A DNA stretch of 64,000 nucleotides from Quadrisphaera setariae (GTDB taxonomy: Bacteria; Actinomycetota; Actinomycetes; Actinomycetales; Quadrisphaeraceae): positions 248,001 to 312,000 of the forward strand of contig NZ_VKAC01000006.1 in assembly GCF_008041935.1 (NCBI RefSeq). The letters are read 5' to 3'. Shown here piece after piece: positions 1-64,000 of the stretch (positions are counted from its first letter, which is position 1; each line of letters begins with the position of its first letter). The position numbers and the translations under genes were made by a program. The notes under the pieces are model-generated. The model worked only from the letters and a program-made list of their open reading frames with translations, was not told the origin of the DNA and did not search any database.

Positions 1-558
1 GGAGGCGGGCGGGCCGCTCACGTCGAGGACGTCCGACCAGGTGCGCACCTCACCCACCCCCGGCAGGTGGTGCGTGGTGTCGGTGGCCTCGCGCGTCCAG
101 CCCTCCCAGGCGCGCGCCTCCGGCACCCGCGTCTCGAACGCGAAGGTGCCGCCGGGCACCAGCGCGTCGTGGGCGACGCGCAGCAGCGCCGCCCACTCGT
201 CGTCGTCCACGACCGCTTGCGCGGCGTTCCCCGTCATCACCACGAGGTCGACGACGACGCGCGGCACGGCGCCGGCCAGTGAGCGCGCGTCCCCGTGCAG
301 CCACCGGACGCGCTCGGCCCCGGCCCCGGCGGCGGCGACCGCCAGCGACCCCGCTGCCGGGTCGAGCCCGGTGACCTCCAGGCCCCGGTCCGCCAGCAGC
401 CGCGCCAGCACCCCGGTGCCGCAGCCGATGTCGAGCACGCGGCGCGCCCCGAGCTCCTCGACCAGGGCGAGGTAGGGGAGCAGGTCGCTGCGGTCGGGGT
501 CGAGCGCGTCGTAGACCGCCGCCAGGCGCGGGTGCTCGTAGTGCGCGTCGGGAGCCAC
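1..558 (-). CDS. Class I SAM-dependent methyltransferase, 3' end beyond window
   Basis: Reading leftward from a GTG at 558, the frame stays open to the window edge (186 codons seen) and gives a Rossmann-fold methyltransferase. Motif I, VLDIGCGTG, lies at about residues 41-49, followed by an acidic residue after strand 2 (VTGLDPA) and an LVVMTGNAAQ stretch typical of motif IV. This is the UbiE/Methyltransf_25 type, which transfers a methyl group from SAM to a small molecule or protein; the substrate cannot be told. The frame begins with a GTG, so the competing ATG frames at 566 and 574, which translate into Arg/Pro-rich nonsense, were rejected. The C-terminus is missing. A perfect hairpin lies just upstream of the start. 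Confidence 0.8.
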   Translation of the reverse strand, partial: MAPDAHYEHPRLAAVYDALDPDRSDLLPYLALVEELGARRVLDIGCGTGVLARLLADRGLEVTGLDPAAGSLAVAAAGAGAERVRWLHGDARSLAGAVPRVVVDLVVMTGNAAQAVVDDDEWAALLRVAHDALVPGGTFAFETRVPEARAWEGWTREATDTTHHLPGVGEVRTWSDVLDVSGPPAS

Positions 559-575
559 CCGGCCATGGAGCCATC

Positions 576-623
576 CCGGAGGGCGCGCTGTCGAGGAGGT
601 TTCCGCGTCAGCGCGCCCTCCGG
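576..623. terminator. Perfect 15-bp stem-loop between remnant and methyltransferase
   Basis: Arms 576-590 and 609-623 are exact reverse complements (CCGGAGGGCGCGCTG) around an 18-nt loop. It lies 3' of the chemotaxis-receptor remnant (reading leftward) and only 18 nt before the methyltransferase start. A factor-independent terminator without a U tract, common in high-GC actinobacteria, is the likeliest role. An operator for the methyltransferase is possible. Confidence 0.6.
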
Positions 624-648
624 AGGACGCGGCTGTGCTGGGCCGGTG

Positions 649-875
649 TCAGACCGTGAAGCGCCCGGTGAGCTCGGCCAGACGGGCGGCGGAGGCGGTC
701 AGGTCGGCCGCGGTGTCCGCGGTGTGGGCGGCGCTGTCCTTGTTCTGCTCGCTGCCTGTGGCGATCCCGGCGATGTTCTCCGAGATCTGCCCCGAGCCCA
801 CCGAGACTTCGGTGACGTTGCGGACCATCTCGGAGGTGGTGGCGGACTGCTCCTCCACCGCGGCGGCGGAGGCGT
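649..875 (-). pseudogene. C-terminal remnant of a methyl-accepting chemotaxis protein
   Basis: Reading leftward, about 75 residues match the end of the MCP cytoplasmic signalling domain: NDASAAAVEEQSATTSEM, then VRNVTEVSVGSGQISENIAGIA and a helical tail ending in GRFTV. A complete receptor would have a sensor, membrane segments, HAMP and about 200 more signalling residues. None is present, because upstream of about 875 the frame reads DPPP and runs into the 3' end of the adjacent ANTAR gene. An ATG at 858 exists but would make only 69 residues of coiled coil. This looks like the stump left by a deletion or recombination that placed an ANTAR gene against the receptor. The class of family is secure; the breakpoint is approximate. 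Confidence 0.75.
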
Positions 876-878
876 CGT

Positions 879-1610
879 TCAGCGGCGGGGGATCTCGCCG
901 GTGGCCGTCAGCTCGAACGCGATGTCGTGGAGCTTCCGGTTGGTCTGCTGGCTGCGCGCCGACAGCAGCTCGAACGCCTGGTCGGCACTGAGCCGGTGCC
1001 GCTCCATGAGGACCCCCTTGGCCTGGCCGATGACGTCGCGGTGGGTCAGCCCCACGACCAGGTTCTCCAGCTTCTGGGCGCTCGCCAGCGCCACGGCCGC
1101 GTGCGCCGCGAGCAGCAGCCCGACCCGCTCGGACTCCTCGTCGAAGGCCCGCGGTGCTGCTGCGAGGAGGTTGAGGACGCCGAGGTCGTCGTCGCCGACG
1201 AAGAGCTGCAGGCAGAGCACGCTCGCCGCGCCGACCTCACCGGACCGGGCCGCGAGCTCCGGCCACCTGACCGTCTCCGAGGCCAGGTCGTCCACCCGCG
1301 TGGTCCGGCGCTGCGAGGCGGAGTCGAGGCAGGGACCCTGGCCGACCTCCTCCTGCAGCTCGTCCAGGCGGCGTCCGACAGCACTGGTCGACGCGGCGGG
1401 CACCACCCCTCCTCGCACCCGGGCCCCGGTGATGGTGCCGTGCTCGGCGTGGGGGACCAGCTCCACCGCGCAGTGCACCGCGCGGTCGAGCACCGCCCAC
1501 GACGAGCGGTCCCCGTTCATGTCGCGCGCGAGGTCGGCCAGCGCCCGTGCGAGACCGGTGACGTGCTCCGGGTGGCCAGCGCCCGCGCGAGAGCCCTGTC
1601 CAGCACCCAT
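879..1610 (-). CDS. GAF-ANTAR transcription antitermination regulator
   Basis: A protein of 243 residues from ATG 1610, or 213 from ATG 1520. I favour 1610 because the helix LARALADLARD, which opens the GAF region in relatives, lies between the two. A GAF domain covers about residues 30-175 and carries the family signature GQGPCLDSA followed by RWPELAARS. The C-terminal ANTAR domain (about 183-238) is canonical: IGQAKGVLMERHRLSADQAFELL. ANTAR domains bind paired hexaloop hairpins in nascent RNA and prevent termination, and the GAF domain presumably senses a ligand or a phosphorylated partner. The stop codon sits 3-4 bases from the receptor remnant. An unrelated gene diverges from its start. 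Confidence 0.85.
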   Translation of the reverse strand: MGAGQGSRAGAGHPEHVTGLARALADLARDMNGDRSSWAVLDRAVHCAVELVPHAEHGTITGARVRGGVVPAASTSAVGRRLDELQEEVGQGPCLDSASQRRTTRVDDLASETVRWPELAARSGEVGAASVLCLQLFVGDDDLGVLNLLAAAPRAFDEESERVGLLLAAHAAVALASAQKLENLVVGLTHRDVIGQAKGVLMERHRLSADQAFELLSARSQQTNRKLHDIAFELTATGEIPRR

Positions 1611-1709
1611 CCGCCCAGCGTCGCAGCCCCGGAGCGCCGCCACCTCTGGATCAGGGCGCTGACGGGCCCGGTGGTGAAGGTCCGGGCCGTTCCTGCCGAC
1701 AGCACGGGC

Positions 1710-2135
1710 ATGAGCGCCACGACGACCACCTCGACGTCCCTCCTCGGGACGGGGGCGGGCGTCGAGGCCCTGCGAGAGGCCTGCGACCGGCTGGTCGAGT
1801 CCGCCGCGGACCCGGCTGCCGCCCGGGCCGTCGTCGTCGCCGTGTGGGCCCTGGGAGCTGCCTCCACGGACCACCTGCTGGACGACCTGTGCGCTGCCGC
1901 TGCGACCGGCGCCGCGCGCACCGGCGCGCCCGTGGACGCGGGAGACCTGCTCGACCTCCTCGGCCGGCACGAGGCCGCCTCGCGGCTGCGAGGTGCCGTG
2001 GAGCGCGGGCTCGCCGCTCACGCCGAGGCGGCGCAGGAGGCGGCTCGCGCAGACCGCGCTGTGCTGGCCGCACGCGCCGCCGTCCGCATCGCCGCGACGG
2101 CGCAGCACCGGCGCACGGCCGCGCGCGCTGCCTGA
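1710..2135 (+). CDS. Hypothetical helical protein
   Basis: A 141-residue frame from ATG 1710 with an Ala/Asp/Glu/Val-rich composition typical of real actinobacterial proteins; overlapping frames are Arg/Pro-rich. It is predicted to be almost entirely helical: ALREACDRLVESAAD, a central DLLDLLGRHEAASRLRGAVERG segment and an amphipathic C-terminus rich in Ala and Arg. No signal peptide, membrane segment or known motif is visible. It diverges from the GAF-ANTAR gene across 99 bp and precedes a STAS-like gene on the same strand. Its position among regulators suggests a signalling accessory, but this is only context. Confidence 0.6.
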   Translation: MSATTTTSTSLLGTGAGVEALREACDRLVESAADPAAARAVVVAVWALGAASTDHLLDDLCAAAATGAARTGAPVDAGDLLDLLGRHEAASRLRGAVERGLAAHAEAAQEAARADRAVLAARAAVRIAATAQHRRTAARAA

Positions 2136-2360
2136 GGGCCGGGGGAACAGCTCCTCCGGGGGAGGTGTGGCGCGCCACGGACGGGGTAAGGGAGGAACGA
2201 GGCCGCGAGCAGCCCCCACGACGCAGCATCCCGCGCGCCTGGCTGCGCCGCCGGTCGAGACCGGCGCCGCCGGTCGTGGACCCCAGCGGCACGACCGGCG
2301 TCCCGAGGCGGCCGCCGCCCCTGGTGTTCCGACACACCTCGTCGAGGCCAGGAGCACCCC

Positions 2361-2834
2361 ATGGACGTCCAACGGCAGCACCACGACAGCGCCTGCCTGC
2401 TGGTGGTCAGCGGAGCAGTCACCGCAGCAGACGCGGACGAGCTGCGCGGGCAGTGCTACGCCGCCCTGTCCGAGGCCGTCGAACGGGCCGGCGCACCAGG
2501 GGCGACCGACCGAGACCCCTTCGACACCGGAGGCCCCGACCGGCCGCAGCCGGTGGACCTGCTCATCGACGCCCGCCGCGCGACGCGCTTCGACGACCTG
2601 GCGACGCGCGCGCTCAGCTCGGCGCGCACCCGTGTCCGTCACCTCGGCGGTCACGTCGTCGTCGTCGACGACGCGGCGGGAGCGCTGCAGACCAGCCTGA
2701 GGCGCACGGGGCTCGCCTTCCGGTTCCCCCGCTTCGACAGCCCGGCAGCAGCCGGTGCGTCCCTGGCCCGCGACCGGGAGGTGCGCTCGCTGAGGGACAC
2801 GCCCCTGGAGGCCAGGTGGCGCAGGGCCCGGTGA
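2361..2834 (+). CDS. STAS-like domain protein (anti-sigma antagonist type)
   Basis: 157 residues from ATG 2361. The arrangement resembles a STAS fold: strand ACLLVVSGAVTAADADELR, a helix, strand PVDLLIDARRATRFDD, a helix, then strand GGHVVVVDD. The usual phosphorylatable Ser/Thr position (D-S-T/S-G in active antagonists) is not obvious; ATRFDDLATRAL occupies that place, so it may be a non-phosphorylated scaffold-type STAS. An acidic Pro/Gly insert (about residues 47-62) splits the first helix from the second strand. It lies in a cluster of GAF-ANTAR and STAS genes, which fits a partner-switching network. The fold assignment is by pattern only. Confidence 0.6.
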   Translation: MDVQRQHHDSACLLVVSGAVTAADADELRGQCYAALSEAVERAGAPGATDRDPFDTGGPDRPQPVDLLIDARRATRFDDLATRALSSARTRVRHLGGHVVVVDDAAGALQTSLRRTGLAFRFPRFDSPAAAGASLARDREVRSLRDTPLEARWRRAR

Positions 2835-3009
2835 CGCGCCGCCCGCTGGCGGCGCCGTCCGCGCCACCGACGACGGCGCTCCGGACCGGGCCCGCGCCCC
2901 ACCGCGCCGTCGTCTCCCCGCGGGGTGACAGTGGGGTCAGGCGCGCGACGGCGGACCGGGGCTCCAGCAGCGATCCCATCCTCTGCAGCGGCACCAGGTT
3001 GGAGCCTCC

Positions 3010-3777
3010 GTGGACGAGCGCCGCCGTGACCGTCCAGGACCGCGCCGGGTGACCCACGCGGCCGTGCTGCGGCGCTCGACCGCCGGCGTCCCCGCCGCGC
3101 AGGTCGCCGACCGGCTGTGCGCCACCGCCGTCGTGCTGCTGGGCCTGGACGCCGGTGCACTGTGCGTCCTCCAGGCGCCGCAGGTCTCGGTGCCCGTGGG
3201 CATCAGCGGAGACCTCGCGCTGGTGGCCGAGCAGGTGCAGTTCACCGCGGGCGAGGGGCCGTGCTGGACCGCATACGACTCGGGAACTCCCGTCCTCGTC
3301 GACGACCTCAGCGCGCCCGGCTCCCCGGCGCAGGTCCGGTGGCCGGTGTACGTCGCCGAGCTGGTGCGGGTCACGCCGTGGCGGGGGCTGCTCGCACTGC
3401 CGGTGCGGGTGCGGCTCGGCGTGCCCGTGGTGCTGGTCGCCTACAGCGAAGCGCCCCTCGCCGCGCTCGGGCCGCCGCTGCAGGAGTGGCCCGCCGTGGT
3501 CACCGCCCTGGCCGAGGTGCTGGAGGCCGTGACGGCGGCCGCAGCTGAGCGGCCGCTCTGGCTCGACTCCTCCTCGGCGTGGCGCAGGGGACGGGTGTGG
3601 ATGGCGGAGGCCCTGCTCGTGCGCAGCACACCCGGTCTCGAGCCGTCGCCAGCGCTGGCCGCGATGCGCACCTACTGCGCGGTGGAGGGAGGAACGGTGG
3701 ACGAGGTCGCCGAGCAGCTGCTGTCCGGGACGCTCACCGCCGTCCAGGTGCTGGGCCTCCCCCGGGGGCCGGACTGA
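3010..3777 (+). CDS. GAF protein with degenerate ANTAR-like tail
   Basis: Up to 255 residues from GTG 3010; a second in-frame GTG at 3049 would give 242 and starts closer to the conserved region. The GAF core has the same signature as its neighbours: FTAGEGPCWTAYDSGTPVLVDDL at about residues 77-100, then RWPVY. The C-terminal 60 residues (RVWMAEALLVRS through LLSGTLTAVQ) align in length and helix pattern with ANTAR but lack the QAKG motif and the aromatic/basic positions that contact RNA. It may therefore have lost RNA binding and kept dimerisation. Its last 44 bases overlap the end of the opposing gene. Confidence 0.72.
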   Translation: MDERRRDRPGPRRVTHAAVLRRSTAGVPAAQVADRLCATAVVLLGLDAGALCVLQAPQVSVPVGISGDLALVAEQVQFTAGEGPCWTAYDSGTPVLVDDLSAPGSPAQVRWPVYVAELVRVTPWRGLLALPVRVRLGVPVVLVAYSEAPLAALGPPLQEWPAVVTALAEVLEAVTAAAAERPLWLDSSSAWRRGRVWMAEALLVRSTPGLEPSPALAAMRTYCAVEGGTVDEVAEQLLSGTLTAVQVLGLPRGPD

Positions 3778-4198
3778 CGGTGCGGTCGTGGTGGCGGGGA
3801 CAGATCAGCTCGCGGTGGAGCCCGAAGCCGCCGAGGACCTCCACCTGGAGGACGTCCTCGCAGACCGGGCACCGCTCTGCCGTCCAGCTGCTGGCCGCGG
3901 CGGTGTCGGTGAGGACGCGCCGGGCGAGCAGCCCCACCGGTGTCCCGCGCCGGCGGGCCTCGCTCAGCAGCAGCGCCTCGGCCTGGGCGACCGTGGTGCC
4001 CAGGTAGACGGACAGCGCGCCGGAGCAGCGCGCGACCTGCTCCCGGCGCCACAGCAGCGACGTGAGCGACGACGGTCTCGCGGACCCCGGGTGTGCGAGG
4101 TCGTCCTGTTCGAGGTGGGCCTGGTCGGGGGGTGGCACCGGCTCCTCGGGGCCGGCCCCCCGGCCGGCGGGCCCACCTGCGCTGCTCTTCGCGGCCAT
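3734..4198 (-). CDS. ANTAR-like protein with C-terminal zinc-knuckle motif
   Basis: 154 residues from ATG 4198. The N-terminal 45 residues are Gly/Pro/Ser-rich linker. Residues about 53-98 follow the ANTAR pattern: RREQVARCSGALSVYLGTT, then an AEALLLSEARRRG helix and LLARRVLTD. No GAF domain is present. The tail has CPVCEDVL followed about 20 residues later by ICPRHHDR, a C-x2-C...C-x2-H arrangement that could bind one zinc ion. I know of no standard family that joins ANTAR to such a knuckle. The 3' end overlaps the opposing GAF gene by 44 nt. A 26-bp perfect palindrome lies 28 nt upstream of the start. Confidence 0.6.
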   Translation of the reverse strand: MAAKSSAGGPAGRGAGPEEPVPPPDQAHLEQDDLAHPGSARPSSLTSLLWRREQVARCSGALSVYLGTTVAQAEALLLSEARRRGTPVGLLARRVLTDTAAASSWTAERCPVCEDVLQVEVLGGFGLHRELICPRHHDRTVSPAPGGGPAPGRR

Positions 4199-4226
4199 CG
4201 CGTCACTCCTCGCGGGGCGGGGCACC

Positions 4227-4252
4227 GGGAGCGCACGGGCCCGTGCGCTCCC
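4227..4252. promoter_or_regulatory. 26-bp perfect palindrome, zero spacer
   Basis: GGGAGCGCACGGG (4227-4239) is followed immediately by its exact reverse complement (4240-4252). It lies 28 nt upstream of the zinc-tailed ANTAR gene and 254 nt upstream of the divergent desaturase. With no loop it is poor as a terminator hairpin and better as a dimeric operator or a cruciform. The rest of the 4199-4506 divergent intergenic stretch shows only a weak 6-bp hairpin (4321-4326/4333-4338). Confidence 0.5.
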
Positions 4253-4506
4253 GCCCGCCGTCTCCCGCGACGTGCTTCACGGGCAGGGCTGACGGGCTCA
4301 GCGGCCGGGTCCGGGGCCGGAGGACTGCGTGGAGTCCTCGCTGCTGCCGGCAGGATGCTCCGCCGTCGCGCCCGGCGCCAGCCGACCGACGTGCGCGCCC
4401 TCGCGGGGCCGGACCGGGCGGCGTACCGTCTGACTCGGGGCTCCTGGCCTCTCAGCTACCCCGGACCCGGTGGCACACCGGCGGCGGTCGCGAGACGAGG
4501 ACACCC

Positions 4507-5601
4507 ATGACGACGACAGCACCCGCCCCCCGCGAGGGGACCCGACGGCGCTCGGGCAGCCGGCCGGCGACCCCGTACGCCGAGCTGTCCGCGCTGGTGC
4601 AGGCGGCGGGGCTCATGCGGCGGCGGTACGCCTACTACTGGGCGCGGTTCGCCGCGCTCCTCGGCGCTCTGGCCGCTGTGGCGGTGGCCTCGGTGCTCGT
4701 CGGTCACTCGTGGTGGCAGCTGCTCCTGGCCGCCGCGCTGGGCCTGGTCGTCACCCAGATGGCCTTCCTGGGGCACGACGCCGCCCACCGCCAGGTCTTC
4801 GTCTCCGGCCGGTGGAACGACTGGGCGACCCTGGTGCTCGCTCCGCTGCTCACCGGCATCAGCGCCACCTGGTGGGTGCGCAAGCACACCAGGCACCACG
4901 CCGCGCCCAACCAGATCGGCACCGACCCGGACATCGCGCCCGGCGCACTCGCCTTCCACCCCGCGGCCCTGGCCGGCCGCACGCGGCTGGGGCGCGCCCT
5001 CGCCCGGCACCAGGGCTGGTTCTTCTTCCCGCTGCTGCTCCTGGAGGGGCTCAACCTGCACGTGCAGGGCGTGAGGTCGCTGTGGGCTCGTGGTCCCGTC
5101 AAGCGCCGGTGGGTGGAGCTGTCCTTCATCACCGTCAGGCTGGGCGGCTACGTCGGGCTGCTGGCGTGGCTGCTGCCGCCGGGCATCGCCGCCAGCTTCC
5201 TGGCGGTCCAGCTGGCGGTGTTCGGCCTCTACATGGGCTGCTCCTTCGCCCCCAACCACAAGGGGATGCCGGTCGTGCCCGAGGGCGAGCGGCTCGGCTT
5301 CCTGCGGCGCCAGGTGCTCATGTCGCGCAACGTCACCGGCGGCCGGTTCGTGACGTTCGCGATGGGCGGGCTCAACCACCAGGTGGAACACCACCTGTTC
5401 CCCTCGATGCCGAGGCCGGCGCTGCGCCGGGCCCGTGAGCTCGTGCGCCCGTTCTGCGCCCGCCACGAGGTCCCGTACACCGAGACGAGCCTGGTGCGCT
5501 CCTACGGCATCGTGGTGCGCCACCTGAACGACGTGGGGCTGGCGGCGGGGCGAGACCCGTTCGAGTGCCCGCTCGTGGCGTCTTGGCGCCCTCGCGGGTG
5601 A
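4507..5601 (+). CDS. Membrane fatty-acid desaturase (acyl-lipid type)
   Basis: 364 residues from ATG 4507. All three histidine boxes of the membrane di-iron desaturases are present: HDAAH (about residue 93), HTRHH (about 129) and HQVEHH (about 300). Hydrophobic segments flank them (FAALLGALAAVAVASVLV, LLLAAALGLVVTQMAFL, YVGLLAWLLPP and others), giving four to six membrane passes. The enzyme inserts a double bond into membrane acyl chains with O2 and an electron donor, raising fluidity. It is a close paralogue of the desaturase at 16310-17428. It stands alone, followed 65 bp later by a GAF-ANTAR gene. Confidence 0.92.
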   Translation: MTTTAPAPREGTRRRSGSRPATPYAELSALVQAAGLMRRRYAYYWARFAALLGALAAVAVASVLVGHSWWQLLLAAALGLVVTQMAFLGHDAAHRQVFVSGRWNDWATLVLAPLLTGISATWWVRKHTRHHAAPNQIGTDPDIAPGALAFHPAALAGRTRLGRALARHQGWFFFPLLLLEGLNLHVQGVRSLWARGPVKRRWVELSFITVRLGGYVGLLAWLLPPGIAASFLAVQLAVFGLYMGCSFAPNHKGMPVVPEGERLGFLRRQVLMSRNVTGGRFVTFAMGGLNHQVEHHLFPSMPRPALRRARELVRPFCARHEVPYTETSLVRSYGIVVRHLNDVGLAAGRDPFECPLVASWRPRG

Positions 5602-5666
5602 GCGCCCTCCACCACCCGGTCCGCACCGAAGGGGTCGCCGCGGCCCCGCGAGGAGGTCTTCGGCTG

Positions 5667-6461
5667 ATGACCAACGAGGACGACGGCGTGACGGTCGACG
5701 CTGCGCCCGCGCGAGGCGTGGAACCCGCCGCTGTGGACGCCGAGGGGGTCAGCAGCGAGGTGGTCGACGCCTTCGTCAGCCTGGCCGACTCGCTCGTGGC
5801 GGACTACGACGCCGCCGACCTCCTGACGCACCTGGCCGAGCGCGCCGTGCACCTGCTGGGCATCACGGCCGCGGGGATCCTCGTCGCGGGCCCCCGCGGG
5901 CAGCTCCAGCTCGCAGCCTCCAGCTCGGAGTCGGTGGCCGGGCTGGAGCTGTTCCAGCTCAGCGTCGACGACGGCCCGTGCCTGGAGTGCTACGCCACCT
6001 GCGCCCCGGTGGTGGCGCTCGACGCCGGGTCCGTGCAGCGCCGGTGGCCCCGCTTCGCCCCCGCCATGCTGGACCGGGGCCTGTGCAGCGTCGTCGCCGT
6101 CCCGCTGCGGCTGCGCGAGCAGACGCTGGGTGCGCTGGGCATGTTCGCCTCCACGTCCGGCACCCCGACCCGGGCCGCGACCCGCGTGGCGCAGGGCCTG
6201 GCGGACATCGCCACCATCGCGATGCTCCACGAGCGCGCCACCAGCGACTCGCGCCTGCTGGCGGTGCAGCTGCAGGGGGCGCTCGACACGCGGGTGCTCA
6301 TCGAGCAGGCTAAGGGCGTCATCGCCGTCCAGCTGGGGACGTCGGTGGCTGACGCCTTCCTGGTGCTGCGCACCACCGCCCGGCACCGCGGACTGCGCCT
6401 GGCGGACCTCGCCCTGGCGCTGGTCGAGGGACGCCTCGACGCCCACCAGCTCGACGGCTGA
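5667..6461 (+). CDS. GAF-ANTAR regulator
   Basis: 264 residues from ATG 5667, with AGGAGG at 5651-5656 as ribosome-binding site, though the spacing of 10 nt is long. The GAF domain spans about residues 35-190, with VDDGPCLECYATCAPV and RRWPRFAPAML. The ANTAR domain at about 200-258 reads RVLIEQAKGVIAVQLGTSVADAF and then GLRLADLALALV, a full canonical version. It is expected to bind nascent RNA hairpins as a dimer. It is followed on the same strand by STAS and two more GAF-ANTAR genes. Among the array members it is the closest in pattern to the one at 7836-8600 (DGPCLECY versus EGPCLDCY), so those two probably arose by duplication. Confidence 0.87.
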   Translation: MTNEDDGVTVDAAPARGVEPAAVDAEGVSSEVVDAFVSLADSLVADYDAADLLTHLAERAVHLLGITAAGILVAGPRGQLQLAASSSESVAGLELFQLSVDDGPCLECYATCAPVVALDAGSVQRRWPRFAPAMLDRGLCSVVAVPLRLREQTLGALGMFASTSGTPTRAATRVAQGLADIATIAMLHERATSDSRLLAVQLQGALDTRVLIEQAKGVIAVQLGTSVADAFLVLRTTARHRGLRLADLALALVEGRLDAHQLDG

Positions 6462-6600
6462 GACAGCGCCGCGCCCCCCTGGTCGTTGGGCGGCAGGTGG
6501 TTGCCAGCGGGCCGCACGGCTGCCAGGCTGTCCGCACGGCCCCGACGTGGCCGTGCGGCCCCGGTCCCGGCAGCGCTCGGCACGAGCGGACGGAACTGCC

Positions 6601-6975
6601 ATGACCTCCCCGGTCCCTCCCGCCCCTGACAGCTGGGTGAGCACCGACCAGCGCCTCGCCGCCGGTGCCGCCCTGAGCCCTCCCGGGGGGCCGCCACCCG
6701 TCGTGCACCTGCGCGGCGAGCTCGACCTCGCCACCGAGGCCAGCACGCGGGCCGCGCTGCAGCTGTGGACCTCCACGGGCGCACTGCACCTCGTGGTGGT
6801 CACCAGCGCGGTGACCTTCGTCGACTGCGCCGGCCTGCGACCGCTGCGCGAGGTGGCCGCCGCGCTGGCCGTCCGCGGGGGGTGCGTCGAGCTCTCGACG
6901 CCTTCCCGCAGCGTGGTGCGGCTGGTGCGGCTCTCCGGCGCCAGCACCGGCCTGGCCCTGCCCGGCGCGAGGTAG
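6601..6975 (+). CDS. STAS domain anti-sigma factor antagonist-like protein
   Basis: 124 residues from ATG 6601. The STAS pattern is clear: PPVVHLRGELDLATEAST (strand 1 and helix 1), LHLVVVTSAVTFVDCAGLRPLREVA, then GGCVELSTPSRSVVRLVRLSG. In active antagonists the second block reads V-D-S-S/T-G-L. Here the phosphoacceptor position is replaced by Cys (FVDCAGL), so regulation by Ser/Thr phosphorylation appears lost. It may act constitutively or by redox. It lies between two GAF-ANTAR genes on the same strand, 139 bp after the first. Confidence 0.82.
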   Translation: MTSPVPPAPDSWVSTDQRLAAGAALSPPGGPPPVVHLRGELDLATEASTRAALQLWTSTGALHLVVVTSAVTFVDCAGLRPLREVAAALAVRGGCVELSTPSRSVVRLVRLSGASTGLALPGAR

Positions 6976-7020
6976 GGGTGTCCCGACCCCCGTTCGCGCG
7001 CGGACCCGCAGACTGCGACG

Positions 7021-7839
7021 GTGAGGGCGTGCCCGCACCCGCCAGCCGCGCAGCCGCTGGCGGTGAGCGTGGTGGGGCTCATCGGTGACCAGCTCTCCGC
7101 GGCGATGAGCGGATCCGGGCTGGCGGCCGCTGACAGCCTCTGCCGCGCCTGCGTCGCGCTGCTGGACGTCGACGGCGCCGCCATCACCGTGGTCGACCGC
7201 GGCCAGTCCCGCGGCACCTTCGGCTCCTCGAGCCCGCTCAGCAGGCGGCTGGACGAGTACCAGTTCACCTACGGCGAGGGACCGTGCCTCGACGCGGTCC
7301 GCCTGAGAGCGCCCGTGCTGGTCCCCGACGTGGGGGACCCGGTGGCGCAGCGGTGGCCCGCGTTCACCGCCAGCCTCCAGGAGGCCGGCGTCGAGGCCAT
7401 CTTCGCCCTGCCGGTCGCCGTCGCCGCGGCCACCGTGGGTGCCCTCGACCTGTTCCGCCACACCGCCGGTCCCCTGGACGGGCGCAGCCTGGAGGGGGCG
7501 CTCGCGGCGGCCCGGCTCGCCTCCTCACCGCTGCTCGACGTCGAGGAGGGGCTCGCGCGGCGGGCGGCGGCCGGTGTCGACGACGAGGAGCCGGCGGCCG
7601 CGTGGGCGGAGCTGGCGTCCCTGGAGCGCACCGAGGTGTACCAGGCCACCGGCTTCCTCATCGCCCAGGCGGGCCTGTCGTCCGTGGAGGCCCTGCTGCG
7701 GCTGCGGGCCCGCGGGTACACCACCGGCCAGACGGCCAGCGAGGTCGCCTGGGACGTCCTGGAGGGCCGTCTCTCCCTGGACCACGACGGTTCGTGGCAG
7801 CGTCACGCACGAGGCACCGGAGAGCAGGAGTCGCGATGA
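7021..7839 (+). CDS. GAF-ANTAR regulator
   Basis: 272 residues from GTG 7021. The GAF region (about 15-165) has YGEGPCLDAVRLRAPVLVPD and RWPAFTASLQEAG. The ANTAR-like tail (about 203-255) reads RTEVYQATGFLIAQAGLSSVEALLRLRARGY, keeping the first helix and A-x-G position but replacing the common QAKG with QATG. It starts 45 bp after the STAS gene and overlaps the next GAF-ANTAR gene by 4 nt (ATGA), so the two are translationally coupled. This may let the paralogues be made in fixed ratio and heterodimerise; that is inference. Confidence 0.85.
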   Translation: MRACPHPPAAQPLAVSVVGLIGDQLSAAMSGSGLAAADSLCRACVALLDVDGAAITVVDRGQSRGTFGSSSPLSRRLDEYQFTYGEGPCLDAVRLRAPVLVPDVGDPVAQRWPAFTASLQEAGVEAIFALPVAVAAATVGALDLFRHTAGPLDGRSLEGALAAARLASSPLLDVEEGLARRAAAGVDDEEPAAAWAELASLERTEVYQATGFLIAQAGLSSVEALLRLRARGYTTGQTASEVAWDVLEGRLSLDHDGSWQRHARGTGEQESR

Positions 7840-8600
7840 GCACCCGCAGCGAGCAGGACGTCGCCGGCTCCTTCGTCTCCCTGGCCACCGCGCTGGCCAC
7901 CGGGGCCGACGTGGTGGAGCTGCTCGCGGAGCTCACCGAGGACTGCGCCCGCCTCCTCGACGTCGACTCCGCGGGCCTGCTGCTGGCCGACGGCTCGGGC
8001 GTCCTCCACGTGCTCGCCGCCACGTCGGCGGACACCCGCGAGCTCGAGGTCTTCCAGACCCAGCGGGTGGAGGGCCCCTGCCTGGACTGCTACCGGTCGG
8101 GTGAGGTGCTGAGGGTGCCCGACCTGGAGGGGCAGGCGCAGCGCTGGCCCGCCTTCGCCGCCGTCGCGCTCGGCATGGGCTTCTCGTCGGTGCACGCCGT
8201 GCCGATGCGGCTGCGTGCGCGCAGGCTCGGCGCCCTCGGGCTGTTCGGCCGGCGCAGCGGCGCCCTCGACGACAGCGACCTCAGCCTGGGCCAGGCGCTG
8301 GCCGACGTCGCCAGCGTCGCGATCGTGCAGAACAGCAGCGCACCGGCGCCGGCGGAGGACGACGCCGTCCTGGAGTCGCACCTCCAGGACGCCCTGCGGG
8401 CTCGTGTCGTGGTGGAGCAGGCGAAGGGCGTGCTGGCGTACTCGGGCTCGATCAGCATGGCGCAGGCGCACGCGCAGCTGCGCGGCTACGCGCGCGACCA
8501 CGGGCTGCGCCTGAGCGACCTCGCCGCCGGCGTGGTCGAGCGCCGGACGCCGGTCAGGTCCGTGCTGGAGCACCGCAGCTCCACCGCTGACCTCCCCTGA
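7836..8600 (+). CDS. GAF-ANTAR regulator
   Basis: 254 residues from ATG 7836, inside the stop codon of the preceding paralogue. The GAF domain (about 12-165) carries VEGPCLDCYRSGEVLRVPDL and RWPAFAAVALGMG. The ANTAR domain (about 190-243) is canonical: RVVVEQAKGVLAYSGSISMAQAHAQLRGYARDHG without gaps, then LRLSDLAAGVVERR. It is the last gene of the same-strand array. A 7-bp hairpin at 8631-8648 follows and is a plausible terminator. Confidence 0.87.
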   Translation: MSTRSEQDVAGSFVSLATALATGADVVELLAELTEDCARLLDVDSAGLLLADGSGVLHVLAATSADTRELEVFQTQRVEGPCLDCYRSGEVLRVPDLEGQAQRWPAFAAVALGMGFSSVHAVPMRLRARRLGALGLFGRRSGALDDSDLSLGQALADVASVAIVQNSSAPAPAEDDAVLESHLQDALRARVVVEQAKGVLAYSGSISMAQAHAQLRGYARDHGLRLSDLAAGVVERRTPVRSVLEHRSSTADLP

Positions 8601-8630
8601 GGCGGGGAGGACCGGGGCGGAGCTGCGGTG

Positions 8631-8648
8631 GGCGGCCCAGGGGCCGCC
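8631..8648. terminator. Hairpin between convergent genes
   Basis: GGCGGCC (8631-8637) and GGCCGCC (8642-8648) form a 7-bp all-GC stem with a 4-nt loop in the 66-bp gap between convergent genes. It could stop transcription from either side. No U tract follows. Confidence 0.4.
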
Positions 8649-8666
8649 GCGGCCCCCGGTGCCGGG

Positions 8667-9242
8667 TCAGCTGCTGCGGCGCACCAGGCGGTGCCACCCG
8701 GCGGCGTCGCGGGCCTCGGGTGAGCCGGCGTCGCGCGCCTGCTGCTCACCCTGCTGAGCGCTCAGCGCCATCACCACGGCCATCACGGAGGGGATGAGCC
8801 ACTGGAGGGCGCGCAGCTGCTGCTGGGCGGCCTTCACACCGGTGGGCGTCTCCGCTGCCGGGACGACGCCGCTGACCGCGGGAACGGCTCCGTCGGCTGC
8901 GAGCTTGCCGCCCAGCACCCCCGCCCAGGCGGTGGCTCCGGCGGCCACGACCGTCAGCACCAGCTTGGTGCGGGTGTTCACGGCGACGTCCTGGCGGGTG
9001 GCGGCGCGGTCGCGGTTGGCCAGGAGGATGCCCAGCCCCCCGAGGAGGTGAGCGCCTGCCCCGACGGCCTGCAGCGGGGTCCAGCGCGCCCAGCCGGCCG
9101 TGGCCACCGGGATGCGGTCCACCGGGTCGGTGACCGCCTTCGAGGCGCCGTTCAGGCCCACGGCACCCATGAGGTTGCCGCCGAACCAGGCAGCTCCCCC
9201 GAGGTCGTGGAGGATGCGGCTGGTCGTCTGGAGAGTGGTCAT
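8667..9242 (-). CDS. Conserved membrane protein of unknown function
   Basis: 191 residues from ATG 9242, with GAGGAG about 5 nt upstream. It opens TTLQTTSRILHDLGGAAWFGGNLMG, then shows hydrophobic stretches: LQAVGAGAHLLGGLGILLA (about 55-75), KLVLTVVAAGATAWAGVLGG (about 90-110) and LQWLIPSVMAVVMALSA (about 145-162). Three to four membrane segments are likely, with a charged C-terminus. I do not recognise a named family. A second small membrane gene lies 104 bp upstream on the same strand and the Asp23 operon beyond, so a role in envelope stress is possible by context only. Confidence 0.7.
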   Translation of the reverse strand: MTTLQTTSRILHDLGGAAWFGGNLMGAVGLNGASKAVTDPVDRIPVATAGWARWTPLQAVGAGAHLLGGLGILLANRDRAATRQDVAVNTRTKLVLTVVAAGATAWAGVLGGKLAADGAVPAVSGVVPAAETPTGVKAAQQQLRALQWLIPSVMAVVMALSAQQGEQQARDAGSPEARDAAGWHRLVRRSS

Positions 9243-9346
9243 GGAGCTCCTCGGGGCGGGGGTGGTGGGACGGCAGGAGGCCGGGCCTGGGAGGGGGCGC
9301 GGCGCCGCCGGTGGTCCAGGTCGGCGGGGACGCGGCCCGCCGGGGG

Positions 9347-9847
9347 TCAGCGGTCCGAGCGGCTGCGGCCGTCGTCGCCCTCGATCTCCTTGGCGAGCAG
9401 GCCCGAGCCGAAGGCCCACAGGGCGGCACCGACGATGCCGACGTAGACGCCGATCTGGGCGGCGAGGTCGTCACCGCGCTCGAGGCCGCCCATCGGCTGG
9501 ACGGCGAAGGCGATGCACTGGAGCGTGGCGGCCAGGCCGACCGCCATCGAGACCAGGGTCAGCCCGCGGTGCTGGCCGCGACGGGCGCGGGAGGCGGCGT
9601 AGAGCATGGCCAGCAGCAGGCCCAGGCCCAGGTAGGCGATGAAGGGGACCAGGGAGTCCGAGGCGTACCCGGTGCGCGGGTCGCCCTCCCCGGAGGGGTC
9701 GACCCAGTTCATGAAGGGGGAGGCGTTGAACACCACGATCCCCAGCCCGGCGACGGCGAGGCCTGCTTTGCCGGCGCGGCGGTCGTCCTCGACCCGCTCG
9801 GCCCCGCGGGGTGAGCGGGCGGAGGAGGAGTTGGTGTCGGTCGTCAT
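9347..9847 (-). CDS. Four-helix membrane protein of unknown function
   Basis: 166 residues from ATG 9847. After a charged N-terminus come hydrophobic segments AGLAVAGLGIVVFNASPF, LVPFIAYLGLGLLLAMLYAA, LTLVSMAVGLAATLQCIAFAV and IGVYVGIVGAALWAFGSGLL, which would give four membrane passes with a short acidic/basic tail. No catalytic motif is seen. It lies between the Asp23 operon (150 bp upstream) and another membrane gene (104 bp downstream), all on the minus strand, so it may be part of the same stress regulon. Confidence 0.68.
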   Translation of the reverse strand: MTTDTNSSSARSPRGAERVEDDRRAGKAGLAVAGLGIVVFNASPFMNWVDPSGEGDPRTGYASDSLVPFIAYLGLGLLLAMLYAASRARRGQHRGLTLVSMAVGLAATLQCIAFAVQPMGGLERGDDLAAQIGVYVGIVGAALWAFGSGLLAKEIEGDDGRSRSDR

Positions 9848-9996
9848 CAGGGGTACCTCGTTCTGAGAGCGGCGTGCTTCTCAATGCGGGTCCTGGCACC
9901 GACGTGTGCTTCCACTGTCGCAGAGGAACCGGCCCGCGGCGACCGGGCGCCGCGGGCCGCCACCCGACCCCGACGCGTCCCCCGAGCCGTGACGGG

Positions 9997-10578
9997 TCAG
10001 CGGACCCTGGCCGCAGCCCGGTCGCGGCGAGCGATCCGCACCCGCACGCGGGAGCGCACGTCGTCGCGGCCGAGCACCCGCGCCAGGTCGCTGCTGACCC
10101 CGTCGATCCCCGCCGACAGCGCGGCGAGGTCGGTGCGGGGGCCCGCTGTCACGCTCATGTCGGCGACCACCTGCCCGCGCACCTCCCTGAGCCGGCCCGA
10201 GGAGGCCCTCACGCCGGGGAGCTCACCGAGCACCTCGGCCGCAGCGGCGACCGCTGAGCTGCCGTCGACGGTGGACCGCCCGCCCCGGCCGGACCCGGGC
10301 AGGCGCAGCGGGCCGACGCGGGTGCTCGGCAGGTGCGCCAGCAGCCACCACAGGCCCAGCAGCGCCAGCACCGCTCCTGCCGCGGTGGAGGTCCACCGCC
10401 ACCAGCTGGTGGCGGTGACGTCGTCGAGGGGGGTGGTGGACAGCTGCTCGGGTGCCGCGGACCACACGCGCGTCAGCTGTCCCGCTCCCCACAGCACCGC
10501 GGCCGCACCCAGGGCGAGCAGGACCAGGGCGACGAGGACGGCGGCGGTGCGGTCCCAGCCCAGCACGCGGCGGCTCAC
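9997..10578 (-). CDS. AmaP-like membrane anchor of the Asp23 system
   Basis: 193 residues from ATG 10578. Two membrane segments (VLVALVLLALGAAAVLWGAG at about 14-33 and TSTAAGAVLALLGLWWLLAH at about 63-83) are followed by a cytoplasmic Asp23-like domain (VDGSSAVAAAAEVLGELPGV to the end). This is the architecture of AmaP, which tethers Asp23 to the membrane in Firmicutes. It is the last of six minus-strand genes coupled by overlaps; its ATG overlaps the preceding stop by 4 nt. The symbol amaP is not assigned because actinobacterial versions are divergent. Confidence 0.75.
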   Translation of the reverse strand: MSRRVLGWDRTAAVLVALVLLALGAAAVLWGAGQLTRVWSAAPEQLSTTPLDDVTATSWWRWTSTAAGAVLALLGLWWLLAHLPSTRVGPLRLPGSGRGGRSTVDGSSAVAAAAEVLGELPGVRASSGRLREVRGQVVADMSVTAGPRTDLAALSAGIDGVSSDLARVLGRDDVRSRVRVRIARRDRAAARVR

Positions 10579-11198
10579 GAGGTCCTCCCCGAGCGCTGCG
10601 GGCCGCCGGTGGCCGCGTGGACGCGGACCCGCGGCGGAGCGGTGAGCGCCGCCAGGGACCCGGCGACGGCGGAGGCCACCCGGGCGCGGACGTCACCGCC
10701 CCCACCGCCGGAGGCACCTCCGGTGGTCGTCACCTCGACCACCACCGTACGGCGCGTCGCCGAGGCCGACGCGTCCAGGACGCCGTCGACGTCCTCGGCG
10801 GCAGCGCGTGCGCGGCGCGCCACGTCGGCGGGCAGCAGGTGGGCACCGCTGCACCCGGCCAGCGCGAGCACTCTGCGGGTGCGCCGGCGCAGCGCGACCA
10901 CCAGCAGGGCCAGTCCCAGCAGCACCAGCGCCACGCCGGCGGCGACCACCCAGGGGGCGCGGGTCAGTCCGTCGACGGGGGTGGTGGCGCTGGTCAGCCA
11001 CGACTGCTGACCGCCCGGCCAGCCGGTGCCACCTCGGGGGGCGAAGACGCCGTCCCGCAGCAGCACGAGGCCGATCAGGGCCAGCAGCAGGGCCAGCAGG
11101 GGACCGACCCACCCGATCGGACCGGCGCCGGTGCGCGCAGCAGCGGCCCGCAGCGGCGCTGGCCCCGTCGTCGTCGGGGTCGTGGGGTCGGCGCTCAC
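10575..11198 (-). CDS. DUF6286-type membrane protein of the Asp23 operon
   Basis: 207 residues from GTG 11198, which overlaps the previous stop by 4 nt (GTGA). It has two membrane segments, VGPLLALLLALIGLVLLRDGVF (about 29-50) and PWVVAAGVALVLLGLALLVVALRRR (about 80-104). The cytoplasmic tail GAHLLPADVARRARAAAEDVDGV and VVVEVTTTGG resembles half of an Asp23 domain. Such proteins regularly sit beside Asp23 paralogues in actinobacteria. I infer a structural role in a membrane-bound Asp23 complex. No enzyme motif is present. Confidence 0.7.
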   Translation of the reverse strand: MSADPTTPTTTGPAPLRAAAARTGAGPIGWVGPLLALLLALIGLVLLRDGVFAPRGGTGWPGGQQSWLTSATTPVDGLTRAPWVVAAGVALVLLGLALLVVALRRRTRRVLALAGCSGAHLLPADVARRARAAAEDVDGVLDASASATRRTVVVEVTTTGGASGGGGGDVRARVASAVAGSLAALTAPPRVRVHAATGGPQRSGRTS

Positions 11199-11587
11199 GA
11201 GACGCGCCTGTGCTCGCCGCGGTCGTCCCGGGGGCGCACCACGGCGACCACGGCGACGCTGACGGCGCCGGTGCTCAGCGAGGCCATCGACGCCAGCTGC
11301 GCGGTGACGGCGGAGCGCACCGCGTCGGCGGTGTCCGCGGCGGCGCGGGGCCACACCGAGGCGACCTCGACCTCCACGTCCACCTGCGTGCCGGCCCTGG
11401 CCACCTCCACGCGAGGGAGGTCGCGGCCCAGCGAGCCGGAGACCACGCCGCTGGTGCGGCTGGCGGGGGCCACACCGGGTGCGGTCAGCACGGCGGCGCG
11501 GACCAGGCGGGAGACCGCGCGGTCGGCCACGGTGAGGCGGCCGCGCCCACCGGGCTCGTCACCGCCCTCGCCGTCAGCCGCGGCCAC
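11195..11587 (-). CDS. Asp23/Gls24-family envelope stress protein (divergent)
   Basis: 130 residues from ATG 11587, which lies 14 nt inside the end of the previous gene. The region LTVADRAVSRLVRAAVLTAPGV aligns with the start of Asp23 (I-A-x-x-V...P-G-V). VDVEVEVASVWPRAAADTADAVRSAV aligns with the central beta strand and helix, and ends in GAVSVAVVAVV. The C-terminus is basic (RPRDDRGEHRRVS). It is cytoplasmic, with no signal peptide or membrane segment. It is the third Asp23-like member of the operon. Confidence 0.75.
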   Translation of the reverse strand: MAAADGEGGDEPGGRGRLTVADRAVSRLVRAAVLTAPGVAPASRTSGVVSGSLGRDLPRVEVARAGTQVDVEVEVASVWPRAAADTADAVRSAVTAQLASMASLSTGAVSVAVVAVVRPRDDRGEHRRVS

Positions 11588-11756
11588 GGCCCGACACCGC
11601 CTCGACGACGTCGATCCTGCCGGAGGCCTGTGCCGCGACCAGGCCGCCGACAGCGCCGAGGAAGACGGCCAGGGCGAAGGCCGACCAGCCGCCGACCGCC
11701 GCGGCGACGGCCAGCAGGAGGCCGGCGATGACGCCCTGCATCACGGGTGTGCTCAT
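11574..11756 (-). CDS. Small DUF2273-like membrane protein
   Basis: 60 residues from ATG 11756, overlapping the upstream stop by 4 nt (ATGA). It is almost entirely a hydrophobic hairpin: VMQGVIAGLLLAVAAAVGG, WSAF, then ALAVFLGAVGGLVAAQASG, followed by a short polar tail. Length and topology match the DUF2273 small integral membrane proteins that accompany Asp23 and AmaP in many Gram-positive genomes. It probably helps anchor the Asp23 assembly. It is easily missed because of its size. Confidence 0.75.
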   Translation of the reverse strand: MSTPVMQGVIAGLLLAVAAAVGGWSAFALAVFLGAVGGLVAAQASGRIDVVEAVSGRGRG

Positions 11757-12118
11757 GGGTGCTCCCCTTCGAGTGGGGTGTCGAGGTCGGTGCGGTCCGC
11801 CAGGTCGGCGACGGTGACGTCCACCGGCAGCGGAACGAGGGTGCCCACCGCGCGGCGGACCCGTGCGGCGAGGGCCGCGAGGTCGGTGCGCAGGCCGCGG
11901 ACGGGTGCCGCCACCACGCACACCTCCACCGACGGCCGTCCGCCGTCGGTGCGCACGGCGACCCCGGTGACCCGCCGGCGGGGCAGGTAGGTGGCCACCG
12001 TTCCGGAGGGGCCCGCGTGCAGGGCAGCCACTCCGGGCACCGCGAGGACGACCTCGGCGACCAGTTCGGACAGGTCCGGCGCCTCGGTGGCGGTCGGGGC
12101 GGCCGGTGGGGTGCTCAC
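11753..12118 (-). CDS. Short Asp23-like protein
   Basis: 121 residues from GTG 12118, which overlaps the Asp23 stop codon by 4 nt (GTGA). A low-complexity N-terminus (PPAAPTATEAPD) leads into LSELVAEVVLAVPGVAALHAGPSGTVATYLP, corresponding to the first helix and P-G-V turn of Asp23, and later VEVCVVAAPVRGLRTDLAALAARVRRAVG. This is the Asp23 core without the Gly-rich C-terminal extension. It is probably a partner of the full-length Asp23 encoded just before it. Confidence 0.75.
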   Translation of the reverse strand: MSTPPAAPTATEAPDLSELVAEVVLAVPGVAALHAGPSGTVATYLPRRRVTGVAVRTDGGRPSVEVCVVAAPVRGLRTDLAALAARVRRAVGTLVPLPVDVTVADLADRTDLDTPLEGEHP

Positions 12119-12612
12119 TGGACGCGGGTCTGCCGCGGGGTGCTCCCGCGGTCGTCCGGGGACGAGGAGTCGTCGTCCTCGGACGGGACGTGGACGTCGT
12201 TGACGGCGATGTTGACCTCGGTGACCTCGAGCCCGGTCATCCGCTGCACGCTGGTGACGACGCTGCGGCGCACGGAGCCGGCCAGGTCGGCGATGGCCAC
12301 GCCGTACTCGGCGATGAGGTCGATGTCGACGGCTGCCTGCGTCTCCCCGACCTCCACCGAGATGCCCTGGGAGTGGTTGGTGCTGCCCCCGGGGATGCGC
12401 TCGCGCAGGGAGCCCATGGCGCGGGCGGCGCCGCCGCCCACGGAGTGCACCCCGCTGACCTCGCGGGTGGCGATCCCCGCGATCTTGGACACGACCGTGT
12501 CGGCGATGGTGGTGGTGCCCGCGCGGGTGGCCAGCTCGACGTCCCTGCCGCCGTTGGCGGACGAGGCGCCGGCGCTCGAGGTGCGGGGACCGGGGGTGGG
12601 GGTGCTGGACAT
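12115..12612 (-). CDS. Asp23/Gls24 family envelope stress response protein
   Basis: 165 residues from ATG 12612, with GGAGGA about 6 nt upstream. The full Asp23 domain spans about residues 30-140: TIADTVVSKIAGIATREVSGVHSVGG, then VEVGETQAAVDIDLIAEYGVAIADLA and VTSVQRMTGLEVTEVNIAVNDVHV. The C-terminal tail is acidic and Ser-rich (EDDDSSSPDDRG). Asp23 proteins gather beneath the membrane and protect the envelope under alkaline or general stress. It is the first gene of a six-gene operon joined by 4-14 nt overlaps down to 9997. About 520 bp of noncoding DNA upstream must hold the promoter. Confidence 0.9.
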   Translation of the reverse strand: MSSTPTPGPRTSSAGASSANGGRDVELATRAGTTTIADTVVSKIAGIATREVSGVHSVGGGAARAMGSLRERIPGGSTNHSQGISVEVGETQAAVDIDLIAEYGVAIADLAGSVRRSVVTSVQRMTGLEVTEVNIAVNDVHVPSEDDDSSSPDDRGSTPRQTRVQ

Positions 12613-13131
12613 GGTGTCCTCCGTGGTCTGTGCGGTGGTCGGTGTGCGGTGGGTGGGCCGGCCGAGGGCGGGACCCGTCCGGGTCGGCTGCGCGGTCAGC
12701 GTCGACCGAGCTCGCTGGGCGTTCGGGGCTCTGCGGGGTGTGCCCCCGGGAGCGCGACCCCACCAGCTGCCGCAGGACCGGGGAGGGGCTCAGCAGCTTC
12801 CGGGCTGGGCATCGTCGACTCCCCGTGCCGTTCGGGCCGGTGCAGCGGCTGCTGCTCTGGCGGCGCGGACCGTCCGGGCCCCGGTGCTCTCCGGTGGCGG
12901 CGGGGCCATGGCCTCGCGGGTGCCGGGGAGCACTGTCGGTGCTCATCACCGGGGCCGGGGCGATGGGGCGATCTGGGTGTGGTGCCACGATCCCGCTGAC
13001 GACCCGCCCCCGCAACCGGAGCAGCCCGCTCGCCGGGCGGTGGGTCGCCGACGTGGCGTGGAGATCGCCGGCGACCACCCCGGGGGCGTCTGCCGCGGCG
13101 GTGCTTGACGCACCGCGCAGGATGGTCGTTC
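12613..13131. other. Divergent noncoding region (519 bp)
   Basis: This separates the Asp23 operon (leftward) from the SpoIIE-type phosphatase (rightward). Open frames here are Arg/Pro/Gly-rich on both strands and none has a plausible composition. It should carry both promoters. I looked for sigma-B-like GTTT...GGGTAT boxes and saw none that was convincing. Confidence 0.5.
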
Positions 13132-15120
13132 GTGGTGAGCCGCGAGAACCTCCGCAGCGTCTTCGACGCGCTGCCCTTCGCGTGCGTTCTCCTGGACACC
13201 GACCTGGTGATCGTCCAGGTCAGCGGCGTGTACGCGACGACCATGGGGATGACCCGCGAGCAGCTGGTGGGCCGCCACCTGTTCGACGCCTTCCCGCGGT
13301 CGGACGCCGCCGAGGAGGCGGTCCGCCGGGGAGCGGTGGACCCCGTGGTGCTGGTGAGGGCCTCCCTGCAGCGGGTGCTCGACACCGGCCAGCCGGACCC
13401 GGTGCCGCTGCAGAAGTACGACCTGCCCGACGCCCGCAGCCCCACCGGGTTCAGCGAGCGGTGGTGGAGCTTCACCACCTTCCCCGTCACCGAGCCGCTC
13501 ACGGCCGCAGCGGCTCCCGCGCTCGCTCCCGTGCGTTCGGGAGCACAGGGCTCCGAGACAGCCCCCGTGCGCGTGAGCGGGCTGCTGCACCTCACCGAGG
13601 ACGTGACCGACGAGGTCGCGCGGCGCACCGGCCTGCCCGCCGGCGCCCTGCAGGCCGTCGCCGAGGAGGTCCAGCGATCCACCGCCCTGCTGCGCGGACG
13701 GACCCGGGAGCTGGAGGCGGACCTGTACGCCCGCGCGGTGCAGGTGCAGGCCCTCACCGCTGCCCGTGAGACCGCCGCCTCCCGTCTGGCCGGCTTGGCC
13801 CGGACCGCCCTGGCGCTGGCCGAAGCGCGCTCGGTGCAGGACCTCACCGACCAGATCAGCGACCAGGGACTCGCTGCCCTGGGCTGTGACGGCGGGGCGG
13901 TGGCCATCTTCACCCCCGGGGACGCCACCACGATGGACCTGACCATCACCGACGGTTTCGGGGAGGCGACCCAGCGCGACTACGCGCGGCTGCCCTCGGA
14001 CAGCCCTCTGCCAGCCTGCGTGGCGGCCACCACCGGACGCACGGTCCTGCTGCACGACGCCGCAGCAAGCACCGGGTGGGGTCCTGAGATGGGCGCGGTC
14101 ATGGCGTCCAGCGGCTCCCAGGCCTTCGCCTGCCTGCCGCTGACCGCCGGAGGACACCGGCTGGGGGCGCTCGTCGCCGGGTGGCGAGACCCGCAGGTCT
14201 TCGACGCCGAGCAGGTGGAGCTGCTGTCGGCCTTCGCCGCCCAGTGCGCGCAGGTGCTGGACCGCCTGCTCGTGGCGGAGGCGGAACGTGCAGCGGCCCT
14301 GGCGGCTGCCGCGGCGTGGGAGACCCTGCAGCGGTCCCTGCTGACCGCTCCCCCCGAGCCCGACCACGCCCAGGTGGTGGTGCGCTACCGTGCCGCCGCG
14401 CGTGCAGCCCAGGTCGGCGGAGACTGGTACGACGCCTTCATCCAGCCCGACGGGTCTTCGGTGCTGGTCATCGGGGACGTGATCGGCCACGACACCATCG
14501 CCGCCGCCGCGATGGGGCAGGTGCGCACCATGCTGCGCTCCGTGGCCGCCCACACCGGGGAGGGCCCGGCGGCGGTGCTGACCGCCACGGACCGGTTGCT
14601 GCGCACCCTCATGCTCGAGACCTCCGCCACAGCGCTGGTGGCGCGTCTGGAGCAGAGTCCGGACGAGCGGGCGCGTGGTGTGAGCCGGGTGCGCTGGTCC
14701 AGCGCGGGTCACCTGCCGCCCCTGCTGATCGACGGCCATGGCGCGGTGACGCTGCTGGGCGCGATGGGCGCCGACCTGATGCTGGGCGTGGATCCCCAGA
14801 CCCCTCGTCACGAGTCCGAGGTGACCGTCGACCGCGGCTCCACGCTGCTGCTGTACACGGACGGGCTGGTGGAGCGGCGCGGTGAGTCCCTCGAGGTCGG
14901 GCTGGAGCGGCTGCGGCTCGCGGCGGAGGACCTCGCGGCCGCTGGCGCGGGTCTGGACGACCTCGTGGACGGGTTGCTGGTGCGACTCGTCGACGTCCAG
15001 GGGGAGCGCGCGGATGACGACGTGGCGCTGATCGCCGTCCGGCTGCACCGCCAGGACCGGCCTCGGCCGGCCGAGGCCGGTCCCCGCTCGCTCCCGGAGG
15101 ACGTCGCGGCTGACGGCTGA
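13132..15120 (+). CDS. PAS-GAF-PP2C (SpoIIE-type) serine phosphatase
   Basis: 662 residues from GTG 13132, which has AGGA 9 nt upstream; a TTG at 13105 would add nine residues. A PAS domain (about 1-135, LRSVFDALPFACVLLDTD to GLLHLTEDVTDE) is followed by a coiled linker. A GAF domain follows (about 230-380, ALGCDGGAVAIFTPG to EQVELLSAFAAQCAQ), then a PP2C/SpoIIE domain (about 415-645). The metal-binding motifs are intact: VGGDWYDAF, VIGDVIGHD, WSSAGHLPPLL, LLYTDGLVERR and ADDDVALIAVR. Such RsbU-like enzymes dephosphorylate STAS antagonists and so release sigma factors from anti-sigma kinases. A STAS gene lies tail-to-tail 5 bp away. Confidence 0.93.
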   Translation: MVSRENLRSVFDALPFACVLLDTDLVIVQVSGVYATTMGMTREQLVGRHLFDAFPRSDAAEEAVRRGAVDPVVLVRASLQRVLDTGQPDPVPLQKYDLPDARSPTGFSERWWSFTTFPVTEPLTAAAAPALAPVRSGAQGSETAPVRVSGLLHLTEDVTDEVARRTGLPAGALQAVAEEVQRSTALLRGRTRELEADLYARAVQVQALTAARETAASRLAGLARTALALAEARSVQDLTDQISDQGLAALGCDGGAVAIFTPGDATTMDLTITDGFGEATQRDYARLPSDSPLPACVAATTGRTVLLHDAAASTGWGPEMGAVMASSGSQAFACLPLTAGGHRLGALVAGWRDPQVFDAEQVELLSAFAAQCAQVLDRLLVAEAERAAALAAAAAWETLQRSLLTAPPEPDHAQVVVRYRAAARAAQVGGDWYDAFIQPDGSSVLVIGDVIGHDTIAAAAMGQVRTMLRSVAAHTGEGPAAVLTATDRLLRTLMLETSATALVARLEQSPDERARGVSRVRWSSAGHLPPLLIDGHGAVTLLGAMGADLMLGVDPQTPRHESEVTVDRGSTLLLYTDGLVERRGESLEVGLERLRLAAEDLAAAGAGLDDLVDGLLVRLVDVQGERADDDVALIAVRLHRQDRPRPAEAGPRSLPEDVAADG

Positions 15121-15125
15121 ACGGC

Positions 15126-15470
15126 TCAGGCTGTGGCCGCCTCCACGTCCGGGAACACCTCCAGGACGGCGGCCAGCCCGGTGACGGACAGCATCATCTG
15201 CAGCTGGTCGGAGGTGCCGGTCAGGCGCAGCGCGCGACCGCTGCGCTTCGCCCGCTGGTAGCCACCCACCAGGACGCCCAGTCCGGTGGAGTCCATGAAG
15301 GCCACCTGCAGCAGGTCGATCACCACTCCGCGGGGGGAGGGGACGGGTGCCGGGGGCAGCAGCGCTCTGATCGCTTCGGCGAAGGTGTCAGCGGTGAAGA
15401 GGTCGACCTCACCTGCGGCCCTCAGCACCGCCCATCCTGAGTGTTGACGGCTGTCGAGCACGAGTCCCAC
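15126..15470 (-). CDS. STAS anti-sigma factor antagonist
   Basis: 114 residues from GTG 15470, with GGGAGAG about 7 nt upstream. It is a complete STAS domain: WAVLRAAGEVDLFTADTFAEAIRALL, GVVIDLLQVAFMDSTGLGVLVGGYQRA, ALRLTGTSDQLQMMLSVTGL. The phosphorylatable Ser in FMDSTGLGVL is intact, unlike the STAS proteins at 2361 and 6601. It is the best candidate substrate for the SpoIIE phosphatase that ends 5 bp away on the other strand. Dephosphorylated, it would sequester a HATPase-type anti-sigma factor. Confidence 0.9.
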   Translation of the reverse strand: MGLVLDSRQHSGWAVLRAAGEVDLFTADTFAEAIRALLPPAPVPSPRGVVIDLLQVAFMDSTGLGVLVGGYQRAKRSGRALRLTGTSDQLQMMLSVTGLAAVLEVFPDVEAATA

Positions 15471-15590
15471 GACTGCTCTCCCTGGTGCTGCGACCGGCGC
15501 GGCGACGTCGATGGGCCCGACTCCTCCCGGGCGGGAGGCGGGTGCCGCCTCGATGTCGACCGCGCGGCAGGCGTCGAGGGGGCGGACTCG

Positions 15591-16313
15591 TCAGAGGGGT
15601 GGATCGACGGGAGCGACGGGGCGGACCCGGGCGTCTCGAGTGCCGTCGTCACGCTCCTCAGGCGTCCCACCACCGTCGTCGGACCTGAGGAGCAGAGCTG
15701 CCTGCCGGCGCGCTGCTGCGGCGTCGCGGCGGGCGCTGGCGGCGCGCCTGCGGTCCTCGCGGGCCTCCTGGCGGTCGCTGGCGGCCCAGTCCCGCGCCAC
15801 GGCGGCGTGGTGGCGCTCGATGGCCCCTGCTCCCCGCTCTGCCGGCAGGTGGGGGCTCAGCCTGGCGAAGGCGTCGCGCCCCACCGCCCGGGTGTCCCGG
15901 GCCTCGGCGGCGCGGTCGCGGCGGTCCGCCACGACGTCCAGGGCGTCAGCGACCTCGTCGAGGCGGTCGGCGACGTCGTCGATCTCGTGCGCGAGGCTTC
16001 GGCGCCTCGCGCTGGAGTGCGTGCCCGCGAGGACCACCTGCAGGTCGCGGGCCCGCGTGCTGAGGCGGTCCCGCTCCTGCAGGAGCAGCAGCGTGGTCAA
16101 CCGCTCGGCGGTCCCGTGGTGGTCGGCCACCTCGCCCTGGCCGGCGGGCTCACGCAGGCCGGTGACCGGATCGCGCGGCGGTGGCGCGTCCTCGTGGGAG
16201 CCTCCGTGCCGGTGTTCGCCCATGCGGGGCACGGTAGGCGCGTCCTCGGCTGATCGCTGGGTCAGCGTGAGGCCGATGACGCCGGCGGGGACGGTGGGGG
16301 TGCGGTTCGTCAT
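15591..16313 (-). CDS. Coiled-coil protein with RD-rich heptads
   Basis: 240 residues from ATG 16313, which overlaps the desaturase stop by 4 nt (ATGA). An internal ATG at 16223 would give 210. The N-terminal 55 residues are polar and His/Gly-rich. From about 70 to 215 it is a long helix with repeated R-D spacing: LLLLQERDRLSTRARDLQ, HEIDDVADRLDEVADALD, VVADRRDRAAEARDTRAVGRD, DRQEAREDRRRAASARRDAA. No membrane segment is seen. Coupling to the desaturase suggests co-expression. I do not know a function; similar RD-rich coiled coils in actinobacteria are sometimes linked to GAF or ANTAR domains, which are absent here. Confidence 0.7.
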   Translation of the reverse strand: MTNRTPTVPAGVIGLTLTQRSAEDAPTVPRMGEHRHGGSHEDAPPPRDPVTGLREPAGQGEVADHHGTAERLTTLLLLQERDRLSTRARDLQVVLAGTHSSARRRSLAHEIDDVADRLDEVADALDVVADRRDRAAEARDTRAVGRDAFARLSPHLPAERGAGAIERHHAAVARDWAASDRQEAREDRRRAASARRDAAAARRQAALLLRSDDGGGTPEERDDGTRDARVRPVAPVDPPL

Positions 16314-17428
16314 GCGCGCAGGTGGGCTGCGGACTGGCAGGTGAACGGGTCTCCGGCCTGGAGGCCGACCCGGTTGAGGTGGCCGATGATCGAGCGGTAG
16401 GACCCGACGAGGGTCTGCTCGGTGTAGGCGATGCCGTGCTCGGCGCAGAAGGCGCGCACGATCGGCTGCACGCGTCGCAGGTTCGGCCGGGGCATGCTCG
16501 GGAAGAGGTGGTGCTCGACCTGGCGGTTCAGCCCGCCCATGGCGAAGTCGACCCACGCGCCGCCGGAGACGTTGCGGGAGGTGAGCACCTGGCGGGACAG
16601 GAAGTCGAGCCGGGCACCGCGGGCGATGACGGGCATGCCGACGTGGTTGGGGGCGAAGGCGCCTGCCATGCACACGCCGAGCACGGCCAGGTGCACCCCG
16701 ACGAAGGCGAGCGCCTGCAGCGGTGCCATCACCAGCAGCAGCCCGGTCAGGTACAGCCCCCAGTGCGCTGCCAGCAGGGTCACGTCGGTCCAGCGGCCCT
16801 TGGCGCCGCGCGCCACCAGCGCACGGGCCGAGGCGACGTGCAGGTTGGCCCCGGCCAGCAGGAGCAGGGGCAGGAAGAGCCAGCCCTGGTGGCGGGTCAG
16901 GCGCGCCCTCAGGCCGCGGCGGCTGCGCGCCTCCTCCTCGTGGAAGGCGACGACGGTGGACTCGATGTCGGTGTCCTTGCCCAGCTGGTTGGGCGCGCCG
17001 TGGTGCTTGGAGTGCTTGCGCATCCACCAGCCGTAGCTCAGGCCCGCGAGCAGTCCGGCGAAGATGCGGGCGGCCCAGTCGTTGCCGCGGGCGGACTCGA
17101 AGATCTGGCGGTGGGCCCCGTCGTGCCCGAAGAAGGCGAACTGGGTGGCCAGCACCCCCACCGCCACGGCCAGCAGCAGCTGCCACCAGGTCTCGCCGAG
17201 CAGGACGACGGCGGTGACGACGGCGGCGGCGACCGCGGTGGCAGCCGCGGTGCGGACGGCGTAGTAGCAGCGGCGGCGGGCCATGAGGCCGGCGGCCTGG
17301 ACGCGGGCGGACAGGGCGGCGTAGGTGCTGACGGCACGCTCTCGCGGTCGCTGCGTCCTGGGGTGCGGCCCGGCCGGTGCCTGCTCCGGGAGGGCGGGGT
17401 CCGGACCGGTGCGGGTGGTGGTGCTCAT
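16310..17428 (-). CDS. Membrane fatty-acid desaturase (paralogue)
   Basis: 372 residues from ATG 17428, with GGAGGTCC just upstream. Histidine boxes HDGAH (about 104), HSKHH (about 139) and RQVEHH (about 312) are intact, as are the flanking hydrophobic helices (AVAAAVVTAVVLLG, LLLAVAVGVLATQFAFFG, GLYLTGLLLVMAPLQALAF). It shares long blocks with the desaturase at 4507 (PSMPRP, SRQVL/RRQVL, RHQGW), so the two are duplicates. It probably desaturates phospholipid acyl chains. A TetR regulator is divergent, and palindromes between them suggest repression relieved by a lipid or acyl-CoA signal. Confidence 0.92.
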   Translation of the reverse strand: MSTTTRTGPDPALPEQAPAGPHPRTQRPRERAVSTYAALSARVQAAGLMARRRCYYAVRTAAATAVAAAVVTAVVLLGETWWQLLLAVAVGVLATQFAFFGHDGAHRQIFESARGNDWAARIFAGLLAGLSYGWWMRKHSKHHGAPNQLGKDTDIESTVVAFHEEEARSRRGLRARLTRHQGWLFLPLLLLAGANLHVASARALVARGAKGRWTDVTLLAAHWGLYLTGLLLVMAPLQALAFVGVHLAVLGVCMAGAFAPNHVGMPVIARGARLDFLSRQVLTSRNVSGGAWVDFAMGGLNRQVEHHLFPSMPRPNLRRVQPIVRAFCAEHGIAYTEQTLVGSYRSIIGHLNRVGLQAGDPFTCQSAAHLRA

Positions 17429-17517
17429 GAGGACCTCCTGGTCCGGTCGTCGAGCTGGAGCTCCGGCGCACCGGGGCCCTGCCGGGCACGGCGGTGGGGC
17501 TGCGGCGGTCGTGGTGC

Positions 17518-17552
17518 TCCGCGCTGCTGGGTGGCGTCACCAGCAGCGCGGA
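17518..17552. promoter_or_regulatory. Perfect 13-bp hairpin upstream of desaturase
   Basis: TCCGCGCTGCTGG (17518-17530) and its reverse complement (17540-17552) enclose a 9-nt loop, 90 nt before the desaturase start. If the desaturase promoter lies near the TetR operator, this hairpin is in the mRNA leader and could control elongation or stability. Alternatively it shields the gene from read-through. Confidence 0.45.
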
Positions 17553-17616
17553 AGAACGTGGGGTGCCCTTCGAGGCGAGCAGCCGCCAGGACGGACCAGG
17601 TTGCTACTACAGCGTC

Positions 17617-17643
17617 CGTCTACAGTGTAGACGCTACCTGTAG
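17617..17643. promoter_or_regulatory. Tandem palindromic operators, TetR type
   Basis: CGTCTAC-AGT-GTAGACG (17617-17633) is an exact 7-bp inverted repeat. It is followed directly by CTAC-CT-GTAG (17634-17643), a second palindrome with the same half-site CTAC/GTAG. A related half-site, CTACAGCG, precedes them at 17606. They lie between the divergent desaturase and TetR genes and are the probable binding sites of that TetR protein. Confidence 0.65.
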
Positions 17644-17751
17644 GAGCGTGGTTCTGCGAACGCGGCTAGGGTCGACGGGACGTCGCCGCGGGTCTCGCAG
17701 TGCCGTGGTGGTCGCACCTGGCGGCTCGAGCCGACCGAGGGGGCGACGTCC

Positions 17752-18549
17752 GTGGCAGCTACCAGCTCTGAGCCGACCGTGCCCGAGCACGAGGAGGGGA
17801 CCGTGCCCCCGTCCGGGTCGTCGCGCCGCGCAGGTGGCACAGCCGGAGCGCCGGGACGGACGGCGCTGAGCCGCGAGGTGGTGCTGTCGGCCGCGCTGGA
17901 CCTGGTCGACTCCGAAGGTCTCGACGCCCTGACGATGCGGCGCCTGGGCCAGCGCCTGCACCGCGATCCCATGGCCCTGTACCGCTACGCGGCCAACCGG
18001 GACGCGCTGCTGGACGGCGTGGTCGAGCTCGTGCTCGCCCAGCTCGAGGTCCCCGCCGTCACCGACCTGGCCGGTGTCGGCGGGTCTGAGGTCGAAGGCC
18101 CGGGTGGCTGGCGGGGTCAGCTGCGCGCCACCGCGCACGCCTTCCGGCGCCTGGCCCTGTCGCACCCCCACGTCGTGCCGCTGCTGGTGACGCGCCCGCT
18201 GGCCACACCGCTGGGGCTGCGACCCCTCGGCACGCTGCGCCCGCTGGAGCAGCTCCTCGAGCTGCTGGTCGCCGCCGGTTTCGACCCCGTCGACGCGCTG
18301 CACGTCTACCGCATCTTCTTCGGGTTCCTGCACGGCCACGTCCTCAACGAGCTGCAGGAGCTGGTCGCCGCCCCCGAGGAGGACGACGACGTGCTGCGCC
18401 TGGGGCTGCACCGCCTGCCGCTCAGGGAGTTCCCCCGAGTGCGCTCCCTGGCCAGCGCCCTGGCCGACTTCGACGGGGCGCACGAGCTCGACAAGGGTCT
18501 GGACGTCCTCCTGGACGGCTTGGACCTCCACCTCCACCCCCGGGCCTGA
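17752..18549 (+). CDS. TetR family transcriptional regulator (TetR_C type)
   Basis: 265 residues from GTG 17752. After a 38-residue polar N-terminus comes the helix-turn-helix: SREVVLSAALDLVDSEGLDALTMRRLGQRLHRDPMALYRYAANRDALLDG (about 41-90, contiguous), with LGQRL...MALYRY as the DNA-reading part. The C-terminal domain (about 110-255) has the TetR_C pattern of tetracycline-repressor-like proteins, including LALSHPHVVPLLVTRPL and YRIFFGFLHGHVLNELQE. Its own start is 109 bp downstream of the palindromes, so autoregulation is likely along with control of the divergent desaturase. Confidence 0.88.
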   Translation: MAATSSEPTVPEHEEGTVPPSGSSRRAGGTAGAPGRTALSREVVLSAALDLVDSEGLDALTMRRLGQRLHRDPMALYRYAANRDALLDGVVELVLAQLEVPAVTDLAGVGGSEVEGPGGWRGQLRATAHAFRRLALSHPHVVPLLVTRPLATPLGLRPLGTLRPLEQLLELLVAAGFDPVDALHVYRIFFGFLHGHVLNELQELVAAPEEDDDVLRLGLHRLPLREFPRVRSLASALADFDGAHELDKGLDVLLDGLDLHLHPRA

Positions 18550-18656
18550 GCAGCCACCTCCGGCGAGTCCGCTCGTCGCTCCCGGTACGACATCCCCCGG
18601 TGGTCGGTCCCGCCGCGACCTGAGCGCCGAGGTCGCGGCTGGTCACTCGATGCGCC

Positions 18657-19106
18657 TCAGCTCGCCGAAGCCGCCAGCTCCTGCACCAGCGCGTCGGTGC
18701 GGGCCGCGATGTCGTCGCGGATGAGGTTCATGCGTTCCACGCCCTCGATCCCGCGCTGCGAGGGCTCGTCGGTCTCCCACACCTCGACGGGCGTGCCGCC
18801 GACGGGGTCGACGTGAGCTTCTCTGCCGAGGACGACGACGAGGTCGGCGGCGCGCACGTCGTCGTCGGTGAGCTGGCGGGTGCGAGAGGTGGAGATGTCG
18901 ATGCCCACCTCAGCCAGGCTCGCCACCGACAGAGCGTTCAGCTCGTCCCCGGCTCGGGTGCCTGCAGAGGAGACCCGTACGTCCAGGCCGTGGCGTTCGG
19001 CGCTCTGTCGCATGAGGCCCGCGGCCATCTGGGACTTCCCGCCGTTGCGGACGCAGACGAAGAGCACGCGGGGCGCGGTGGTGGCGTGGGTCTGGTCAGG
19101 GGTCAT
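18657..19106 (-). CDS. ArsC-like low-molecular-weight phosphatase family protein
   Basis: 149 residues from ATG 19106, overlapping the ACR3 stop by 4 nt (ATGA). The fold is that of LMW protein tyrosine phosphatase/arsenate reductase: VLFVCVRNGGKSQMAAGLM (P-loop, residues 14-32), SSAGTRAG, then IDISTSRTRQL and DLVVVLGREA. In canonical members the P-loop is C-x5-R-S; here it reads CVRNGGKS, with Lys in place of the Arg that holds the oxyanion. Its place after ACR3 and beside arsR points to arsenate reduction, probably with mycothiol, but the substitution leaves the activity open. Confidence 0.8.
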   Translation of the reverse strand: MTPDQTHATTAPRVLFVCVRNGGKSQMAAGLMRQSAERHGLDVRVSSAGTRAGDELNALSVASLAEVGIDISTSRTRQLTDDDVRAADLVVVLGREAHVDPVGGTPVEVWETDEPSQRGIEGVERMNLIRDDIAARTDALVQELAASAS

Positions 19107-20230
19107 CGAGGGCTCCGAGAGGTCGCGGCTGCCGGGGGGGCGGTGGGGTCGTTCGGGAAGAAGCGGTGCCCGGCCCACAGCGCCACGTAGACCAGCGCCA
19201 CGAGCACCGGCACCTCGATGAGGGGGCCCACCACGCCGGCCAGGGCCTGGCCGGAGGTGACCCCGAAGGTGCCGATGGCGACGGCGATGGCCAGCTCGAA
19301 GTTGTTGCCGGCCGCGGTGAAGCTCAGCGTGGTGGTGCGGGCGTAGTCCATCCCGATCACCCGGCCGAGCAGGAAGCTGCCGCCGAACACGAGGACGAAG
19401 TAGGCCAGCAGCGGCAGCGCGATGCGCGCCACGTCACCGGGGGCGGAGGTGATGGCGTCGCCCTGCAGGGCGAAGAGCAGCACGATCGTGAAGAGCAGCC
19501 CGTACAGGGCCCAGGGCCCCAGGCGGGGCAGGAAGCGCTGCTCGTACCAGTCCCGACCCTTGGCCTGCTCCCCGAGGGTGCGGGTCAGGTAGCCCGCTAC
19601 CAGGGGGATGCCGAGGAAGACCAGCACGCTGACGAGGATGGCGGCGACGGAGAAGTCCGCGCTGGTGGTGGGCAGGCCCAGCCAGGTGGGCAGGACCTGC
19701 AGGTAGAACCAGCCGAGGGCGGCGAAGGCGAGGATCTGGAAGACGGAGTTGAGGGCCACCAGCACCGCAGCGGCTTCGCGGTCACCGCAGGCCAGGTCGT
19801 TCCAGATGAGGACCATGGCGATGCAGCGGGCCAGGCCGACGATCACCAGGCCGGTGCGGAACTCGGGCTGGTCGGGCAGCAGCAGCCATGCCAGGACGAA
19901 CATCAGCGCTGGGCCGGCGACCCAGTTCAGGACCAGGGAGGCGATGAGGAGCTTGCGGTCGCCGGTGACGCGTCCGAGCTGGGTGTAGCGGACCTTGGCC
20001 AGGACCGGGTACATCATCACCAGCAGGCCGAGGGCGATCGGCAGGCTCACCGAGCCCACCTCGAGAGCGGACAGGGCGTCGTCCAGTCCGGGGACCAGGC
20101 GGCCGAGTGCCAGGCCGAGGGCCATCGCGGCGATGATCCAGACCGGGAGGAGCCGGTCGAGCGTCGACAGGCGTGCCAGCACCGGGGCCTGGGAGCCAGC
20201 GGCGGGGCGCTCGGAGGCGACGTCGCTCAT
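19103..20230 (-). CDS. acr3: ACR3-type arsenite efflux transporter
   Basis: 375 residues from ATG 20230. About ten hydrophobic segments are visible, from LPVWIIAAMALGLALGRLVPG to VPVLVALVYVALWAG. Hallmarks of ACR3 (ArsB of the bile acid/sodium symporter superfamily) are present: GLARCIAMVLIWNDLACGDRE, with the essential Cys of helix 4, and LSFTAAGNNFELAIAVAIGTFG in helix 9. It exports As(III) using the proton motive force. It is the first gene of the leftward arm, followed by the ArsC-like gene with a 4-nt overlap. Its promoter must lie in the 135 bp shared with arsR. Confidence 0.95.
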   Translation of the reverse strand: MSDVASERPAAGSQAPVLARLSTLDRLLPVWIIAAMALGLALGRLVPGLDDALSALEVGSVSLPIALGLLVMMYPVLAKVRYTQLGRVTGDRKLLIASLVLNWVAGPALMFVLAWLLLPDQPEFRTGLVIVGLARCIAMVLIWNDLACGDREAAAVLVALNSVFQILAFAALGWFYLQVLPTWLGLPTTSADFSVAAILVSVLVFLGIPLVAGYLTRTLGEQAKGRDWYEQRFLPRLGPWALYGLLFTIVLLFALQGDAITSAPGDVARIALPLLAYFVLVFGGSFLLGRVIGMDYARTTTLSFTAAGNNFELAIAVAIGTFGVTSGQALAGVVGPLIEVPVLVALVYVALWAGHRFFPNDPTAPPAAATSRSPR

Positions 20231-20330
20231 CCAGCGCACTCGACGGTGTCGAGCGTTCGGGTGGTGGGGGCCACGGTCGTCCTTCCGTCCGGCCAGCAGT
20301 GGTGGTCGATGTACCGGTGGGACCGTGGCA

Positions 20331-20372
20331 CAGGCATCGATGAGCGTCAACATAGACAGTCATGAATGCCTG
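20331..20372. promoter_or_regulatory. 42-bp imperfect palindrome, probable ArsR operator
   Basis: The stretch begins CAGGCAT and ends ATGCCTG, with further matching positions inside (TGA/TCA, GTC/GAC). I count 15 of 21 pairs complementary. It lies between the divergent acr3 and arsR genes and covers the ATG at 20366, so bound ArsR would cover the start or the +1 site of a leaderless arsR transcript. A -10-like TAGACA occurs inside at about 20353. Confidence 0.55.
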
Positions 20373-20818
20373 GTGGCAGACTCCCTGCCGTGGTGACGGC
20401 CGTGCAGCTCAACCGCTCCGCTCCGGACGCGCTCGACTCCCCACCGGATGCCGTCGGCGCGGTGGCGTGCTGCGCGCCCCTGGTCCGAGAGCCGCTGAGC
20501 GCTGATGACGCCGTCGCCCTGGCGCGCACGCTGAAGGCGATCGCTGACCCAGCGCGGTTGCGGCTGCTGAGCCTGGTCGCAGCCCACGACGGCGGGGAGG
20601 CGTGCGTGTGCGACCTCGTCGAGCCCCTCGGCCTGTCCCAGCCGACGGTGAGCCACCACCTCAAGGTGCTGGTGGAGGCTGGCCTCCTGGCCCGGGACAA
20701 GCGGGGGGTGTGGGCCTACTACTCCCTGGTCCCCGGAGCGCTGGACTCCCTGGCCGGGGTCCTCACCACCGGATGGGCCGAGCGCTCGCCGAGCGTCTCG
20801 CGGGCAGCCCCGAGGTGA
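20366..20818 (+). CDS. arsR: ArsR/SmtB family arsenic-responsive repressor
   Basis: 150 residues from ATG 20366; GTGs at 20390 and 20393 would trim 8-9 residues and clear the operator palindrome. The winged helix has LARTLKAIADPARLRLLSLVAAH, then GEACVCDLVEPLGLSQPTVSHHLKVLVEAGLL (about 75-107). The metalloid-binding Cys pair CVC lies in the DNA-recognition region, as in type 1 ArsR proteins. An additional CC pair at about residues 35-36 may be a further ligand. It represses the divergent pump genes and itself. It overlaps the downstream acetyltransferase gene by 4 nt (GTGA). Confidence 0.92.
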   Translation: MPGGRLPAVVTAVQLNRSAPDALDSPPDAVGAVACCAPLVREPLSADDAVALARTLKAIADPARLRLLSLVAAHDGGEACVCDLVEPLGLSQPTVSHHLKVLVEAGLLARDKRGVWAYYSLVPGALDSLAGVLTTGWAERSPSVSRAAPR

Positions 20819-21327
20819 GCCACGAGGACGCGGTGGTCCGCCCCATGACCGAGCAGGACTGGCCGTCGGTCGAGGCCATCTACGCCGCGGGCATCGCCAC
20901 TGGACACGCCACCTTCGAGACCGCCCCGCCCAGCTGGCGCGACTTCGACGCCGCCAGGGCCGAAGAGCACCGCTTCGTCGCCGTCGACCCCGGGGGGCGG
21001 GTCCTGGGGTGGGCTGCAGTCGTCACGGTCTCCGACCGCTGCGTCTACGCCGGTGTGGTGGAGCACTCCGTCTACGTCGCCCCCGCCGCCCGAGGGCGTG
21101 GCGTGGGCCGGCTGCTGCTGGACGAGGTCATCGCGTCCACCGACGCCGCGGGCGTGTGGACCGTCCAGTCCGGCGTCTTCCCGGAGAACACCGCCAGCCT
21201 GGCCCTCCACGCTGCCGCGGGCTTCCGCACCGTCGGGGTGCGCGAGCGGCTCGGGCTCATGAGCCACGGCCCCTGGGCGGGACGCTGGCGGGACGTGGTC
21301 CTGCTGGAGCGTCGCAGTCCCGCCTGA
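20815..21327 (+). CDS. ArsN-like GNAT N-acetyltransferase
   Basis: 170 residues from GTG 20815, translationally coupled to arsR. The sequence opens VRPMTEQDWPSVEAIYAAGIATGHATFE, the pattern of phosphinothricin acetyltransferases. It has the acetyl-CoA loop VYVAPAARGRGVGRLLLDEVI (about 84-104) and FPENTASLALHAAAGFRTVG. In arsenic loci this family (ArsN1) acetylates arsinothricin, an arsenic analogue of phosphinothricin. The coupling to arsR makes that role likely here. Acetylation of phosphinothricin or methionine sulfoximine are alternatives. Confidence 0.85.
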   Translation: MSHEDAVVRPMTEQDWPSVEAIYAAGIATGHATFETAPPSWRDFDAARAEEHRFVAVDPGGRVLGWAAVVTVSDRCVYAGVVEHSVYVAPAARGRGVGRLLLDEVIASTDAAGVWTVQSGVFPENTASLALHAAAGFRTVGVRERLGLMSHGPWAGRWRDVVLLERRSPA

Positions 21328-22012
21328 CGTCCCGACCGAGACAGCGCCCTCACCGCTTCGCCGGCGACGTGCACCCCGCCGGCTGCGCAACCGCCCTCGC
21401 GGGCCACGGCGACCAGCGCACCGACACGCTCACCGCCGTCATCGGGTGCGCGAGCGTCCTCGCAGGTGCGTCTCGACGCAGGCCCATCGGATCGCCGCCT
21501 CGCCCCGCGGTCACAGAGGCGCCCGGAGCTCGGCGACCACAGGGTTCCCCGCAAGAGGATCATCGCACGGACACGGAACACCTGTCCTGGGACGGCCCGA
21601 GCGTCGATCGGTCGACCAGGCGGTCCTGGGTGTGGATCGCCGGGCGGGGAGGCGCCGTCAGCCAGTTCTCCACCCGCGCTGGTGCCGGAGCCTGCGGACG
21701 CACCGACGCCCCAGGCGCCGACCTGGGCCGGAACGACTGCACCACCGGAGCGGACGTCCTACCGGTGGTCACCCTCCTCACCCCGCCGCATGAGCAGAAC
21801 GGGCACCGAGCCGACGTCCGGCAGTCCGGCAGGTCCGGTCCACCGCTGACGACGGCGTGGACGGCTCTCCGGTCTTGAATGACCGCTCGACGCGGCGGCC
21901 GTGGCCATCCGTCCGCGACAGAGCGAGCGAGCCGCGTCAGTGATGGGTCTCCGCTCCGCGGTCCACCGACGAGTGCGGCGAGCAGGTGCACCGTCGGCGG
22001 CTTCGACTGGGC
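21328..22012. other. Noncoding stretch, 685 bp
   Basis: This lies between the acetyltransferase and the terminator of the polysaccharide operon. Frames such as 21466-21849 read Arg/Pro/Ser-rich and lack a start with a ribosome-binding site. No RNA gene or insertion sequence was recognised. Frames on either strand lack typical coding composition, which may indicate decayed genes. The length is unusual for this gene-dense window. Confidence 0.5.
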
Positions 22013-22054
22013 GACACGGGTGGTGACGAGCCCCTCCTCGTCACCACCCGTGTC
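22013..22054 (-). terminator. Strong hairpin ending the polysaccharide operon
   Basis: Arms 22013-22030 and 22037-22054 are perfectly complementary over 18 bp (GACACGGGTGGTGACGAG) with a 6-nt loop. It begins 20 nt after the stop of the last gene of the leftward operon. It is the most stable simple hairpin in the window. No U tract follows. Confidence 0.75.
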
Positions 22055-22074
22055 TCTCCAGCAGGTCTCGGCCC

Positions 22075-23796
22075 TCAGCCCTGGCCGCCCCTGACGACAG
22101 CAGGGCCCACCACCTGCGTGAGCGGCTGGGTCAGCTGCAGCCCGCCCACCGGCTCGAGCTGGTCGTAACCGACCCGGTATCCGACGATCTTCATGCCGGG
22201 AGTCAGGTCCTCCTCGTAGACCTTCGCGTAGTTCTCCTGGAAGAAGTCCGCGATGTCGGTCTCGTAGCCCTGGTCGTAGCTGAGCAGCAGGTAGATCCGC
22301 TGGTGCCCTGACGCGAGCGCGTCCACCTGGTCGGGCAGGGCTGCCGCGTCGAAGGCGGGGATCCCACCGCGCCGGTCCCACCCGGGCAGCGTGACCACCT
22401 TCGCGTCGCCGTCGTAGTACTTCTCGAAGGGCCAGATGGTGAACGGCGAGGAGACCACCACGAGGTCGGACGGCGTCGCCTTCTCCCCGAGCAGCTGCGC
22501 GGCGCCGCGGTAGTCCTCCTTCACCGGCACGTCGGTGCGGACGGCCTCCGCGACCGTGGCTGTGGCGGTGAGCGCGAGGACCACCGCGGCGGAGACCACC
22601 GCGAAGCGAGGGCGCATGGCCGCGACGAAGGCGACCACCAGCAGCACCACGGCTGGCAGCGCCGCGATCATGTACCGCGACAGGAAGAACGGCGAGATGA
22701 CGTGGCTGAGCACGAACGCCAGCAGCACCGGACCGAAGGCTGCAGCCACGACCGCCCCCAGCTCGCGGTCCGGGCGGCGAGCCACCCGCACCACCAGCAG
22801 CGCGGCGAGCATGAGGAGCGGCCAGGTGGCCACGAGCGCGGAGTTGGCGCTGTCGGGGAGGAAACCGCCGAGGAACTGCGAGTAGACGTTGGTGAAGTCC
22901 ACCGACGACGGCGACGGCAGCTGGGGGCGTGTGCCGGAGGCCGAGCCCTCGGCGCGGAAGTAGGCCAGCCACGGCAGCAGTGCCAGGGCGACGAGCACGG
23001 CGCTGCCCGCCATGCGCCCCAGACCGCGCCAGCGCTCGCGCGAGGAGACCACGAGGAAGACCAGGCCCTCCACGACGAGCACGAAGAGGAAGAAGTAGTG
23101 GGTGTAGGCGCCGACCACCGCCGTCAGCGCGAAGCCGGTCCAGTCACCCGCGTTCCCTCGCCGCAGGACCCGCAGGAAGAAGAGCTGGCTGAGCAGCGTG
23201 GCGAAGACGAGCATCGTGTACATGCGCGCCTCGTTGCCGTACCAGTTCATGAAGGGCGACAGGGAGAAGACCGCCACCGCGAGCAGCGCCCAGCGGGTGC
23301 GCAGCATCCGGCGGGCCAGCAGGTAGAGCACCGGCAGGCAGGCCAGGAAGAACACCATCGACAGCGCGCGGGCCGTCTCGACGTCTCCGCCGAACGCCAG
23401 GCGCCAGGTGCGCAGGAGGAGGTGGTAGCCCGGGACGTGGACGTCCTGGGCCACCTCCTTGAGCATCGCCCCGTAGGTGCGGTCGGTCTGCTGCATGCTC
23501 TGCGACTCGTCCAGGCGCAGGCTCTGGTCGGCGAGCCACAGGCGAGACACCGTCAGGACGGCCACGGCGCAGACCAGCTGCACGGCGGCCACCACGACGA
23601 GGCGGTGCCGGTGGAGGGCGTCGTCCACGCGGCGGGTCGCGGCGGCCGCGCTCCGGCGGGCCGACGCCCACCCCGAGGGTCCCGTCCCGAGGACGCTGCC
23701 CGGGCGGCCCTGGACGGGCGCGCCGGGAGCGGCGCGGTCCTGGTCGGCGGACGGAGCGGTCGCCCCAGCGGGCGAGCCGAGCGCGGTGCTGGTCAA
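22075..23796 (-). CDS. GT-C membrane glycosyltransferase (GT39/ArnT-like)
   Basis: 573 residues from TTG 23796. The TTG is chosen because AGGAGG lies 4 nt upstream and the codon overlaps the preceding stop by 4 nt (TTGA). After a 60-residue polar N-terminus come about ten hydrophobic segments. The first luminal loop has SLRLDESQSMQQTDRTYG, where the Asp-Glu pair matches the catalytic D-E of GT-C enzymes. Then come HVPGYHLLLRTW and SLSPFMNWYGNEARMY. These enzymes transfer sugars from polyprenyl-phosphate donors outside the membrane. It is the last gene of the polysaccharide operon and may decorate the polymer or a lipid. The donor is unknown. Confidence 0.85.
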   Translation of the reverse strand: MTSTALGSPAGATAPSADQDRAAPGAPVQGRPGSVLGTGPSGWASARRSAAAATRRVDDALHRHRLVVVAAVQLVCAVAVLTVSRLWLADQSLRLDESQSMQQTDRTYGAMLKEVAQDVHVPGYHLLLRTWRLAFGGDVETARALSMVFFLACLPVLYLLARRMLRTRWALLAVAVFSLSPFMNWYGNEARMYTMLVFATLLSQLFFLRVLRRGNAGDWTGFALTAVVGAYTHYFFLFVLVVEGLVFLVVSSRERWRGLGRMAGSAVLVALALLPWLAYFRAEGSASGTRPQLPSPSSVDFTNVYSQFLGGFLPDSANSALVATWPLLMLAALLVVRVARRPDRELGAVVAAAFGPVLLAFVLSHVISPFFLSRYMIAALPAVVLLVVAFVAAMRPRFAVVSAAVVLALTATATVAEAVRTDVPVKEDYRGAAQLLGEKATPSDLVVVSSPFTIWPFEKYYDGDAKVVTLPGWDRRGGIPAFDAAALPDQVDALASGHQRIYLLLSYDQGYETDIADFFQENYAKVYEEDLTPGMKIVGYRVGYDQLEPVGGLQLTQPLTQVVGPAVVRGGQG

Positions 23797-25436
23797 CGGG
23801 CCTCCTCGAGGACGGGACGGGCCGTCTGGACGCGCTCGCGCAGGTCGACGACGTCGGGGGCGCCCTGCGGGCGGGGGGCGCGCCGCGGTGCGGCGGCGAG
23901 CACGAAGGGCACCGAGACGGCGATGTGCACGCACAGCCAGGCGGCGTTGGCGATGAGGGAGGGGGACAGCCCTTCCCTCGCCAGGCCCACGGCCAGCGCC
24001 GCTGCACCGATGCCCGCGTAGGCGACGTTCGGCAGCACCAGGCGCAGGAAGTTGGCCTGGCCGCCGTCTCCGACGTCCTTGCTGGTCACCGCGAAGGTGG
24101 TCCGCCGCTTGGTGAGCACGGCGACGAGCGCGGTGAGCTGCAGCCACCAGGAGGACAGCGAGAAGGAGATCGCCTGGAAGCTGTAGGAGGCCGCGCTGGT
24201 GCGCTGCAGCACGTACAGGTTCAGCCAGATGTAGGGCAGGAAGACCAGTGCCAGCGTCATCGTGGAGGTGACGATCGGCGTCTGGCCGGTGAAGAGGTAG
24301 ATGACCGGCAGCAGCGTGGAGGCGAGCACGACGACGCCCGACAGGTAGTAGGCGGCCGAGGACAGGTACTGCAGCCGCTGCCCCCAGCTGAGACCGCGGC
24401 GCAGCAGCGGGTTGTAGGAGAAGACCACCTCGAGGCTGCCGCGCGTCCACCGGAACTGCTGCTTGTAGTAGTTGAGGAAGTCGTCCGGGGCCAGGCCCTG
24501 GGCGAGCACCTTCGGCACGTAGACGCTGCGCCACCCCGCGTCGTGGACGAGCAGGGAGGTGAGGAAGTCCTCGGCGATGCTCGTCTCGCACATCCCGCCG
24601 GCCTCCGCGAGGGCGGTGCGGCGGATGGCCATGTTGGTGCCGCACATGAAGGCGGAGTCGACGCGCGACTTGCCGGTCATGATGGGGCCGAAGAACAGCG
24701 TCTGCTGCTGCCACGCGGTGCGGGTGACGCGGTTGTCGCGGTGGTTGGCGTAGTACTGCGGGGTCTGGACGAAGCCCATGCGCTCGTCGGTGAAGTACCC
24801 CATGACCTCGGCCAGGAAGGTGGGTGCCGGCACGTGGTCGGCGTCGAAGACCACCACGAAGGGACTGTCGGTGCGCGCGAGGGCGTGGTTGATGTTCCCC
24901 GCCTTGGCGCCACCCGGGGTGGTGCGCGTGAAGCACTCGACGCCCAGCTCCTCGGCCAGCACCTCGATGTCGCGCCAGTCCTCCTTGCGCGCCACCAGAC
25001 CGTCGTTCAGCAGGTGCACCCGCACGGCACCTCGGTGCTCCATGGCCAGCGCCGCCAGCGCCGTCCGGCGGACCACGTCGACCGGCTCACCGCACACGGT
25101 GATGAAGACGTCGACGTCGCCGTCGAAGTCCGGGTCGAACGCGCGGTCGCGGTCGGTCGCCCACACGGTGTGCACGTAGCTGGCGATCTGGAAGAGGTGG
25201 AACACCTCGGTGAGCGCCAGCGTCCAGAACAGCAGCGCGTTGCCGTGCTGGAACGCGAAGCAGATCATCACGAAGTAGGCGACCGCCAGGACGAGGTTCA
25301 GCGTGAGGACGACGCGGCTCGGCACGTGCTGCAGGAACGCGGTCTCCTCGGGCGCCAGGGCGTCCGGTGCGACGGCAGCCCCGTGAGCGCGCGGACGCTC
25401 GTGAGGCTCGCGCAGGTCCAAGGTGCTGTCGGTCAC
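23793..25436 (-). CDS. Cellulose-synthase-like processive GT2 glycosyltransferase
   Basis: 547 residues from GTG 25436, with GAGGGAGGG upstream; it overlaps the GH8 stop by 4 nt. Two N-terminal membrane helices are followed by a family-2 domain with all processive motifs: DVFITVCGEPVDVV, VVFDADHVPAP (DxD), SIAEDFLTS (the TED-like catalytic base) and QQFRWTRGSLEV (QxxRW). Four or more further helices follow (YYLSGVVVLASTLLPVIYLF and others). The protein resembles BcsA but stops without a PilZ domain, so direct c-di-GMP activation is not expected. With the adjacent GH8 enzyme, a beta-1,4-glucan or mixed glucan is the likely product. Confidence 0.92.
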   Translation of the reverse strand: MTDSTLDLREPHERPRAHGAAVAPDALAPEETAFLQHVPSRVVLTLNLVLAVAYFVMICFAFQHGNALLFWTLALTEVFHLFQIASYVHTVWATDRDRAFDPDFDGDVDVFITVCGEPVDVVRRTALAALAMEHRGAVRVHLLNDGLVARKEDWRDIEVLAEELGVECFTRTTPGGAKAGNINHALARTDSPFVVVFDADHVPAPTFLAEVMGYFTDERMGFVQTPQYYANHRDNRVTRTAWQQQTLFFGPIMTGKSRVDSAFMCGTNMAIRRTALAEAGGMCETSIAEDFLTSLLVHDAGWRSVYVPKVLAQGLAPDDFLNYYKQQFRWTRGSLEVVFSYNPLLRRGLSWGQRLQYLSSAAYYLSGVVVLASTLLPVIYLFTGQTPIVTSTMTLALVFLPYIWLNLYVLQRTSAASYSFQAISFSLSSWWLQLTALVAVLTKRRTTFAVTSKDVGDGGQANFLRLVLPNVAYAGIGAAALAVGLAREGLSPSLIANAAWLCVHIAVSVPFVLAAAPRRAPRPQGAPDVVDLRERVQTARPVLEEAR

Positions 25437-26767
25437 GGCAGGTCCCTCCCTCGAGGGTCGTTGAGGTCGGGGAGCTGGTCGAGGTGCAGCGCCATGCCGA
25501 ACCACGCCCAGTTGGCGTCGTAGTAGCCCAGGCCGGGCTTCGCCGCGCGGGTGTCGGGGTCGTACAGCGGCAGCAGCTCGGAGCGGTACACCTCGCGCGC
25601 CAGCACCGGGCGCGCCACCTCCAGCGCGGCCAGGGCACCGCCGTACATCGCGGTGGAGGCGTAGTCGACGGCCGGCGTGCCGTCGTGGGAGTAGACGGCG
25701 GCCCAGCGCCCCTCGGTCTCCCAGGCCTCGCCCAGCACGGAGGCCTGCTGCTCCAGCAGCGCCCGGGCCCGCGGCTCGTCGTTCCAGCGCGCGTCCAGCG
25801 CGAGGCGCCACGGCAGGCGCAGCGCCTCGAAGCCGAAGTCGGTGGTGCTGCCGGTGGTCGTGGTGATGCCGGTGGCCGCTGAGGCAGCGCCCGTCGTGCG
25901 GTCCAGACGCACCCAGTCCGGCGCCAGGGCGCCCTGCGCCCGCCCTCCCAGCGGGTCGGCGGAGACCTGCTGCAGCACGTCGTAGCTGCTGTTCACGAGG
26001 CCGTTCCAGTCGTGCCGGGGGGCCACGCGGGAGAAGGCCCGGTAGGCGTAGGGCGCGAAGTAGGAGGGGTTGACCAGCACCGAGGCGGTGTCGTTGCGCT
26101 CGAGGTCGTTCGCGGTCAGCACCGGACGCCCCGCGACGTCCACCACCTCGTACTGCCACACCGCGTCGATCAGCGGCAGTGCGTCGTAGAGGTAGTCGTC
26201 GTCCTGCCAGCGCGAGTACGCCATGAGCAGCGAGAAGGCCACGTCCACGTCGGCGTCGCTGGCCGCGTTCTGACCGCCCTGGTCGTTCTGGATCCCGTAG
26301 GTGCCGTCGGCGCGGGGTCCGAAGCGCCACGACAGCAGGCGGTCGGGCCGCTGGAGGTTGTCCTTCGTCCACTGCCAGGAGGTGTCGAAGGTGGCGCGGT
26401 CGTCGCTCCAGACCGCGCGCATCATCGTGTAGCTCTGGCCCTCGGAGGTGGTGATCCCGCCCTGGGAGGGGTCGAGGGTGCGCCCGGTCCCCTGCTCGAT
26501 GAACCCGGTCTTGTACGAGGCCCACATGTCGGCCAGGGCGGTGTCCTCCGCGGGGACCATCGGGGTGTCGTCAGCAACGCGCTGCACCGCCTGCCGGACA
26601 CCGCCTGTCAGCTGCAGGGCGACGGCCAGCACCAGCACGAGGGCGACGGCGACGGCGCCGGCCGTCAGCCAGCCGCGGGTGCGCGAGCGTCGCGGGTCGT
26701 GCTCGGGCTGTCTGGGAGCGTCCTGCGAGGGCGCCGGTCCGGCGCCCTCGACCTGGTCAAGCGACAT
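25433..26767 (-). CDS. Glycoside hydrolase family 8 (BcsZ-like endoglucanase)
   Basis: 444 residues from ATG 26767. A cytoplasmic tail of 32 residues is followed by one membrane anchor (WLTAGAVAVALVLVLAVALQL). The GH8 domain (about 75-430) carries the catalytic acid in TSEGQSYTMMRAVWSDD and the base region ASDADVDVAFSLLMAYSRW. Near the C-terminus there is YASTAMYGGALAALE. Secreted GH8 enzymes next to cellulose synthases trim the nascent glucan and are often needed for polymer export. This one is probably membrane-tethered outside the cell. Its start overlaps the upstream glycosyltransferase by 11 nt. Confidence 0.9.
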   Translation of the reverse strand: MSLDQVEGAGPAPSQDAPRQPEHDPRRSRTRGWLTAGAVAVALVLVLAVALQLTGGVRQAVQRVADDTPMVPAEDTALADMWASYKTGFIEQGTGRTLDPSQGGITTSEGQSYTMMRAVWSDDRATFDTSWQWTKDNLQRPDRLLSWRFGPRADGTYGIQNDQGGQNAASDADVDVAFSLLMAYSRWQDDDYLYDALPLIDAVWQYEVVDVAGRPVLTANDLERNDTASVLVNPSYFAPYAYRAFSRVAPRHDWNGLVNSSYDVLQQVSADPLGGRAQGALAPDWVRLDRTTGAASAATGITTTTGSTTDFGFEALRLPWRLALDARWNDEPRARALLEQQASVLGEAWETEGRWAAVYSHDGTPAVDYASTAMYGGALAALEVARPVLAREVYRSELLPLYDPDTRAAKPGLGYYDANWAWFGMALHLDQLPDLNDPRGRDLP

Positions 26768-28223
26768 CGAGGCCTCCGGGTCGGTGGGGCTGCGCGGGGC
26801 GCGCAGCGGTGCTGGTCAGGTCCACGACGTCGGCGTGCCGGGCCACCAGCAGGCTGATCGAGGGGTCGTGGGCGTCGACGTCGAGGCGGCTGAGCAGCCC
26901 GAGGGCGTCCACCTCGTCAGCGCCGGGCAGCAGGGCGCGCACCCGGTCGTCCTGGACGAGCCACCGGTCGCCGCGTCGGCTGGTGGCGTCGGGCCGCCAG
27001 CCCTCGGGCAGCACCGCGCGCGGCAGGTCCACCACCACGGAGACGTCGTTCGCGGCGCGTCGCTCGGGGCGGCCCCAGCTGCGGGAGGTGCGCTCGTGCT
27101 CGGACACGAGGGCGGCGAGGACGCCGTCGGCGGTACGACGCCAGGTGAACCGGCGCGCCCACGCGCGCGCGCCGGACCGGAGCCTCTCGGCGGTGGCCGG
27201 GTCGGCGAGCTCTGCCAGGGCGCGGTCGAGGGCGGTGGCCAGGACCGCCACGGAGTCCGCACCGTCCACGGTGGAGTCGTCGACCAGCCAGCCGGTCTCC
27301 CCGTGGCGCACCGTGTCGCGGGCACCAGTGGCGCGGCGCGCCAGTGCAGGCACTCCTGCGGCGTTGGCCTCCAGCAGCGACAGCGACCAGTCGCCGCCGT
27401 CGGACGCGCTCACCGAGAGCCACGCCGACGCCAGCACGGCGTCGCGGTCTGCGTCGGAGAGCCGGCCGTGGAAGACGACCGGCGCGCTCAGCTCTGCAGC
27501 GAGACGCTCCAGGCGCTGCCGGTCGGTGCCGTCGCCGACCAGGTGGAGCTCGAGGCCGGGGTGCGCCGGCACCACGCGGGCCACGGCGCTCAGGAGCGTG
27601 TCGAGCCGCTTGTAGGGCGACAGCCTCCCCACGACCACCACTCGGGGACGGGGGGCGGCTGCCGAGGCGACGTCCTGCGTGTCCGCGCCGCCGGGCACCA
27701 CGCGGACCGGGCCGCGCAGGTGCAGGCGGCGCCGGACGGCCTTGCGGGTGGACGGGGAGAGCACCACCACGTTGCGGCGCCCGTAGACGCGTCGCGTGGC
27801 GGGACCCTCGAGCCACGCGGCGAAGCGAGCGGCCACCCGCGGGAAGGAGCGGGTGAACAGGTCCTGGTGGACGTGGTGCACCAGCAGGACCACGGGGGTG
27901 TCCCCGGCGACGACCGGGGTGAAGAACGGGATGCCGTTGGCGGAGTCGACGACCCCGTCCACCTGGCGGCGGTGGCGCAGCAGCCACGCCATCGCCAGGG
28001 GGTAGACGGTCATCCAGCTGCCCATGCGCCGCACGGCGTACCCGTCGACGACCTCTCGCGCCGGCGTCCCCGACGGGCGGCTCGTCACCAGGGTGACCGC
28101 GTGGCCGTCCGAGGCCAGCTCGCGGGCGACCCGCTCGCAGTACAGCTCGGCACCGCCCGCAGCGGGGTGGCGGCGGTCGCGCCAGTTGAAGACGGCGATG
28201 CGCGCCGTGCGCGGTGCGCTCAC
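26757..28223 (-). CDS. GT4-type glycosyltransferase (GT-B fold)
   Basis: 488 residues from GTG 28223, overlapping the GT2 stop by 4 nt. The N-terminal half opens TARIAVFNWRDRRHPAAGGAELYCERVARELA, with the GGAE donor/acceptor loop. The C-terminal half has VVVVGRLSPYKRLDTLLSAVA and SLLEANAAGVPALARRA, the E-x7-E-like nucleotide-sugar site of GT4. An extra 100 residues at the end contain VVVDLPRAVLPEGWRPD and a second short region absent from most GT4 enzymes. It probably builds the lipid-linked primer or side chain. It is cytoplasmic or membrane-associated. Confidence 0.88.
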   Translation of the reverse strand: MSAPRTARIAVFNWRDRRHPAAGGAELYCERVARELASDGHAVTLVTSRPSGTPAREVVDGYAVRRMGSWMTVYPLAMAWLLRHRRQVDGVVDSANGIPFFTPVVAGDTPVVLLVHHVHQDLFTRSFPRVAARFAAWLEGPATRRVYGRRNVVVLSPSTRKAVRRRLHLRGPVRVVPGGADTQDVASAAAPRPRVVVVGRLSPYKRLDTLLSAVARVVPAHPGLELHLVGDGTDRQRLERLAAELSAPVVFHGRLSDADRDAVLASAWLSVSASDGGDWSLSLLEANAAGVPALARRATGARDTVRHGETGWLVDDSTVDGADSVAVLATALDRALAELADPATAERLRSGARAWARRFTWRRTADGVLAALVSEHERTSRSWGRPERRAANDVSVVVDLPRAVLPEGWRPDATSRRGDRWLVQDDRVRALLPGADEVDALGLLSRLDVDAHDPSISLLVARHADVVDLTSTAARPAQPHRPGGLDVA

Positions 28224-28996
28224 GCGACGCGAGCCAGGGACGAGCGAAGCGCCCGCACCTCGGACAGGATCCGCGGGCCGTGCGTCCAGAGGCTGAAGGA
28301 CGAACCGGCAGCGTCGTCGGTCCACTGGACCGGGACCTCACGGACGGGGTACCCCAGGCGGGTGGCGATCGCGAGGACCTCCACGTCGAAGGCGAACCCC
28401 GATCCGGTGACGCGCGGGAAGATCGCTTCGGCGGCCTCGGCGGAGAAGAACTTGAAGCCGCACTGGGAGTCCACCACTCCGCCGGTCAGAGGGCTGGTGA
28501 AGGCGCGGAAGGCCAACGACCCCAGGCGGCGCACGAGGGGCTGCGCCACCACGTAGGAGGCCCCGGGGGCTCGGCGCGACCCGATGACGATCGGGTCGCC
28601 CTGCTGCAGCTGCTCCACCACGGGAACGATGAGCGACGGCGGGGTCGACAGGTCGGCGTCGCAGAAGCCGCGCCAGCGGGCGGTGCTGGCGAGCAGGCCC
28701 CGGCGCACGGCCGCGCCCTTGCCCTGCCGGGAGCAGCCGATGAGCCGCAGCCGCGCGTTGCCCGGGGCCGTCTCGGCGGCGACGTCGACCACTTCGGCCG
28801 TGCGGTCCACCGAGCCGTTGTCGACCACCGTGACCACCACCGACAGCGGCAGTTCGGCGACCTGCGCCAGCAGAGCGGTGAGGGTGGGGCCCAGCCGGGC
28901 CTCCTCGTTCCACACGGGGACGACGACGTCGAGGTCGGCGGTCCAGTGGGAGGTGCGCTCCTCGTGCAGCGCGGTGGTGTGCAGGGGGCTGCTCAT
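28220..28996 (-). CDS. GT2 glycosyltransferase, polyprenyl-phosphate sugar synthase type
   Basis: 258 residues from ATG 28996, with GAGGTGATCGAC upstream; a longer start at 29086 lacks a site. The GT-A domain opens LDVVVPVWNEEARLGPTLTALL and has VVDNGSVDRTAEV, then FCDADLSTPPSLI (DxD) and IVIGSRRAPGASYVVAQP. It ends QCGFKFFSAEAAEAIFP. The pattern fits dolichyl/polyprenyl-phosphate beta-glucosyl or mannosyl synthases without membrane helices. Such enzymes feed GT-C transferases, two of which are nearby (22075 and 30192). GtrA, a likely flippase for the product, is encoded 208 bp upstream. Confidence 0.9.
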   Translation of the reverse strand: MSSPLHTTALHEERTSHWTADLDVVVPVWNEEARLGPTLTALLAQVAELPLSVVVTVVDNGSVDRTAEVVDVAAETAPGNARLRLIGCSRQGKGAAVRRGLLASTARWRGFCDADLSTPPSLIVPVVEQLQQGDPIVIGSRRAPGASYVVAQPLVRRLGSLAFRAFTSPLTGGVVDSQCGFKFFSAEAAEAIFPRVTGSGFAFDVEVLAIATRLGYPVREVPVQWTDDAAGSSFSLWTHGPRILSEVRALRSSLARVA

Positions 28997-29203
28997 GTCG
29001 ATCACCTCGTGGTCGTGGGCCCTGGAGCGGGGCAGGGCGGACGGCGGGAGTGGTAGGTGGTCTGGGAGGCCCGAGGTCTGAGCCACACCGTGTTCGGAGC
29101 TGTCCGAGGCCTGGTTTGCCCTGATCAGCGGCTTTCGTCCGGCGAGCAGCGGCGTGCGGCACAGCGGCGCGGTGCTGCCGCGGTGCGGGAGGTCAGGCGC
29201 GAC

Positions 29204-29746
29204 TCAGGCGCGCACCGGTGCCTCGGGGGGCCTGCTGGCGGCCGGAGACCCCCGGTGCGGGAGGGCCACCTCGGTGGGCTCGTCCAGCACGAGCGGCCCC
29301 GCCACCGGGACGGCGGCCGCTGGAGCAGCCACCGCGAGCACCCTGCGGGCGAACACCAGCCGGGAGCTCACGAGGTAGGACACGGCGGCGCTCACGACGG
29401 TCGCCAGTAGCACGCTGGCGGTCCCGGAGGCGCCGAACAGCCGGTGCGCCGCCCAGAAGGCCAGCGAGTTGGCCCCGAAGGCGACGAGCACGGAGGCGTT
29501 GAAGAGCAGCGCCCGCCGGGCGACGGCTCTGAGCGGCTCCCTCACGCCCGCCCGCCGTGAGGCCCACGTCCAGTGGTAGCTCGCGAGGAAGTTCACCTGG
29601 GTGGCGACGACGAACGCCGTGGCGTTGGCCACCTCGGCCAGCACGTGCCCCGACAGGAGCCGGAAGACCGCCAGGTGCAGGAGGGTCATGGCCACGCCGG
29701 TGACGGCGAACCTCGCCCTGTGGTCACGCATGATCGACATCAGCAC
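29204..29746 (-). CDS. GtrA-like polyprenyl-phosphate sugar flippase
   Basis: 180 residues from ATG 29746; ATG 29740 is almost equally good. Four hydrophobic helices cover about residues 10-135: FAVTGVAMTLLHLAVFRLL, NATAFVVATQVNFLASYHWTW, LFNASVLVAFGANSLAFWAA, TASVLLATVVSAAVSYLVSSRLVF. The N-F-x-x-S-Y-x-W-T-W signature of GtrA is present. The C-terminal 45 residues are Ala/Pro-rich and polar. GtrA proteins are thought to flip polyprenyl-linked sugars to the outer face. The gene starts the leftward polysaccharide operon. Confidence 0.88.
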   Translation of the reverse strand: MLMSIMRDHRARFAVTGVAMTLLHLAVFRLLSGHVLAEVANATAFVVATQVNFLASYHWTWASRRAGVREPLRAVARRALLFNASVLVAFGANSLAFWAAHRLFGASGTASVLLATVVSAAVSYLVSSRLVFARRVLAVAAPAAAVPVAGPLVLDEPTEVALPHRGSPAASRPPEAPVRA

Positions 29747-30191
29747 TGGAACTCCTCCGTACGACGGACACGCCCGCGCCTCGTCGCACCACCGCTCCTG
29801 GAGCGGCTCCTCGACGGTACGTCGACATCGACGGGTCCCCTAGTTGGATCTCGGACATCCCCGAAAGGGGGACGGGCAAAGGGAGGATCAGCAGCTGGAT
29901 GCTCCACTGCGCGTCAGTGGATCAACACCCTGAGTGAGGTCTTCGGCGCTCGTCGGGCACTTCCTGGCAGACGTGCCGTACGGTCCTCAGCAACTCCCCT
30001 CCTCGAGCGCCGCTGCGAGGACCGGTATGCGGATCGCCAGGAAGTCCGCCCGCCAGACGGACCAGGGCGCACCTCCGGACCTGCGACCGAGCAGGTCCGC
30101 GACGGGTCTGACCGCGGTTCTGCGGGCCCACCTCCCACGAGGTGGACAGCGAGCTCGCTCGAGCTGGACCACGACCACCGGGGGTGGCCTG
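29747..30191. other. Divergent noncoding region, 445 bp
   Basis: This separates the polysaccharide operon from the rightward GT-C gene. It holds a CCCC-GAAA-GGGG tetraloop hairpin at about 29859-29870 and a TCCACTG...CAGTGGA hairpin (7 bp, 5-nt loop) at about 29904-29922. It is less GC-rich around 29840-29940 than the rest. Promoters for both directions should be here. A structured leader is possible but no known riboswitch consensus fits. Confidence 0.4.
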
Positions 30192-31730
30192 ATGACCGTC
30201 ACACGTGCGCACGATGACGCGAGCGACGCGCTCCGCGAGGAGCCGCCCCTGAAGGCCGCCCTGACGCGCTGGGGACCGCTGGCGCTGGTCCTCGCGCTGC
30301 AGGCGCTGCTCAGCCTCAGGCTGCAGGCCACGGCCTTCCAGGACGAGGCCCTCTACCTCGTGTACGGCCACTGGTACCTCGACCTGGCAGCGGGATCCGC
30401 GCCGGCGATCCAGAGCTCGCCGGAGACCTGGATGTCGGGCGCGCCGCAGCTCTACCCCGTGCTCGCCGGAGCGCTCGACGCCGTCGGAGGCCTGTCCCTC
30501 GCGCGCGCCGCCTCCACCGCCTGCCTGCTGGCGGCCACCGCGGCCACCTGGTGGACGGCGAGGATGCTCTTCTCCGCGAAGACCGAGAAGACCGGGCCAC
30601 CTGGCGTGGCCAGCGGCGTCATCGCGGCAGCGGCTTTCGCCGGTAGCGGCTCGGTGCTCTTCGTCGGGCACTTCGCCACCCAGGACGCGCTGGCCGTCGC
30701 GGTGCTGGCCTGGGCCCTGGCCTGCGGTGTGCGCGCCGCGCGCGGCAGGTCGCACGCGCTGCGGTGGGCCGTCCTCGCGGGGGCGCTGCTGGCCGCTGCG
30801 TCCTTCGTGAAGTACTCGGCGGCGACCGACGCCCCGTTCGTGCTGCTCGCCGTGGTCCTCAGCGGAGCTGCCGACCGCAGGGACCGACCCGACAGGTGGC
30901 GCCGCTCCGTCCGCGCCGGGGTCGTCGCCGCTGCTGCCGCGGCAGCAGGCGTGGCGGTGCCGCTGCTGCTCGGGGCGGGTCCCCTGCTGCAGGGCGTCCT
31001 GAGCACCACCGTGGCCCGCGACAGCCTGCGCCCGGCGGCGACCGGTGAGCTCCTCGGCGTCGTCATGGCTGGCGGTGGCCCCGTCCTCCTGCTGGGTCTC
31101 GTCGGCGCCGCGCTGCTCGCCCGTCACCAGCCGGCGCTGGCCGCGGTGCTCGCCGCGGGGTCGCTCGCCGCACCGCTCTACCAGGTCTCCACCGGGGAGT
31201 CGGTCTCCCTGGGCAAGACGGTGGTCCTGGGCGCGCTCTTCGCAGCGCCACTGGTGGGCCACCTCGGGTCCCGCCTGGCGCTGCGTCCCGCGGGCGCTGC
31301 GCTCGTGGCCGTGGGACTCGTCGCAGCGGGCGTCCAGGGCGCCGCGGCGTCCGCCCGGATGTTCTCCGCCTGGCCCGACACGACGCGGGTCGTGGACGTC
31401 CTGCGCCCGGTGGTGGAGCGGCACCCCGGTGAGCCCGTGGCGGCCGACACCCCCGAGCCGCTGCAGTACGGCCTGCTGGACGAGACGGGCCCCACGCAGT
31501 GGACGGCGACGTGGCCGGGCTCGTTCCTGTACGACGGCCAGCAGGACCTGCCCGCCTTCGAGGCCGCCCTGCGGGACGGGCACTTCGCCGTCGTCGTCCT
31601 GGACGGCGTCAGCAGCACCATCGGCGCGCAGCTGGCCACCGCGGTGCCGGACTCGGGGTACCAGCGGGTGGACGAGGTCACCTCGCCCGACGGGCAGCGC
31701 ACCTGGACCGTGTGGGAGCGCCGCACCTGA
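30192..31730 (+). CDS. GT-C family membrane glycosyltransferase
   Basis: 512 residues from ATG 30192. About eleven hydrophobic segments follow a 30-residue cytoplasmic tail. The first external loop holds TAFQDEALYLVYGHWYL, with the Asp-Glu pair typical of PMT/ArnT-like GT-C catalysis. Further on are GHFATQDALAVAVLAWALACG and STGESVSLGKTVVLGALF. The C-terminal 120 residues form a soluble extracellular domain (RVVDVLRPVVERHPGEPVAADTPE). It is divergent from the GtrA/GT operon, and probably uses the same polyprenyl-linked donor to glycosylate a surface protein or polymer. Confidence 0.82.
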   Translation: MTVTRAHDDASDALREEPPLKAALTRWGPLALVLALQALLSLRLQATAFQDEALYLVYGHWYLDLAAGSAPAIQSSPETWMSGAPQLYPVLAGALDAVGGLSLARAASTACLLAATAATWWTARMLFSAKTEKTGPPGVASGVIAAAAFAGSGSVLFVGHFATQDALAVAVLAWALACGVRAARGRSHALRWAVLAGALLAAASFVKYSAATDAPFVLLAVVLSGAADRRDRPDRWRRSVRAGVVAAAAAAAGVAVPLLLGAGPLLQGVLSTTVARDSLRPAATGELLGVVMAGGGPVLLLGLVGAALLARHQPALAAVLAAGSLAAPLYQVSTGESVSLGKTVVLGALFAAPLVGHLGSRLALRPAGAALVAVGLVAAGVQGAAASARMFSAWPDTTRVVDVLRPVVERHPGEPVAADTPEPLQYGLLDETGPTQWTATWPGSFLYDGQQDLPAFEAALRDGHFAVVVLDGVSSTIGAQLATAVPDSGYQRVDEVTSPDGQRTWTVWERRT

Positions 31731-31753
31731 GCCGCGGGCGGGGCGCTCCGCGC

Positions 31754-32434
31754 TCACCGCAGGCTCGCGAAGACGATGACGTTGTCCTCGTAGTGCCCGG
31801 TGGCCCTGTCGAAGGCCCCGCCGCAGGTCAGGAGCCGCAGCACCGGACCGGGCCGGGGTCCGTACACCTCCGCCGTCGGGAAGGCGTCCTTGCTGACGCG
31901 CACGACGTCGTCCACCGAGTAGGTCACGGTGCTGCCGTCGTCCAGCTGGACGTCCACCTGGTCGCCGGGCACCAGCTCGTGGAGGCGGAAGAACACCGCC
32001 GGGCCGCTGCGCGAGTCGACGTGGCCGGCGATGACGCTCGGGCCCGGCCGTCCGGGGACCGCGCTGGTGGTGAGCCACCCCGCGCTCTGGGCCTCACCGA
32101 GGTCAGGGACCTGGAGCGCGCCGTCTGCGGCGATGCCCAGCGGCAGCAGCGACGACGAGACACCGATGCGCGGCACCGAGACCCCCACCGGCACGGGCGT
32201 GCGCTCCGCGCTCGCGCCGCGGGCGCCGACGGCGACCGACGGGGCGAACCCCTCGCGGGTCGCCGCCGGGGCCGAGGGCGCCCCCGACGCAGCGGCGGGC
32301 GCGGCGACGGGCGCGGCAGGGCCGGTGGTGCCCGCCGTGTCCGGCGAGGCCGCCACCAGCGACCAGGCACCCGCTCCGAGCGCCAGCGAGGCGGTCGCCG
32401 CAGCCAGGGCTGCGAGGCCGTGGGCGCGCCTCAC
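31754..32434 (-). CDS. Class E/F-type sortase
   Basis: 226 residues from ATG 32434, which overlaps the DUF4397 stop by 4 nt (ATGA). An N-terminal signal-anchor (LAALAAATASLALGAGAWSLVAA) is followed by a 50-residue Pro/Ala linker. The sortase domain (about 80-226) has VPRIGVSSSLLPLG, the catalytic His in VIAGHVDSRSG, the catalytic Cys in LRLLTCGGAFD and a nearby Arg (FDRATGHY). Sortases cleave a C-terminal sorting signal and link proteins to the wall or to each other. The partner gene just upstream is the obvious substrate candidate. Confidence 0.88.
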   Translation of the reverse strand: MRRAHGLAALAAATASLALGAGAWSLVAASPDTAGTTGPAAPVAAPAAASGAPSAPAATREGFAPSVAVGARGASAERTPVPVGVSVPRIGVSSSLLPLGIAADGALQVPDLGEAQSAGWLTTSAVPGRPGPSVIAGHVDSRSGPAVFFRLHELVPGDQVDVQLDDGSTVTYSVDDVVRVSKDAFPTAEVYGPRPGPVLRLLTCGGAFDRATGHYEDNVIVFASLR

Positions 32435-33348
32435 CGGCGGCCCCAGCGGATCCGCCCCCGGGCCAGCAGGAGCGCGGCACCGGCCGCGGCGGCGGAGGCA
32501 CCCGCCAGCAGCGCGGCGACGGGCGAGAAGCCCCCGGGGCTGGGCTGGACCGCGTCCGCCGCGCCGCCCCCACCGGTGGCCGCACCGCCCGCGGGCAGGA
32601 CTCCCCCGGCGCTGCCGCTGGCGTCCGCGACCGGGGTGACCGACAGCGCCGAGGCACCGTCGCGGCCGTCGGTGACGGCCAGCGTGTAGGTGCTGCCGGC
32701 CTGGAGGACGACGTCGGCGGTGCCGGCGGTCGAGGTGGCGCTGCCACCGGCGACGGGCTGGGCGCGCAGCGTCCAGCGCCCGGCGGGGACGTCGGTGTAG
32801 CTCGTCGAGGCGGCGAAGGGGGCGCCGCGGACGATCGAGGGTCCGTCCACGGCGGAGACGTCCACGGCGGAGGCGGAGCTGGCGGCCGAGAGCACCCTCA
32901 CCCTCGCCTGGCCCGCCGGCGGCGGGGTGAGGTCGTCCTCGAGCGGCACCAGCCGGGCGTGGGCAGCGGTCCCGAGGGCCACCACGGTGTACGCGCGGCC
33001 CGGCTCGGCCTGCAGCGAGGAGCTCAGCACGGGAGCGGCCGCGGCGGACGACCCGGCGGGGCGGACGCCCACGTCGTAGGCGCCGGCAGCCACCTGCGCG
33101 TAGGTGGACACGTCGCCGTATCCAGCGCCGTCCACCGTCACACCGCTCTCGGCGCCGCGTGGGACCAGGTCGATGTCCATCCGGGGCAGGTCAGGGACCA
33201 GGTGCGCGGCGCGCACCCAGGCCGGACCCTCGACAGCGGGGGCTCCAGGGCCCGCAGCTGCAGCCCCGCCTGCGGGAAGGAGGAGCAGGGCAGCGACCAG
33301 CGTGGTCGCGGCTGCCGCTCCGCTGCGGATCGGACGTCTTGCGCGCAT
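32431..33348 (-). CDS. DUF4397 surface protein with C-terminal anchor
   Basis: 305 residues from ATG 33348. A signal peptide (TTLVAALLLLPAGGAAAAGPGAPA) precedes two DUF4397-like beta-rich units: AWVRAAHLVPDLPRMDIDLVPRGAESG to about 150 and ARVRVLSAASSASAVDVSAVDG to about 235. A Gly/Ala-rich linker with LPAGG at about residue 247 leads to a C-terminal membrane segment (AALLAGASAAAAGAALLLA) and a basic tail (RGRIRWGRR), the layout of a sortase substrate. It is coupled to the sortase gene by a 4-nt overlap. Confidence 0.85.
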   Translation of the reverse strand: MRARRPIRSGAAAATTLVAALLLLPAGGAAAAGPGAPAVEGPAWVRAAHLVPDLPRMDIDLVPRGAESGVTVDGAGYGDVSTYAQVAAGAYDVGVRPAGSSAAAAPVLSSSLQAEPGRAYTVVALGTAAHARLVPLEDDLTPPPAGQARVRVLSAASSASAVDVSAVDGPSIVRGAPFAASTSYTDVPAGRWTLRAQPVAGGSATSTAGTADVVLQAGSTYTLAVTDGRDGASALSVTPVADASGSAGGVLPAGGAATGGGGAADAVQPSPGGFSPVAALLAGASAAAAGAALLLARGRIRWGRR

Positions 33349-33603
33349 GACGATGGTTCGAAGCCGGCGGAGCCGCAGATGGGGCGAACCGGACATGCCT
33401 TGCCCCGCTGCCCCAGGAGGGCGCAACACCTGACGCAGGGCAGTCAAGGACGCACGGCGCGTCAACTGGCACGGAAGGAGTCCGAGACGTGCACGCAGGG
33501 TGCGACGTCGCGCCCGGCCGTGGGACGGGTCGACCCAGGTCGCCGCTGAGCACAGCTCGTCCGGGTACTGCCGTCGCGGGTGAACGGCCTGGACGTTCGG
33601 GCC

Positions 33604-33786
33604 TCAGCGCTTCTTGGCCCACGTCCTGTCGATCCACAGGAGGACCCGGAGGCGCCACGGGTGGTCGGCCCGCACGAAGCCCGAACACGGACACCGGATG
33701 CAGTCGGTGCCGGAGTCGTACCGCCGGTGGAGCGCGTACTCGTGCAGGCAGTCCCAGCACGTCTCGTGCGGCCCGATCCTCGGCAC
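33604..33786 (-). CDS. Small Cys-rich putative zinc-binding protein
   Basis: 60 residues from ATG 33786. It contains CWDCLHEYALHRR and CIRCPCSGFVR, two C-x2-C pairs 20 residues apart plus one extra Cys, suitable for one zinc ion. The rest is basic and ends WAKKR. It has no signal peptide. The regular spacing of Cys and His in a GC-rich background supports a real gene, but I cannot name the family. It lies alone between the DUF4397/sortase pair (255 bp away) and the divergent GH13 gene. Confidence 0.6.
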   Translation of the reverse strand: MPRIGPHETCWDCLHEYALHRRYDSGTDCIRCPCSGFVRADHPWRLRVLLWIDRTWAKKR

Positions 33787-33942
33787 GGCACATGGTCTCG
33801 CCGTGCACGGTCAAGGTGCTAGACCCCGCGCGGGGACGGGGCGCAGCCCCGTGGCCCCACACCCCCGGCAGGCGGCGCAGCGAACACCGGCACATCGTGG
33901 ACCGACCAGCCGTGCCCATCCCCGTTCGAGGACGCAACCGCG

Positions 33943-35238
33943 ATGCACTCCGCCGACACCGTCATCTGGCACGCCTTCCCGCTGACCTTCACCGGCGCTG
34001 AGGCCACCAACGACAGCACCAGACCCGTGGCCCACCGCCTGCAGCAGTTCGAGCCCTGGCTGGACCACCTCATCGCTCTCGGCGCCAACGCCCTGCAGCT
34101 CGGGCCCGTCTTCGACTCCGAGACCCACGGCTACGACACCCGCGACCACCTGCGCATCGACCCGCGCCTAGGAGACGAGGCCGACCTGCGCCGCCTCGTG
34201 GAGCAGGCGCACGCCCGGGGTGTCCACGTCATCCTCGACGGCGTCTTCAACCACGTCGGCCGCGACTCGGCCCTCTTCCAGCGCGCCGCGCACGGAGACG
34301 CTGAGGCGGCCGCGTGGTTCAAGCGCGACCCTTCGCGCCAGGACGGGTGGTCCGTCTTCGAGGGCCACGGGTCGCTGGTGGAGCTGGACCTGGCCCACCC
34401 GCCGGTGCGCGAGCACGTCGTGGCCGTCATGCGCCACTGGCTCGAGATCGGCGTGGACGGGTGGCGGCTGGACGCCGCCTACGCCGTGCAGCCCCCTGAC
34501 TGGCGGGCGGTCCTGGACGAGGTCCGCTCCAGCCACCCGCACGTGTGGTTCCTGGGTGAGGTCATCCACGACGGCCACGGCGCGTTCGCCTCCGCCGCGG
34601 GGATGGACTCCACGACGCAGTACGAGCTGTGGAAGGCGATCTGGAGCAGCCTCAACGACCGTAACCTGCACGAGCTCGCGCACGCGCTGACCCGCCACGA
34701 CGACTTCGTGAGCGCCGGTCGAGGCGCTCAGCCACCCCGCCTGCCCACGACGTTCGTGGGAAACCACGACACCACTCGGATCGCCAGCCGCCTGATCGAC
34801 CACCGCCACCTCGAGCACGCGCTGACCGCCTTGTTCACCGTCGCCGGGACACCAGCGGTCTACGCCGGCGACGAGTGGGACTACCGGGGCGTCAAGGAGG
34901 ACCGACCGGGCGGGGACGACGCGGTGCGGCCCGCTTTCCCCGCGACGCCCGGGGGGCTGCCCGCCGACGGGGAAGGCGTCTTCGCGCTGCACCGGAGGCT
35001 GATCGGCCTGCGTCGTCGTCACCGGTGGCTGTGGCGCGCCTCCCTGGAGGTGGAGCGTCGGGAGGACGAAGTGCTGGTGTACCGCCTGCGGGCTCCCGAG
35101 GAGGAGGTGGGCGACGAGGGCATCACCGTCGTGCTGAACCTCACCGATGCCGCGGTCGAGGTCTCCGTGCGTCCGGGCGAGCAGTTGCTCGAGGGCTCCT
35201 GCGAGGCACGTGGCGCCGCGGTGTTCGGGCGTCCCTAG
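33943..35238 (+). CDS. GH13 alpha-amylase family glycosidase
   Basis: 431 residues from ATG 33943, with GAGGA 10 nt upstream. The (beta/alpha)8 barrel motifs are intact: LDGVFNHVGRD (region I), DGWRLDAAYA with the nucleophile Asp (region II), FLGEVIHDG with the acid/base Glu (region III) and FVGNHDTTR with the transition-state Asp (region IV). A short C-terminal beta domain follows (EVLVYRLRAPEEE, ITVVLNLTD). No signal peptide is present, so it acts in the cytoplasm, on maltodextrin, trehalose or sucrose-like substrates. The next 270 bp downstream are a recombination scar. Confidence 0.92.
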   Translation: MHSADTVIWHAFPLTFTGAEATNDSTRPVAHRLQQFEPWLDHLIALGANALQLGPVFDSETHGYDTRDHLRIDPRLGDEADLRRLVEQAHARGVHVILDGVFNHVGRDSALFQRAAHGDAEAAAWFKRDPSRQDGWSVFEGHGSLVELDLAHPPVREHVVAVMRHWLEIGVDGWRLDAAYAVQPPDWRAVLDEVRSSHPHVWFLGEVIHDGHGAFASAAGMDSTTQYELWKAIWSSLNDRNLHELAHALTRHDDFVSAGRGAQPPRLPTTFVGNHDTTRIASRLIDHRHLEHALTALFTVAGTPAVYAGDEWDYRGVKEDRPGGDDAVRPAFPATPGGLPADGEGVFALHRRLIGLRRRHRWLWRASLEVERREDEVLVYRLRAPEEEVGDEGITVVLNLTDAAVEVSVRPGEQLLEGSCEARGAAVFGRP

Positions 35239-35261
35239 TCGGGCACCACACCGATGCCTCG

Positions 35262-35495
35262 CCGTTCGCTGGAAGCAGCTCGTGCACCGCCGTCGCGACG
35301 TCGCGGCGGAGAGGGAGCACCCGCGACAGCCCCGTCATGACGAAGAGGTCGTGGACCATCGTGTGCGTGGCCGCCAGGGCGTACGACCGCCCGACGGGCC
35401 GGGCCAGGTGGTGCCCCTGGACCAGCACCCCTGGGCGCAGGAGTCCATGGAGGTGACCGCGCTCAGGTCGACGACCACCGCACGCACCGTCGACG
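35262..35495 (-). pseudogene. STAS domain remnant, frameshifted and truncated
   Basis: Reading leftward from about 35495, one frame gives ETSTVRAVVVDLSAVTSMDS, the middle strand of a STAS domain. After a frame change near 35442 another frame continues GVLVQGHHLARPVGRSYAL, then THTMVHDLFVMTGLSRVLPL and DVATAVHELL, the second half of the domain. The first third is missing; in its place begins the integrase fragment on the other strand. This is a decayed anti-sigma antagonist gene cut by the insertion event. It is unlikely to make a functional protein. Confidence 0.7.
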
Positions 35496-35499
35496 TCTC

Positions 35500-35793
35500 C
35501 GCGACGTGGTCTTCGTTCGTGAAGATGGCTCCGTCCTACACCCGGAGCACGTCACGCGCCGCTTTCAGCGCCAGACCAACGTGGCGGGGCTGGAGAAGAT
35601 CCGCTTCCAGGACCTCAGGCACACCCGTGCCACCCGTGCCCTCCTGGCAGGCGTCCCGCTCAAGGTGGTGCAGGAACGGCTAGGCCACTCGTCGTACACG
35701 CCCACTGCCAACACGTACACGCACGTGCAGCCCGAGGCGGGCGTTGGCGCAGCTGCACGGATCGCCAGTCTGACGCTCTCCAGGCCTGCGTGA
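35500..35793 (+). pseudogene. C-terminal remnant of a tyrosine recombinase (integrase)
   Basis: About 97 residues ending at 35793 match the end of phage/ICE integrases. VFVREDGSVLHPEHVTRRFQ is followed by the catalytic-box pattern F-Q-D-L-R-H-T-R-A-T (the His-x-x-Arg box), then VPLKVVQERLGHSSYTPTANTYTHV, with the nucleophile Tyr in the last part. The core Arg I region and the arm- and core-binding domains, about 250-300 residues, are missing. A start at GTG 35506 could make a 95-residue peptide but not an active enzyme. Its 3' end is 78 bp from the 3' end of tRNA-Lys, the classical position of an integrase next to its attachment site. Confidence 0.85.
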
Positions 35794-35870
35794 GCAGACC
35801 GTGAGCAGCCGCTTGCGCGGCCAGGTGACCGTGCTGCCGTTCGACCACCATCCACGCAGGTCAACATCGG

Positions 35871-35943
35871 TGGGCCCCGTGGGGCTCGAACCCACAACCC
35901 GCGGATTAAAAGTCCGCTGCTCTGCCAGTTGAGCTAGAGGCCC
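35871..35943 (-). tRNA. tRNA-Lys (anticodon UUU)
   Basis: The reverse strand folds as a full cloverleaf of 73 nt. The acceptor stem is GGGCCTC with GGGGCCC, and the D arm contains AGCTCAACTGGCAGAGC. The anticodon stem GCGGA/TCCGC encloses the loop CTTTTAA, and the T arm contains GGTTCGAGCCCC. The discriminator is A and CCA is not encoded (ACCG follows). The 3' end faces the integrase remnant, so this tRNA was probably the attachment site of a lost element. Confidence 0.95.
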
Positions 35944-35985
35944 TGGCGCTCCGATGCTCCCACGGCTGCGCGTAGCGTGCGGAGG

Positions 35986-36906
35986 GTGGCGACGCCCTGG
36001 ACCACCGCGCAGATCCCCGACCAGACCGGACGCACGGTGCTCGTCACCGGCGCCACGAGCGGCCTGGGCCGCGAGACCGCCAAGGAGCTCGCCGCGCGCG
36101 GCGCCCGGGTGGTGCTCGCCGTCCGCGACACGGCCAAGGGCCAGCGCGTCGCCGCGGGGCTGGCCGGCACCACCGAGGTGCGCCAGCTCGACCTCACCGA
36201 CCTCGCCAGCGTCCGCGCCTTCGCCGACAGCTGGGCGCAGCAGGACGAGCGCGCCCGGACCATCGACGTCGTCGTCGCCAACGCCGGGATCATGATGGTG
36301 CCCTTCGCGCGGACCGCCGACGGGTTCGAGAGCCAGGTCGGCACCAACCACCTCGGCCACCACGCGCTGGTCTGCCAGCTGCTGCCGCACCTGGCGCCGG
36401 ACGGGCGGGTCGTCGTCGTCAGCTCGCTGGTGCACAAGACCGGCAAGGTCGACCTGGCCGACCTCAACTGGGAGCGCCGCGCCTACAGCGCCTCCGGGGC
36501 GTACGCGCAGAGCAAGCTCGCCAACCTGCTGTTCGCGCTCGAGCTGCAGCGGCGCCTGCACGCCAGCGGCTCGCTGCAGCGGGTGCTCGCGGCGCACCCG
36601 GGCTGGGCCGCCACGAGCCTGCAGGGCCGCAGCGGCAACGCCATCGCCGACAGGCTCACCGGCGTCGGCAACCGGTTCATCGCGCAGAGCGCCGCCGCGG
36701 GCGCGCAGCCGTCCCTGGCGGCCGCCACCGCGGACCTGCCGGGCGGGTCCTTCCTCGGACCGTCGGGTCCGGGTGAGGTGCGCGGCGCACCGCGCCTGGT
36801 GGGACGCACCGCGCTCGCCAGCGACCTCGGTCTAGCAGCTGACCTGTGGGCGGTGTCCGCCCAGCTGACGGGCGTCGACGCGCTGGAGCGCGCAGCCGCC
36901 CGGTGA
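35986..36906 (+). CDS. Short-chain dehydrogenase/reductase (retinol dehydrogenase-like)
   Basis: 306 residues from GTG 35986 (VATPWTTAQIPDQTGRT), which matches the usual start of this subfamily; GTG 35977 is an alternative. It has the NAD(P) motif TGATSGLGRE (about 22-31), DLTDLASVRAF, NAGIMM (about 99), the catalytic Ser in VVVVSSLVHK and Y-x-x-x-K in YAQSKLANLLFALEL (about 173). The length and the AHPGWAATSLQ segment fit the WW-domain-oxidoreductase/protochlorophyllide-reductase-like SDRs. The substrate is unknown. It lies beside tRNA-Lys. Confidence 0.9.
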   Translation: MATPWTTAQIPDQTGRTVLVTGATSGLGRETAKELAARGARVVLAVRDTAKGQRVAAGLAGTTEVRQLDLTDLASVRAFADSWAQQDERARTIDVVVANAGIMMVPFARTADGFESQVGTNHLGHHALVCQLLPHLAPDGRVVVVSSLVHKTGKVDLADLNWERRAYSASGAYAQSKLANLLFALELQRRLHASGSLQRVLAAHPGWAATSLQGRSGNAIADRLTGVGNRFIAQSAAAGAQPSLAAATADLPGGSFLGPSGPGEVRGAPRLVGRTALASDLGLAADLWAVSAQLTGVDALERAAAR

Positions 36907-36955
36907 CTCCCCCTGTGCGCCACCGGGCGACCACGCCGTCTCCGGAGTGGCCGGG

Positions 36956-37279
36956 TCAGGCCTCGCTGACGGCGAAGGTGCCGTCGGAGTCCTCCCAGCT
37001 CACGGTGAGGGCGGTGTCCGTGCCGTCCACCAGGCCGTGGCAGGCGGTCGTCTCGCCCTCCTCCACGGTGGGGGTGTCCTCGCACGTGACGGACTCGATG
37101 GAGACGCCCGGGTTCTGCTCGACGAGGGCGGCCTGCACGTCGTCGGCCAGCTGCGCGCCGGCGTAGTCGGGGGTGCCCGCTGAGAAGTTGAACGAGCAGG
37201 CGCTCAGCACCGCGGCGGCGCCCAGCGCAGCGGCGGTGGCGGTCAGGCGAGCGGCGGTGCGGCGGGCGGTGCGGGACAT
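36956..37279 (-). CDS. DUF4333 family lipoprotein
   Basis: 107 residues from ATG 37279, with GGAGGACC about 7 nt upstream. A lipoprotein signal (RLTATAAALGAAAVLSAC) ends in the lipobox LSAC, so the mature protein begins at Cys about residue 27. The DUF4333 domain then follows: YAGAQLADDVQAALVEQNPGVSIESVTCEDTPTVEEG with the paired Cys (VTCED and TACHG) likely to form a disulfide. The mature domain is about 80 residues and exposed outside the membrane. Function is unknown; such proteins are frequent in actinobacteria. Confidence 0.85.
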   Translation of the reverse strand: MSRTARRTAARLTATAAALGAAAVLSACSFNFSAGTPDYAGAQLADDVQAALVEQNPGVSIESVTCEDTPTVEEGETTACHGLVDGTDTALTVSWEDSDGTFAVSEA

Positions 37280-37412
37280 GGCGGGTCCTCCGGGATCTGG
37301 CGGTGGTCCCGGAGGCGGTGCGCCCCGGGCGATGACCCGAGGTTGTCCCCGCCCGCTTGCACCCGGCTTGCGAGCCACCTGCAACCGCCGGGCGCTCGCC
37401 CGGCGGGCTCCC

Positions 37413-38177
37413 TCAGCGGGCCGACCAGCCCCCGTCCATGAGCACCGACGTGCCCGTCATCGACGCCGCCTCCGGGCGGCACAGCCACGCCACGGTCTGC
37501 CCGACCTCCTCCGGCTCGAGGAGCCGCTTCACCGCCGCCATGTGCAGCAGCACGTCCTCGAGCACCCGGTCCTCCGGGACGCCGGTCTCCCGCGCCTGCG
37601 CTGCGATCTGCGCCTCCACCAGCGGCGTCCGCACGAACCCGGGGCACACCACCACCGACGTCACGCCCCGGTCGCCGCCCTCCAGCGCGATGGTCTTGCT
37701 CAGCCCCTCCAGCCCGTGCTTGGCCGCCACGTACGCCGCCTTGAACGGCGACGCCCGGTGCCCGTGCACCGACCCGATGTGGATGAGCCGCCCCCGCCCG
37801 CGCTCGTACATGCCCGGCAGCACCGCCCGGGCCAGCAGGAACGGCGCCTCCAGCATCAGCCGCAGCATGAGCGAGAGCTGCTCGGGCGGGAAGTCCTCCA
37901 CGCGCGCCACGTGCTGCACGCCGGCGTTGTTGACGAGCACGTCGCAGTCGAGGTCGGCGTCGGCCAGCACCGCCGGCAGGGCGGCGGTGTCGGAGAGGTC
38001 GACGACGACGGCCCGCCCGCCCAGCTCGTCCGCGAGCGTGCGCACGGCCCGCTCGGCGCGGTCCAGCAGGACGACGGACGCGCCGGCGGCGGCCAGCGAC
38101 CGGGCGCACGCCGCGCCGATGCCGCTGGCGGCTCCGGTGACGACGGCGCGCTGTCCCTCGAGGTGGCGGTCAACCAC
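37413..38177 (-). CDS. 3-hydroxybutyrate dehydrogenase-like SDR
   Basis: 254 residues from GTG 38177, with AGGAGGAG about 8 nt upstream. NAD motif VTGAASGIGAACARSLA (about 13-29), VNNAGVQHVARVEDFP (about 84-99), then IHIGSVHGHRASPFKAAYVAAKHGLEGLSKTIALE, where the SVHG, SPFK and Y-x-x-x-K patterns are characteristic of D-3-hydroxybutyrate dehydrogenases. The end DGGWSAR is the usual SDR C-terminus. It interconverts 3-hydroxybutyrate and acetoacetate with NAD. The two alpha/beta hydrolases upstream on the same strand could release the hydroxyacid from esters or oligomers, which would fit a PHB-oligomer use route. Confidence 0.88.
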   Translation of the reverse strand: MVDRHLEGQRAVVTGAASGIGAACARSLAAAGASVVLLDRAERAVRTLADELGGRAVVVDLSDTAALPAVLADADLDCDVLVNNAGVQHVARVEDFPPEQLSLMLRLMLEAPFLLARAVLPGMYERGRGRLIHIGSVHGHRASPFKAAYVAAKHGLEGLSKTIALEGGDRGVTSVVVCPGFVRTPLVEAQIAAQARETGVPEDRVLEDVLLHMAAVKRLLEPEEVGQTVAWLCRPEAASMTGTSVLMDGGWSAR

Positions 38178-39273
38178 GGCGGGGCTCCTCCTGCTCGGCG
38201 TCGGCGGTGGTGAGGTGCTCGTGCAGTGCGGCGGCGAACTCCTGCGGCCTCTCCACGTGCGGGGTGTGGCCGGCGTCGAGCACCACCTCGCGGTAGCTGC
38301 CGCCGCTCGCGGCGTAGGCGTCGAGGACCGCGCGGGTCTGGCTGACCATGGGCTGCACCGGGTAGACCTCCGCCCCCGGCCAGCCCGGCACCACGCCGGC
38401 ACCACCGAGGACGGCGAGGTCGAGCGCGGCGGCGTCGCTGACGATCGCGTCGTGCTCCCCGCGGACCCACAGGACCGGAGGACGACGCCCTCCGTCGTCC
38501 GAGCCGTCGCCCAGCCGCGCCAGCGCGGAGGTGTCGAAGTGCTTCGGTGCCAGGGTGTTGAGCACGCCGTGGTCGCCCGGGCCCGTACCGGGCCAGGACG
38601 CCGCGGGGGCGGCGTCGCCGGGGTAGTGGTCGGTGCCGGTGCGGGAGGAGAGCACCGACGTGAGGAGCTCCTCCTCGTCGGGGCTGCGGAACCCGTGCGC
38701 GAAGTAGAGGCCGTTCATCACGTTCCGGGGTGAGCTCGGGTCGTCGCCGCTGCGCTCGCCGGCGGCCAGCAGCTCCACCAGGCGGGGGTTCGCCAGCCCG
38801 GCGCCCGCGCCCGGGTCGTCGTCGGCGAGGCGGGAGCCGTCGGCGCGGGTGCCGCCGTAGCCGTGGGGCGAGACGGGGTTCACGAGGACCAGCGAGGCCA
38901 CCGCGCCGGGCCGGTCGATCGCAGCCTGCGCCACCACGCCGCCGCCCAGGCTCCAGCCGAGCAGGTGCGCGCGGGCTACGCCGAGGGCGTCCAGCAGTGA
39001 GAGCACGTCGTCGCTGTAGTCGCGGACGCCGCGCGTGGCGTCGACGGGCTCGGGGTCGGTCCCGCCGAAGCCGCGCAGGTCCGGCGCCACGCCGCGCCAC
39101 CCCTCCGGCAGGGCCTCCAGCTGGCGGCGGAAGAACTCCGAGCTGGAGAGGTTGCCGTGCACGAAGACCACCACGCGCTCGGTCTGGTCGGCCGGGCCGG
39201 TGTCGAGGCCGCGCACGCGCAGGCGCTGCGTGGTGGTCTCGAGCGGGTGGACCGGTCGCGGTGAGCTGGTCAT
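38170..39273 (-). CDS. Alpha/beta hydrolase
   Basis: 367 residues from ATG 39273. It has the oxyanion region VVVFVHGNLSSSEFFRRQ (about 34-51), DLRGFGGTD, and the nucleophile elbow LLGWSLGGG (about 126). A catalytic Asp is probable in WVRGEHDAIV and the His in DAGHTPHVERP near the C-terminus. The 130-residue cap between them is longer than usual and acidic. The substrate is unknown; its coupling to a hydroxybutyrate dehydrogenase (8-nt overlap) suggests a hydroxyacyl ester. It is cytoplasmic. Confidence 0.88.
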   Translation of the reverse strand: MTSSPRPVHPLETTTQRLRVRGLDTGPADQTERVVVFVHGNLSSSEFFRRQLEALPEGWRGVAPDLRGFGGTDPEPVDATRGVRDYSDDVLSLLDALGVARAHLLGWSLGGGVVAQAAIDRPGAVASLVLVNPVSPHGYGGTRADGSRLADDDPGAGAGLANPRLVELLAAGERSGDDPSSPRNVMNGLYFAHGFRSPDEEELLTSVLSSRTGTDHYPGDAAPAASWPGTGPGDHGVLNTLAPKHFDTSALARLGDGSDDGGRRPPVLWVRGEHDAIVSDAAALDLAVLGGAGVVPGWPGAEVYPVQPMVSQTRAVLDAYAASGGSYREVVLDAGHTPHVERPQEFAAALHEHLTTADAEQEEPRRG

Positions 39274-39296
39274 CGGGCCTCCTGGTCAGCGGCGGG

Positions 39297-40268
39297 TCAG
39301 CGAGCGGCGAGGGTGGAGAGCACGGCTGCGGTGACGGCGTCGGCGGCAGCGTCGGCGAAGAGCACCGAGTAGTGGTTGGTGCCGGGCACCTCCACCACGG
39401 CCAGGCCCGGCAGCCGATCGCGCCAGCGTCGCACCAGCGCGGGCGCGTACAGCGGGGCGCCGTCGTCCAGGCCGCGCGGACACGTCAGCAGGGGGGTGTC
39501 TCGGGCCGCGAGGAGCTCCAGGCCGGGAGCCACCAAGGCGGGCTCGTAGAGGTCGGCCATGTCCTGCGCGACCGCCTCACCGCTCACGGGCACGCGCCAG
39601 CCGCCGCTGGGCCGGCCGCCGTCGCCGTCCTGGGGGGTGGCGGGGGAGATGTCGCGGGCGGCGTAGGCGTCCACCACGTCGACCGGAACGTCTTGCAGGG
39701 CCGGGTGGCCCGCCCACAGCGCGCGGTGCTCGGCGGGGTCGGTGAAGGTCTGCTGCAGGCGTGCGAGCGCCGGGCCGAGGGCGGCGGTCGCCGCCTCTCG
39801 CGGGGTGGCCCCCGGCGGGGCCTCCAGCGGCAGCGCGCCGTCGACCAGGACGACGCCCGCCAGCCGCCCCAGCAGGTCGGGGTGGCGGCCTGCCAGGGCG
39901 GCCAGGGTGAAAGCGCCCATGGAGTGCCCCACCAGCGCCACCGGCCGGTCGCGGCCAGTGCCAGGACGGCTGTCGAGCAGGGCGGTGACCTCCGCGGCGA
40001 CGTCGTCGGCGTGCTGCGCCAGCCCCCACGGGCCCGGCAGGTGGCGGCTGGCGCCGCGCCCGCGCAGCTCCGGGGCGACCACCGCGGACACCACCGCCGT
40101 GGCCGGGTCTCGCAGGAGCCGCGGCGCCACCGCCGTCCACGCGGCGGCGTTGGCGGTGATGCCGTGCACCGCCACCACGAGGGCCCCGCCGTCGTCGAGG
40201 TCTCCCCAGCGCAGGCCGCCGAGGGCGTGGCCGCGCCAGGGCTGGGGCGTGCGCGCACCGGTGAGCAC
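39297..40268 (-). CDS. Alpha/beta hydrolase
   Basis: 323 residues from GTG 40268. Fold motifs: ALVVAVHGITANAAAW (oxyanion, about 30-45), PELRGRGAS, nucleophile elbow ALVGHSMGAFTLAALAG (about 116-132), and a terminal VVEVPGTNHYSVLF that supplies the His. It is the first gene of the leftward trio with the next hydrolase (23 bp gap) and the SDR. The two hydrolases are not close relatives. The promoter should lie in the 141 bp shared with the divergent aldo/keto reductase. Confidence 0.88.
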   Translation of the reverse strand: MLTGARTPQPWRGHALGGLRWGDLDDGGALVVAVHGITANAAAWTAVAPRLLRDPATAVVSAVVAPELRGRGASRHLPGPWGLAQHADDVAAEVTALLDSRPGTGRDRPVALVGHSMGAFTLAALAGRHPDLLGRLAGVVLVDGALPLEAPPGATPREAATAALGPALARLQQTFTDPAEHRALWAGHPALQDVPVDVVDAYAARDISPATPQDGDGGRPSGGWRVPVSGEAVAQDMADLYEPALVAPGLELLAARDTPLLTCPRGLDDGAPLYAPALVRRWRDRLPGLAVVEVPGTNHYSVLFADAAADAVTAAVLSTLAAR

Positions 40269-40409
40269 GGGCGCAGTCTGGCCCCCCGCACCCCCCTTCC
40301 CGCAACCGTGCGCCTCGTTGCGGTCCTGGAGCGGGCGGGAACAGCGGCCGAGCGCCCGGCTGCGGTCCGGGGCGGAGGCGTCCGGAGCGCCTCTGCAACG
40401 ATGAAAGAC

Positions 40410-41441
40410 ATGACGTACATCGCCGCTGATGACCGTTACGAGACGATGACCTACCGCCGCACCGGGCGCAGCGGGCTGGACCTGCCGCTGGTCAGCCTGG
40501 GGTTCTGGCAGAACTTCGGGGAGGACCGGCCGCTGGAGGTGCAGCGCGCCATCGTCCGCCGGGCCTTCGACCTCGGCGTGACGCACATGGACCTCGCCAA
40601 CAACTACGGGCCGCCCTACGGCGCCGCGGAGGTGAACTTCGGGCACCTCGTGCGCACCGACCTCGCGCCGTACCGCGACGAGCTGGTCATCTCCACCAAG
40701 GCCGGCTGGGACATGTGGCCCGGCCCCTACGGAGACCACGGCTCCCGCAAGTACCTGCGCGCCAGCCTCGACGCGTCGCTGCAGCGCATGGGCCTCGACT
40801 ACGTCGACATCTACTACCACCACCGGCCCGACCCGGAGACGCCGCTGGAGGAGACCATGACGGCGCTCGCGGACGCCGTCCGCGCCGGCAAGGCCCTCTA
40901 CGTGGGCATCTCCTCCTACGGGCCCAAGCGCACCGCGGAGGCCGCCCGCATCCTGCGCGAGCTGGGCACGCCGCTGCTCATCCACCAGCCCTCGTACTCG
41001 ATGTTCAACCGGTGGATCGAGCCGGAGCTGCTCGACGTGCTGGAGCGCGAGGGCGTCGGCTGCATCCCGTTCACCACGCTGGCCCAGGGGCTGCTGACCG
41101 ACAAGTACCTCGACGGTGTGCCGGAGGGGTCGCGCGCCTCGCGCGGCGGCTCGCTCGACAGGTCGGCGCTCACCGACGAGAACCTCGCGCGCATCCGCGG
41201 GCTCAACGCCATCGCCGCCGACCGCGGCCAGACGCTGGCGCAGATGGCGCTGTCGTGGGTGCTGCGCGACCAGCGCATCACCACGGCGCTGATCGGCGCC
41301 AGCTCCGTGAAGCAGGTCGAGGACAACGTGGCCGCCGCCGCGCGCGTCGACTTCACCGACGCTGAGCTGGCCGCCATTGACGAGCACGCGGTGGAGTCGG
41401 GTGTCGACCTGTGGGCCGGCGCTCGCGACGCCGGAGACTGA
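40410..41441 (+). CDS. Aldo/keto reductase (YghZ/Gpr-like)
   Basis: 343 residues from ATG 40410; ATG 40401 would add three. The sequence opens AADDRYETMTYRRTGRSGLDLPLVSLGFW, the usual start of the AKR14/YghZ group. The catalytic tetrad is present: Asp and Tyr in THMDLANNYGPP, Lys in ISTKAGWDMWPGPYG and His in IYYHHRPDPETP. The nucleotide-binding end reads ALIGASSVKQVEDNV. E. coli YghZ reduces L-glyceraldehyde 3-phosphate and methylglyoxal with NADPH, and detoxification of reactive aldehydes is likely here. It ends at a 19-bp hairpin. Confidence 0.93.
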   Translation: MTYIAADDRYETMTYRRTGRSGLDLPLVSLGFWQNFGEDRPLEVQRAIVRRAFDLGVTHMDLANNYGPPYGAAEVNFGHLVRTDLAPYRDELVISTKAGWDMWPGPYGDHGSRKYLRASLDASLQRMGLDYVDIYYHHRPDPETPLEETMTALADAVRAGKALYVGISSYGPKRTAEAARILRELGTPLLIHQPSYSMFNRWIEPELLDVLEREGVGCIPFTTLAQGLLTDKYLDGVPEGSRASRGGSLDRSALTDENLARIRGLNAIAADRGQTLAQMALSWVLRDQRITTALIGASSVKQVEDNVAAAARVDFTDAELAAIDEHAVESGVDLWAGARDAGD

Positions 41442-41457
41442 TCCGCCTCAACTCGGC

Positions 41458-41501
41458 GATCATGGGCGTCCGCCACCCAGGAGTGGCGGACGCCCATGAT
41501 C
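41458..41501. terminator. Perfect 19-bp hairpin between convergent genes, repeat-like
   Basis: Arms 41458-41476 and 41483-41501 are exactly complementary, with loop CCAGGA. The arm begins GATCATGGGCGTC, the same word family found four times at 45333-45423. It follows the aldo/keto reductase by 16 nt and overlaps the stop codon of the opposing GGDEF gene. It is a likely bidirectional terminator that may belong to a mobile repeat family. Confidence 0.7.
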
Positions 41502-42537
41502 ACGAGGGGGAGGGGTGGGCGGCGCGACCCGCCTCCTGGTCGACGACGGCAGGGGTGTTCGGCGGGCCGGCCGGCGGGGCGGCGACCGCGCCTCGGCGTC
41601 GGTCGCCCTTGTCGAGGTACATGGCGCGGTCGGCCTCGTGGGTGGCGCTCTCCAGCGTGGTGCCCACCGGCCAGGGCGCCGACCCGGCGCTCGCGCGGAC
41701 CCCGTCGGGGGCGGCGCGGCGCAGGTCGTCGAGCAGGTCGGCGTCGGCCGCCGCGCCCACGGCGGAGGTGGTGACCAGCGCGACGAACTCGTCACCACCG
41801 GTGCGGGCCAGCAGCGACGCGGCCGGGAGCACCCGGCGCCAGGCCCGCACGGCCTCCACCAGCAGGGCGTCACCGGCGGCGTGGCCGTGCACGTCGTTGT
41901 AGGTCTTGAAGCCGTCGAGGTCGAGCACCACCACCGCCACACCCCGGTGACGCCCGCGGTGGCGCAGCGCGAACCCGGGAGCCCGCTCGGTCAGCCCACG
42001 CCGCGAGACCGCCCCCGTGAGCGAGTCGGTGGTGCTGGCGCGCCGCACCTGCTCGGAGACCACCGCGAGCACCAGGGTGGAGACCGACAGGACCGCCACC
42101 GCGGACAGCGCGAAGACCGCGGCGCGGAAGCCACCGATCTGCTCCCACAGCCCGACGCACAGCCCGGGACCCGTCAGCGCCAGCGACAGCACCGTGTGCC
42201 AGCGGCGGCCGTAGAGGGCGCAGAAGGTGGCGAACCAGCCGTACAGCAGCGACAGCGCCATCGCTGTGCTGGCCGACTCGGCCACCCGCATGGCGATGGT
42301 GATGTTGATGCAGCCCAGCACGGGACTCGCCGGCAGCGCCAGCGCAGCGAGGCGGCGCGTCGTCTCCTTCGGCAGCCGGGCGCACAGCAGGGCGCACAGC
42401 AGGCACACGACGATGGTGGCGAGGTGCGTCGCGTCGGGCGGTCGTGGCGCCAGGTCCAGCCCCAGCAGGACGGCGATGACCGCGGAACCGGCGAAGCCAA
42501 AGACGCGCACTCCCCACGCGGGGTCGGTCACCGGCAC
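41500..42537 (-). CDS. Membrane-bound diguanylate cyclase (GGDEF), copy 1
   Basis: 345 residues from GTG 42537. Six or seven hydrophobic segments occupy residues about 10-165 (VFGFAGSAVIAVLLGLDL, VFALSAVAVLSVSTLVLAVV and others). The GGDEF domain (about 175-315) has TTDSLTGAVSRRGL, LDLDGFKTYNDVHGHAAGD and the active loop RTGGDEF. It makes c-di-GMP from two GTP. No inhibitory RxxD motif is visible five residues before the loop. It is a tandem duplicate of the next gene, with 16 differences in 149 C-terminal residues by hand alignment but a much less similar membrane half. Confidence 0.9.
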   Translation of the reverse strand: MPVTDPAWGVRVFGFAGSAVIAVLLGLDLAPRPPDATHLATIVVCLLCALLCARLPKETTRRLAALALPASPVLGCINITIAMRVAESASTAMALSLLYGWFATFCALYGRRWHTVLSLALTGPGLCVGLWEQIGGFRAAVFALSAVAVLSVSTLVLAVVSEQVRRASTTDSLTGAVSRRGLTERAPGFALRHRGRHRGVAVVVLDLDGFKTYNDVHGHAAGDALLVEAVRAWRRVLPAASLLARTGGDEFVALVTTSAVGAAADADLLDDLRRAAPDGVRASAGSAPWPVGTTLESATHEADRAMYLDKGDRRRGAVAAPPAGPPNTPAVVDQEAGRAAHPSPS

Positions 42538-42630
42538 GCTCCGAAGATCGGCAACCGCCTGCGCGGACTTGAGCGACGCCGGGCAGGTCCTGGCGGACGC
42601 CCCGCGCGCCGATCCACAGGCCGGGTGGGG

Positions 42631-43641
42631 TCAGGGCACCTCGGTCCGGTCGGGAGCGTCCTCCGCGGTGGTGGTGGCGCGGGCCTCGTCGGTGCTGCGG
42701 CGTCGTTCGCCCTTGTCGAGGTACATGGCGCGGTCGGCCTCGTGGACGGCGCCCTCCAGCGCGGTGCCCACCGGCCAGGGTGCTGACCCGGCGCTGGCGC
42801 GCACCCCGTCGGGGGCGGCGCGGCGCAGCTCGTCGAGCAGGTCGGCACCGGCGGCCGCGCCCACCTGCGAGACGGCGACCAGCGCGACGAACTCATCACC
42901 ACCGCTGCGGGCCAGCAGCGACCCGGCGGGGAGCACCCTGCTCCAGGCCCGCACCGCCTCCACCAGGAGGGCGTCGCCGGCGGCGTGGCCGTGCACGTCG
43001 TTGTAGGTCTTGAAGCCGTCCAGGTCGAGCACCACCACCGCTGCTCCCCGGTGGCGCCCGCGGTGGCGCAGCGCGAACCCGGGGGCCCGCTCCTGCAGCC
43101 CGCGGCGCGAGGCCGCGCCGGTGAGGGCGTCGGTGGTGCTGGCGAGGCGCACCTGCTCGGACACCGCGGTGAGGATGAGGGACGAGACCGCCATCACCGC
43201 CACCGCGGTCAGCGACAGCGTGGCCGCGCTGGCGGCGCCGACGTGGACCTGCAGCCCGAGGAAGGTGGCGGGCCCCACGATCCCCAGCACCAGCACGCTG
43301 TGCCAGCGGCGCCCGTACAGGGCGCAGAAGATCACGAAGAGCACCTGCAGCAACGACAGGCTCGCCGCGGTGACCGGCGAGTCCACCAGGCGCATGACCG
43401 CCGTGACGTAGGCGCAGCCCGCCACCGGCCCCAGGGACAGCAGGAACGGAGCGAGGCGGCGGCCGCTGCTCGGCCGGAGCAGGACGAAGCCGACGGCGGA
43501 CACGAGGCTGATGCCCATCACCTCCGCGTGGGACGCGTCGGGTGGCTGAGGCAGCCCGTCGAGCCCCACCAGGACGACGATGAGGACGGCGGTGGCGAAC
43601 CCGAGGACCCGCAGGCCCCATGAGGGGTCGGTCACCGCCAC
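42631..43641 (-). CDS. Membrane-bound diguanylate cyclase (GGDEF), copy 2
   Basis: 336 residues from GTG 43641. The topology matches copy 1: a multi-pass sensor (VLGFATAVLIVVLVGLDGLP to LSLTAVAVMAVSSLILTAV) and a GGDEF domain with TTDALTGAASRRGL, the same FKTYNDVHGHAAGD block and RSGGDEF. The 93 bp between the copies shows no clear promoter or ribosome-binding site. Both start GTG-x-x-GTG-ACC-GAC and may be leaderless or start at the inner GTG. The differing membrane halves imply different input signals. Confidence 0.9.
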   Translation of the reverse strand: MAVTDPSWGLRVLGFATAVLIVVLVGLDGLPQPPDASHAEVMGISLVSAVGFVLLRPSSGRRLAPFLLSLGPVAGCAYVTAVMRLVDSPVTAASLSLLQVLFVIFCALYGRRWHSVLVLGIVGPATFLGLQVHVGAASAATLSLTAVAVMAVSSLILTAVSEQVRLASTTDALTGAASRRGLQERAPGFALRHRGRHRGAAVVVLDLDGFKTYNDVHGHAAGDALLVEAVRAWSRVLPAGSLLARSGGDEFVALVAVSQVGAAAGADLLDELRRAAPDGVRASAGSAPWPVGTALEGAVHEADRAMYLDKGERRRSTDEARATTTAEDAPDRTEVP

Positions 43642-43695
43642 GTCGTCCCATCGGCAGCGGAGGGCCCGGGCCTGAGCGTCCCGCGCCGGGAACCG

Positions 43696-44250
43696 TCACG
43701 CGGGCGCCCACGGCTGCACGAAGGCGTTGCCGGGCAGCCCCTCCGCGGCCATGAGCAGCGGACCGGCGGTCGCGCCGTCGAGCTGCTCGCGCAGCACGTC
43801 GGCGTGCCCGGCGTGCCGGGCGAACTCCTCGACGGCGTGCGCGAGGGCGTACCGCTGCACCGACGGGGTCGGCTCGTACCGCCCGTCCCAGGGAGCGGCC
43901 GGCTCGGTCATCGGGGCGCCGGGGTCTGTGGCGCGCACGTCGGCCAGGTAGGCCTCGCGCACCTCGTCGAAGGCCGCCAGCGCACCGGCGAGGGTCTCGT
44001 CCTCGCGGAGCGCGAAGCTGTCGGAGAAGGCGGCGAAGCCGGCCTCGTCCATGACCCGCTCGACACCGCGCTGCCGCATCACCCAGGTCACGTGCTTGAC
44101 CACGCCGCCCACCGACAGCGCGCTGCGGCACGGCCGCTGCCGGGCCTGCTCGTCGGTGAGGCCGAACGCGGCGGCGCGGACGGCGTCGAGCTGCACGGCG
44201 ATGAAACCGGCGAAGACCTCGGCCTCGGTGTGGGGTCCGGGAGCGAACAC
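43696..44250 (-). CDS. DinB-like DUF664 protein
   Basis: 184 residues from GTG 44250, with AGGAGG 6 nt upstream; the longer ATG start at 44322 has an implausible Arg/Ser leader. The four-helix DinB fold is suggested by EAEVFAGFIAVQLDAVRAAAFGL, the His in VGGVVKHVTWVMRQRGVER (about 64), and HAVEEFARHAGHADVLREQLDG, with two further His at about 144-147. These three positions usually bind a metal ion. Proteins of this kind are thiol-dependent (mycothiol or bacillithiol) transferases. The exact reaction is unknown. It diverges from a WYL regulator. Confidence 0.87.
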   Translation of the reverse strand: MFAPGPHTEAEVFAGFIAVQLDAVRAAAFGLTDEQARQRPCRSALSVGGVVKHVTWVMRQRGVERVMDEAGFAAFSDSFALREDETLAGALAAFDEVREAYLADVRATDPGAPMTEPAAPWDGRYEPTPSVQRYALAHAVEEFARHAGHADVLREQLDGATAGPLLMAAEGLPGNAFVQPWAPA

Positions 44251-44364
44251 GGCTGCCTCCTGCGAGTGCGAGCGCGGCGTCCGCGCCCTGGTGGAGACCA
44301 CGCTACGAGTGGTCGCGGCCACTTCCTGACCGCGACCTGCCCGACCTGCGGCAGGATCGTGCGG

Positions 44365-45336
44365 GTGGCGAACACCTCCTCGCGCACCCTCCGCCTGCTG
44401 TCGCTGATGCAGGCCCGGTCCCGCTGGCCCGGCGGTGAGCTGGCCGACCGCCTGGGCGTCTCGGCCCGCACGCTGCGCCGCGACGTCGAGCGGCTGCGCG
44501 AGCTCGGCTACCCCGTCGACGCGACCTCAGGACCCGACGGCGGCTACCGGCTGGCCGCCGGCGCCTCGCTGCCGCCGCTGGCCCTCGACGACGAGGAGGC
44601 CGTCGCCCTCGCGCTGGCGCTGCAGGGCGCCGCCACCGGCACCGGCGACGACGACGCCAGCGCCCAGCCGGCGCTGCGCGCCCTGGCCAAGGTGGTGCAG
44701 GTGATGCCCCCGCGGCTGCGGCGCCGGGTCGACGCGCTGCGCGCCGTGACGGTCGGTGGGCCGTGGGGTGCCGGCGACGGGCCCGACCCGGCGGTGCTGC
44801 TCGTGCTCGCGCAGGCCTGCCGGGACGCCGACCGGCTCGCGCTCGACTACACCGCCGCGGACGGCGCCCGCACGCAGCGGCGCGTCGAGCCTCACGCCCT
44901 GGTGCGGCTCGGGCGGCGCTGGTACCTGCTCGCGTGGGACCTCGGCCGCGGTGACTGGCGCACGCTGCGCGTGGACAGGACGGGCGCAGCGCGCGCGGAG
45001 GGCGGCCGCTTCCGGCCGCGGGACCTCCCCGGGGCCGACGCCGTCGCCGTCGTCGAGAGCAGCATCCGCACGGCGCCGGCGCTCCACGACGTGCGGGCGG
45101 TGCTGCACGTGCCCGCCGCCGTGGCCCGGGCGCGCCTCGGCGGGTGGGCGCACGTGGAGGAGGGCGAGCGCCCTGACGCGTGCCGGCTGCTCATGAGCAC
45201 CGAGGACCTCGACTGGGTGGCGTTCGCCCTGGCCCGCGCGCGCTGCGACGTCAGTGACGTGGAGCCGGCCGCCCTGCGGTCCCACCTGGCCGCCTGGGCG
45301 TCCCGCTTCGCCGCCGCCGCTCACCCCTCCCCGTGA
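44365..45336 (+). CDS. HTH/WYL-domain transcriptional regulator
   Basis: 323 residues from GTG 44365 (AGGA 8 nt upstream); GTG 44359 is equally possible. The DeoR-type winged helix covers about residues 3-60: RTLRLLSLMQARSRWPGGELADRLGVSARTLRRDVERLRELG, then GGYRLAAGA. The WYL domain (about 140-215) has LALDYTAADG and VRLGRRWYLLAWDLGRGDWRTLRVDR. A C-terminal WCX region follows. It probably controls the divergent DinB-like gene and binds a nucleotide or metabolite in the WYL pocket. Its stop codon is the first half of a repeat element. Confidence 0.9.
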   Translation: MANTSSRTLRLLSLMQARSRWPGGELADRLGVSARTLRRDVERLRELGYPVDATSGPDGGYRLAAGASLPPLALDDEEAVALALALQGAATGTGDDDASAQPALRALAKVVQVMPPRLRRRVDALRAVTVGGPWGAGDGPDPAVLLVLAQACRDADRLALDYTAADGARTQRRVEPHALVRLGRRWYLLAWDLGRGDWRTLRVDRTGAARAEGGRFRPRDLPGADAVAVVESSIRTAPALHDVRAVLHVPAAVARARLGGWAHVEEGERPDACRLLMSTEDLDWVAFALARARCDVSDVEPAALRSHLAAWASRFAAAAHPSP

Positions 45337-45423
45337 TCATGGAAGACGCCACCACGACCGGCCGTGATCATGGGCGCCACGTCCATGATCACGACCGGTG
45401 GCGTTGGTGGCGTCCATGATCAC
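45333..45423. repeat. Nested inverted repeats of the word GTGATCATGG
   Basis: The ten-base word occurs four times: 45333-45342 and 45364-45373 on the plus strand, 45383-45392 and 45414-45423 inverted. The inner pair encloses a 9-nt loop and the outer pair, with the shared ACGCCACCA block, forms a larger imperfect hairpin. It fills the gap between the WYL gene and argG, which converge. It may be a terminator, a protein-binding array or a mobile palindromic element. Confidence 0.7.
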
Positions 45424-45437
45424 GGACGGAGGGGGGA

Positions 45438-46910
<1,473 letters not shown>

Positions 46911-46928
46911 TCACTACGCTCCCCGACC

Positions 46929-48296
46929 ATGGCCTCTTCACCGGTGAAGCAGCACAAGTTCCTGCTCGACGAGTCCGAGATGCCGACCCGCTGGTACAAC
47001 ATCGTGCCCGACCTGCCGGCGCCGCCCCCGCCGCCGCTGCACCCCGGCACGCACCAGCCGATCGGCCCGGAGGACCTCGCCGGCCTCTTCCCGATGGACC
47101 TCATCGCGCAGGAGGTCAGCACCGAGCGCTACATCGACATCCCCGAGGAGGTGCAGGAGGTCTACCGCCTCTGGCGCCCCTCACCGCTCTACCGCGCGCA
47201 CTCCCTGGAGAAGGCGCTCGGCACCCCGGCACGCATCTACTACAAGTACGAGGGCGTCAGCCCCGCCGGCTCGCACAAGCCCAACACCGCCGTCCCGCAG
47301 GTCTTCTACAACGCCAGGGCCGGCGTGAAGAAGCTGACCACGGAGACCGGCGCGGGCCAGTGGGGCACCGCGCTGGCGTTCGCGTGCTCGCTGTTCGACC
47401 TCGAGTGCGAGGTGTGGCAGGTCGGCGGCTCCTACGACGCCAAGCCCTACCGCCGCACCCTCATCGAGACCTTCGGCGGCACGGTGCACCGCTCGCCGTC
47501 GCGCCTCACCGAGGCCGGACGGGCCTTCCCCGAGGACCACACCGGCTCCCTGGGCATCGCCATCTCCGAGGCGGTGGAGGTGGCCGCGCAGCGCGAGGAC
47601 ACCAAGTACGCCCTCGGCTCGGTGCTCAACCACGTGCTGCTGCACCAGACCGTCATCGGCGAGGAGGCGCTGCTGCAGCTGGCCAAGGCCGGGGAGACCG
47701 ACGTCGACCTCGTCATCGGCTGCACCGGCGGCGGCTCCAACTTCGGCGGGCTGTGCTTCCCGTTCCTGCGCGAGAAGATGGCCGGGCGCATCAACCCCGA
47801 GATCCGCGCCGTCGAGCCGGCGTCCGCGCCGAGCCTGACCCGCGGGGAGTACCGGTACGACTTCGGCGACACCGCCGGGCTCACCCCGCTGATGAAGATG
47901 CACACCCTCGGCCACGACTTCGTGCCCGACCCCATCCACGCCGGCGGCCTGCGCTACCACGGCATGGCCCCGCTCATCAGCCACGTCTACGAGCTGGGCC
48001 TCATGACGGCCACCAGCGTCGACCAGACCGCCTGCTTCGACGCCGCGGTCCGCTTCGCCCGCACCGAGGGCATCGTGCCGGCCCCCGAGCCGACGCACGC
48101 CCTCGCCGTGGCGATCCAGGAGGCGCTGGCCTGCAAGGAGACCGGGGAGGAGAAGGTCATCGTCACCGCGCTGTGCGGCCACGGCCTGCTCGACCTCGCC
48201 GCCTACGAGGCCTTCCTCGCCGGTCGCATGACCGACTCCGGCCTGTCCGAGGAGGACCTGCGCACGGCGCTCGCGGCCGTGCCCGCGATCGGCTGA
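46929..48296 (+). CDS. trpB: Tryptophan synthase beta chain, TrpB2 type
   Basis: 455 residues from ATG 46929. This is the longer TrpB2-like form: [16 protein letters not shown] opens it, and [20 protein letters not shown] contains the Lys that binds pyridoxal phosphate (about 118). The glycine-rich phosphate loop is [17 protein letters not shown] (about 259). TrpB2 enzymes make tryptophan from indole and serine, usually without TrpA. No trpA or other trp gene adjoins, supporting an indole-salvage role. No Shine-Dalgarno is visible and a TACGCT box ends 9 nt before the ATG, so the transcript may be leaderless. Confidence 0.93.
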
Positions 48297-48304
48297 CCGG
48301 GCGG

Positions 48305-48350
48305 GCGCCCTCGTCGTCCTGGTCAGACCGACCAGGACGACGACGGGCGC
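48305..48350. terminator. Bidirectional terminator hairpin
   Basis: A 14-bp perfect stem (48311-48324 with 48330-48343, loop AGACC) is extended by GCGCCC/GGGCGC around one bulged base to about 20 bp. It lies between trpB2 and the opposing HATPase gene and probably stops both. Confidence 0.75.
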
Positions 48351-48363
48351 AGCGGCCGCGCGC

Positions 48364-49272
48364 TCAGCCGTGGAGCTGGCGCACGACCTCCTCGAGGTAG
48401 AGCCGGCGCACGGCGGCGTGGCGGCCGAGCTGGTCGCCGCGCGTCAGCAGCGCACCCGTGAGCGACAGCCGGTGCGCGTCCTCCACGGCCTCGAGGAACC
48501 GGCGGGCGTCAGCGGCGGCGCCGGGGTCGAGCACGAGCTCCAGGGTCACCCGCTCGCGGCCCTCCCGGGCCGCGCGGACCACCTGCGTGCGCACCTGCAC
48601 CCGCGCCGGCTCGAAGGCCTGGACGGCGGCGTCGAGGCGGCGCGCGAGCACGACCTCCTCGGGGGCGTCGTGCTCGGCGCGCGCCACGACGGCCGGGTCG
48701 TGCATGACGATCTGCAGCTCGCGGACGATGTCGTCGAGGTGCTCCTTGGCGGCCAGCAGCGCCGCCACGGGGAGGTCGGGGACCACCACGGTGACGGCCG
48801 TGTCGAGGTCGGCCCACATGGCGAGGAGGTCATCGGCGCTGGGGTCGTCGGGGTCGGTCCGCTCCTCGTCCCCGCCGAGCTCGAACCACACGCACTTGCC
48901 GGAGCCGGTGCGCTCGCTGCCCCAGCGGGAGGCCAGGGCCGCGACGAGCACCATGCCGCGCCCCGTCATGGAGGTCTGCAGCGCCGTGGCGAGGACCGGC
49001 ATCGAGGGGCTGCCGTCGATGACGTCCACGCGGACGCGCTGGCGGTCCTGCCAGGACAGCACCACCTCGAAGGGGGTGCGCGCGTGCAGCACGGCGTTCG
49101 CCGCCAGCTCGGACAGCACCAGGCCGGCGTCGTCGGACAGGTCGGGGCGGCCGCGGGCGGCCAGCTCCGCCTCCACGAAGCGGCGGGCCTCGCGCACGGA
49201 CGCCGTGACGGCCGGGTAGCGCGTGGCGCTGCGCCACCCCGTCCCGCCGCCGAACGACGTCTCCAGCCCCAC
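48364..49272 (-). CDS. HATPase_c (RsbW-like) protein with unassigned C-terminal domain
   Basis: 302 residues from GTG 49272, chosen for GAGGAGGA 8 nt upstream over an ATG at 49386. Residues about 15-135 form a GHKL ATPase of the anti-sigma kinase type: SVREARRFVEAEL, DAGLVLSELAANAVLHA (N box), VDVIDGSPSMP (G1 box) and GRGMVLVAALASRWG. The remaining 160 residues (DDLLAMWADLDTAVTVVVPDLPV, then HLDDIVRELQIVMHDPAVVAR, ARVQVRTQVVRAAREGRERVTLELVLD) are helical and I do not recognise them. It may bind a STAS antagonist through the ATPase and another partner through the tail. Confidence 0.85.
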   Translation of the reverse strand: MGLETSFGGGTGWRSATRYPAVTASVREARRFVEAELAARGRPDLSDDAGLVLSELAANAVLHARTPFEVVLSWQDRQRVRVDVIDGSPSMPVLATALQTSMTGRGMVLVAALASRWGSERTGSGKCVWFELGGDEERTDPDDPSADDLLAMWADLDTAVTVVVPDLPVAALLAAKEHLDDIVRELQIVMHDPAVVARAEHDAPEEVVLARRLDAAVQAFEPARVQVRTQVVRAAREGRERVTLELVLDPGAAADARRFLEAVEDAHRLSLTGALLTRGDQLGRHAAVRRLYLEEVVRQLHG

Positions 49273-49377
49273 CTGGCCATCCTCCTCGCGGGTCCGTCGA
49301 GCCGGGGGAGGGCACCGGCGCGGAGTCTCGGGGGTCACAGTAGGTGACCGCTGCCGCCCGGGAGCGGAGAAGGTCGC

Positions 49378-52014
49378 ATGTCGCACCTGCTCGGCGCCCC
49401 CGCGTCACCGCGAGACCCCCTCCGCCGTCGCCGTGGGACCCTCGGGGACGTGCCAGACCCCGCCGACGCCACCACCGCCCTCGAGGTGGACCGGCGCCCC
49501 GACCTGCCCTCGCGCCTGCCGACGGGCGGCGCCGCGGCGGACCCGGACGCCGTCTTCGAGGCCTTCGAGGGGTGGGCCACCGACCGCGGCCTGAGCCTGT
49601 ACCCGGCCCAGGAGGAGGCGCTCATCGAGGTGGTGAGCGGCTCGCACGTGGTGCTCGCCACCCCCACCGGGTCGGGCAAGTCGCTGGTGGCGCTCGGGGC
49701 GCACGCCGCGGCCATGGCGTCCGGGCGCCGCTCCGTCTACACCGCCCCCATCAAGGCCCTCGTCAGCGAGAAGTTCTTCGCGCTGGTGGAGGTGCTGGGA
49801 GCCCAGAACGTGGGCATGGTCACCGGTGACGGCGCGGTCAACGCCTCGGCGCCGGTGGTGTGCTGCACCGCCGAGGTGCTGGCCAACCGCGCGCTGCGCG
49901 AGGGCGCCGACCTGGACGTCGGGCTCGTCGTCATGGACGAGTTCCACTACTACGCCGACCGCGACCGCGGCTGGGCCTGGCAGGTGCCGCTGCTGGAGCT
50001 GACCCGCGCGCAGTTCCTCCTCATGTCCGCGACCCTCGGCGACACGTCGCGCTTCACCGACGACCTGCGCCGCCGCACCGGGCGCGAGGCCGTGCTGGTG
50101 GCCGGCGCGGAGCGTCCCGTGCCGCTCCACCACCGCTGGGCCATGACGCCCGTGCACGAGACGCTGGAGGAGCTGCTCGAGGCCCGCGAGGCGCCCGTCT
50201 ACGTGGTCCACCCCACGCAGGCCGCGGCCCTGGAGCGCGCCCAGGCGTTGCTCTCCGTCACCGTCGCGGACAAGGGCGCCCGGGAGCGGATCGGCGAGGC
50301 CCTCGGCGGCTTCCGCTTCACGGCGGGCTTCGGGCAGGTGCTCTCCAAGCTCGTCCGCCACGGCGTGGGCGTGCACCACGCGGGCATGCTCCCCAAGTAC
50401 CGCCGCCTCGTGGAGACCCTCGCGCAGGAGGGGCTGCTGCCCGTCATCTGCGGCACCGACACCCTTGGCGTGGGCATCAACGTGCCGATCCGGTCGGTGC
50501 TCGTCACGTCGTTGACCAAGTTCGACGGGCGCCGCACGCGCCTGCTGAGCGCGCGCGAGTTCCACCAGATCGCCGGGCGCGCCGGCCGTGCCGGCTTCGA
50601 CACCTCCGGCACGTGCGTGGTGCAGGCCCCCGACCACCTCATCGAGAACGAGCGGGCGCTGGCCAAGGCCGGTGACGACCCCAAGAAGCGCCGCAAGGTG
50701 GTCAAGAAGAAGCCGCCGGAGGGCGAGGTCAGCTGGGCGCAGCCCACCTTCGAGCGGCTCGTCGCCGCGGCCCCGGAGCCGCTGACCAGCCAGATGCGGG
50801 TGACCCACGCGATGGTGCTCAACACCATCGCCCGTCCCGCGCCGACCGTGCCGGCGTTCCGCCGGCTGCTGCGCGACAACCACTCCGACCGCGCCACCCA
50901 GGTGCGCCTGGTGAAGCGGGCGGTGGCGATCGTGCGCGAGCTGGTGGCCGCCGACGTGGTCGAGAAGCTCGACGAGCCGGACGGCGACGGCCGCACGCTG
51001 CGCCTCACGGTGGACCTGCAGGCCGACTTCGCGCTCAACCAGCCGCTGTCGACCTTCGCGGTGGCGGCGCTCGACGTGCTCGACCCCGCCTCGCCGACGC
51101 CCGCCCTCGACGTCGTCAGCGTGGTGGAGGCGACCCTCGACGACCCCCGCCCGATCCTGCTGGCCCAGCAGTTCGCCGCCCGCGGCGAGGCGGTGGCGGC
51201 GATGAAGGCCGAGGGGATCGAGTACGAGGAGCGCATGGAGCTGCTCGAGGAGGTCACCTGGCCCAAGCCGCTGGAGGAGCTGCTCGGGGCGGCCTTCGAG
51301 CAGTACCGCCAGAGCGCGCCGTGGCTGCCGGAGGACGCGCTGAGCCCCAAGTCGGTGGTGCGCGAGATGCTCGAGCAGGCGATGACCTTCGGCGACCTGG
51401 TCCGCCGCTACAACCTCTCCCGCTCCGAGGGTGCGGTGCTGCGCTACCTGTCCGACGCCTACCGGGCCCTGCGCCAGACCGTCCCCGAGGACCGGCGCGG
51501 GGAGGGCCTGGACGACGTCATCGAGTGGCTCGGCGAGGTGGTCCGCCAGACCGACTCCAGCCTGCTCGACGAGTGGGAGGCGCTCACCCACCCCGAGGCG
51601 CTGGTCGACGGGTCTGCGCCCCCGCCCCCGCCGGCCCTGCGGGGGATCACGGCCAACGTGCGCGCGTTCACCGTGCAGGTCCGCAACGCGATGTGGCAGC
51701 GGGTCGACCTCCTGGCCCGCCGCCGCGCGTGGGACCTCGCCCAGCTCGACCCCGCGCTCGACCTCGACGCCTGGCAGGCGGTGGTGGCCGACTACTACGC
51801 CGAGCACGACGACGTCGGGGTGTCCGCGGCCTCCCGCGCTCCTGCGCTGCTGCAGGTCACCCACGAGAGGGAGGCGCGGCTGTGGCACGTGCGCCAGGTC
51901 GTCGACGACCCGGCGGGCGACCACGACTGGGGCTTCCTCGCCACGGTCGACCTGGAGGCCTCCGACCTGGAGGGGACCGCCGTCATCACCGGCCACGGGC
52001 TCCAGCGCATGTGA
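49378..52014 (+). CDS. DEAD/DEAH-box helicase with DUF3516-like C-terminus
   Basis: 878 residues from ATG 49378 (GAGAAGG upstream); GTG 49450 is an alternative. Helicase motifs: VVLATPTGSGKSLVALG (Walker A, about 95), TAPIKALVSEKF (Ia), VVMDEFHYYADRDRGW (DEFH-type motif II, about 185), LLMSATLGD (III), GVGINVPIRSVLVTSLTKFDG (V) and FHQIAGRAGRAGFDTSG (VI, about 400). The C-terminal 400 residues are the DUF3516 region seen in actinobacterial Ski2/Mtr4-like helicases. The family is related to exosome-type RNA helicases; a role in RNA processing or DNA repair is inferred. It runs between an opposing HATPase gene and a palindromic repeat. Confidence 0.93.
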   Translation: MSHLLGAPASPRDPLRRRRGTLGDVPDPADATTALEVDRRPDLPSRLPTGGAAADPDAVFEAFEGWATDRGLSLYPAQEEALIEVVSGSHVVLATPTGSGKSLVALGAHAAAMASGRRSVYTAPIKALVSEKFFALVEVLGAQNVGMVTGDGAVNASAPVVCCTAEVLANRALREGADLDVGLVVMDEFHYYADRDRGWAWQVPLLELTRAQFLLMSATLGDTSRFTDDLRRRTGREAVLVAGAERPVPLHHRWAMTPVHETLEELLEAREAPVYVVHPTQAAALERAQALLSVTVADKGARERIGEALGGFRFTAGFGQVLSKLVRHGVGVHHAGMLPKYRRLVETLAQEGLLPVICGTDTLGVGINVPIRSVLVTSLTKFDGRRTRLLSAREFHQIAGRAGRAGFDTSGTCVVQAPDHLIENERALAKAGDDPKKRRKVVKKKPPEGEVSWAQPTFERLVAAAPEPLTSQMRVTHAMVLNTIARPAPTVPAFRRLLRDNHSDRATQVRLVKRAVAIVRELVAADVVEKLDEPDGDGRTLRLTVDLQADFALNQPLSTFAVAALDVLDPASPTPALDVVSVVEATLDDPRPILLAQQFAARGEAVAAMKAEGIEYEERMELLEEVTWPKPLEELLGAAFEQYRQSAPWLPEDALSPKSVVREMLEQAMTFGDLVRRYNLSRSEGAVLRYLSDAYRALRQTVPEDRRGEGLDDVIEWLGEVVRQTDSSLLDEWEALTHPEALVDGSAPPPPPALRGITANVRAFTVQVRNAMWQRVDLLARRRAWDLAQLDPALDLDAWQAVVADYYAEHDDVGVSAASRAPALLQVTHEREARLWHVRQVVDDPAGDHDWGFLATVDLEASDLEGTAVITGHGLQRM

Positions 52015-52023
52015 TGCCCTCCT

Positions 52024-52091
52024 CCGGCACTCTCCCGCACGAGTGCCGGTGTGAGACCCCTCGGACCGGCACTCGCGCGGGAGAGTGCCGG
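52024..52091. repeat. REP-like palindromic element, copy A
   Basis: Arms 52024-52050 and 52065-52091 are complementary at 26 of 27 positions around a 14-nt spacer. Each arm is itself a palindrome (CCGGCACTC...GAGTGCCGG, 9-bp halves). A second copy lies at 54001-54067 with the same arm length and the same 14-nt spacer length. It follows the helicase stop by 9 nt and ends 10 nt before the stop of the opposing holin-like gene. Confidence 0.85.
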
Positions 52092-52101
52092 CCTGGGCGG
52101 G

Positions 52102-52494
52102 TCAGACGCGGCGCTTGCGGCGCTCCGGCACGAGCAGCGCCAGCAGCCACGACACCACCCCGACGACGAGCGCCCCCAGCACCGCCGACCAGAAGAACCG
52201 GTCCACCACCAGCGTCAGCGGCGTGAAGCTCGACACCCACGCCGTCAGCTCGAGCATCGCGGCGTTCACCACCAGCGAGAACAGCCCCAGCGTCAGCACG
52301 TACAGCGGCAGCGACAGCAGCTTCACGACCGGCCGCACCACGGTGTTGACCACGCCGAACACCGCTCCCACCACCACGAACGTCACCGCCTGCTGGAGGT
52401 GGCCCTCGCGGGCGGTGATCGCGATGCCGGGCACCACGAGCGTGGTCACCCACAGGGCGACGGCGTTGACGAGCACGCGGACGATCACGGACAT
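52102..52494 (-). CDS. Phage_holin_4_2 (PF04020) family membrane protein
   Basis: 130 residues from ATG 52494. Four hydrophobic helices are separated by short loops: VLVNAVALWVTTLVVPGI, AVTFVVVGAVFGVVNTVVRPVVKLLSLPLYVLTLGLFSLVVNAAML (two, with the family motif N-T-x-x-R-P-x-x-K), and FFWSAVLGALVVGVVSWLLALLV, then RRKRR. Despite the name these are widespread chromosomal membrane proteins of unknown role. It is divergent from an ECF sigma factor gene. Confidence 0.9.
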   Translation of the reverse strand: MSVIVRVLVNAVALWVTTLVVPGIAITAREGHLQQAVTFVVVGAVFGVVNTVVRPVVKLLSLPLYVLTLGLFSLVVNAAMLELTAWVSSFTPLTLVVDRFFWSAVLGALVVGVVSWLLALLVPERRKRRV

Positions 52495-52556
52495 GCCCGC
52501 ATGCTGGCAGACCACCTCGGATGTAGCGGCGCAGCGCGCACCGGACACGTAGGGGT

Positions 52557-53150
52557 GTGAGCACCCCGCTGACCACCGCCCCCGCCGCGGCTCCACCCAC
52601 ACCGCCAGGAGGGCCGGTGCCCGACGAGGACCGCTTCCAGGCCCTGTTCCGCGCTGCCTACCCCGACCTCGTCAGGTTCGTCGAGCGGCGGCTGCACCCG
52701 CTGGCCGCGGAGGACGTCGTCGCGGAGGTCTTCGTGGTCGCCTGGCGCCGGCTGGAGGAGGTCCCCGCCGACCACGGCCGGGCCCGCGCGTGGCTCTTCG
52801 GCGTGGCGCAGCGGACCATGCTGAACGCCCGCCGCGGCGACGCGCGCCGCCAGGCGCTCGCGGTGCGCGTCGGGTCGGTGCTGCCCGCCGACGTCGTCCC
52901 CGACGGCAGCGACCAGGTGGTCTCCCAGGTCGACCTCGCCCGCGCCTGGTGCCTGCTCAGCCCCGCCGACCAGGAGGCGCTCACCCTCACCGCGCTCGAC
53001 GGCCTGACCACCGTCGAGGCCGCCGGGGTGCTCGGCATCAGCCGCACCGCGCTGAGCCTGCGCCTGGTCCGCGCCCGCCGGCGCCTGCGCGTGCACCTCG
53101 ACCACCCCGCCACCCCGAAGACCGCGCCCGCTGACGGAGGCCCCCGATGA
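52557..53150 (+). CDS. ECF-type RNA polymerase sigma factor
   Basis: 197 residues from GTG 52557. Region 2 covers about 25-95: FQALFRAAYPDLVRFVERRL, AAEDVVAEVFVVAWRRLEEVP, then RARAWLFGVAQRTMLNARRG. Region 4 covers about 125-180: LARAWCLLSPADQEALTLTALDGLTTVEAAGVLGISRTALSLRLVRARRRLR. The Pro/Ala-rich 24-residue N-terminus is unusual. It overlaps the next gene by 4 nt (ATGA), which codes for a membrane protein that is its probable anti-sigma. No promoter boxes are evident because only 62 bp separate it from the divergent gene. Confidence 0.92.
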   Translation: MSTPLTTAPAAAPPTPPGGPVPDEDRFQALFRAAYPDLVRFVERRLHPLAAEDVVAEVFVVAWRRLEEVPADHGRARAWLFGVAQRTMLNARRGDARRQALAVRVGSVLPADVVPDGSDQVVSQVDLARAWCLLSPADQEALTLTALDGLTTVEAAGVLGISRTALSLRLVRARRRLRVHLDHPATPKTAPADGGPR

Positions 53151-53962
53151 ACGCCCCCCTGACCGAGCTGGACCTCACCCGCATCGACCCCACCCTGGGG
53201 CGCACCCCCGACCCCGCCTCCCCGGCGGCGGAGGCACTGCTGGCGCGGGTGCTCGCCACCCCGCGCACCCCGGAGGACCTGACCAGGGGGACGACGACGG
53301 CGACCGTCCGGCGCTCGGCCCGGCTGCGCCGCCGGTGGGTGCTCGTCGGCGCGGCGGCGGCTGTGACGGCCGCTGGCCTCGTGGCCTCGCAGGTGGTGTC
53401 CGACGCCGGGACGCCGCAGGCGTTCGCCTCCTGGACCTCCGACCCGACGCCGCTCACAGCCGAGCAGGCAGCCACGGCCGAGGCCGACTGCCTCGCCCTG
53501 ATGACCGACGAGGGCCGGACGCCGCGAGGTGAGCGGGTGGCGGGTCTCGCCGACACCAGGGGCGGCTACCTCGCTGCGCTCGCCGCCACGGACCAGGGCG
53601 TCGCGACGTGCCTCTCCGCGCTGCCTGGCCGGCGCGACCCGGTCCTCGGCGCGGGGACGGGCCTGGGGGCGTGGGTTCCGGCGGACGCCGTCGCCGCCCC
53701 CGCGCCGGACGGGACGACGGTCGTCTTCGGGGGCGGCATGACGACCGCCCAGGGGTCGTACACCCAGGCGTTCGGCCGTGCGGGCGCCGACGTGACGGGC
53801 GTCGTGCTCACCGACGCCGACGGGCGCCGCGTGCAGGCCACCCTCGGCGGCGGGTGGTTCACGGCCTGGTGGCCGGCTGAGGCCACGGACTCCCTCACCG
53901 TCCGCACGACGCTGGCCGACGGCCGCACCACCGAGCGCGTGGTGCACCGCGGCGAGCACTGA
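53147..53962 (+). CDS. Putative anti-sigma factor, single-pass membrane protein
   Basis: 271 residues from ATG 53147, coupled to the sigma gene. A 60-residue cytoplasmic N-terminus (ELDLTRIDPTLG, AEALLARVLATPRTPEDLTRG) is followed by one membrane helix (WVLVGAAAAVTAAGLVASQVV, about 64-84). An extracellular domain of about 185 residues follows, with two Cys (EADCLALM and VATCLSAL). No zinc-binding anti-sigma motif (HxxxCxxC) is seen, so this would be a non-ZAS anti-sigma. The assignment rests on gene order and topology. Confidence 0.72.
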   Translation: MNAPLTELDLTRIDPTLGRTPDPASPAAEALLARVLATPRTPEDLTRGTTTATVRRSARLRRRWVLVGAAAAVTAAGLVASQVVSDAGTPQAFASWTSDPTPLTAEQAATAEADCLALMTDEGRTPRGERVAGLADTRGGYLAALAATDQGVATCLSALPGRRDPVLGAGTGLGAWVPADAVAAPAPDGTTVVFGGGMTTAQGSYTQAFGRAGADVTGVVLTDADGRRVQATLGGGWFTAWWPAEATDSLTVRTTLADGRTTERVVHRGEH

Positions 53963-54000
53963 GCACCACGCCCTTGCCTTCCCGCTCCGCAGCGCCTCGT

Positions 54001-54067
54001 GGGCACTCTCCCGCTCGAGTGCCGGTAGCAAGGTCCCCTCACCGGCACTCGGGCGGGAGAGTGCCGG
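54001..54067. repeat. REP-like palindromic element, copy B
   Basis: Arms 54001-54026 and 54041-54067 are complementary except for the outermost pair and one central base, around a 14-nt spacer. The arms match copy A (52024-52091) at nearly every position, while the spacer differs in sequence. It follows the anti-sigma gene by 38 nt. The two copies bracket the holin/sigma/anti-sigma block. Confidence 0.85.
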
Positions 54068-54088
54068 CAGGGGGGCGGGCACCCCGGC

Positions 54089-54102
54089 TGAGAACGTTCT
54101 CA
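54089..54102. promoter_or_regulatory. LacI-family operator
   Basis: TGAGAACGTTCTCA is a perfect 14-bp palindrome with the central CG of LacI/GalR operators. It lies 13 nt before the first possible start of the sugar-dehydrogenase operon. A LacI-type repressor, not encoded in this window, should bind here and block the promoter in the absence of a sugar. Confidence 0.75.
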
Positions 54103-54115
54103 ACGCCGGCGGGGC

Positions 54116-55201
54116 ATGATGGCCCGCATGAGCGCTGCGACGGAGCAGAACAGGGCCCAGGCGGCCCCCGGGGTGCCTGACCGCCTCCCGGAGACGATGC
54201 GGGCCAGCGTGCTGCTGGCCGAGAACACGGTCGAGGTGCAGGAGCGCCCCGTCCCCGAGGCGGGTCCCGGGGAGGTGCTCGTCAGGGTGGGCTCCGTCGG
54301 GGTCTGCGGCTCCGACGTCCACTACTACCGGCACATGCGCGCCGGGGAGTTCGTCGTCGAGTCGCCGATGGTGCTGGGCCACGAGATGGGCGGCACCGTG
54401 GTGGCCGTCGGCTCCGGCGTGGACGCGTCCCGCGTCGGCGAGCGCGTGGCGGTGGACCCGCAGCGCCCCTGCCACCACTGCTCGCAGTGCCTGGCCGGCC
54501 GCTACAACCTCTGCCCGCACATGCGCTTCTACGCCACGCCGCCGGTGGACGGGTCCTTCGCCGAGTACGTCACCGCCCCCGCGGAGTTCGCCTTCCCCGT
54601 GGCCGATGGCCTCTCCGACGACGCGGCCGCCCTCCTCGAGCCGCTCAGCGTGGGCATCGCCGCGATGCGCAAGGCCCGCGTGGTGCCCGGCCAGCGGGTG
54701 CTCATCGCCGGCGCCGGCCCGATCGGCATCATCACCGCCCAGGTCGCCCGGGCCTTCGGCGCTCGCGAGGTCATCATCACCGACCTCGTGGCGCCCCGCC
54801 GCGAGCGCGCCCTGGGCTTCGGCGCCACCAGCGCGGTCGACCCGCGCGAGACCGACGTGACGGCCCTCCAGGTCGACTCCTTCATCGACGCCTCCGGCGC
54901 CCCGCCGGCCATCACCTCCGGCATCCGGTCCGTGCGCGGCGGTGGCACCGCCGTGCTGGTGGGCCTCGGCAACCCGGAGCTGACGCTGCCGGTGAGCTAC
55001 ATCCAGGACAACGAGATCTCCCTGACCGGCATCTTCCGGTACACCGACACCTGGCCGCTGGCCGCGCACCTGGTGGCGTCGGGCCAGGTGGACGTCGACT
55101 CCCTCGTCACCGGCCGCTACGACCTCGACCACGCCGCCGACGCGCTCGACTCCGACAAGGACCCGGAGAGCCTGAAGTCCGTCGTGGAGCCGTGGCGCTG
55201 A
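54116..55201 (+). CDS. Zinc-dependent polyol/sugar dehydrogenase (MDR family)
   Basis: 361 residues from ATG 54116, with ATG 54128 as alternative. GroES-like domain: VGSVGVCGSDVHYYRH with the catalytic-zinc Cys, VLGHEMGGTVVAVGSGVD with the zinc His, and PCHHCSQCLAGRYNLCPHM with four Cys for the structural zinc. The nucleotide fold has VLIAGAGPIGIITAQVARAFG (about 195-215) followed by an acidic residue (ITD) that favours NAD. The pattern is that of sorbitol/xylitol dehydrogenases. It oxidises a polyol to a ketose. The LacI-type operator just upstream supports carbon-source control. Its stop overlaps the next start by 1 nt. Confidence 0.92.
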   Translation: MMARMSAATEQNRAQAAPGVPDRLPETMRASVLLAENTVEVQERPVPEAGPGEVLVRVGSVGVCGSDVHYYRHMRAGEFVVESPMVLGHEMGGTVVAVGSGVDASRVGERVAVDPQRPCHHCSQCLAGRYNLCPHMRFYATPPVDGSFAEYVTAPAEFAFPVADGLSDDAAALLEPLSVGIAAMRKARVVPGQRVLIAGAGPIGIITAQVARAFGAREVIITDLVAPRRERALGFGATSAVDPRETDVTALQVDSFIDASGAPPAITSGIRSVRGGGTAVLVGLGNPELTLPVSYIQDNEISLTGIFRYTDTWPLAAHLVASGQVDVDSLVTGRYDLDHAADALDSDKDPESLKSVVEPWR

Positions 55202-55974
55202 TGGCGGCGGGCTGGGGGCCGTTCAGCCTCGAGGGGCGCACCGCCGTCGTCACCGGCGGCAACCAGGGCCTCGGGCGCGCCTTCGCGCTCGGCCTGGCGG
55301 CCGCCGGCGCGAAGGTCGCGATCATCGCCCGTGACGGAGCCCGGTCCCAGGCGTTCGTCGACGAGGCGGCAGCGGACGGCGTCGAGCTGGTCCGGGTGGA
55401 CGCCGACCTCACCGTCGACGCCGACGTCGAGCGCGCCACCGCCGAGGCCCTGGCGGGTCTCGGCGGCCGCATCGACGTGCTGGTCAACAACGCCGGCACG
55501 TGCTTCCACCGGTCCAGCTGGGAGGTGCCCGACGACGAGTGGTCGGCGGTGTTCGACCTCAACGTGCGGGCGCTGTGGAAGACCTCCCTCGCGGTGGGCC
55601 GCCACATGCGCGAAGCCGGGGGCGGCTCGATCGTCAACATCGGCTCGATCTCGGCGATCATCGTCAACCGCCCGCAGGAGCAGGCCGCGTACAACGCGTC
55701 CAAGGCGGCCGTGCACCAGCTGACCAAGTCGCTGGCCGCGGAGTGGGCGCCGCACGGGATCCGTGTGAACGCCCTCGCCCCGGGGTACGTGCGCACCGCG
55801 ATGGCCCCTGTCGACGAGCCCCGGTTCCGCCGGCAGTGGATCGAGGACGCACCGCAGCAGCGCGCCGCCTCTCCGGAGGAGATCGCGCCGAGCGTGGTGT
55901 TCCTCGCCAGCGACGCCGCCAGCTTCGTCACGGGCACCGTGCTCGTGGCCGACGGCGGCTACACGATCTACTGA
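55201..55974 (+). CDS. SDR oxidoreductase, sugar/polyol type
   Basis: 257 residues from ATG 55201 (TGATG junction with the preceding gene). It has TGGNQGLGRAFALGLA (NAD motif, about 18-33), VNNAGTCFHRSSWEV, the Ser in VNIGSISAIIVNRPQEQ and Y-x-x-x-K in AYNASKAAVHQLTKSLAAEW (about 160). The C-terminus VADGGYTIY is typical. The pattern fits D-arabinitol/mannitol or gluconate 5-dehydrogenase-type enzymes. With the neighbouring zinc dehydrogenase it may form a two-step oxidation of a sugar alcohol. Confidence 0.9.
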   Translation: MAAGWGPFSLEGRTAVVTGGNQGLGRAFALGLAAAGAKVAIIARDGARSQAFVDEAAADGVELVRVDADLTVDADVERATAEALAGLGGRIDVLVNNAGTCFHRSSWEVPDDEWSAVFDLNVRALWKTSLAVGRHMREAGGGSIVNIGSISAIIVNRPQEQAAYNASKAAVHQLTKSLAAEWAPHGIRVNALAPGYVRTAMAPVDEPRFRRQWIEDAPQQRAASPEEIAPSVVFLASDAASFVTGTVLVADGGYTIY

Positions 55975-56003
55975 CCTGCCCGTCCACCCAGACAGGGAGT
56001 CCC

Positions 56004-57005
56004 GTGCGCGTCGTCGTCATCGGAGCCACCGGCCACGTCGGCACCTACCTCGTGCCCCGCCTCGTCGCGGCGGGGCACGAGGTGGTGGCCCTCTCGCGGG
56101 GCACCCGCGAGCCCTACCGGCCGCACGAGGCGTGGGCGCGGGTCCAGCGGGTGCAGGTCGACCGGGACGCCGAGGAGGCCGCGGGCAGCTTCGGCGGCCG
56201 CATCGCCGACCTGGGCGCCGACGTCGTCGTCGACATGGTCTGCTTCACCCCCGAGCAGGCGGCGCAGCTGGTCGAGGCGCTGCGCGGACGGGTCGGGCAC
56301 CTCCTGCACGCGGGCACGATCTGGACCCACGGCCGCGCTGCCGCGGCGCCCCTGCGCGAGGAGGACCCGCGCGAGCCGTTCGGCGACTACGGCGTGGGCA
56401 AGGTCGCCTGCGAGGACCTCCTGCTCGCGGAGTCACGCCGCGGCGGGGTGCCCACCACCGTCATCCACCCCGGGCACATCAGCGGGCCCGGCTGGCGGGT
56501 CATCAACCCCCTGGGCAACACCGACCCGCGCGTCTGGGCCGCGCTCGCGGCGGGCGAGGAGCTGGCCGTGCCGGACGGCGGGCACCAGCTCATGCACCAC
56601 GTGCACGCCGACGACGTCGCCCAGGTGTTCCAGCGGGCCCTCGAGCACCGCTCGACGGCGGTGGGGGAGAGCTTCTTCGCCGTCTCCGACCGCGGCTGGA
56701 CGGTCCGCGGGCTGGCCAGGGAGGTGGCGTCCTGGTTCGGCCAGGAAGCCCGGCTGCGCGACGTCACCTGGGAGGAGTTCCGCTCCGGCTACACCGCCCG
56801 GCTGGGTGGGGACGAGGGCGCCGAGCACGCCGGAGCCTCATGGGAGCACCTCGTGCGCAACCACAGCGCCTCGGTGGAGAAGGGCCGGCGCCTGCTCGGC
56901 TACGAGCCCCGCTGGACCAGCCCGCAGGTGCTGCGGGAGGCACTGGTCTGGCTGAGTTCCCACGGAGAGGTCGACCTCGGTGGCAGGGTGCTGCCGTGCG
57001 CGTGA
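56004..57005 (+). CDS. NAD-dependent epimerase/dehydratase family protein
   Basis: 333 residues from GTG 56004, with AGGGAG 5 nt upstream. It has VVIGATGHVGTYLVPRLVAAGHEV (dinucleotide motif, residues 4-27), VVDMVCFTPEQAAQL and LLHAGTIWTHGRAAAAPLREEDP. The extended-SDR Tyr-Lys pair is in FGDYGVGKVACEDLLL (about 131). HPGHISGPGWRVINPLGN and HHVHADDVAQVFQRAL are features of sugar-nucleotide epimerases. The substrate may be a sugar or sugar acid in the same pathway as the two dehydrogenases upstream (29-bp gap). Confidence 0.88.
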   Translation: MRVVVIGATGHVGTYLVPRLVAAGHEVVALSRGTREPYRPHEAWARVQRVQVDRDAEEAAGSFGGRIADLGADVVVDMVCFTPEQAAQLVEALRGRVGHLLHAGTIWTHGRAAAAPLREEDPREPFGDYGVGKVACEDLLLAESRRGGVPTTVIHPGHISGPGWRVINPLGNTDPRVWAALAAGEELAVPDGGHQLMHHVHADDVAQVFQRALEHRSTAVGESFFAVSDRGWTVRGLAREVASWFGQEARLRDVTWEEFRSGYTARLGGDEGAEHAGASWEHLVRNHSASVEKGRRLLGYEPRWTSPQVLREALVWLSSHGEVDLGGRVLPCA

Positions 57006-57478
57006 GGCTTCCCAAGGACACCAGGGCACCGCTGCTGGCGCGCGCCTTCGTGCGCAAGGAGCTCGGAGAGCTGCACTCCGTCGAGGTGCGCGACCGCGTC
57101 GAGCTGCTCGCCTCCGAGCTGGTCACCAACGCCGTGGTCCACGCCGGCTCGCTGGTCACCATGGACGTGGTGTGCGAGGCCTCCGGCGCGGTGCTCGTAG
57201 AGGTCGCCGACGGCAGCCCCGTCCACCCGGTGCTGCGCCAGATCGACCTCCTCGACGAGAGCGGCCGTGGCCTGGAGCTGGTCGACAAGCTCTCCGTGGA
57301 GTGGGGCGTGCGCGAGGGCGGCCTGCGCGAGCTGGAGCCCGCGGTCCCGGCCGGCGGTGCTGACGCCGCAGGTGAGCAGAAGGCCCCGGCCCTGCCGGCG
57401 GCGCTCGCGGCGGCCCTGGGCGGACGGGTGCCGCGCCAGGCCACCGGCAAGGTGGTCTGGTTCCGCGTCAGCAGCTGA
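57002..57478 (+). CDS. HATPase_c (RsbW-like) anti-sigma kinase
   Basis: 158 residues from GTG 57002, overlapping the epimerase stop by 4 nt (GTGA). The GHKL fold shows APLLARAFVRKELG, RVELLASELVTNAVVHAGS (N box), VLVEVADGSPVHP (G1 box) and ESGRGLELVDKLSVEWGV (G2 box). About 40 residues before the last strand (PAVPAGGADAAGEQKAPALPAAL) are a low-complexity insert not found in typical RsbW. It ends GKVVWFRVSS. Its position at the end of a carbohydrate operon is odd for a stress kinase; it may report carbon status to a sigma-factor pathway. Confidence 0.87.
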   Translation: MRLPKDTRAPLLARAFVRKELGELHSVEVRDRVELLASELVTNAVVHAGSLVTMDVVCEASGAVLVEVADGSPVHPVLRQIDLLDESGRGLELVDKLSVEWGVREGGLRELEPAVPAGGADAAGEQKAPALPAALAAALGGRVPRQATGKVVWFRVSS

Positions 57479-57491
57479 CGTCCGGCTGGCG

Positions 57492-58175
57492 TCAGGTGAG
57501 CGGCGAGCCTTCCAGGCGCGCCAGCAGGTCGGCCGCGTCGTCGTAGAGCGGGGCGTCCGGGGCCTCACCGCGCAGCAGCTCGTCGCAGAACCCGCCGGAG
57601 CGCACGAGCACCACGCCCACCCCGGCGGCGTGCGCCGAGCGCGCGTCCCACGGGGAGTCGCCCACGGCCACCGCGCGCTGGGCCCCCACCTTCTGCGCTG
57701 CCACCGAGAAGAGGTCTCCCGCGGGCTTGGACGCCTCGACGTCGTCGGCGGTGGTGACGGCGTCGACCACCTCGTCGACCAGGTCCGCTCCGATGATCGC
57801 GCAGTGGCGCTCCAGCAGGTCGCCCGGACTGGAGGACGCCAGCACCACCGCCAGCCCCCGCTCGTGGCACGCCCGCAGGAGGTCGGCGGCGCCGGGCAGG
57901 GCGGGCACCCGGTCCAGCAGCGCCAGGTACTCGGTCTTCCACGCCTCGCGCACGGCGTCGCCGTGCTCGCGCTCGACGTCGTCGCCGGCGACGGCGGCCA
58001 CGAGCTGGTCGCCGCCCATCCCCACCGCGCGGTGCAGGTGCGGTGCTGGGACGACGACGCCGACCCCCTGGAAGGCGCGGGTCCACGCCACGACGTGCTG
58101 GTAGTTCGAGTCGACGAGGGTGCCGTCGACGTCGAAGAGGACCGCGTCCGGAAGGTCGTTCGTCGAGGCATCCAT
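57492..58175 (-). CDS. HAD-superfamily phosphatase
   Basis: 227 residues from ATG 58175. Motif I AVLFDVDGTLVDS (about 11-23) supplies the Asp nucleophile. A helical cap follows (HVVAWTRAFQGVGVVVP). Motif II is VVLASSSPGDLLE, motif III Lys is in VEASKPAGDLF and motif IV is VAVGDSPWDARSAHAAGV. This is a subfamily IA phosphatase like phosphoglycolate or beta-phosphoglucomutase relatives. It probably hydrolyses a small phosphate ester. It is divergent from galE, with 38 bp between starts. Confidence 0.9.
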   Translation of the reverse strand: MDASTNDLPDAVLFDVDGTLVDSNYQHVVAWTRAFQGVGVVVPAPHLHRAVGMGGDQLVAAVAGDDVEREHGDAVREAWKTEYLALLDRVPALPGAADLLRACHERGLAVVLASSSPGDLLERHCAIIGADLVDEVVDAVTTADDVEASKPAGDLFSVAAQKVGAQRAVAVGDSPWDARSAHAAGVGVVLVRSGGFCDELLRGEAPDAPLYDDAADLLARLEGSPLT

Positions 58176-58213
58176 CGTGGGAGCCTCGCACCCTCCGTGT
58201 AGCGTCGCGAACC

Positions 58214-59248
58214 GTGCGCATCCTGGTGACGGGCGGAGCGGGGTACATCGGCAGCCACACGGTGGTGTCGCTGCTGGAGGAGGGACACGACGTCGTCGTC
58301 CTGGACGACCTGTCCAACGCGAGCGCCGAGGCGGTGCGGCGGGTCGGTGAGATCGCCGGCCGCGAGGTCGAGCTGCTCGAGGTGGACGTCACCGACGAGG
58401 CCGCCGTGCTGGACGCGCTGCAGCGCGTGCGTCCCGAGGCGGTGGTGCACTTCGCGGCGCTCAAGGCCGTGGGCGAGTCGGTGGCCCAGCCCGAGAGGTA
58501 CTACCGCACCAACGTCGGCGGCAGCCTCAACCTCGTCAAGGCGATGGACGCCGTCGACTGCCGCACCCTCGTCTTCTCCTCCTCCGCCACCGTCTACGGC
58601 GCGGCCACGCAGATGCCGCTCACCGAGGACGCGCCGCTCGGCGCCACCAACCCCTACGGGTGGACCAAGTTCATGGTCGAGCAGGTCCTCCGAGACGTCG
58701 CCACCAGCGACGACCGCTGGTCGGTGGCGCTGCTGCGCTACTTCAACCCGGTGGGCGCCCACCCGTCGGGCCGCATCGGGGAGGACCCGCGGGGCATCCC
58801 CAACAACCTCGTCCCGTTCATCGCCCAGGTGGCCGTGGGCCGCCGCGAGCAGCTGACGATCTTCGGGGACGACTTCGACACCCCCGACGGCACCGGCGTT
58901 CGCGACTACATCCACGTGGTCGACCTCGCCGAGGGCCACGTCGCCGCGCTGCGGGCGCTCGCGGGCCTGTCCGGCGGGGGGCGCGGTGCCGGCGCCCGCG
59001 CCTGGAACCTCGGCACCGGCCGCGGCTCCTCCGTGCGCGAGGTGGTGGCGGCCTTCGAGAGGGCGTGCGGGCACGAGGTCCCCGTGCGGGTGGCCGCCCG
59101 CCGCCCGGGCGACGTGGCGGTCTCCTTCGCGGACCCGGCCCGGGCCCGGGCCGACCTCGGCTGGACGGCGCAGCGCGGCCTGGACGAGATGTGCGCTGAC
59201 ACCTGGCGCTGGCAGACCGCCAACCCCCAGGGCTACGCCAGCGCCTGA
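58214..59248 (+). CDS. galE: UDP-glucose 4-epimerase
   Basis: 344 residues from GTG 58214. It opens with the NAD motif VTGGAGYIGSHTVVSLLEEGH, then VVVLDDLSNAS and VVHFAALKAVGESV. SSSATVYGAATQMPLTED carries the catalytic Ser, and NPYGWTKFMVEQVLRD the Tyr-x-x-x-Lys (about 151-155). LLRYFNPVGAHPSGRIGEDP is the strong GalE signature. It interconverts UDP-glucose and UDP-galactose, and so could feed the polysaccharide operon at 22-30 kb. Confidence 0.96.
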   Translation: MRILVTGGAGYIGSHTVVSLLEEGHDVVVLDDLSNASAEAVRRVGEIAGREVELLEVDVTDEAAVLDALQRVRPEAVVHFAALKAVGESVAQPERYYRTNVGGSLNLVKAMDAVDCRTLVFSSSATVYGAATQMPLTEDAPLGATNPYGWTKFMVEQVLRDVATSDDRWSVALLRYFNPVGAHPSGRIGEDPRGIPNNLVPFIAQVAVGRREQLTIFGDDFDTPDGTGVRDYIHVVDLAEGHVAALRALAGLSGGGRGAGARAWNLGTGRGSSVREVVAAFERACGHEVPVRVAARRPGDVAVSFADPARARADLGWTAQRGLDEMCADTWRWQTANPQGYASA

Positions 59249-59258
59249 CGCATGAGCC

Positions 59259-59342
59259 CAGCGTGCTCGATTAGTCACGCTGAGTTATATCGCTGCAGGA
59301 GTTCGTCGCCGCTCCGGCGTGTCTCCTCCGTTTCACGCCGGA
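59259..59342. promoter_or_regulatory. Two inverted repeats in the galE-GGDEF/EAL gap
   Basis: CAGCGTG...CACGCTG (59259-59265/59276-59282, 10-nt loop) lies 10 nt after galE. TCCGGCGTG...CACGCCGGA (59313-59321/59334-59342, 12-nt loop) precedes the GGDEF/EAL start. Between them is an AT-richer patch with TTATAT (59285-59290), a possible -10. The first may end galE and the second may be an operator or leader hairpin. Confidence 0.45.
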
Positions 59343-59371
59343 TCGGTGACGCCCGGTGACACCCTCAGACC

Positions 59372-61405
59372 ATGCTCACGTCGCCGTGGTCACCGAGCGC
59401 ACAGACGGTGACCCCACCGTCCGCGCGCCGCGACCGCGCCGCCGCCGCGGGGGTCCGGGCCGCCGTCTGGCAGCTCGACCTCCTCACCGGTGAGCTCACC
59501 TGGTCCGAGGGGATGCACCGGATCGCCGGCAGCGACCCCGCCACCACCGCACCCTCCATGCAGTGGTGGACCTCCCTGGTGGTCCCCGCCGACCGCGCTC
59601 GCGTGCGCGCCTGGCTGCTCGTGGTGCGCGAGGCGCGGCGCGGCGGCGAGGAGCAGTTCGACCTCGTCGGAGCCGACGGCGTCCACCGCCGCGTCCACGC
59701 CTGGACCGAGGTGGAGCTCGACGGGCGCGGCGAGGCCGTCCGGCTGTACGGCTCCGCCGTCGACATCACCGCCGCCGCCCCCCTCGGTCAGCGCGACCCC
59801 CTCACCGACCTCGCGACCCGCCCCGCGCTGCTCGCGCACCTGGAGGCGGACGCCCGCGAGGCGGAGCGCCAGCGCCGCCGCGGTGGTGCGGTGCTCGCCC
59901 TGGTCGACCTCGACAGGTTCTCCGTGCTCGACGACGCGCTCGGCCGCGCCTCCGGCGACCGCGTGCTCGTGGCCTGCGCCGACCGCCTGCGCACCGCCGC
60001 CCCGCGGGGCGCTGTGGTGGCCCGGCTCGACGGCGACGTCTTCGCCGTGGCCGTCAGCGCCGTCAGCGCCGTCACCGGTGCCTGCGCGACGGACGCCGGT
60101 GCCCTCGCCGAGCAGCTGGCCGCCGCCCTGCGCCGTCCCGTCGTCGTCCCCGGCCTGGCCGACCCGCTGTCGCTGACCGCCTCGATCGGGCTGGTCACCA
60201 CCACCGGTGACGAGGTCGGCGCCGACGACGTCGTCCGCCGGGCGGGCCTGGCCCTGCGCCGGGCCAAGCGCGAGGGGCGAGACCGCGCGGTCCAGTACGC
60301 CCCGGCGCTGGAGGAGGCCGCGGTCCGGCGGGTGCGCACCGAGGCGATGCTGCGCTCGGCCCTCGACGCCGGCCGCATGCAGGTGCTCTACCAGCCCGTC
60401 ATCGACCTGGCCAGCGGCGAGGTGGTCGGCGTGGAGGCGCTGGCCCGGGTCCTGGACCCCGAGCAGGGTCCCCTCTCGCCCCTCGTCTTCATCGAGGTGG
60501 CCGAGGAGACCGGCCTGGTGACCCGCATGGACGAGTGGGTGCTCGGCCGGGCCAGCGGCCTGGCGCAGCGCTGGAGCCCTCCGGCCTCCGGGGCCCCGAC
60601 CGCCATCGCCCTGCCCGAGACCGACCGCGTGGCCGTCCAGGGTCCGCGCCACGCGGTGCCCACCGTGGCGGTCAACATGTCCTCGCGGACCCTGTCACGG
60701 CCCGACCTCGCGCTGCTCGTGCGCGGTGCCCTCCAGAGGTCGGGATCCGATCCCGCCCGCCTCCTCGTGGAGATCACCGAGCACTCCCTGCTCGACCAGG
60801 GCGAGCACGCCCGCCGCACCCTCGACGGGCTCACCGACCTCGGCGTGGGCGTGGGCATCGACGACTTCGGCACCGGCTGGTCGGCCCTCAGCTACCTGTC
60901 CGCGCTCGAGCTGGCGTTCATGAAGGTGGACCGGGCCTTCGTCGCGCGCCTGGGCACGGACACCTCCGCCACCGCCGTGGTGCAGGCGGTCATCGACCTC
61001 GCCCACGCCCACCACCTCACCGTCATCGCCGAGGGCATCGAGACCGAGCAGCAGGCCCGCATGCTCGTCGAGATGGGCTGCGACCACGGCCAGGGCTACT
61101 GGTTCGGGCGCCCCACCCCCGAGCCCGACCTCGACGCCGTGGTCAGCTCGTGGCACGAGCGGGCCCGCACCGCCCGCTTCGGCGCCTGGGCCGCCGCTGC
61201 CGCACCGGTCCCCGCCCAGCCCCTCGCGCCCGTCCCCGCGCCGTCGCTCGCCCCGTCCCCGGGGCGACCGGTGGTGCCCGTGCCGTCGGCGTCACCCGTG
61301 CCGTCGGCGTCGCAGGTGCCGCCAGCGGCGGCAGCGGCTGCGCCGTCGGCCACCGGCACCTCGGCGCGCTCGCTGCGCCAGAGAGCCCTCAGCCTGCGCC
61401 CCTGA
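59372..61405 (+). CDS. PAS-GGDEF-EAL protein, probable c-di-GMP phosphodiesterase
   Basis: 677 residues from ATG 59372; no clear ribosome-binding site. A PAS-like domain (about 25-130, WQLDLLTGELTWSEGMHRIAG) is followed by a GGDEF domain in which the active loop reads ARLDGDVFAV instead of GGDEF, so it is probably inactive in synthesis. The EAL domain (about 325-600) is complete: VGVEALARV, NMSSRTLS, EITEHSLLD, GIDDFGTGWSALSYL, KVDRAFV and VIAEGIET. It should degrade c-di-GMP, possibly with GTP sensed by the degenerate GGDEF. A 75-residue Pro/Ala/Val-rich tail is disordered. Confidence 0.93.
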   Translation: MLTSPWSPSAQTVTPPSARRDRAAAAGVRAAVWQLDLLTGELTWSEGMHRIAGSDPATTAPSMQWWTSLVVPADRARVRAWLLVVREARRGGEEQFDLVGADGVHRRVHAWTEVELDGRGEAVRLYGSAVDITAAAPLGQRDPLTDLATRPALLAHLEADAREAERQRRRGGAVLALVDLDRFSVLDDALGRASGDRVLVACADRLRTAAPRGAVVARLDGDVFAVAVSAVSAVTGACATDAGALAEQLAAALRRPVVVPGLADPLSLTASIGLVTTTGDEVGADDVVRRAGLALRRAKREGRDRAVQYAPALEEAAVRRVRTEAMLRSALDAGRMQVLYQPVIDLASGEVVGVEALARVLDPEQGPLSPLVFIEVAEETGLVTRMDEWVLGRASGLAQRWSPPASGAPTAIALPETDRVAVQGPRHAVPTVAVNMSSRTLSRPDLALLVRGALQRSGSDPARLLVEITEHSLLDQGEHARRTLDGLTDLGVGVGIDDFGTGWSALSYLSALELAFMKVDRAFVARLGTDTSATAVVQAVIDLAHAHHLTVIAEGIETEQQARMLVEMGCDHGQGYWFGRPTPEPDLDAVVSSWHERARTARFGAWAAAAAPVPAQPLAPVPAPSLAPSPGRPVVPVPSASPVPSASQVPPAAAAAAPSATGTSARSLRQRALSLRP

Positions 61406-62444
61406 GCCACCCGAGCAGCCGCTCCACGGGCCACGTCGTCACCACCCGGTCCGGGTCCACCCCGGCGGCCGCGGCCCGCGCCACCCCGAACGGCCGCCAG
61501 TCCAGCTGCCCGGGGGCGTGCGCGTCGGTGTCGATGCTCACCAGGCAGCCCGCCTCCAGCGCCTGGCGCAGCAGGCGCATCGGCGGGTCGAGCCGCTCCG
61601 GCCGGGAGTTCACCTCCACCGCCACGCCCCGCTCGGCGCAGCGCGCGAAGACCGCGGCGGCGTCGAAGGGCGCCTCGGGCCGCTTCGCCGGCCGGTGCAC
61701 GTCGGCGCCGGGGCTCACCAGCCGGCCCGTGCAGTGCCCCAGCACCCGCACCCGCGGGTGCTCCAGGGCGCCCAGCATCCGGGCGGTCATCTCCTCGCTG
61801 CTGCTGCGCCCCCCGAGGCGGCTGTGCACCGAGGCGACGACGACGTCGACGCGCTCCAGCAGCTCGTCCGGGCAGTCCAGCCCGCCCGCCTCGGTGATGT
61901 CCACCTCGATGCCCGACAGCAGCCGGAACGGCGCCAGCTGTCCCGCCACCGACGCCACGAGGTCCAGCTGGCGCTCCAGCCGCTGCGGCGACAGTCCGTT
62001 CGCCACCCGCAGCCCTCCGGAGTGGTCGGTGAGGGCCAGGTACTCGTGCCCCAGCTCCACGGCCGTCGCCGCCACCTCGTGCGGAGGCGACCCGCCGTCG
62101 CTCCAGTCGCTGTGCACGTGCAGGTCTCCCCGCAGGGCGGCCAGCAGCGCCTCGCCGTCGTCGTCCAGGGGCGCCAGGGGCCCGGACTCCTCCCGGCGCC
62201 GCTCCAGCTCCGCCAGGTAGTCCGGCTGCTGCCCCCGGGAGGCCTGAGCGGCCACCGCGGCGGTCTTCGGCCCGACGCCCCTCAGCTCCGTGAGCGTGCC
62301 GTCGGCGAGCCGCTGGGACAGCTCCTCCGCCGGCAGGGCCGCCAGCACCGCGGCCGCCGTGCGGAACGCCTTCACCCGCGGCGTGGCGGCCTGCTCCCGC
62401 TCGAGGAGGAAGGCCGTGCGGCGCAGCGCGTCCACCGGGTGCAC
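61389..62444 (-). CDS. PHP-domain protein with N-terminal helix-hairpin-helix
   Basis: 351 residues from GTG 62444; the ATG nearby is out of frame. Residues about 1-75 are helical, with FLLEREQAATPRVKAFRTAA and the hairpin LTELRGVGPKTAAVAAQ, as in Pol-beta-like and PolX proteins. The PHP domain (about 105-345) has the metal ligands in LRGDLHVHSDWSDGG, LALTDHSGG, LSGIEVDI, VVASVHS, VLGHCTG and IDTDAHAPGQL. It resembles the PolX C-terminus without the polymerase. A metal-dependent phosphoesterase or nuclease is likely. It overlaps the end of the EAL gene by 17 nt. Confidence 0.9.
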   Translation of the reverse strand: MHPVDALRRTAFLLEREQAATPRVKAFRTAAAVLAALPAEELSQRLADGTLTELRGVGPKTAAVAAQASRGQQPDYLAELERRREESGPLAPLDDDGEALLAALRGDLHVHSDWSDGGSPPHEVAATAVELGHEYLALTDHSGGLRVANGLSPQRLERQLDLVASVAGQLAPFRLLSGIEVDITEAGGLDCPDELLERVDVVVASVHSRLGGRSSSEEMTARMLGALEHPRVRVLGHCTGRLVSPGADVHRPAKRPEAPFDAAAVFARCAERGVAVEVNSRPERLDPPMRLLRQALEAGCLVSIDTDAHAPGQLDWRPFGVARAAAAGVDPDRVVTTWPVERLLGWLRGAG

Positions 62445-62555
62445 CGCCCCATCCCACCAGCGATCGCGCCGGGGCGCCGCCCGCGGGCGACGGCCCGAGG
62501 TCCGGAAGGGGGTTGCTCTGAGCGCCCGGGACCCGTGATGCTCGGGGGCAGCGCG

Positions 62556-62561
62556 TACGAT
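62556..62561 (+). promoter_or_regulatory. -10 element of the 6C RNA promoter
   Basis: TACGAT lies 7-8 nt before the predicted 5' end of the small RNA. No good -35 match is visible 16-18 nt upstream in the GC-rich sequence, which is common for actinobacterial promoters. Confidence 0.5.
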
Positions 62562-62568
62562 CTTCCTC

Positions 62569-62672
62569 GACCCCCGTGCGAGGGACTCCGGGTGAGCGCA
62601 GCTCACCGGCGCCCCCCGGGAGGACCCTGGACCCGTCGTCCGGGCGGCGGGACCCCCCCTCTCGCCGCCCGG
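62569..62672 (+). ncRNA. 6C small RNA
   Basis: This intergenic segment has the hallmarks of the actinobacterial 6C RNA. A short hairpin CCTCG/CGAGG is at 62565-62569/62579-62583. A GGTGAGC-GCA-GCTCACC hairpin (62591-62607) is followed by a run of six C at 62612-62617. A second stem CCGGGCGGCG/CGCCGCCCGG (62640-62649/62663-62672) has a loop carrying seven C (62653-62659). The two C-rich single-stranded segments give the family its name and pair with G-rich target mRNAs. The last stem doubles as a terminator. It lies between divergent protein genes and has no open frame of its own. Recognised from memory of the family, not by a covariance search. Confidence 0.78.
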
Positions 62673-62752
62673 GCGGCGGCCGGAGGCCCTCCTGAGGCCC
62701 CTGCGCTGGGGTTTCCGCTGATGATCAGCGGTGGCGCCGCTACCGTTCAGGG

Positions 62753-63004
62753 ATGGAGCGCAGCCGGCGCCTCGACGACGACGCCCTCGCCGAGGAGATC
62801 GAGCTGTACGGGGACCTCGTCGTCGCCGCCTCGGAGGCGGGTGACGTCCTCCCGCAGGCCGAGATCGACCGCCTCCTGGGCGTCGAGGTGACCGCCGACC
62901 CCCCGCAGGGCTCCGGCGGCGGCTCCGCTGCGCCCGACCAGGTGATCGACGGGTCCCGCGACGGGGCCGGACGAGGGGCGGTCGCGCAGCCCCCCGGGGC
63001 CTGA
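62753..63004 (+). CDS. Small conserved acidic protein
   Basis: 83 residues from ATG 62753. The first half (RLDDDALAEEIELYGDLVVAASEAGDVLPQAEIDRLLGV without interruption) is amphipathic and helical, a pattern that recurs in small actinobacterial proteins of unknown role. The second half is Gly/Pro/Ser-rich and probably disordered. No Cys or membrane segment. It follows the 6C RNA by 80 bp and precedes the phosphate transport genes by 64 bp, so the RNA could influence its translation. Confidence 0.75.
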   Translation: MERSRRLDDDALAEEIELYGDLVVAASEAGDVLPQAEIDRLLGVEVTADPPQGSGGGSAAPDQVIDGSRDGAGRGAVAQPPGA

Positions 63005-63068
63005 CGCCCGCTGCCTTAACCTGGCACTCCCGGCACGGCCGGACCCGACCGTCCCTGGAGCACCACCC

Positions 63069-63695
63069 ATGCGCCTGCTGCCGCGCGACAGCGCGATCTT
63101 CGACGACGTCACGGCGCTGGCGGAGCACGTGGTCGTCGGGGCGGACGTCCTGGTGCGGATGCTCGGCGAGGACGGCGCGGACCGCTCCGACCTCGCCGAC
63201 CGCCTCGTCGCCGTGGAGCGGGCCGCCGACGACGCCACCCGCCTCGTGGTCCGTCGCGTCACGTCGAGCTTCGTCACCCCCTACGACCGCCGCGACCTCG
63301 TCGCCCTCGCGCACGGCCTCGACGACTGCGTCGACGCCCTCGCCGAGGTCGCCGCCGTCGTCATGGCCACCGGGGTGGGGGAGCTGCCCGCCGCCGTGGT
63401 CGAGCAGGTGGCCCTCGTCCAGCGGCAGGCCGAGGTCACCGCCCCCGCCATGGCCCGGCTGCGCTCCGTGCGCGACCTGGTCGACTACTGGGTGGAGGTG
63501 CGCCGCCTCGAGCACGAGGTGGGCCGGACCCACCTGGCCGTCCTGGCGCAGGTGCACCGCGGCGGGCTCCGCGCGACCGCGGACGTGCTCGACGCCGTCG
63601 CCGCCACGGAGGTCGCCTCCCGCCTGGCCGCCGTGGCCCGCGCCTTCGAGCAGGTCTCGCGCACCGTCGAGACCATCGCCGTCCAGGAGGCCTGA
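63069..63695 (+). CDS. DUF47 (PhoU-like) accessory protein of Pit
   Basis: 208 residues from ATG 63069. All-helical PhoU-like fold: FDDVTALAEHVVVGADVLVRML, LVAVERAADDATRLVVRRVTSSFVTPYDRRDLVALAHGLDDCVDAL, and RLEHEVGRTHLAVLAQV. The segment TPYDRRD followed by DDCVD is the DUF47 hallmark that binds metal. Such proteins regulate the low-affinity phosphate transporter Pit, which is the next gene (4 bp after). Cytoplasmic, membrane-associated. Confidence 0.93.
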   Translation: MRLLPRDSAIFDDVTALAEHVVVGADVLVRMLGEDGADRSDLADRLVAVERAADDATRLVVRRVTSSFVTPYDRRDLVALAHGLDDCVDALAEVAAVVMATGVGELPAAVVEQVALVQRQAEVTAPAMARLRSVRDLVDYWVEVRRLEHEVGRTHLAVLAQVHRGGLRATADVLDAVAATEVASRLAAVARAFEQVSRTVETIAVQEA

Positions 63696-63699
63696 GCCG

Positions 63700-64000
63700 G
63701 TGGACCCCGCCACCGGGACGGTCCTCGCCGTCGTGGTCGTCGCAGCGCTCGTCTTCGCCGTCGTGAACGGCGCCCACGACGCCAGCGACGTCATCGCCAC
63801 CCCGGTGGTCACCGGCGCCCTGACGCCGCTGGCGGCCCTCGTGATCGCGGCCGTGCTCAACGGGCTAGGGGGCATGCTGGGCAGCCGGCTCGCCGAGACG
63901 GTGGCCTACGGCGTGCTGACCCCCCTCGACGGCGCGGCCGGGCTGGTCCTCGTGCTCGCAGCACTGGTGGGGGCCACGGCCTGGAACCTCCTCACCTGGT
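63700..64000 (+). CDS. pit: Inorganic phosphate transporter PiT family, 5' part
   Basis: 100 residues from GTG 63700 to the window edge. Motif FAVVNGAHDASDVIATPVVTGAL (about 19-41) is the PiT/PHO-4 signature (N-G-x-H-D in the first repeat). Helices VLAVVVVAALVFAVVNGA, LTPLAALVIAAVLNGLGGML and AAGLVLVLAALVGATAWNLLTW are visible. It imports metal-phosphate with protons. It follows the DUF47 regulator by 4 bp, the usual pair. The remaining two thirds are outside the window. Confidence 0.92.
   Translation, partial: MDPATGTVLAVVVVAALVFAVVNGAHDASDVIATPVVTGALTPLAALVIAAVLNGLGGMLGSRLAETVAYGVLTPLDGAAGLVLVLAALVGATAWNLLTW

Follow-up and report, generated by a model that had tools for sequence, protein, structure and literature searches.

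A conserved gene pair joining a lysine-less and a lysine-bearing GAF-ANTAR protein in an ANTAR gene cluster of Quadrisphaera setariae

We report that a 64,000-nt stretch of the Quadrisphaera setariae genome (hereafter the window) carries, at 7063-7839 and 7836-8600, one copy of a conserved gene pair. The upstream gene encodes a GAF protein with an altered ANTAR domain, here called psi-ANTAR, and the downstream gene, its partner, encodes a GAF-ANTAR protein that keeps the lysine contacting the RNA loop (K149 in EutV, K347 in NasR). With confidence a little short of even, we propose that the two are made together as a sensor of two subunits: hexaloop RNA would be gripped by the partner alone, and psi would modulate the partner. 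No description of psi-ANTAR/ANTAR pairs was found in the open-access literature searched, which came from one library.

The pair lies in a cluster whose genes are listed below, together with a wider neighbourhood; residue positions follow EutV, Y164 corresponding to the NasR aromatic W362. Two frames of the first-pass annotation were re-called, from 3010 to a start at 3049 and from 7021 to a start at 7063.

879-1520, minus strand: GAF-ANTAR protein of a separate ANTAR lineage (PF03861 68.4 bits, tree, alignment); canonical lysine (GQAKG), F at Y164 and S at R168 in the alignment
2361-2834, plus strand: STAS-like protein (PF01740 24.4 bits, cut-off 22.6)
3049-3777, plus strand: GAF protein with a strongly diverged, putative psi-ANTAR tail (PF03861 unmatched; tree placement); WMAEA where QAKG is expected
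3734-4198, minus strand: ANTAR-like domain with a Cys-rich CxxC...C tail, without GAF match (hhalign 93.8, E 1.7e-7); RCSG, with Ser at K149, Glu at Y164 and Leu at R168
4507-5601, plus strand: fatty-acid desaturase (PF00487 130.6 bits)
5667-6461, plus strand: GAF-ANTAR protein of the partner group, without an adjacent psi gene of its own (PF03861 55.0 bits, tree); canonical lysine (EQAKG), F164
6601-6975, plus strand: STAS protein (PF01740 38.9 bits; TIGR00377 45.7 bits, under its cut-off of 53.45)
7063-7839, plus strand: GAF-psi-ANTAR protein, first gene of the conserved pair (PF03861 21.9 bits, hhalign); YQATG, with Thr at K149, Tyr at E146 and Leu at Y164
7836-8600, plus strand: GAF-ANTAR protein, second gene of the conserved pair (PF03861 55.1 bits); canonical lysine (EQAKG), His at Y164
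13132-15120, plus strand: PAS-GAF-SpoIIE phosphatase, wider neighbourhood (PF07228 127.5 bits)
15126-15428, minus strand: STAS protein, wider neighbourhood, outside the ANTAR cluster (PF01740 65.5 bits, DSTG motif)

The first-pass annotation had counted six ANTAR proteins here, with two STAS proteins and a desaturase among them. The Pfam matches bear out the latter three, and all six frames lie near the places given, but only 879-1520, 5667-6461 and 7836-8600 pass the curated PF03861 cut-off of 27.3 bits. The protein at 7063-7839 and that at 3734-4198 (14.8 bits) stay under it, and 3049-3777 matches GAF only; these are also the three proteins in which the RNA-contacting lysine is absent. Pfam scores and residues thus rule out six equal ANTAR proteins; lysine and aromatic residue occur together (QAKG, Phe) in 879-1520 and 5667-6461. 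The three weak tails still look homologous to ANTAR, because hhalign aligns the psi profile with the ANTAR profile at a probability of 96.8 and the 3734-type tail at 93.8, and because the tree groups 3049-3777 with the psi side.

In the 4.91-Mb genome PF03861 has 9 matches at E<=1e-3 (7 above the cut-off), 4 of them inside the cluster, and this clustering of ANTAR genes exceeds chance. The cluster's other ANTAR genes are relatives of the pair: 5667 adds a further partner-type ANTAR and 3049 a psi without a partner, 3734 encodes the ANTAR-Cys protein, and 879 is an ANTAR of separate lineage. Relatives of 3049-3777 were found in the same genome and in congeners, and a search of 149 genomes of the order showed the 3734-type in 4, this one counted and one of the four being weak. 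A contig of NP160 carries the 879, 5667, 7063, 7836 and 3734 types, both STAS types, the desaturase and SpoIIE; the 3049-type lies on other NP160 contigs instead.

We followed the pairing by searching 148 genomes of the class with a psi profile, a strong match being one of at least 145 bits. At least 55 strong psi matches were obtained, one of them at a contig edge, and in 49 of the 54 assessable cases a partner gene lies directly downstream on the same strand. Among these 49 pairs 28 are complete, one (L073) is cut by the contig end after the GAF part, 18 were assigned by coordinates and profile match without a residue-level check, and two come from further loci, in one of which (L113) the partner is a 66-aa ANTAR tail only. 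According to the gene calls, 13 of 29 pairs overlap by 4 nt, as in the window (ATGA at 7836-7839). The other five strong matches comprise four unpaired psi genes, three of them in one genus with 7.8-9.7-Mb genomes, and one facing another ANTAR gene; the psi frame of G274 has an internal stop. Sampling the phylum gave 12 psi loci, of which 9 are paired, two of these with a partner cut before its ANTAR part. Up to 19 (class) or 14 (phylum) candidates were scored per genome, so that the genome counts are lower bounds. No frame with two ANTAR domains was seen in the loci compared, though the profile used could overlook tails of the psi kind.

We compared residues in 29 pairs, taking the register from solved ANTAR domains and matching the published numbering by our own offset. 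In EutV, as described in the sections of PMC8934654 used here, G4 of the loop is coordinated by R142, K149 and E160 and Y164 stacks on it; for NasR, the corresponding parts of PMC7496416 report that W362A and changes of R340 abolish binding and that K347R weakens it about tenfold. All 29 psi domains have T, A, S, V or Q at the K149 position, which is K in 28 partners and R in one; position 146 is H or Y in 28/29 psi and E in every partner. At Y164 psi has mostly L (20/29) or F (6/29), and the partners F (26/29) or H (3/29). PF03861 recovers all 29 partners and 17/29 psi at E<=4e-6, a threshold picked to approximate the cut-off. In addition, the GAF domain of the partner carries a conserved CxxC. 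The third EutV contact, E160, is missing in 29/29 partners; because of this, and of the His at the stacking position of the window partner, the partners too may bind RNA differently or weakly. In two phylum-level pairs (L142, L148) both members lack the lysine, and L124, an unpaired partner-group protein, reads EQATG.

A tree of 98 proteins, made after removal of short or overlapping frames and with psi and partner classes set by profile score, separates psi and canonical sides with an SH-aLRT of 100 and supports the partner group at 99; it came from a quick search without bootstrap, and 36 of 95 inner branches lie below 80. The distance matrices of the pair members correlate at r=0.85, against a permutation maximum of 0.26, a correlation that may come from common descent alone. 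In AF2 models the tail of 7063-7839 has three helices, with a helix at 187-203 versus 176-204 in 7836-8600. An EutV-like heterodimer formed by the coiled-coil helix is unlikely, since the psi protein is without that helix. Foldseek with the psi model returned no ANTAR protein among the 50 matches listed; these were either GAF domains or larger sensor proteins matched in part.

The first-pass annotation had taken ANTAR proteins to act on RNA hairpins and had proposed looking for dual-hexaloop targets across the genome. Such a role is plausible for the three that keep the lysine, but an excess of these hairpins was not found, in searches of low power: leaders, window and genome did not rise above their controls. 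An exact scan for A1/G4 dual hexaloops (stems of at least 4, linkers up to 25) found none in 25 psi leaders, for which shuffled sequences gave a mean of 0.14, and none in 201 control leaders, where that mean was 0.60. In the window it gave three, one on the plus and two on the minus strand, none of them in the cluster; these numbers lie within the 0-5 per strand obtained with A and G at other positions in the loop. With stems of at least 3, dual hexaloops occurred in 0 of 8 desaturase leaders, and the 7 cluster leaders held one 3/4-bp pair, inside the upstream frame 1710-2135. Two covariance models were built, R1 on a set of 30 random dual hairpins and R2 on the same hairpins with loops rotated one base; both score down linkers far from 7. 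At E<=10 in the Q. setariae genome R1 had 3 matches versus 7 for R2, with 150 of 13,893 and of 14,490 candidates scored, and in the window plus L054 the numbers were 28 versus 39.

The stated link between STAS and ANTAR genes is weak. Anti-sigma antagonists of the RsbV/SpoIIAA type carry a phosphorylatable Ser/Thr in a D-[ST]-x-G loop. At this position 2361-2834 has Asp (FDD; 2/2 orthologues, window and L055) and 6601-6975 has Cys (DCAG; 3/3, window, L055 and L056), which makes the proposed action on anti-sigma kinases doubtful for both; the Ser is present (DSTG) in 15126-15428. Around 22 pair loci we surveyed four genes on either side, dropping proteins under 110 aa or over 900 aa, out-of-frame calls and pair genes, but keeping in L111 the long psi, in L107 the fused partner and in L096 a third ANTAR. 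Of the 123 proteins that remained 121 were searched, and the matches included SpoIIE in 8 (the fused protein counted), GGDEF in 4, EAL in 3 and FA_desaturase in 3. A motif-based control, too insensitive for the purpose, gave SpoIIE in 3/158 near versus 1/70 far, and we claim no enrichment. A desaturase motif also occurs no more than a few genes away from the pair in L055, L057, L058, L098 and L105.

The two-gene, often overlapping unit encodes a pair of GAF sensors that end in ANTAR tails. Of these, the downstream one keeps most hexaloop-contacting residues and a long helix of the dimerization kind, and the upstream one has a conserved, altered ANTAR domain with neither the G4-contacting lysine nor the long helix. 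In the reading that we tentatively prefer, both would enter one sensory complex, in which the downstream subunit alone would grip the hexaloop, and the psi-ANTAR subunit would mask, release or position its partner according to a signal at its own GAF domain. The heterodimers among paralogues that had been suggested for the whole cluster reduce to a putative one of 7063-7839 and 7836-8600, to which gene order, overlap and co-inheritance point indirectly; it would join a lysine-less and an intact protein, not equal paralogues.

The psi domain might instead still bind RNA, its changes at 146 (H/Y), 149 (T) and 164 (L) giving a new loop specificity, so that the pair would read two hairpins. The domain is conserved and not in decay, as Q147, G150 and R168 are retained in 29/29 and R142 in 22/29, H/Y146 is nearly constant and Phe164 persists in some psi proteins. 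However, the residues acting on G4 are among those altered, position 177, a backbone-contacting Arg in EutV, is Pro in 10/29 and Arg in 3, and the psi leaders held no A1/G4 dual hairpins, in a scan limited to such loops; we consider this reading unlikely without being negligible. It is slightly more doubtful still that the partner works alone as a homodimer, psi being a separate GAF sensor or titrator with an ANTAR remnant devoid of an RNA role, and co-expression alone holding the pair together. This would agree with the partner's own dimerization-type helix (Pro or GG precedes R142 in 1/29 partners versus 24/29 psi), with partner-group proteins lacking psi (5667-6461, L123, L124) and with unpaired psi genes (L114, L116, L117), but it fits poorly with the fixed order and adjacency, the 4-nt overlaps and the correlated inheritance.

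Least probable, in our judgement, is the circuit first suggested for this locus, in which six ANTAR proteins and the STAS proteins would form one stress response acting at initiation and at elongation. A SpoIIE phosphatase and a phospho-serine STAS protein do sit 4.5-6.8 kb downstream of the cluster, L107, from another family, has a partner-type GAF-ANTAR protein fused to a SpoIIE phosphatase, and SpoIIE recurs near pair loci in the survey above, which lacks an adequate background control. Yet both in-cluster STAS proteins are without the phosphoserine, half of the six lack the lysine, and the low-power searches above showed no dual-hexaloop excess.

Returning to the preferred two-subunit reading, it may extend, as a possible though somewhat doubtful generalization, to the Actinomycetota: an ancient, conserved and obligately associated pseudo-ANTAR and active ANTAR, both bearing a GAF sensor of their own and encoded by one often overlapping gene pair, would integrate two signals before one hexaloop is gripped, and in some lineages fusion of the active subunit to a SpoIIE phosphatase would join RNA-level and partner-switching sigma control in one protein. 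What the comparison brings out is an ANTAR lineage consistently without the G4-contacting lysine and inherited alongside an intact ANTAR. According to the portions of PMC8934654 used here, simultaneous binding of both hexaloops by the EutV dimer was not observed, and NasR is described as a constitutive dimer (PMC7496416, in part); the psi/ANTAR pair would help to test why ANTAR proteins dimerize all the same. A tally of PF03861 matches pools likely binders and paralogues devoid of the lysine, and leaves others out.

The actinobacterial ANTAR-target RNA system comes from the same phylum, where genomes often hold several ANTAR proteins; its survey counts PF03861 matches, and the abstract and parts of the text of PMC8164766 do not mention psi/canonical pairs. 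Such RNA was not found here in leaders, window or genome, at low power. RsbV/SpoIIAA-type antagonists share the STAS domain, and the wider neighbourhood includes a gene for a SpoIIE phosphatase, but neither STAS protein within the ANTAR cluster has the phosphoserine of that type. Like NasR (NIT-ANTAR) and PAL (PAS-ANTAR-LOV, Nakamurella), the proteins combine a sensor domain with an ANTAR tail; PDB 6hmj, which we take to be PAL, aligns with the tail of 879, and NasR, 4akk, with the ANTAR profile. NasR and PAL are single-gene regulators, whereas here a lysine-less paralogue is co-encoded, often in overlap. As in NasS-NasT and EutW-EutV, two proteins would serve one RNA output. In both of those systems control comes from a protein outside the ANTAR family, NasS in the first and EutW in the second; EutW is a histidine kinase (PMC7496416, in part). 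The putative controller described here would be an ANTAR paralogue with a GAF sensor of its own.

The first-pass annotation had taken this region to suggest one stress circuit of six ANTAR and two STAS proteins, the ANTAR proteins acting on RNA hairpins. We observed that the six ANTAR reading frames are all present, but they are unlike one another and only three pass the Pfam ANTAR cut-off (879-1520, 5667-6461 and 7836-8600); 7063-7839 and 3734-4198 match below it, and 3049-3777 gave no Pfam ANTAR match. The window (G000:C6:248001-312000, from a 4.91-Mb genome) has a GC content of 70-79%, and a search of a named collection returned related contigs from 'Streptomyces sp. NP160' and one Actinomycetales MAG. 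The cluster holds four of the nine ANTAR matches of its genome (E<=1e-3). Since ANTAR genes occur in all 39 genomes of the relatives' sample, and the 12 same-family genomes among them carry 4 to 13 each, their abundance per se is ordinary. Other features are:

649-858, short ORF adjoining the 879 ANTAR gene, by its sequence perhaps the end of a chemoreceptor signalling domain
1710-2135, 141-aa ORF separating the 879 ANTAR gene from the STAS gene, no Pfam match at E<=0.01
3734-4198, ANTAR-like domain with a CxxC...C tail, no GAF domain
9997-12612, operon-like gene run that follows the ANTAR cluster and precedes the SpoIIE gene
12115-12612, Asp23, inside this run (103.4 bits)

The EutV study describes hexaloop G4 as stacked on Y164 and coordinated by R142, K149 and E160, with R168 contacting the ribose (PMC8934654). 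For NasR, it is reported that changes at R340, W362, R366 or N373 destroy binding and that K347R weakens it about tenfold (PMC7496416). The residue register was set by alignment to the EutV, NasR, PAL, Rv1626 and AmiR chains; the shift from chain numbers to those used in the papers is our own reading. The RNA-contacting lysine (K149 in EutV) is kept in three of the six window proteins and missing from three, since 879, 5667 and 7836 carry QAKG versus QATG in 7063, CSG in 3734 and AEA in 3049. At the stacking position, 879 and 5667 have Phe, 7836 His, 7063 Leu and 3734 Glu. The tail of 3734 is possibly metal-binding, and among 149 genomes of the order four encode a protein of this GAF-less kind, its own included (one weak match; three genomes of the genus).

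The gene for the lysine-less GAF protein 7063-7839 (psi) overlaps that of the GAF-ANTAR protein 7836-8600 (partner) by ATGA. By our gene calls, 13 of 29 pairs have a 4-nt overlap and the remainder are spaced 25 to 170 nt. A profile of eight psi proteins was searched in 148 genomes of the class, with at most 19 candidates scored per genome; among these candidates, 71 genomes gave matches at E<=1e-20, the weak ones including canonical proteins, and 55 matches reached at least 145 bits. One of the 55 lies at a contig edge, and 49 of the remaining 54 are followed directly, on the same strand, by a partner gene. This gene is complete in 28 cases, cut after its GAF part in one, recognized by coordinates plus profile match in 18 and known from fetched loci in two, one of these as an ANTAR tail only. 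The other five are not in tandem, four being unpaired (G204, G266, G274, G275) and one (G261) facing another ANTAR gene. A phylum sample of 198 genomes returned at least 17 new loci; 12 of the 17 are of psi type, and nine of the 12 are paired (partner cut by the contig end in two). The class set had already included two of these 12, a paired and an unpaired one.

Across the 29 pairs, the psi lysine position holds T (24), A (2), S, V or Q (1 each), position 146 H (19), Y (9) or D (1), and position 164 L (20), F (6), M (2) or V (1); R168, Q147 and G150 are invariant and R142 is present in 22. The partners have R142 and E146 in all 29, R168 in 28, K (28) or R (1) at 149 and F (26) or H (3) at 164; E160 occurs in none. 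The residue conservation in psi therefore indicates a domain altered in a fixed way, not a decaying one. Pro or GG lies within 14 residues before R142 in 24/29 psi versus 1/29 partners. The AF2 models agree with this contrast: an unbroken helix 176-204 is predicted for 7836 (mean pLDDT 87.7), and for 7063 a helix 187-203 with a low-confidence stretch 173-189 (mean pLDDT 78.8). The partner GAF domain has a conserved GPC(L)DC motif, its first Cys in 29/29 and the second, three residues on, in 26/29 (22/29 and 2/29 in psi), a possible redox or metal switch.

In a quick IQ-TREE run on 98 GAF-ANTAR proteins, the psi side (42 psi, four proteins of the 3049-3777 kind and L008) split from the canonical side with an SH-aLRT support of 100, and the 40 partner-type proteins formed a single group (99). 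Protein 5667 falls in the partner group and 3049 on the psi side; the cluster is therefore a conserved-type pair, an extra partner (5667), an unpaired psi (3049), a separate ANTAR protein (879) and the GAF-less ANTAR-Cys protein (3734). Some 10 kb before the window begins, there is a second protein of the 3049 kind (L054:7571-8350, 43% identity with the window copy).

The distance matrices of psi and partner correlate with r=0.85 (permutation maximum 0.26). Co-inheritance would give such a correlation, which by itself is no proof of contact. Two pairs have lost the lysine from both members (L142, L148), and an unpaired member of the partner group carries EQATG (L124:3289-4074), another way in which an ANTAR protein has come to lack the lysine; all three count against a simple picture. 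The most economical reading is a co-made two-sensor unit, in which the downstream subunit would bind RNA and the upstream one would be a pseudo-ANTAR regulator; we infer complex formation, the loss of RNA binding by psi and the direction of control. Its main rivals are that psi binds RNA with a changed specificity and that psi and partner are independent proteins. For the dual hexaloop hairpins, we detected nothing above controls in leaders, window or genome; because the genome-wide covariance search scored just 150 candidates out of about 14,000, the result speaks only weakly against such targets and does not refute them.

Among 121 neighbour proteins outside the family at 22 pair loci (151 families matched, counts from the first 25), we found SpoIIE 8, GGDEF 4, EAL 3 and FA_desaturase 3, as raw counts. 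The window, L055, L057, L058, L098 and L105 each have a desaturase a few genes away from the pair at most. Another desaturase-like gene (16310-17428), by eye resembling 4507-5601, is near a further STAS gene and the SpoIIE gene. In L107 (6906-8903) the partner itself is a GAF-ANTAR-SpoIIE phosphatase fusion. L076 and L081 contain ORFs that are extended similarly at the C-terminus and truncated where the locus ends; L081 is from the same genome as L107 (G263). Of the two STAS proteins among the ANTAR genes, one has Cys at the usual phosphoserine position in 3/3 orthologues compared and the other has Asp in 2/2, window included.

ANTAR and GAF-ANTAR proteins and their abundance are already known. 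The paired lysine-less/intact arrangement would be new, as a variant of known ANTAR proteins; we found no description of it in the open-access literature searched. The proposed psi/partner unit would follow a logic comparable to that of NasS-NasT but, unlike in that system, its controller would be a paralogue.
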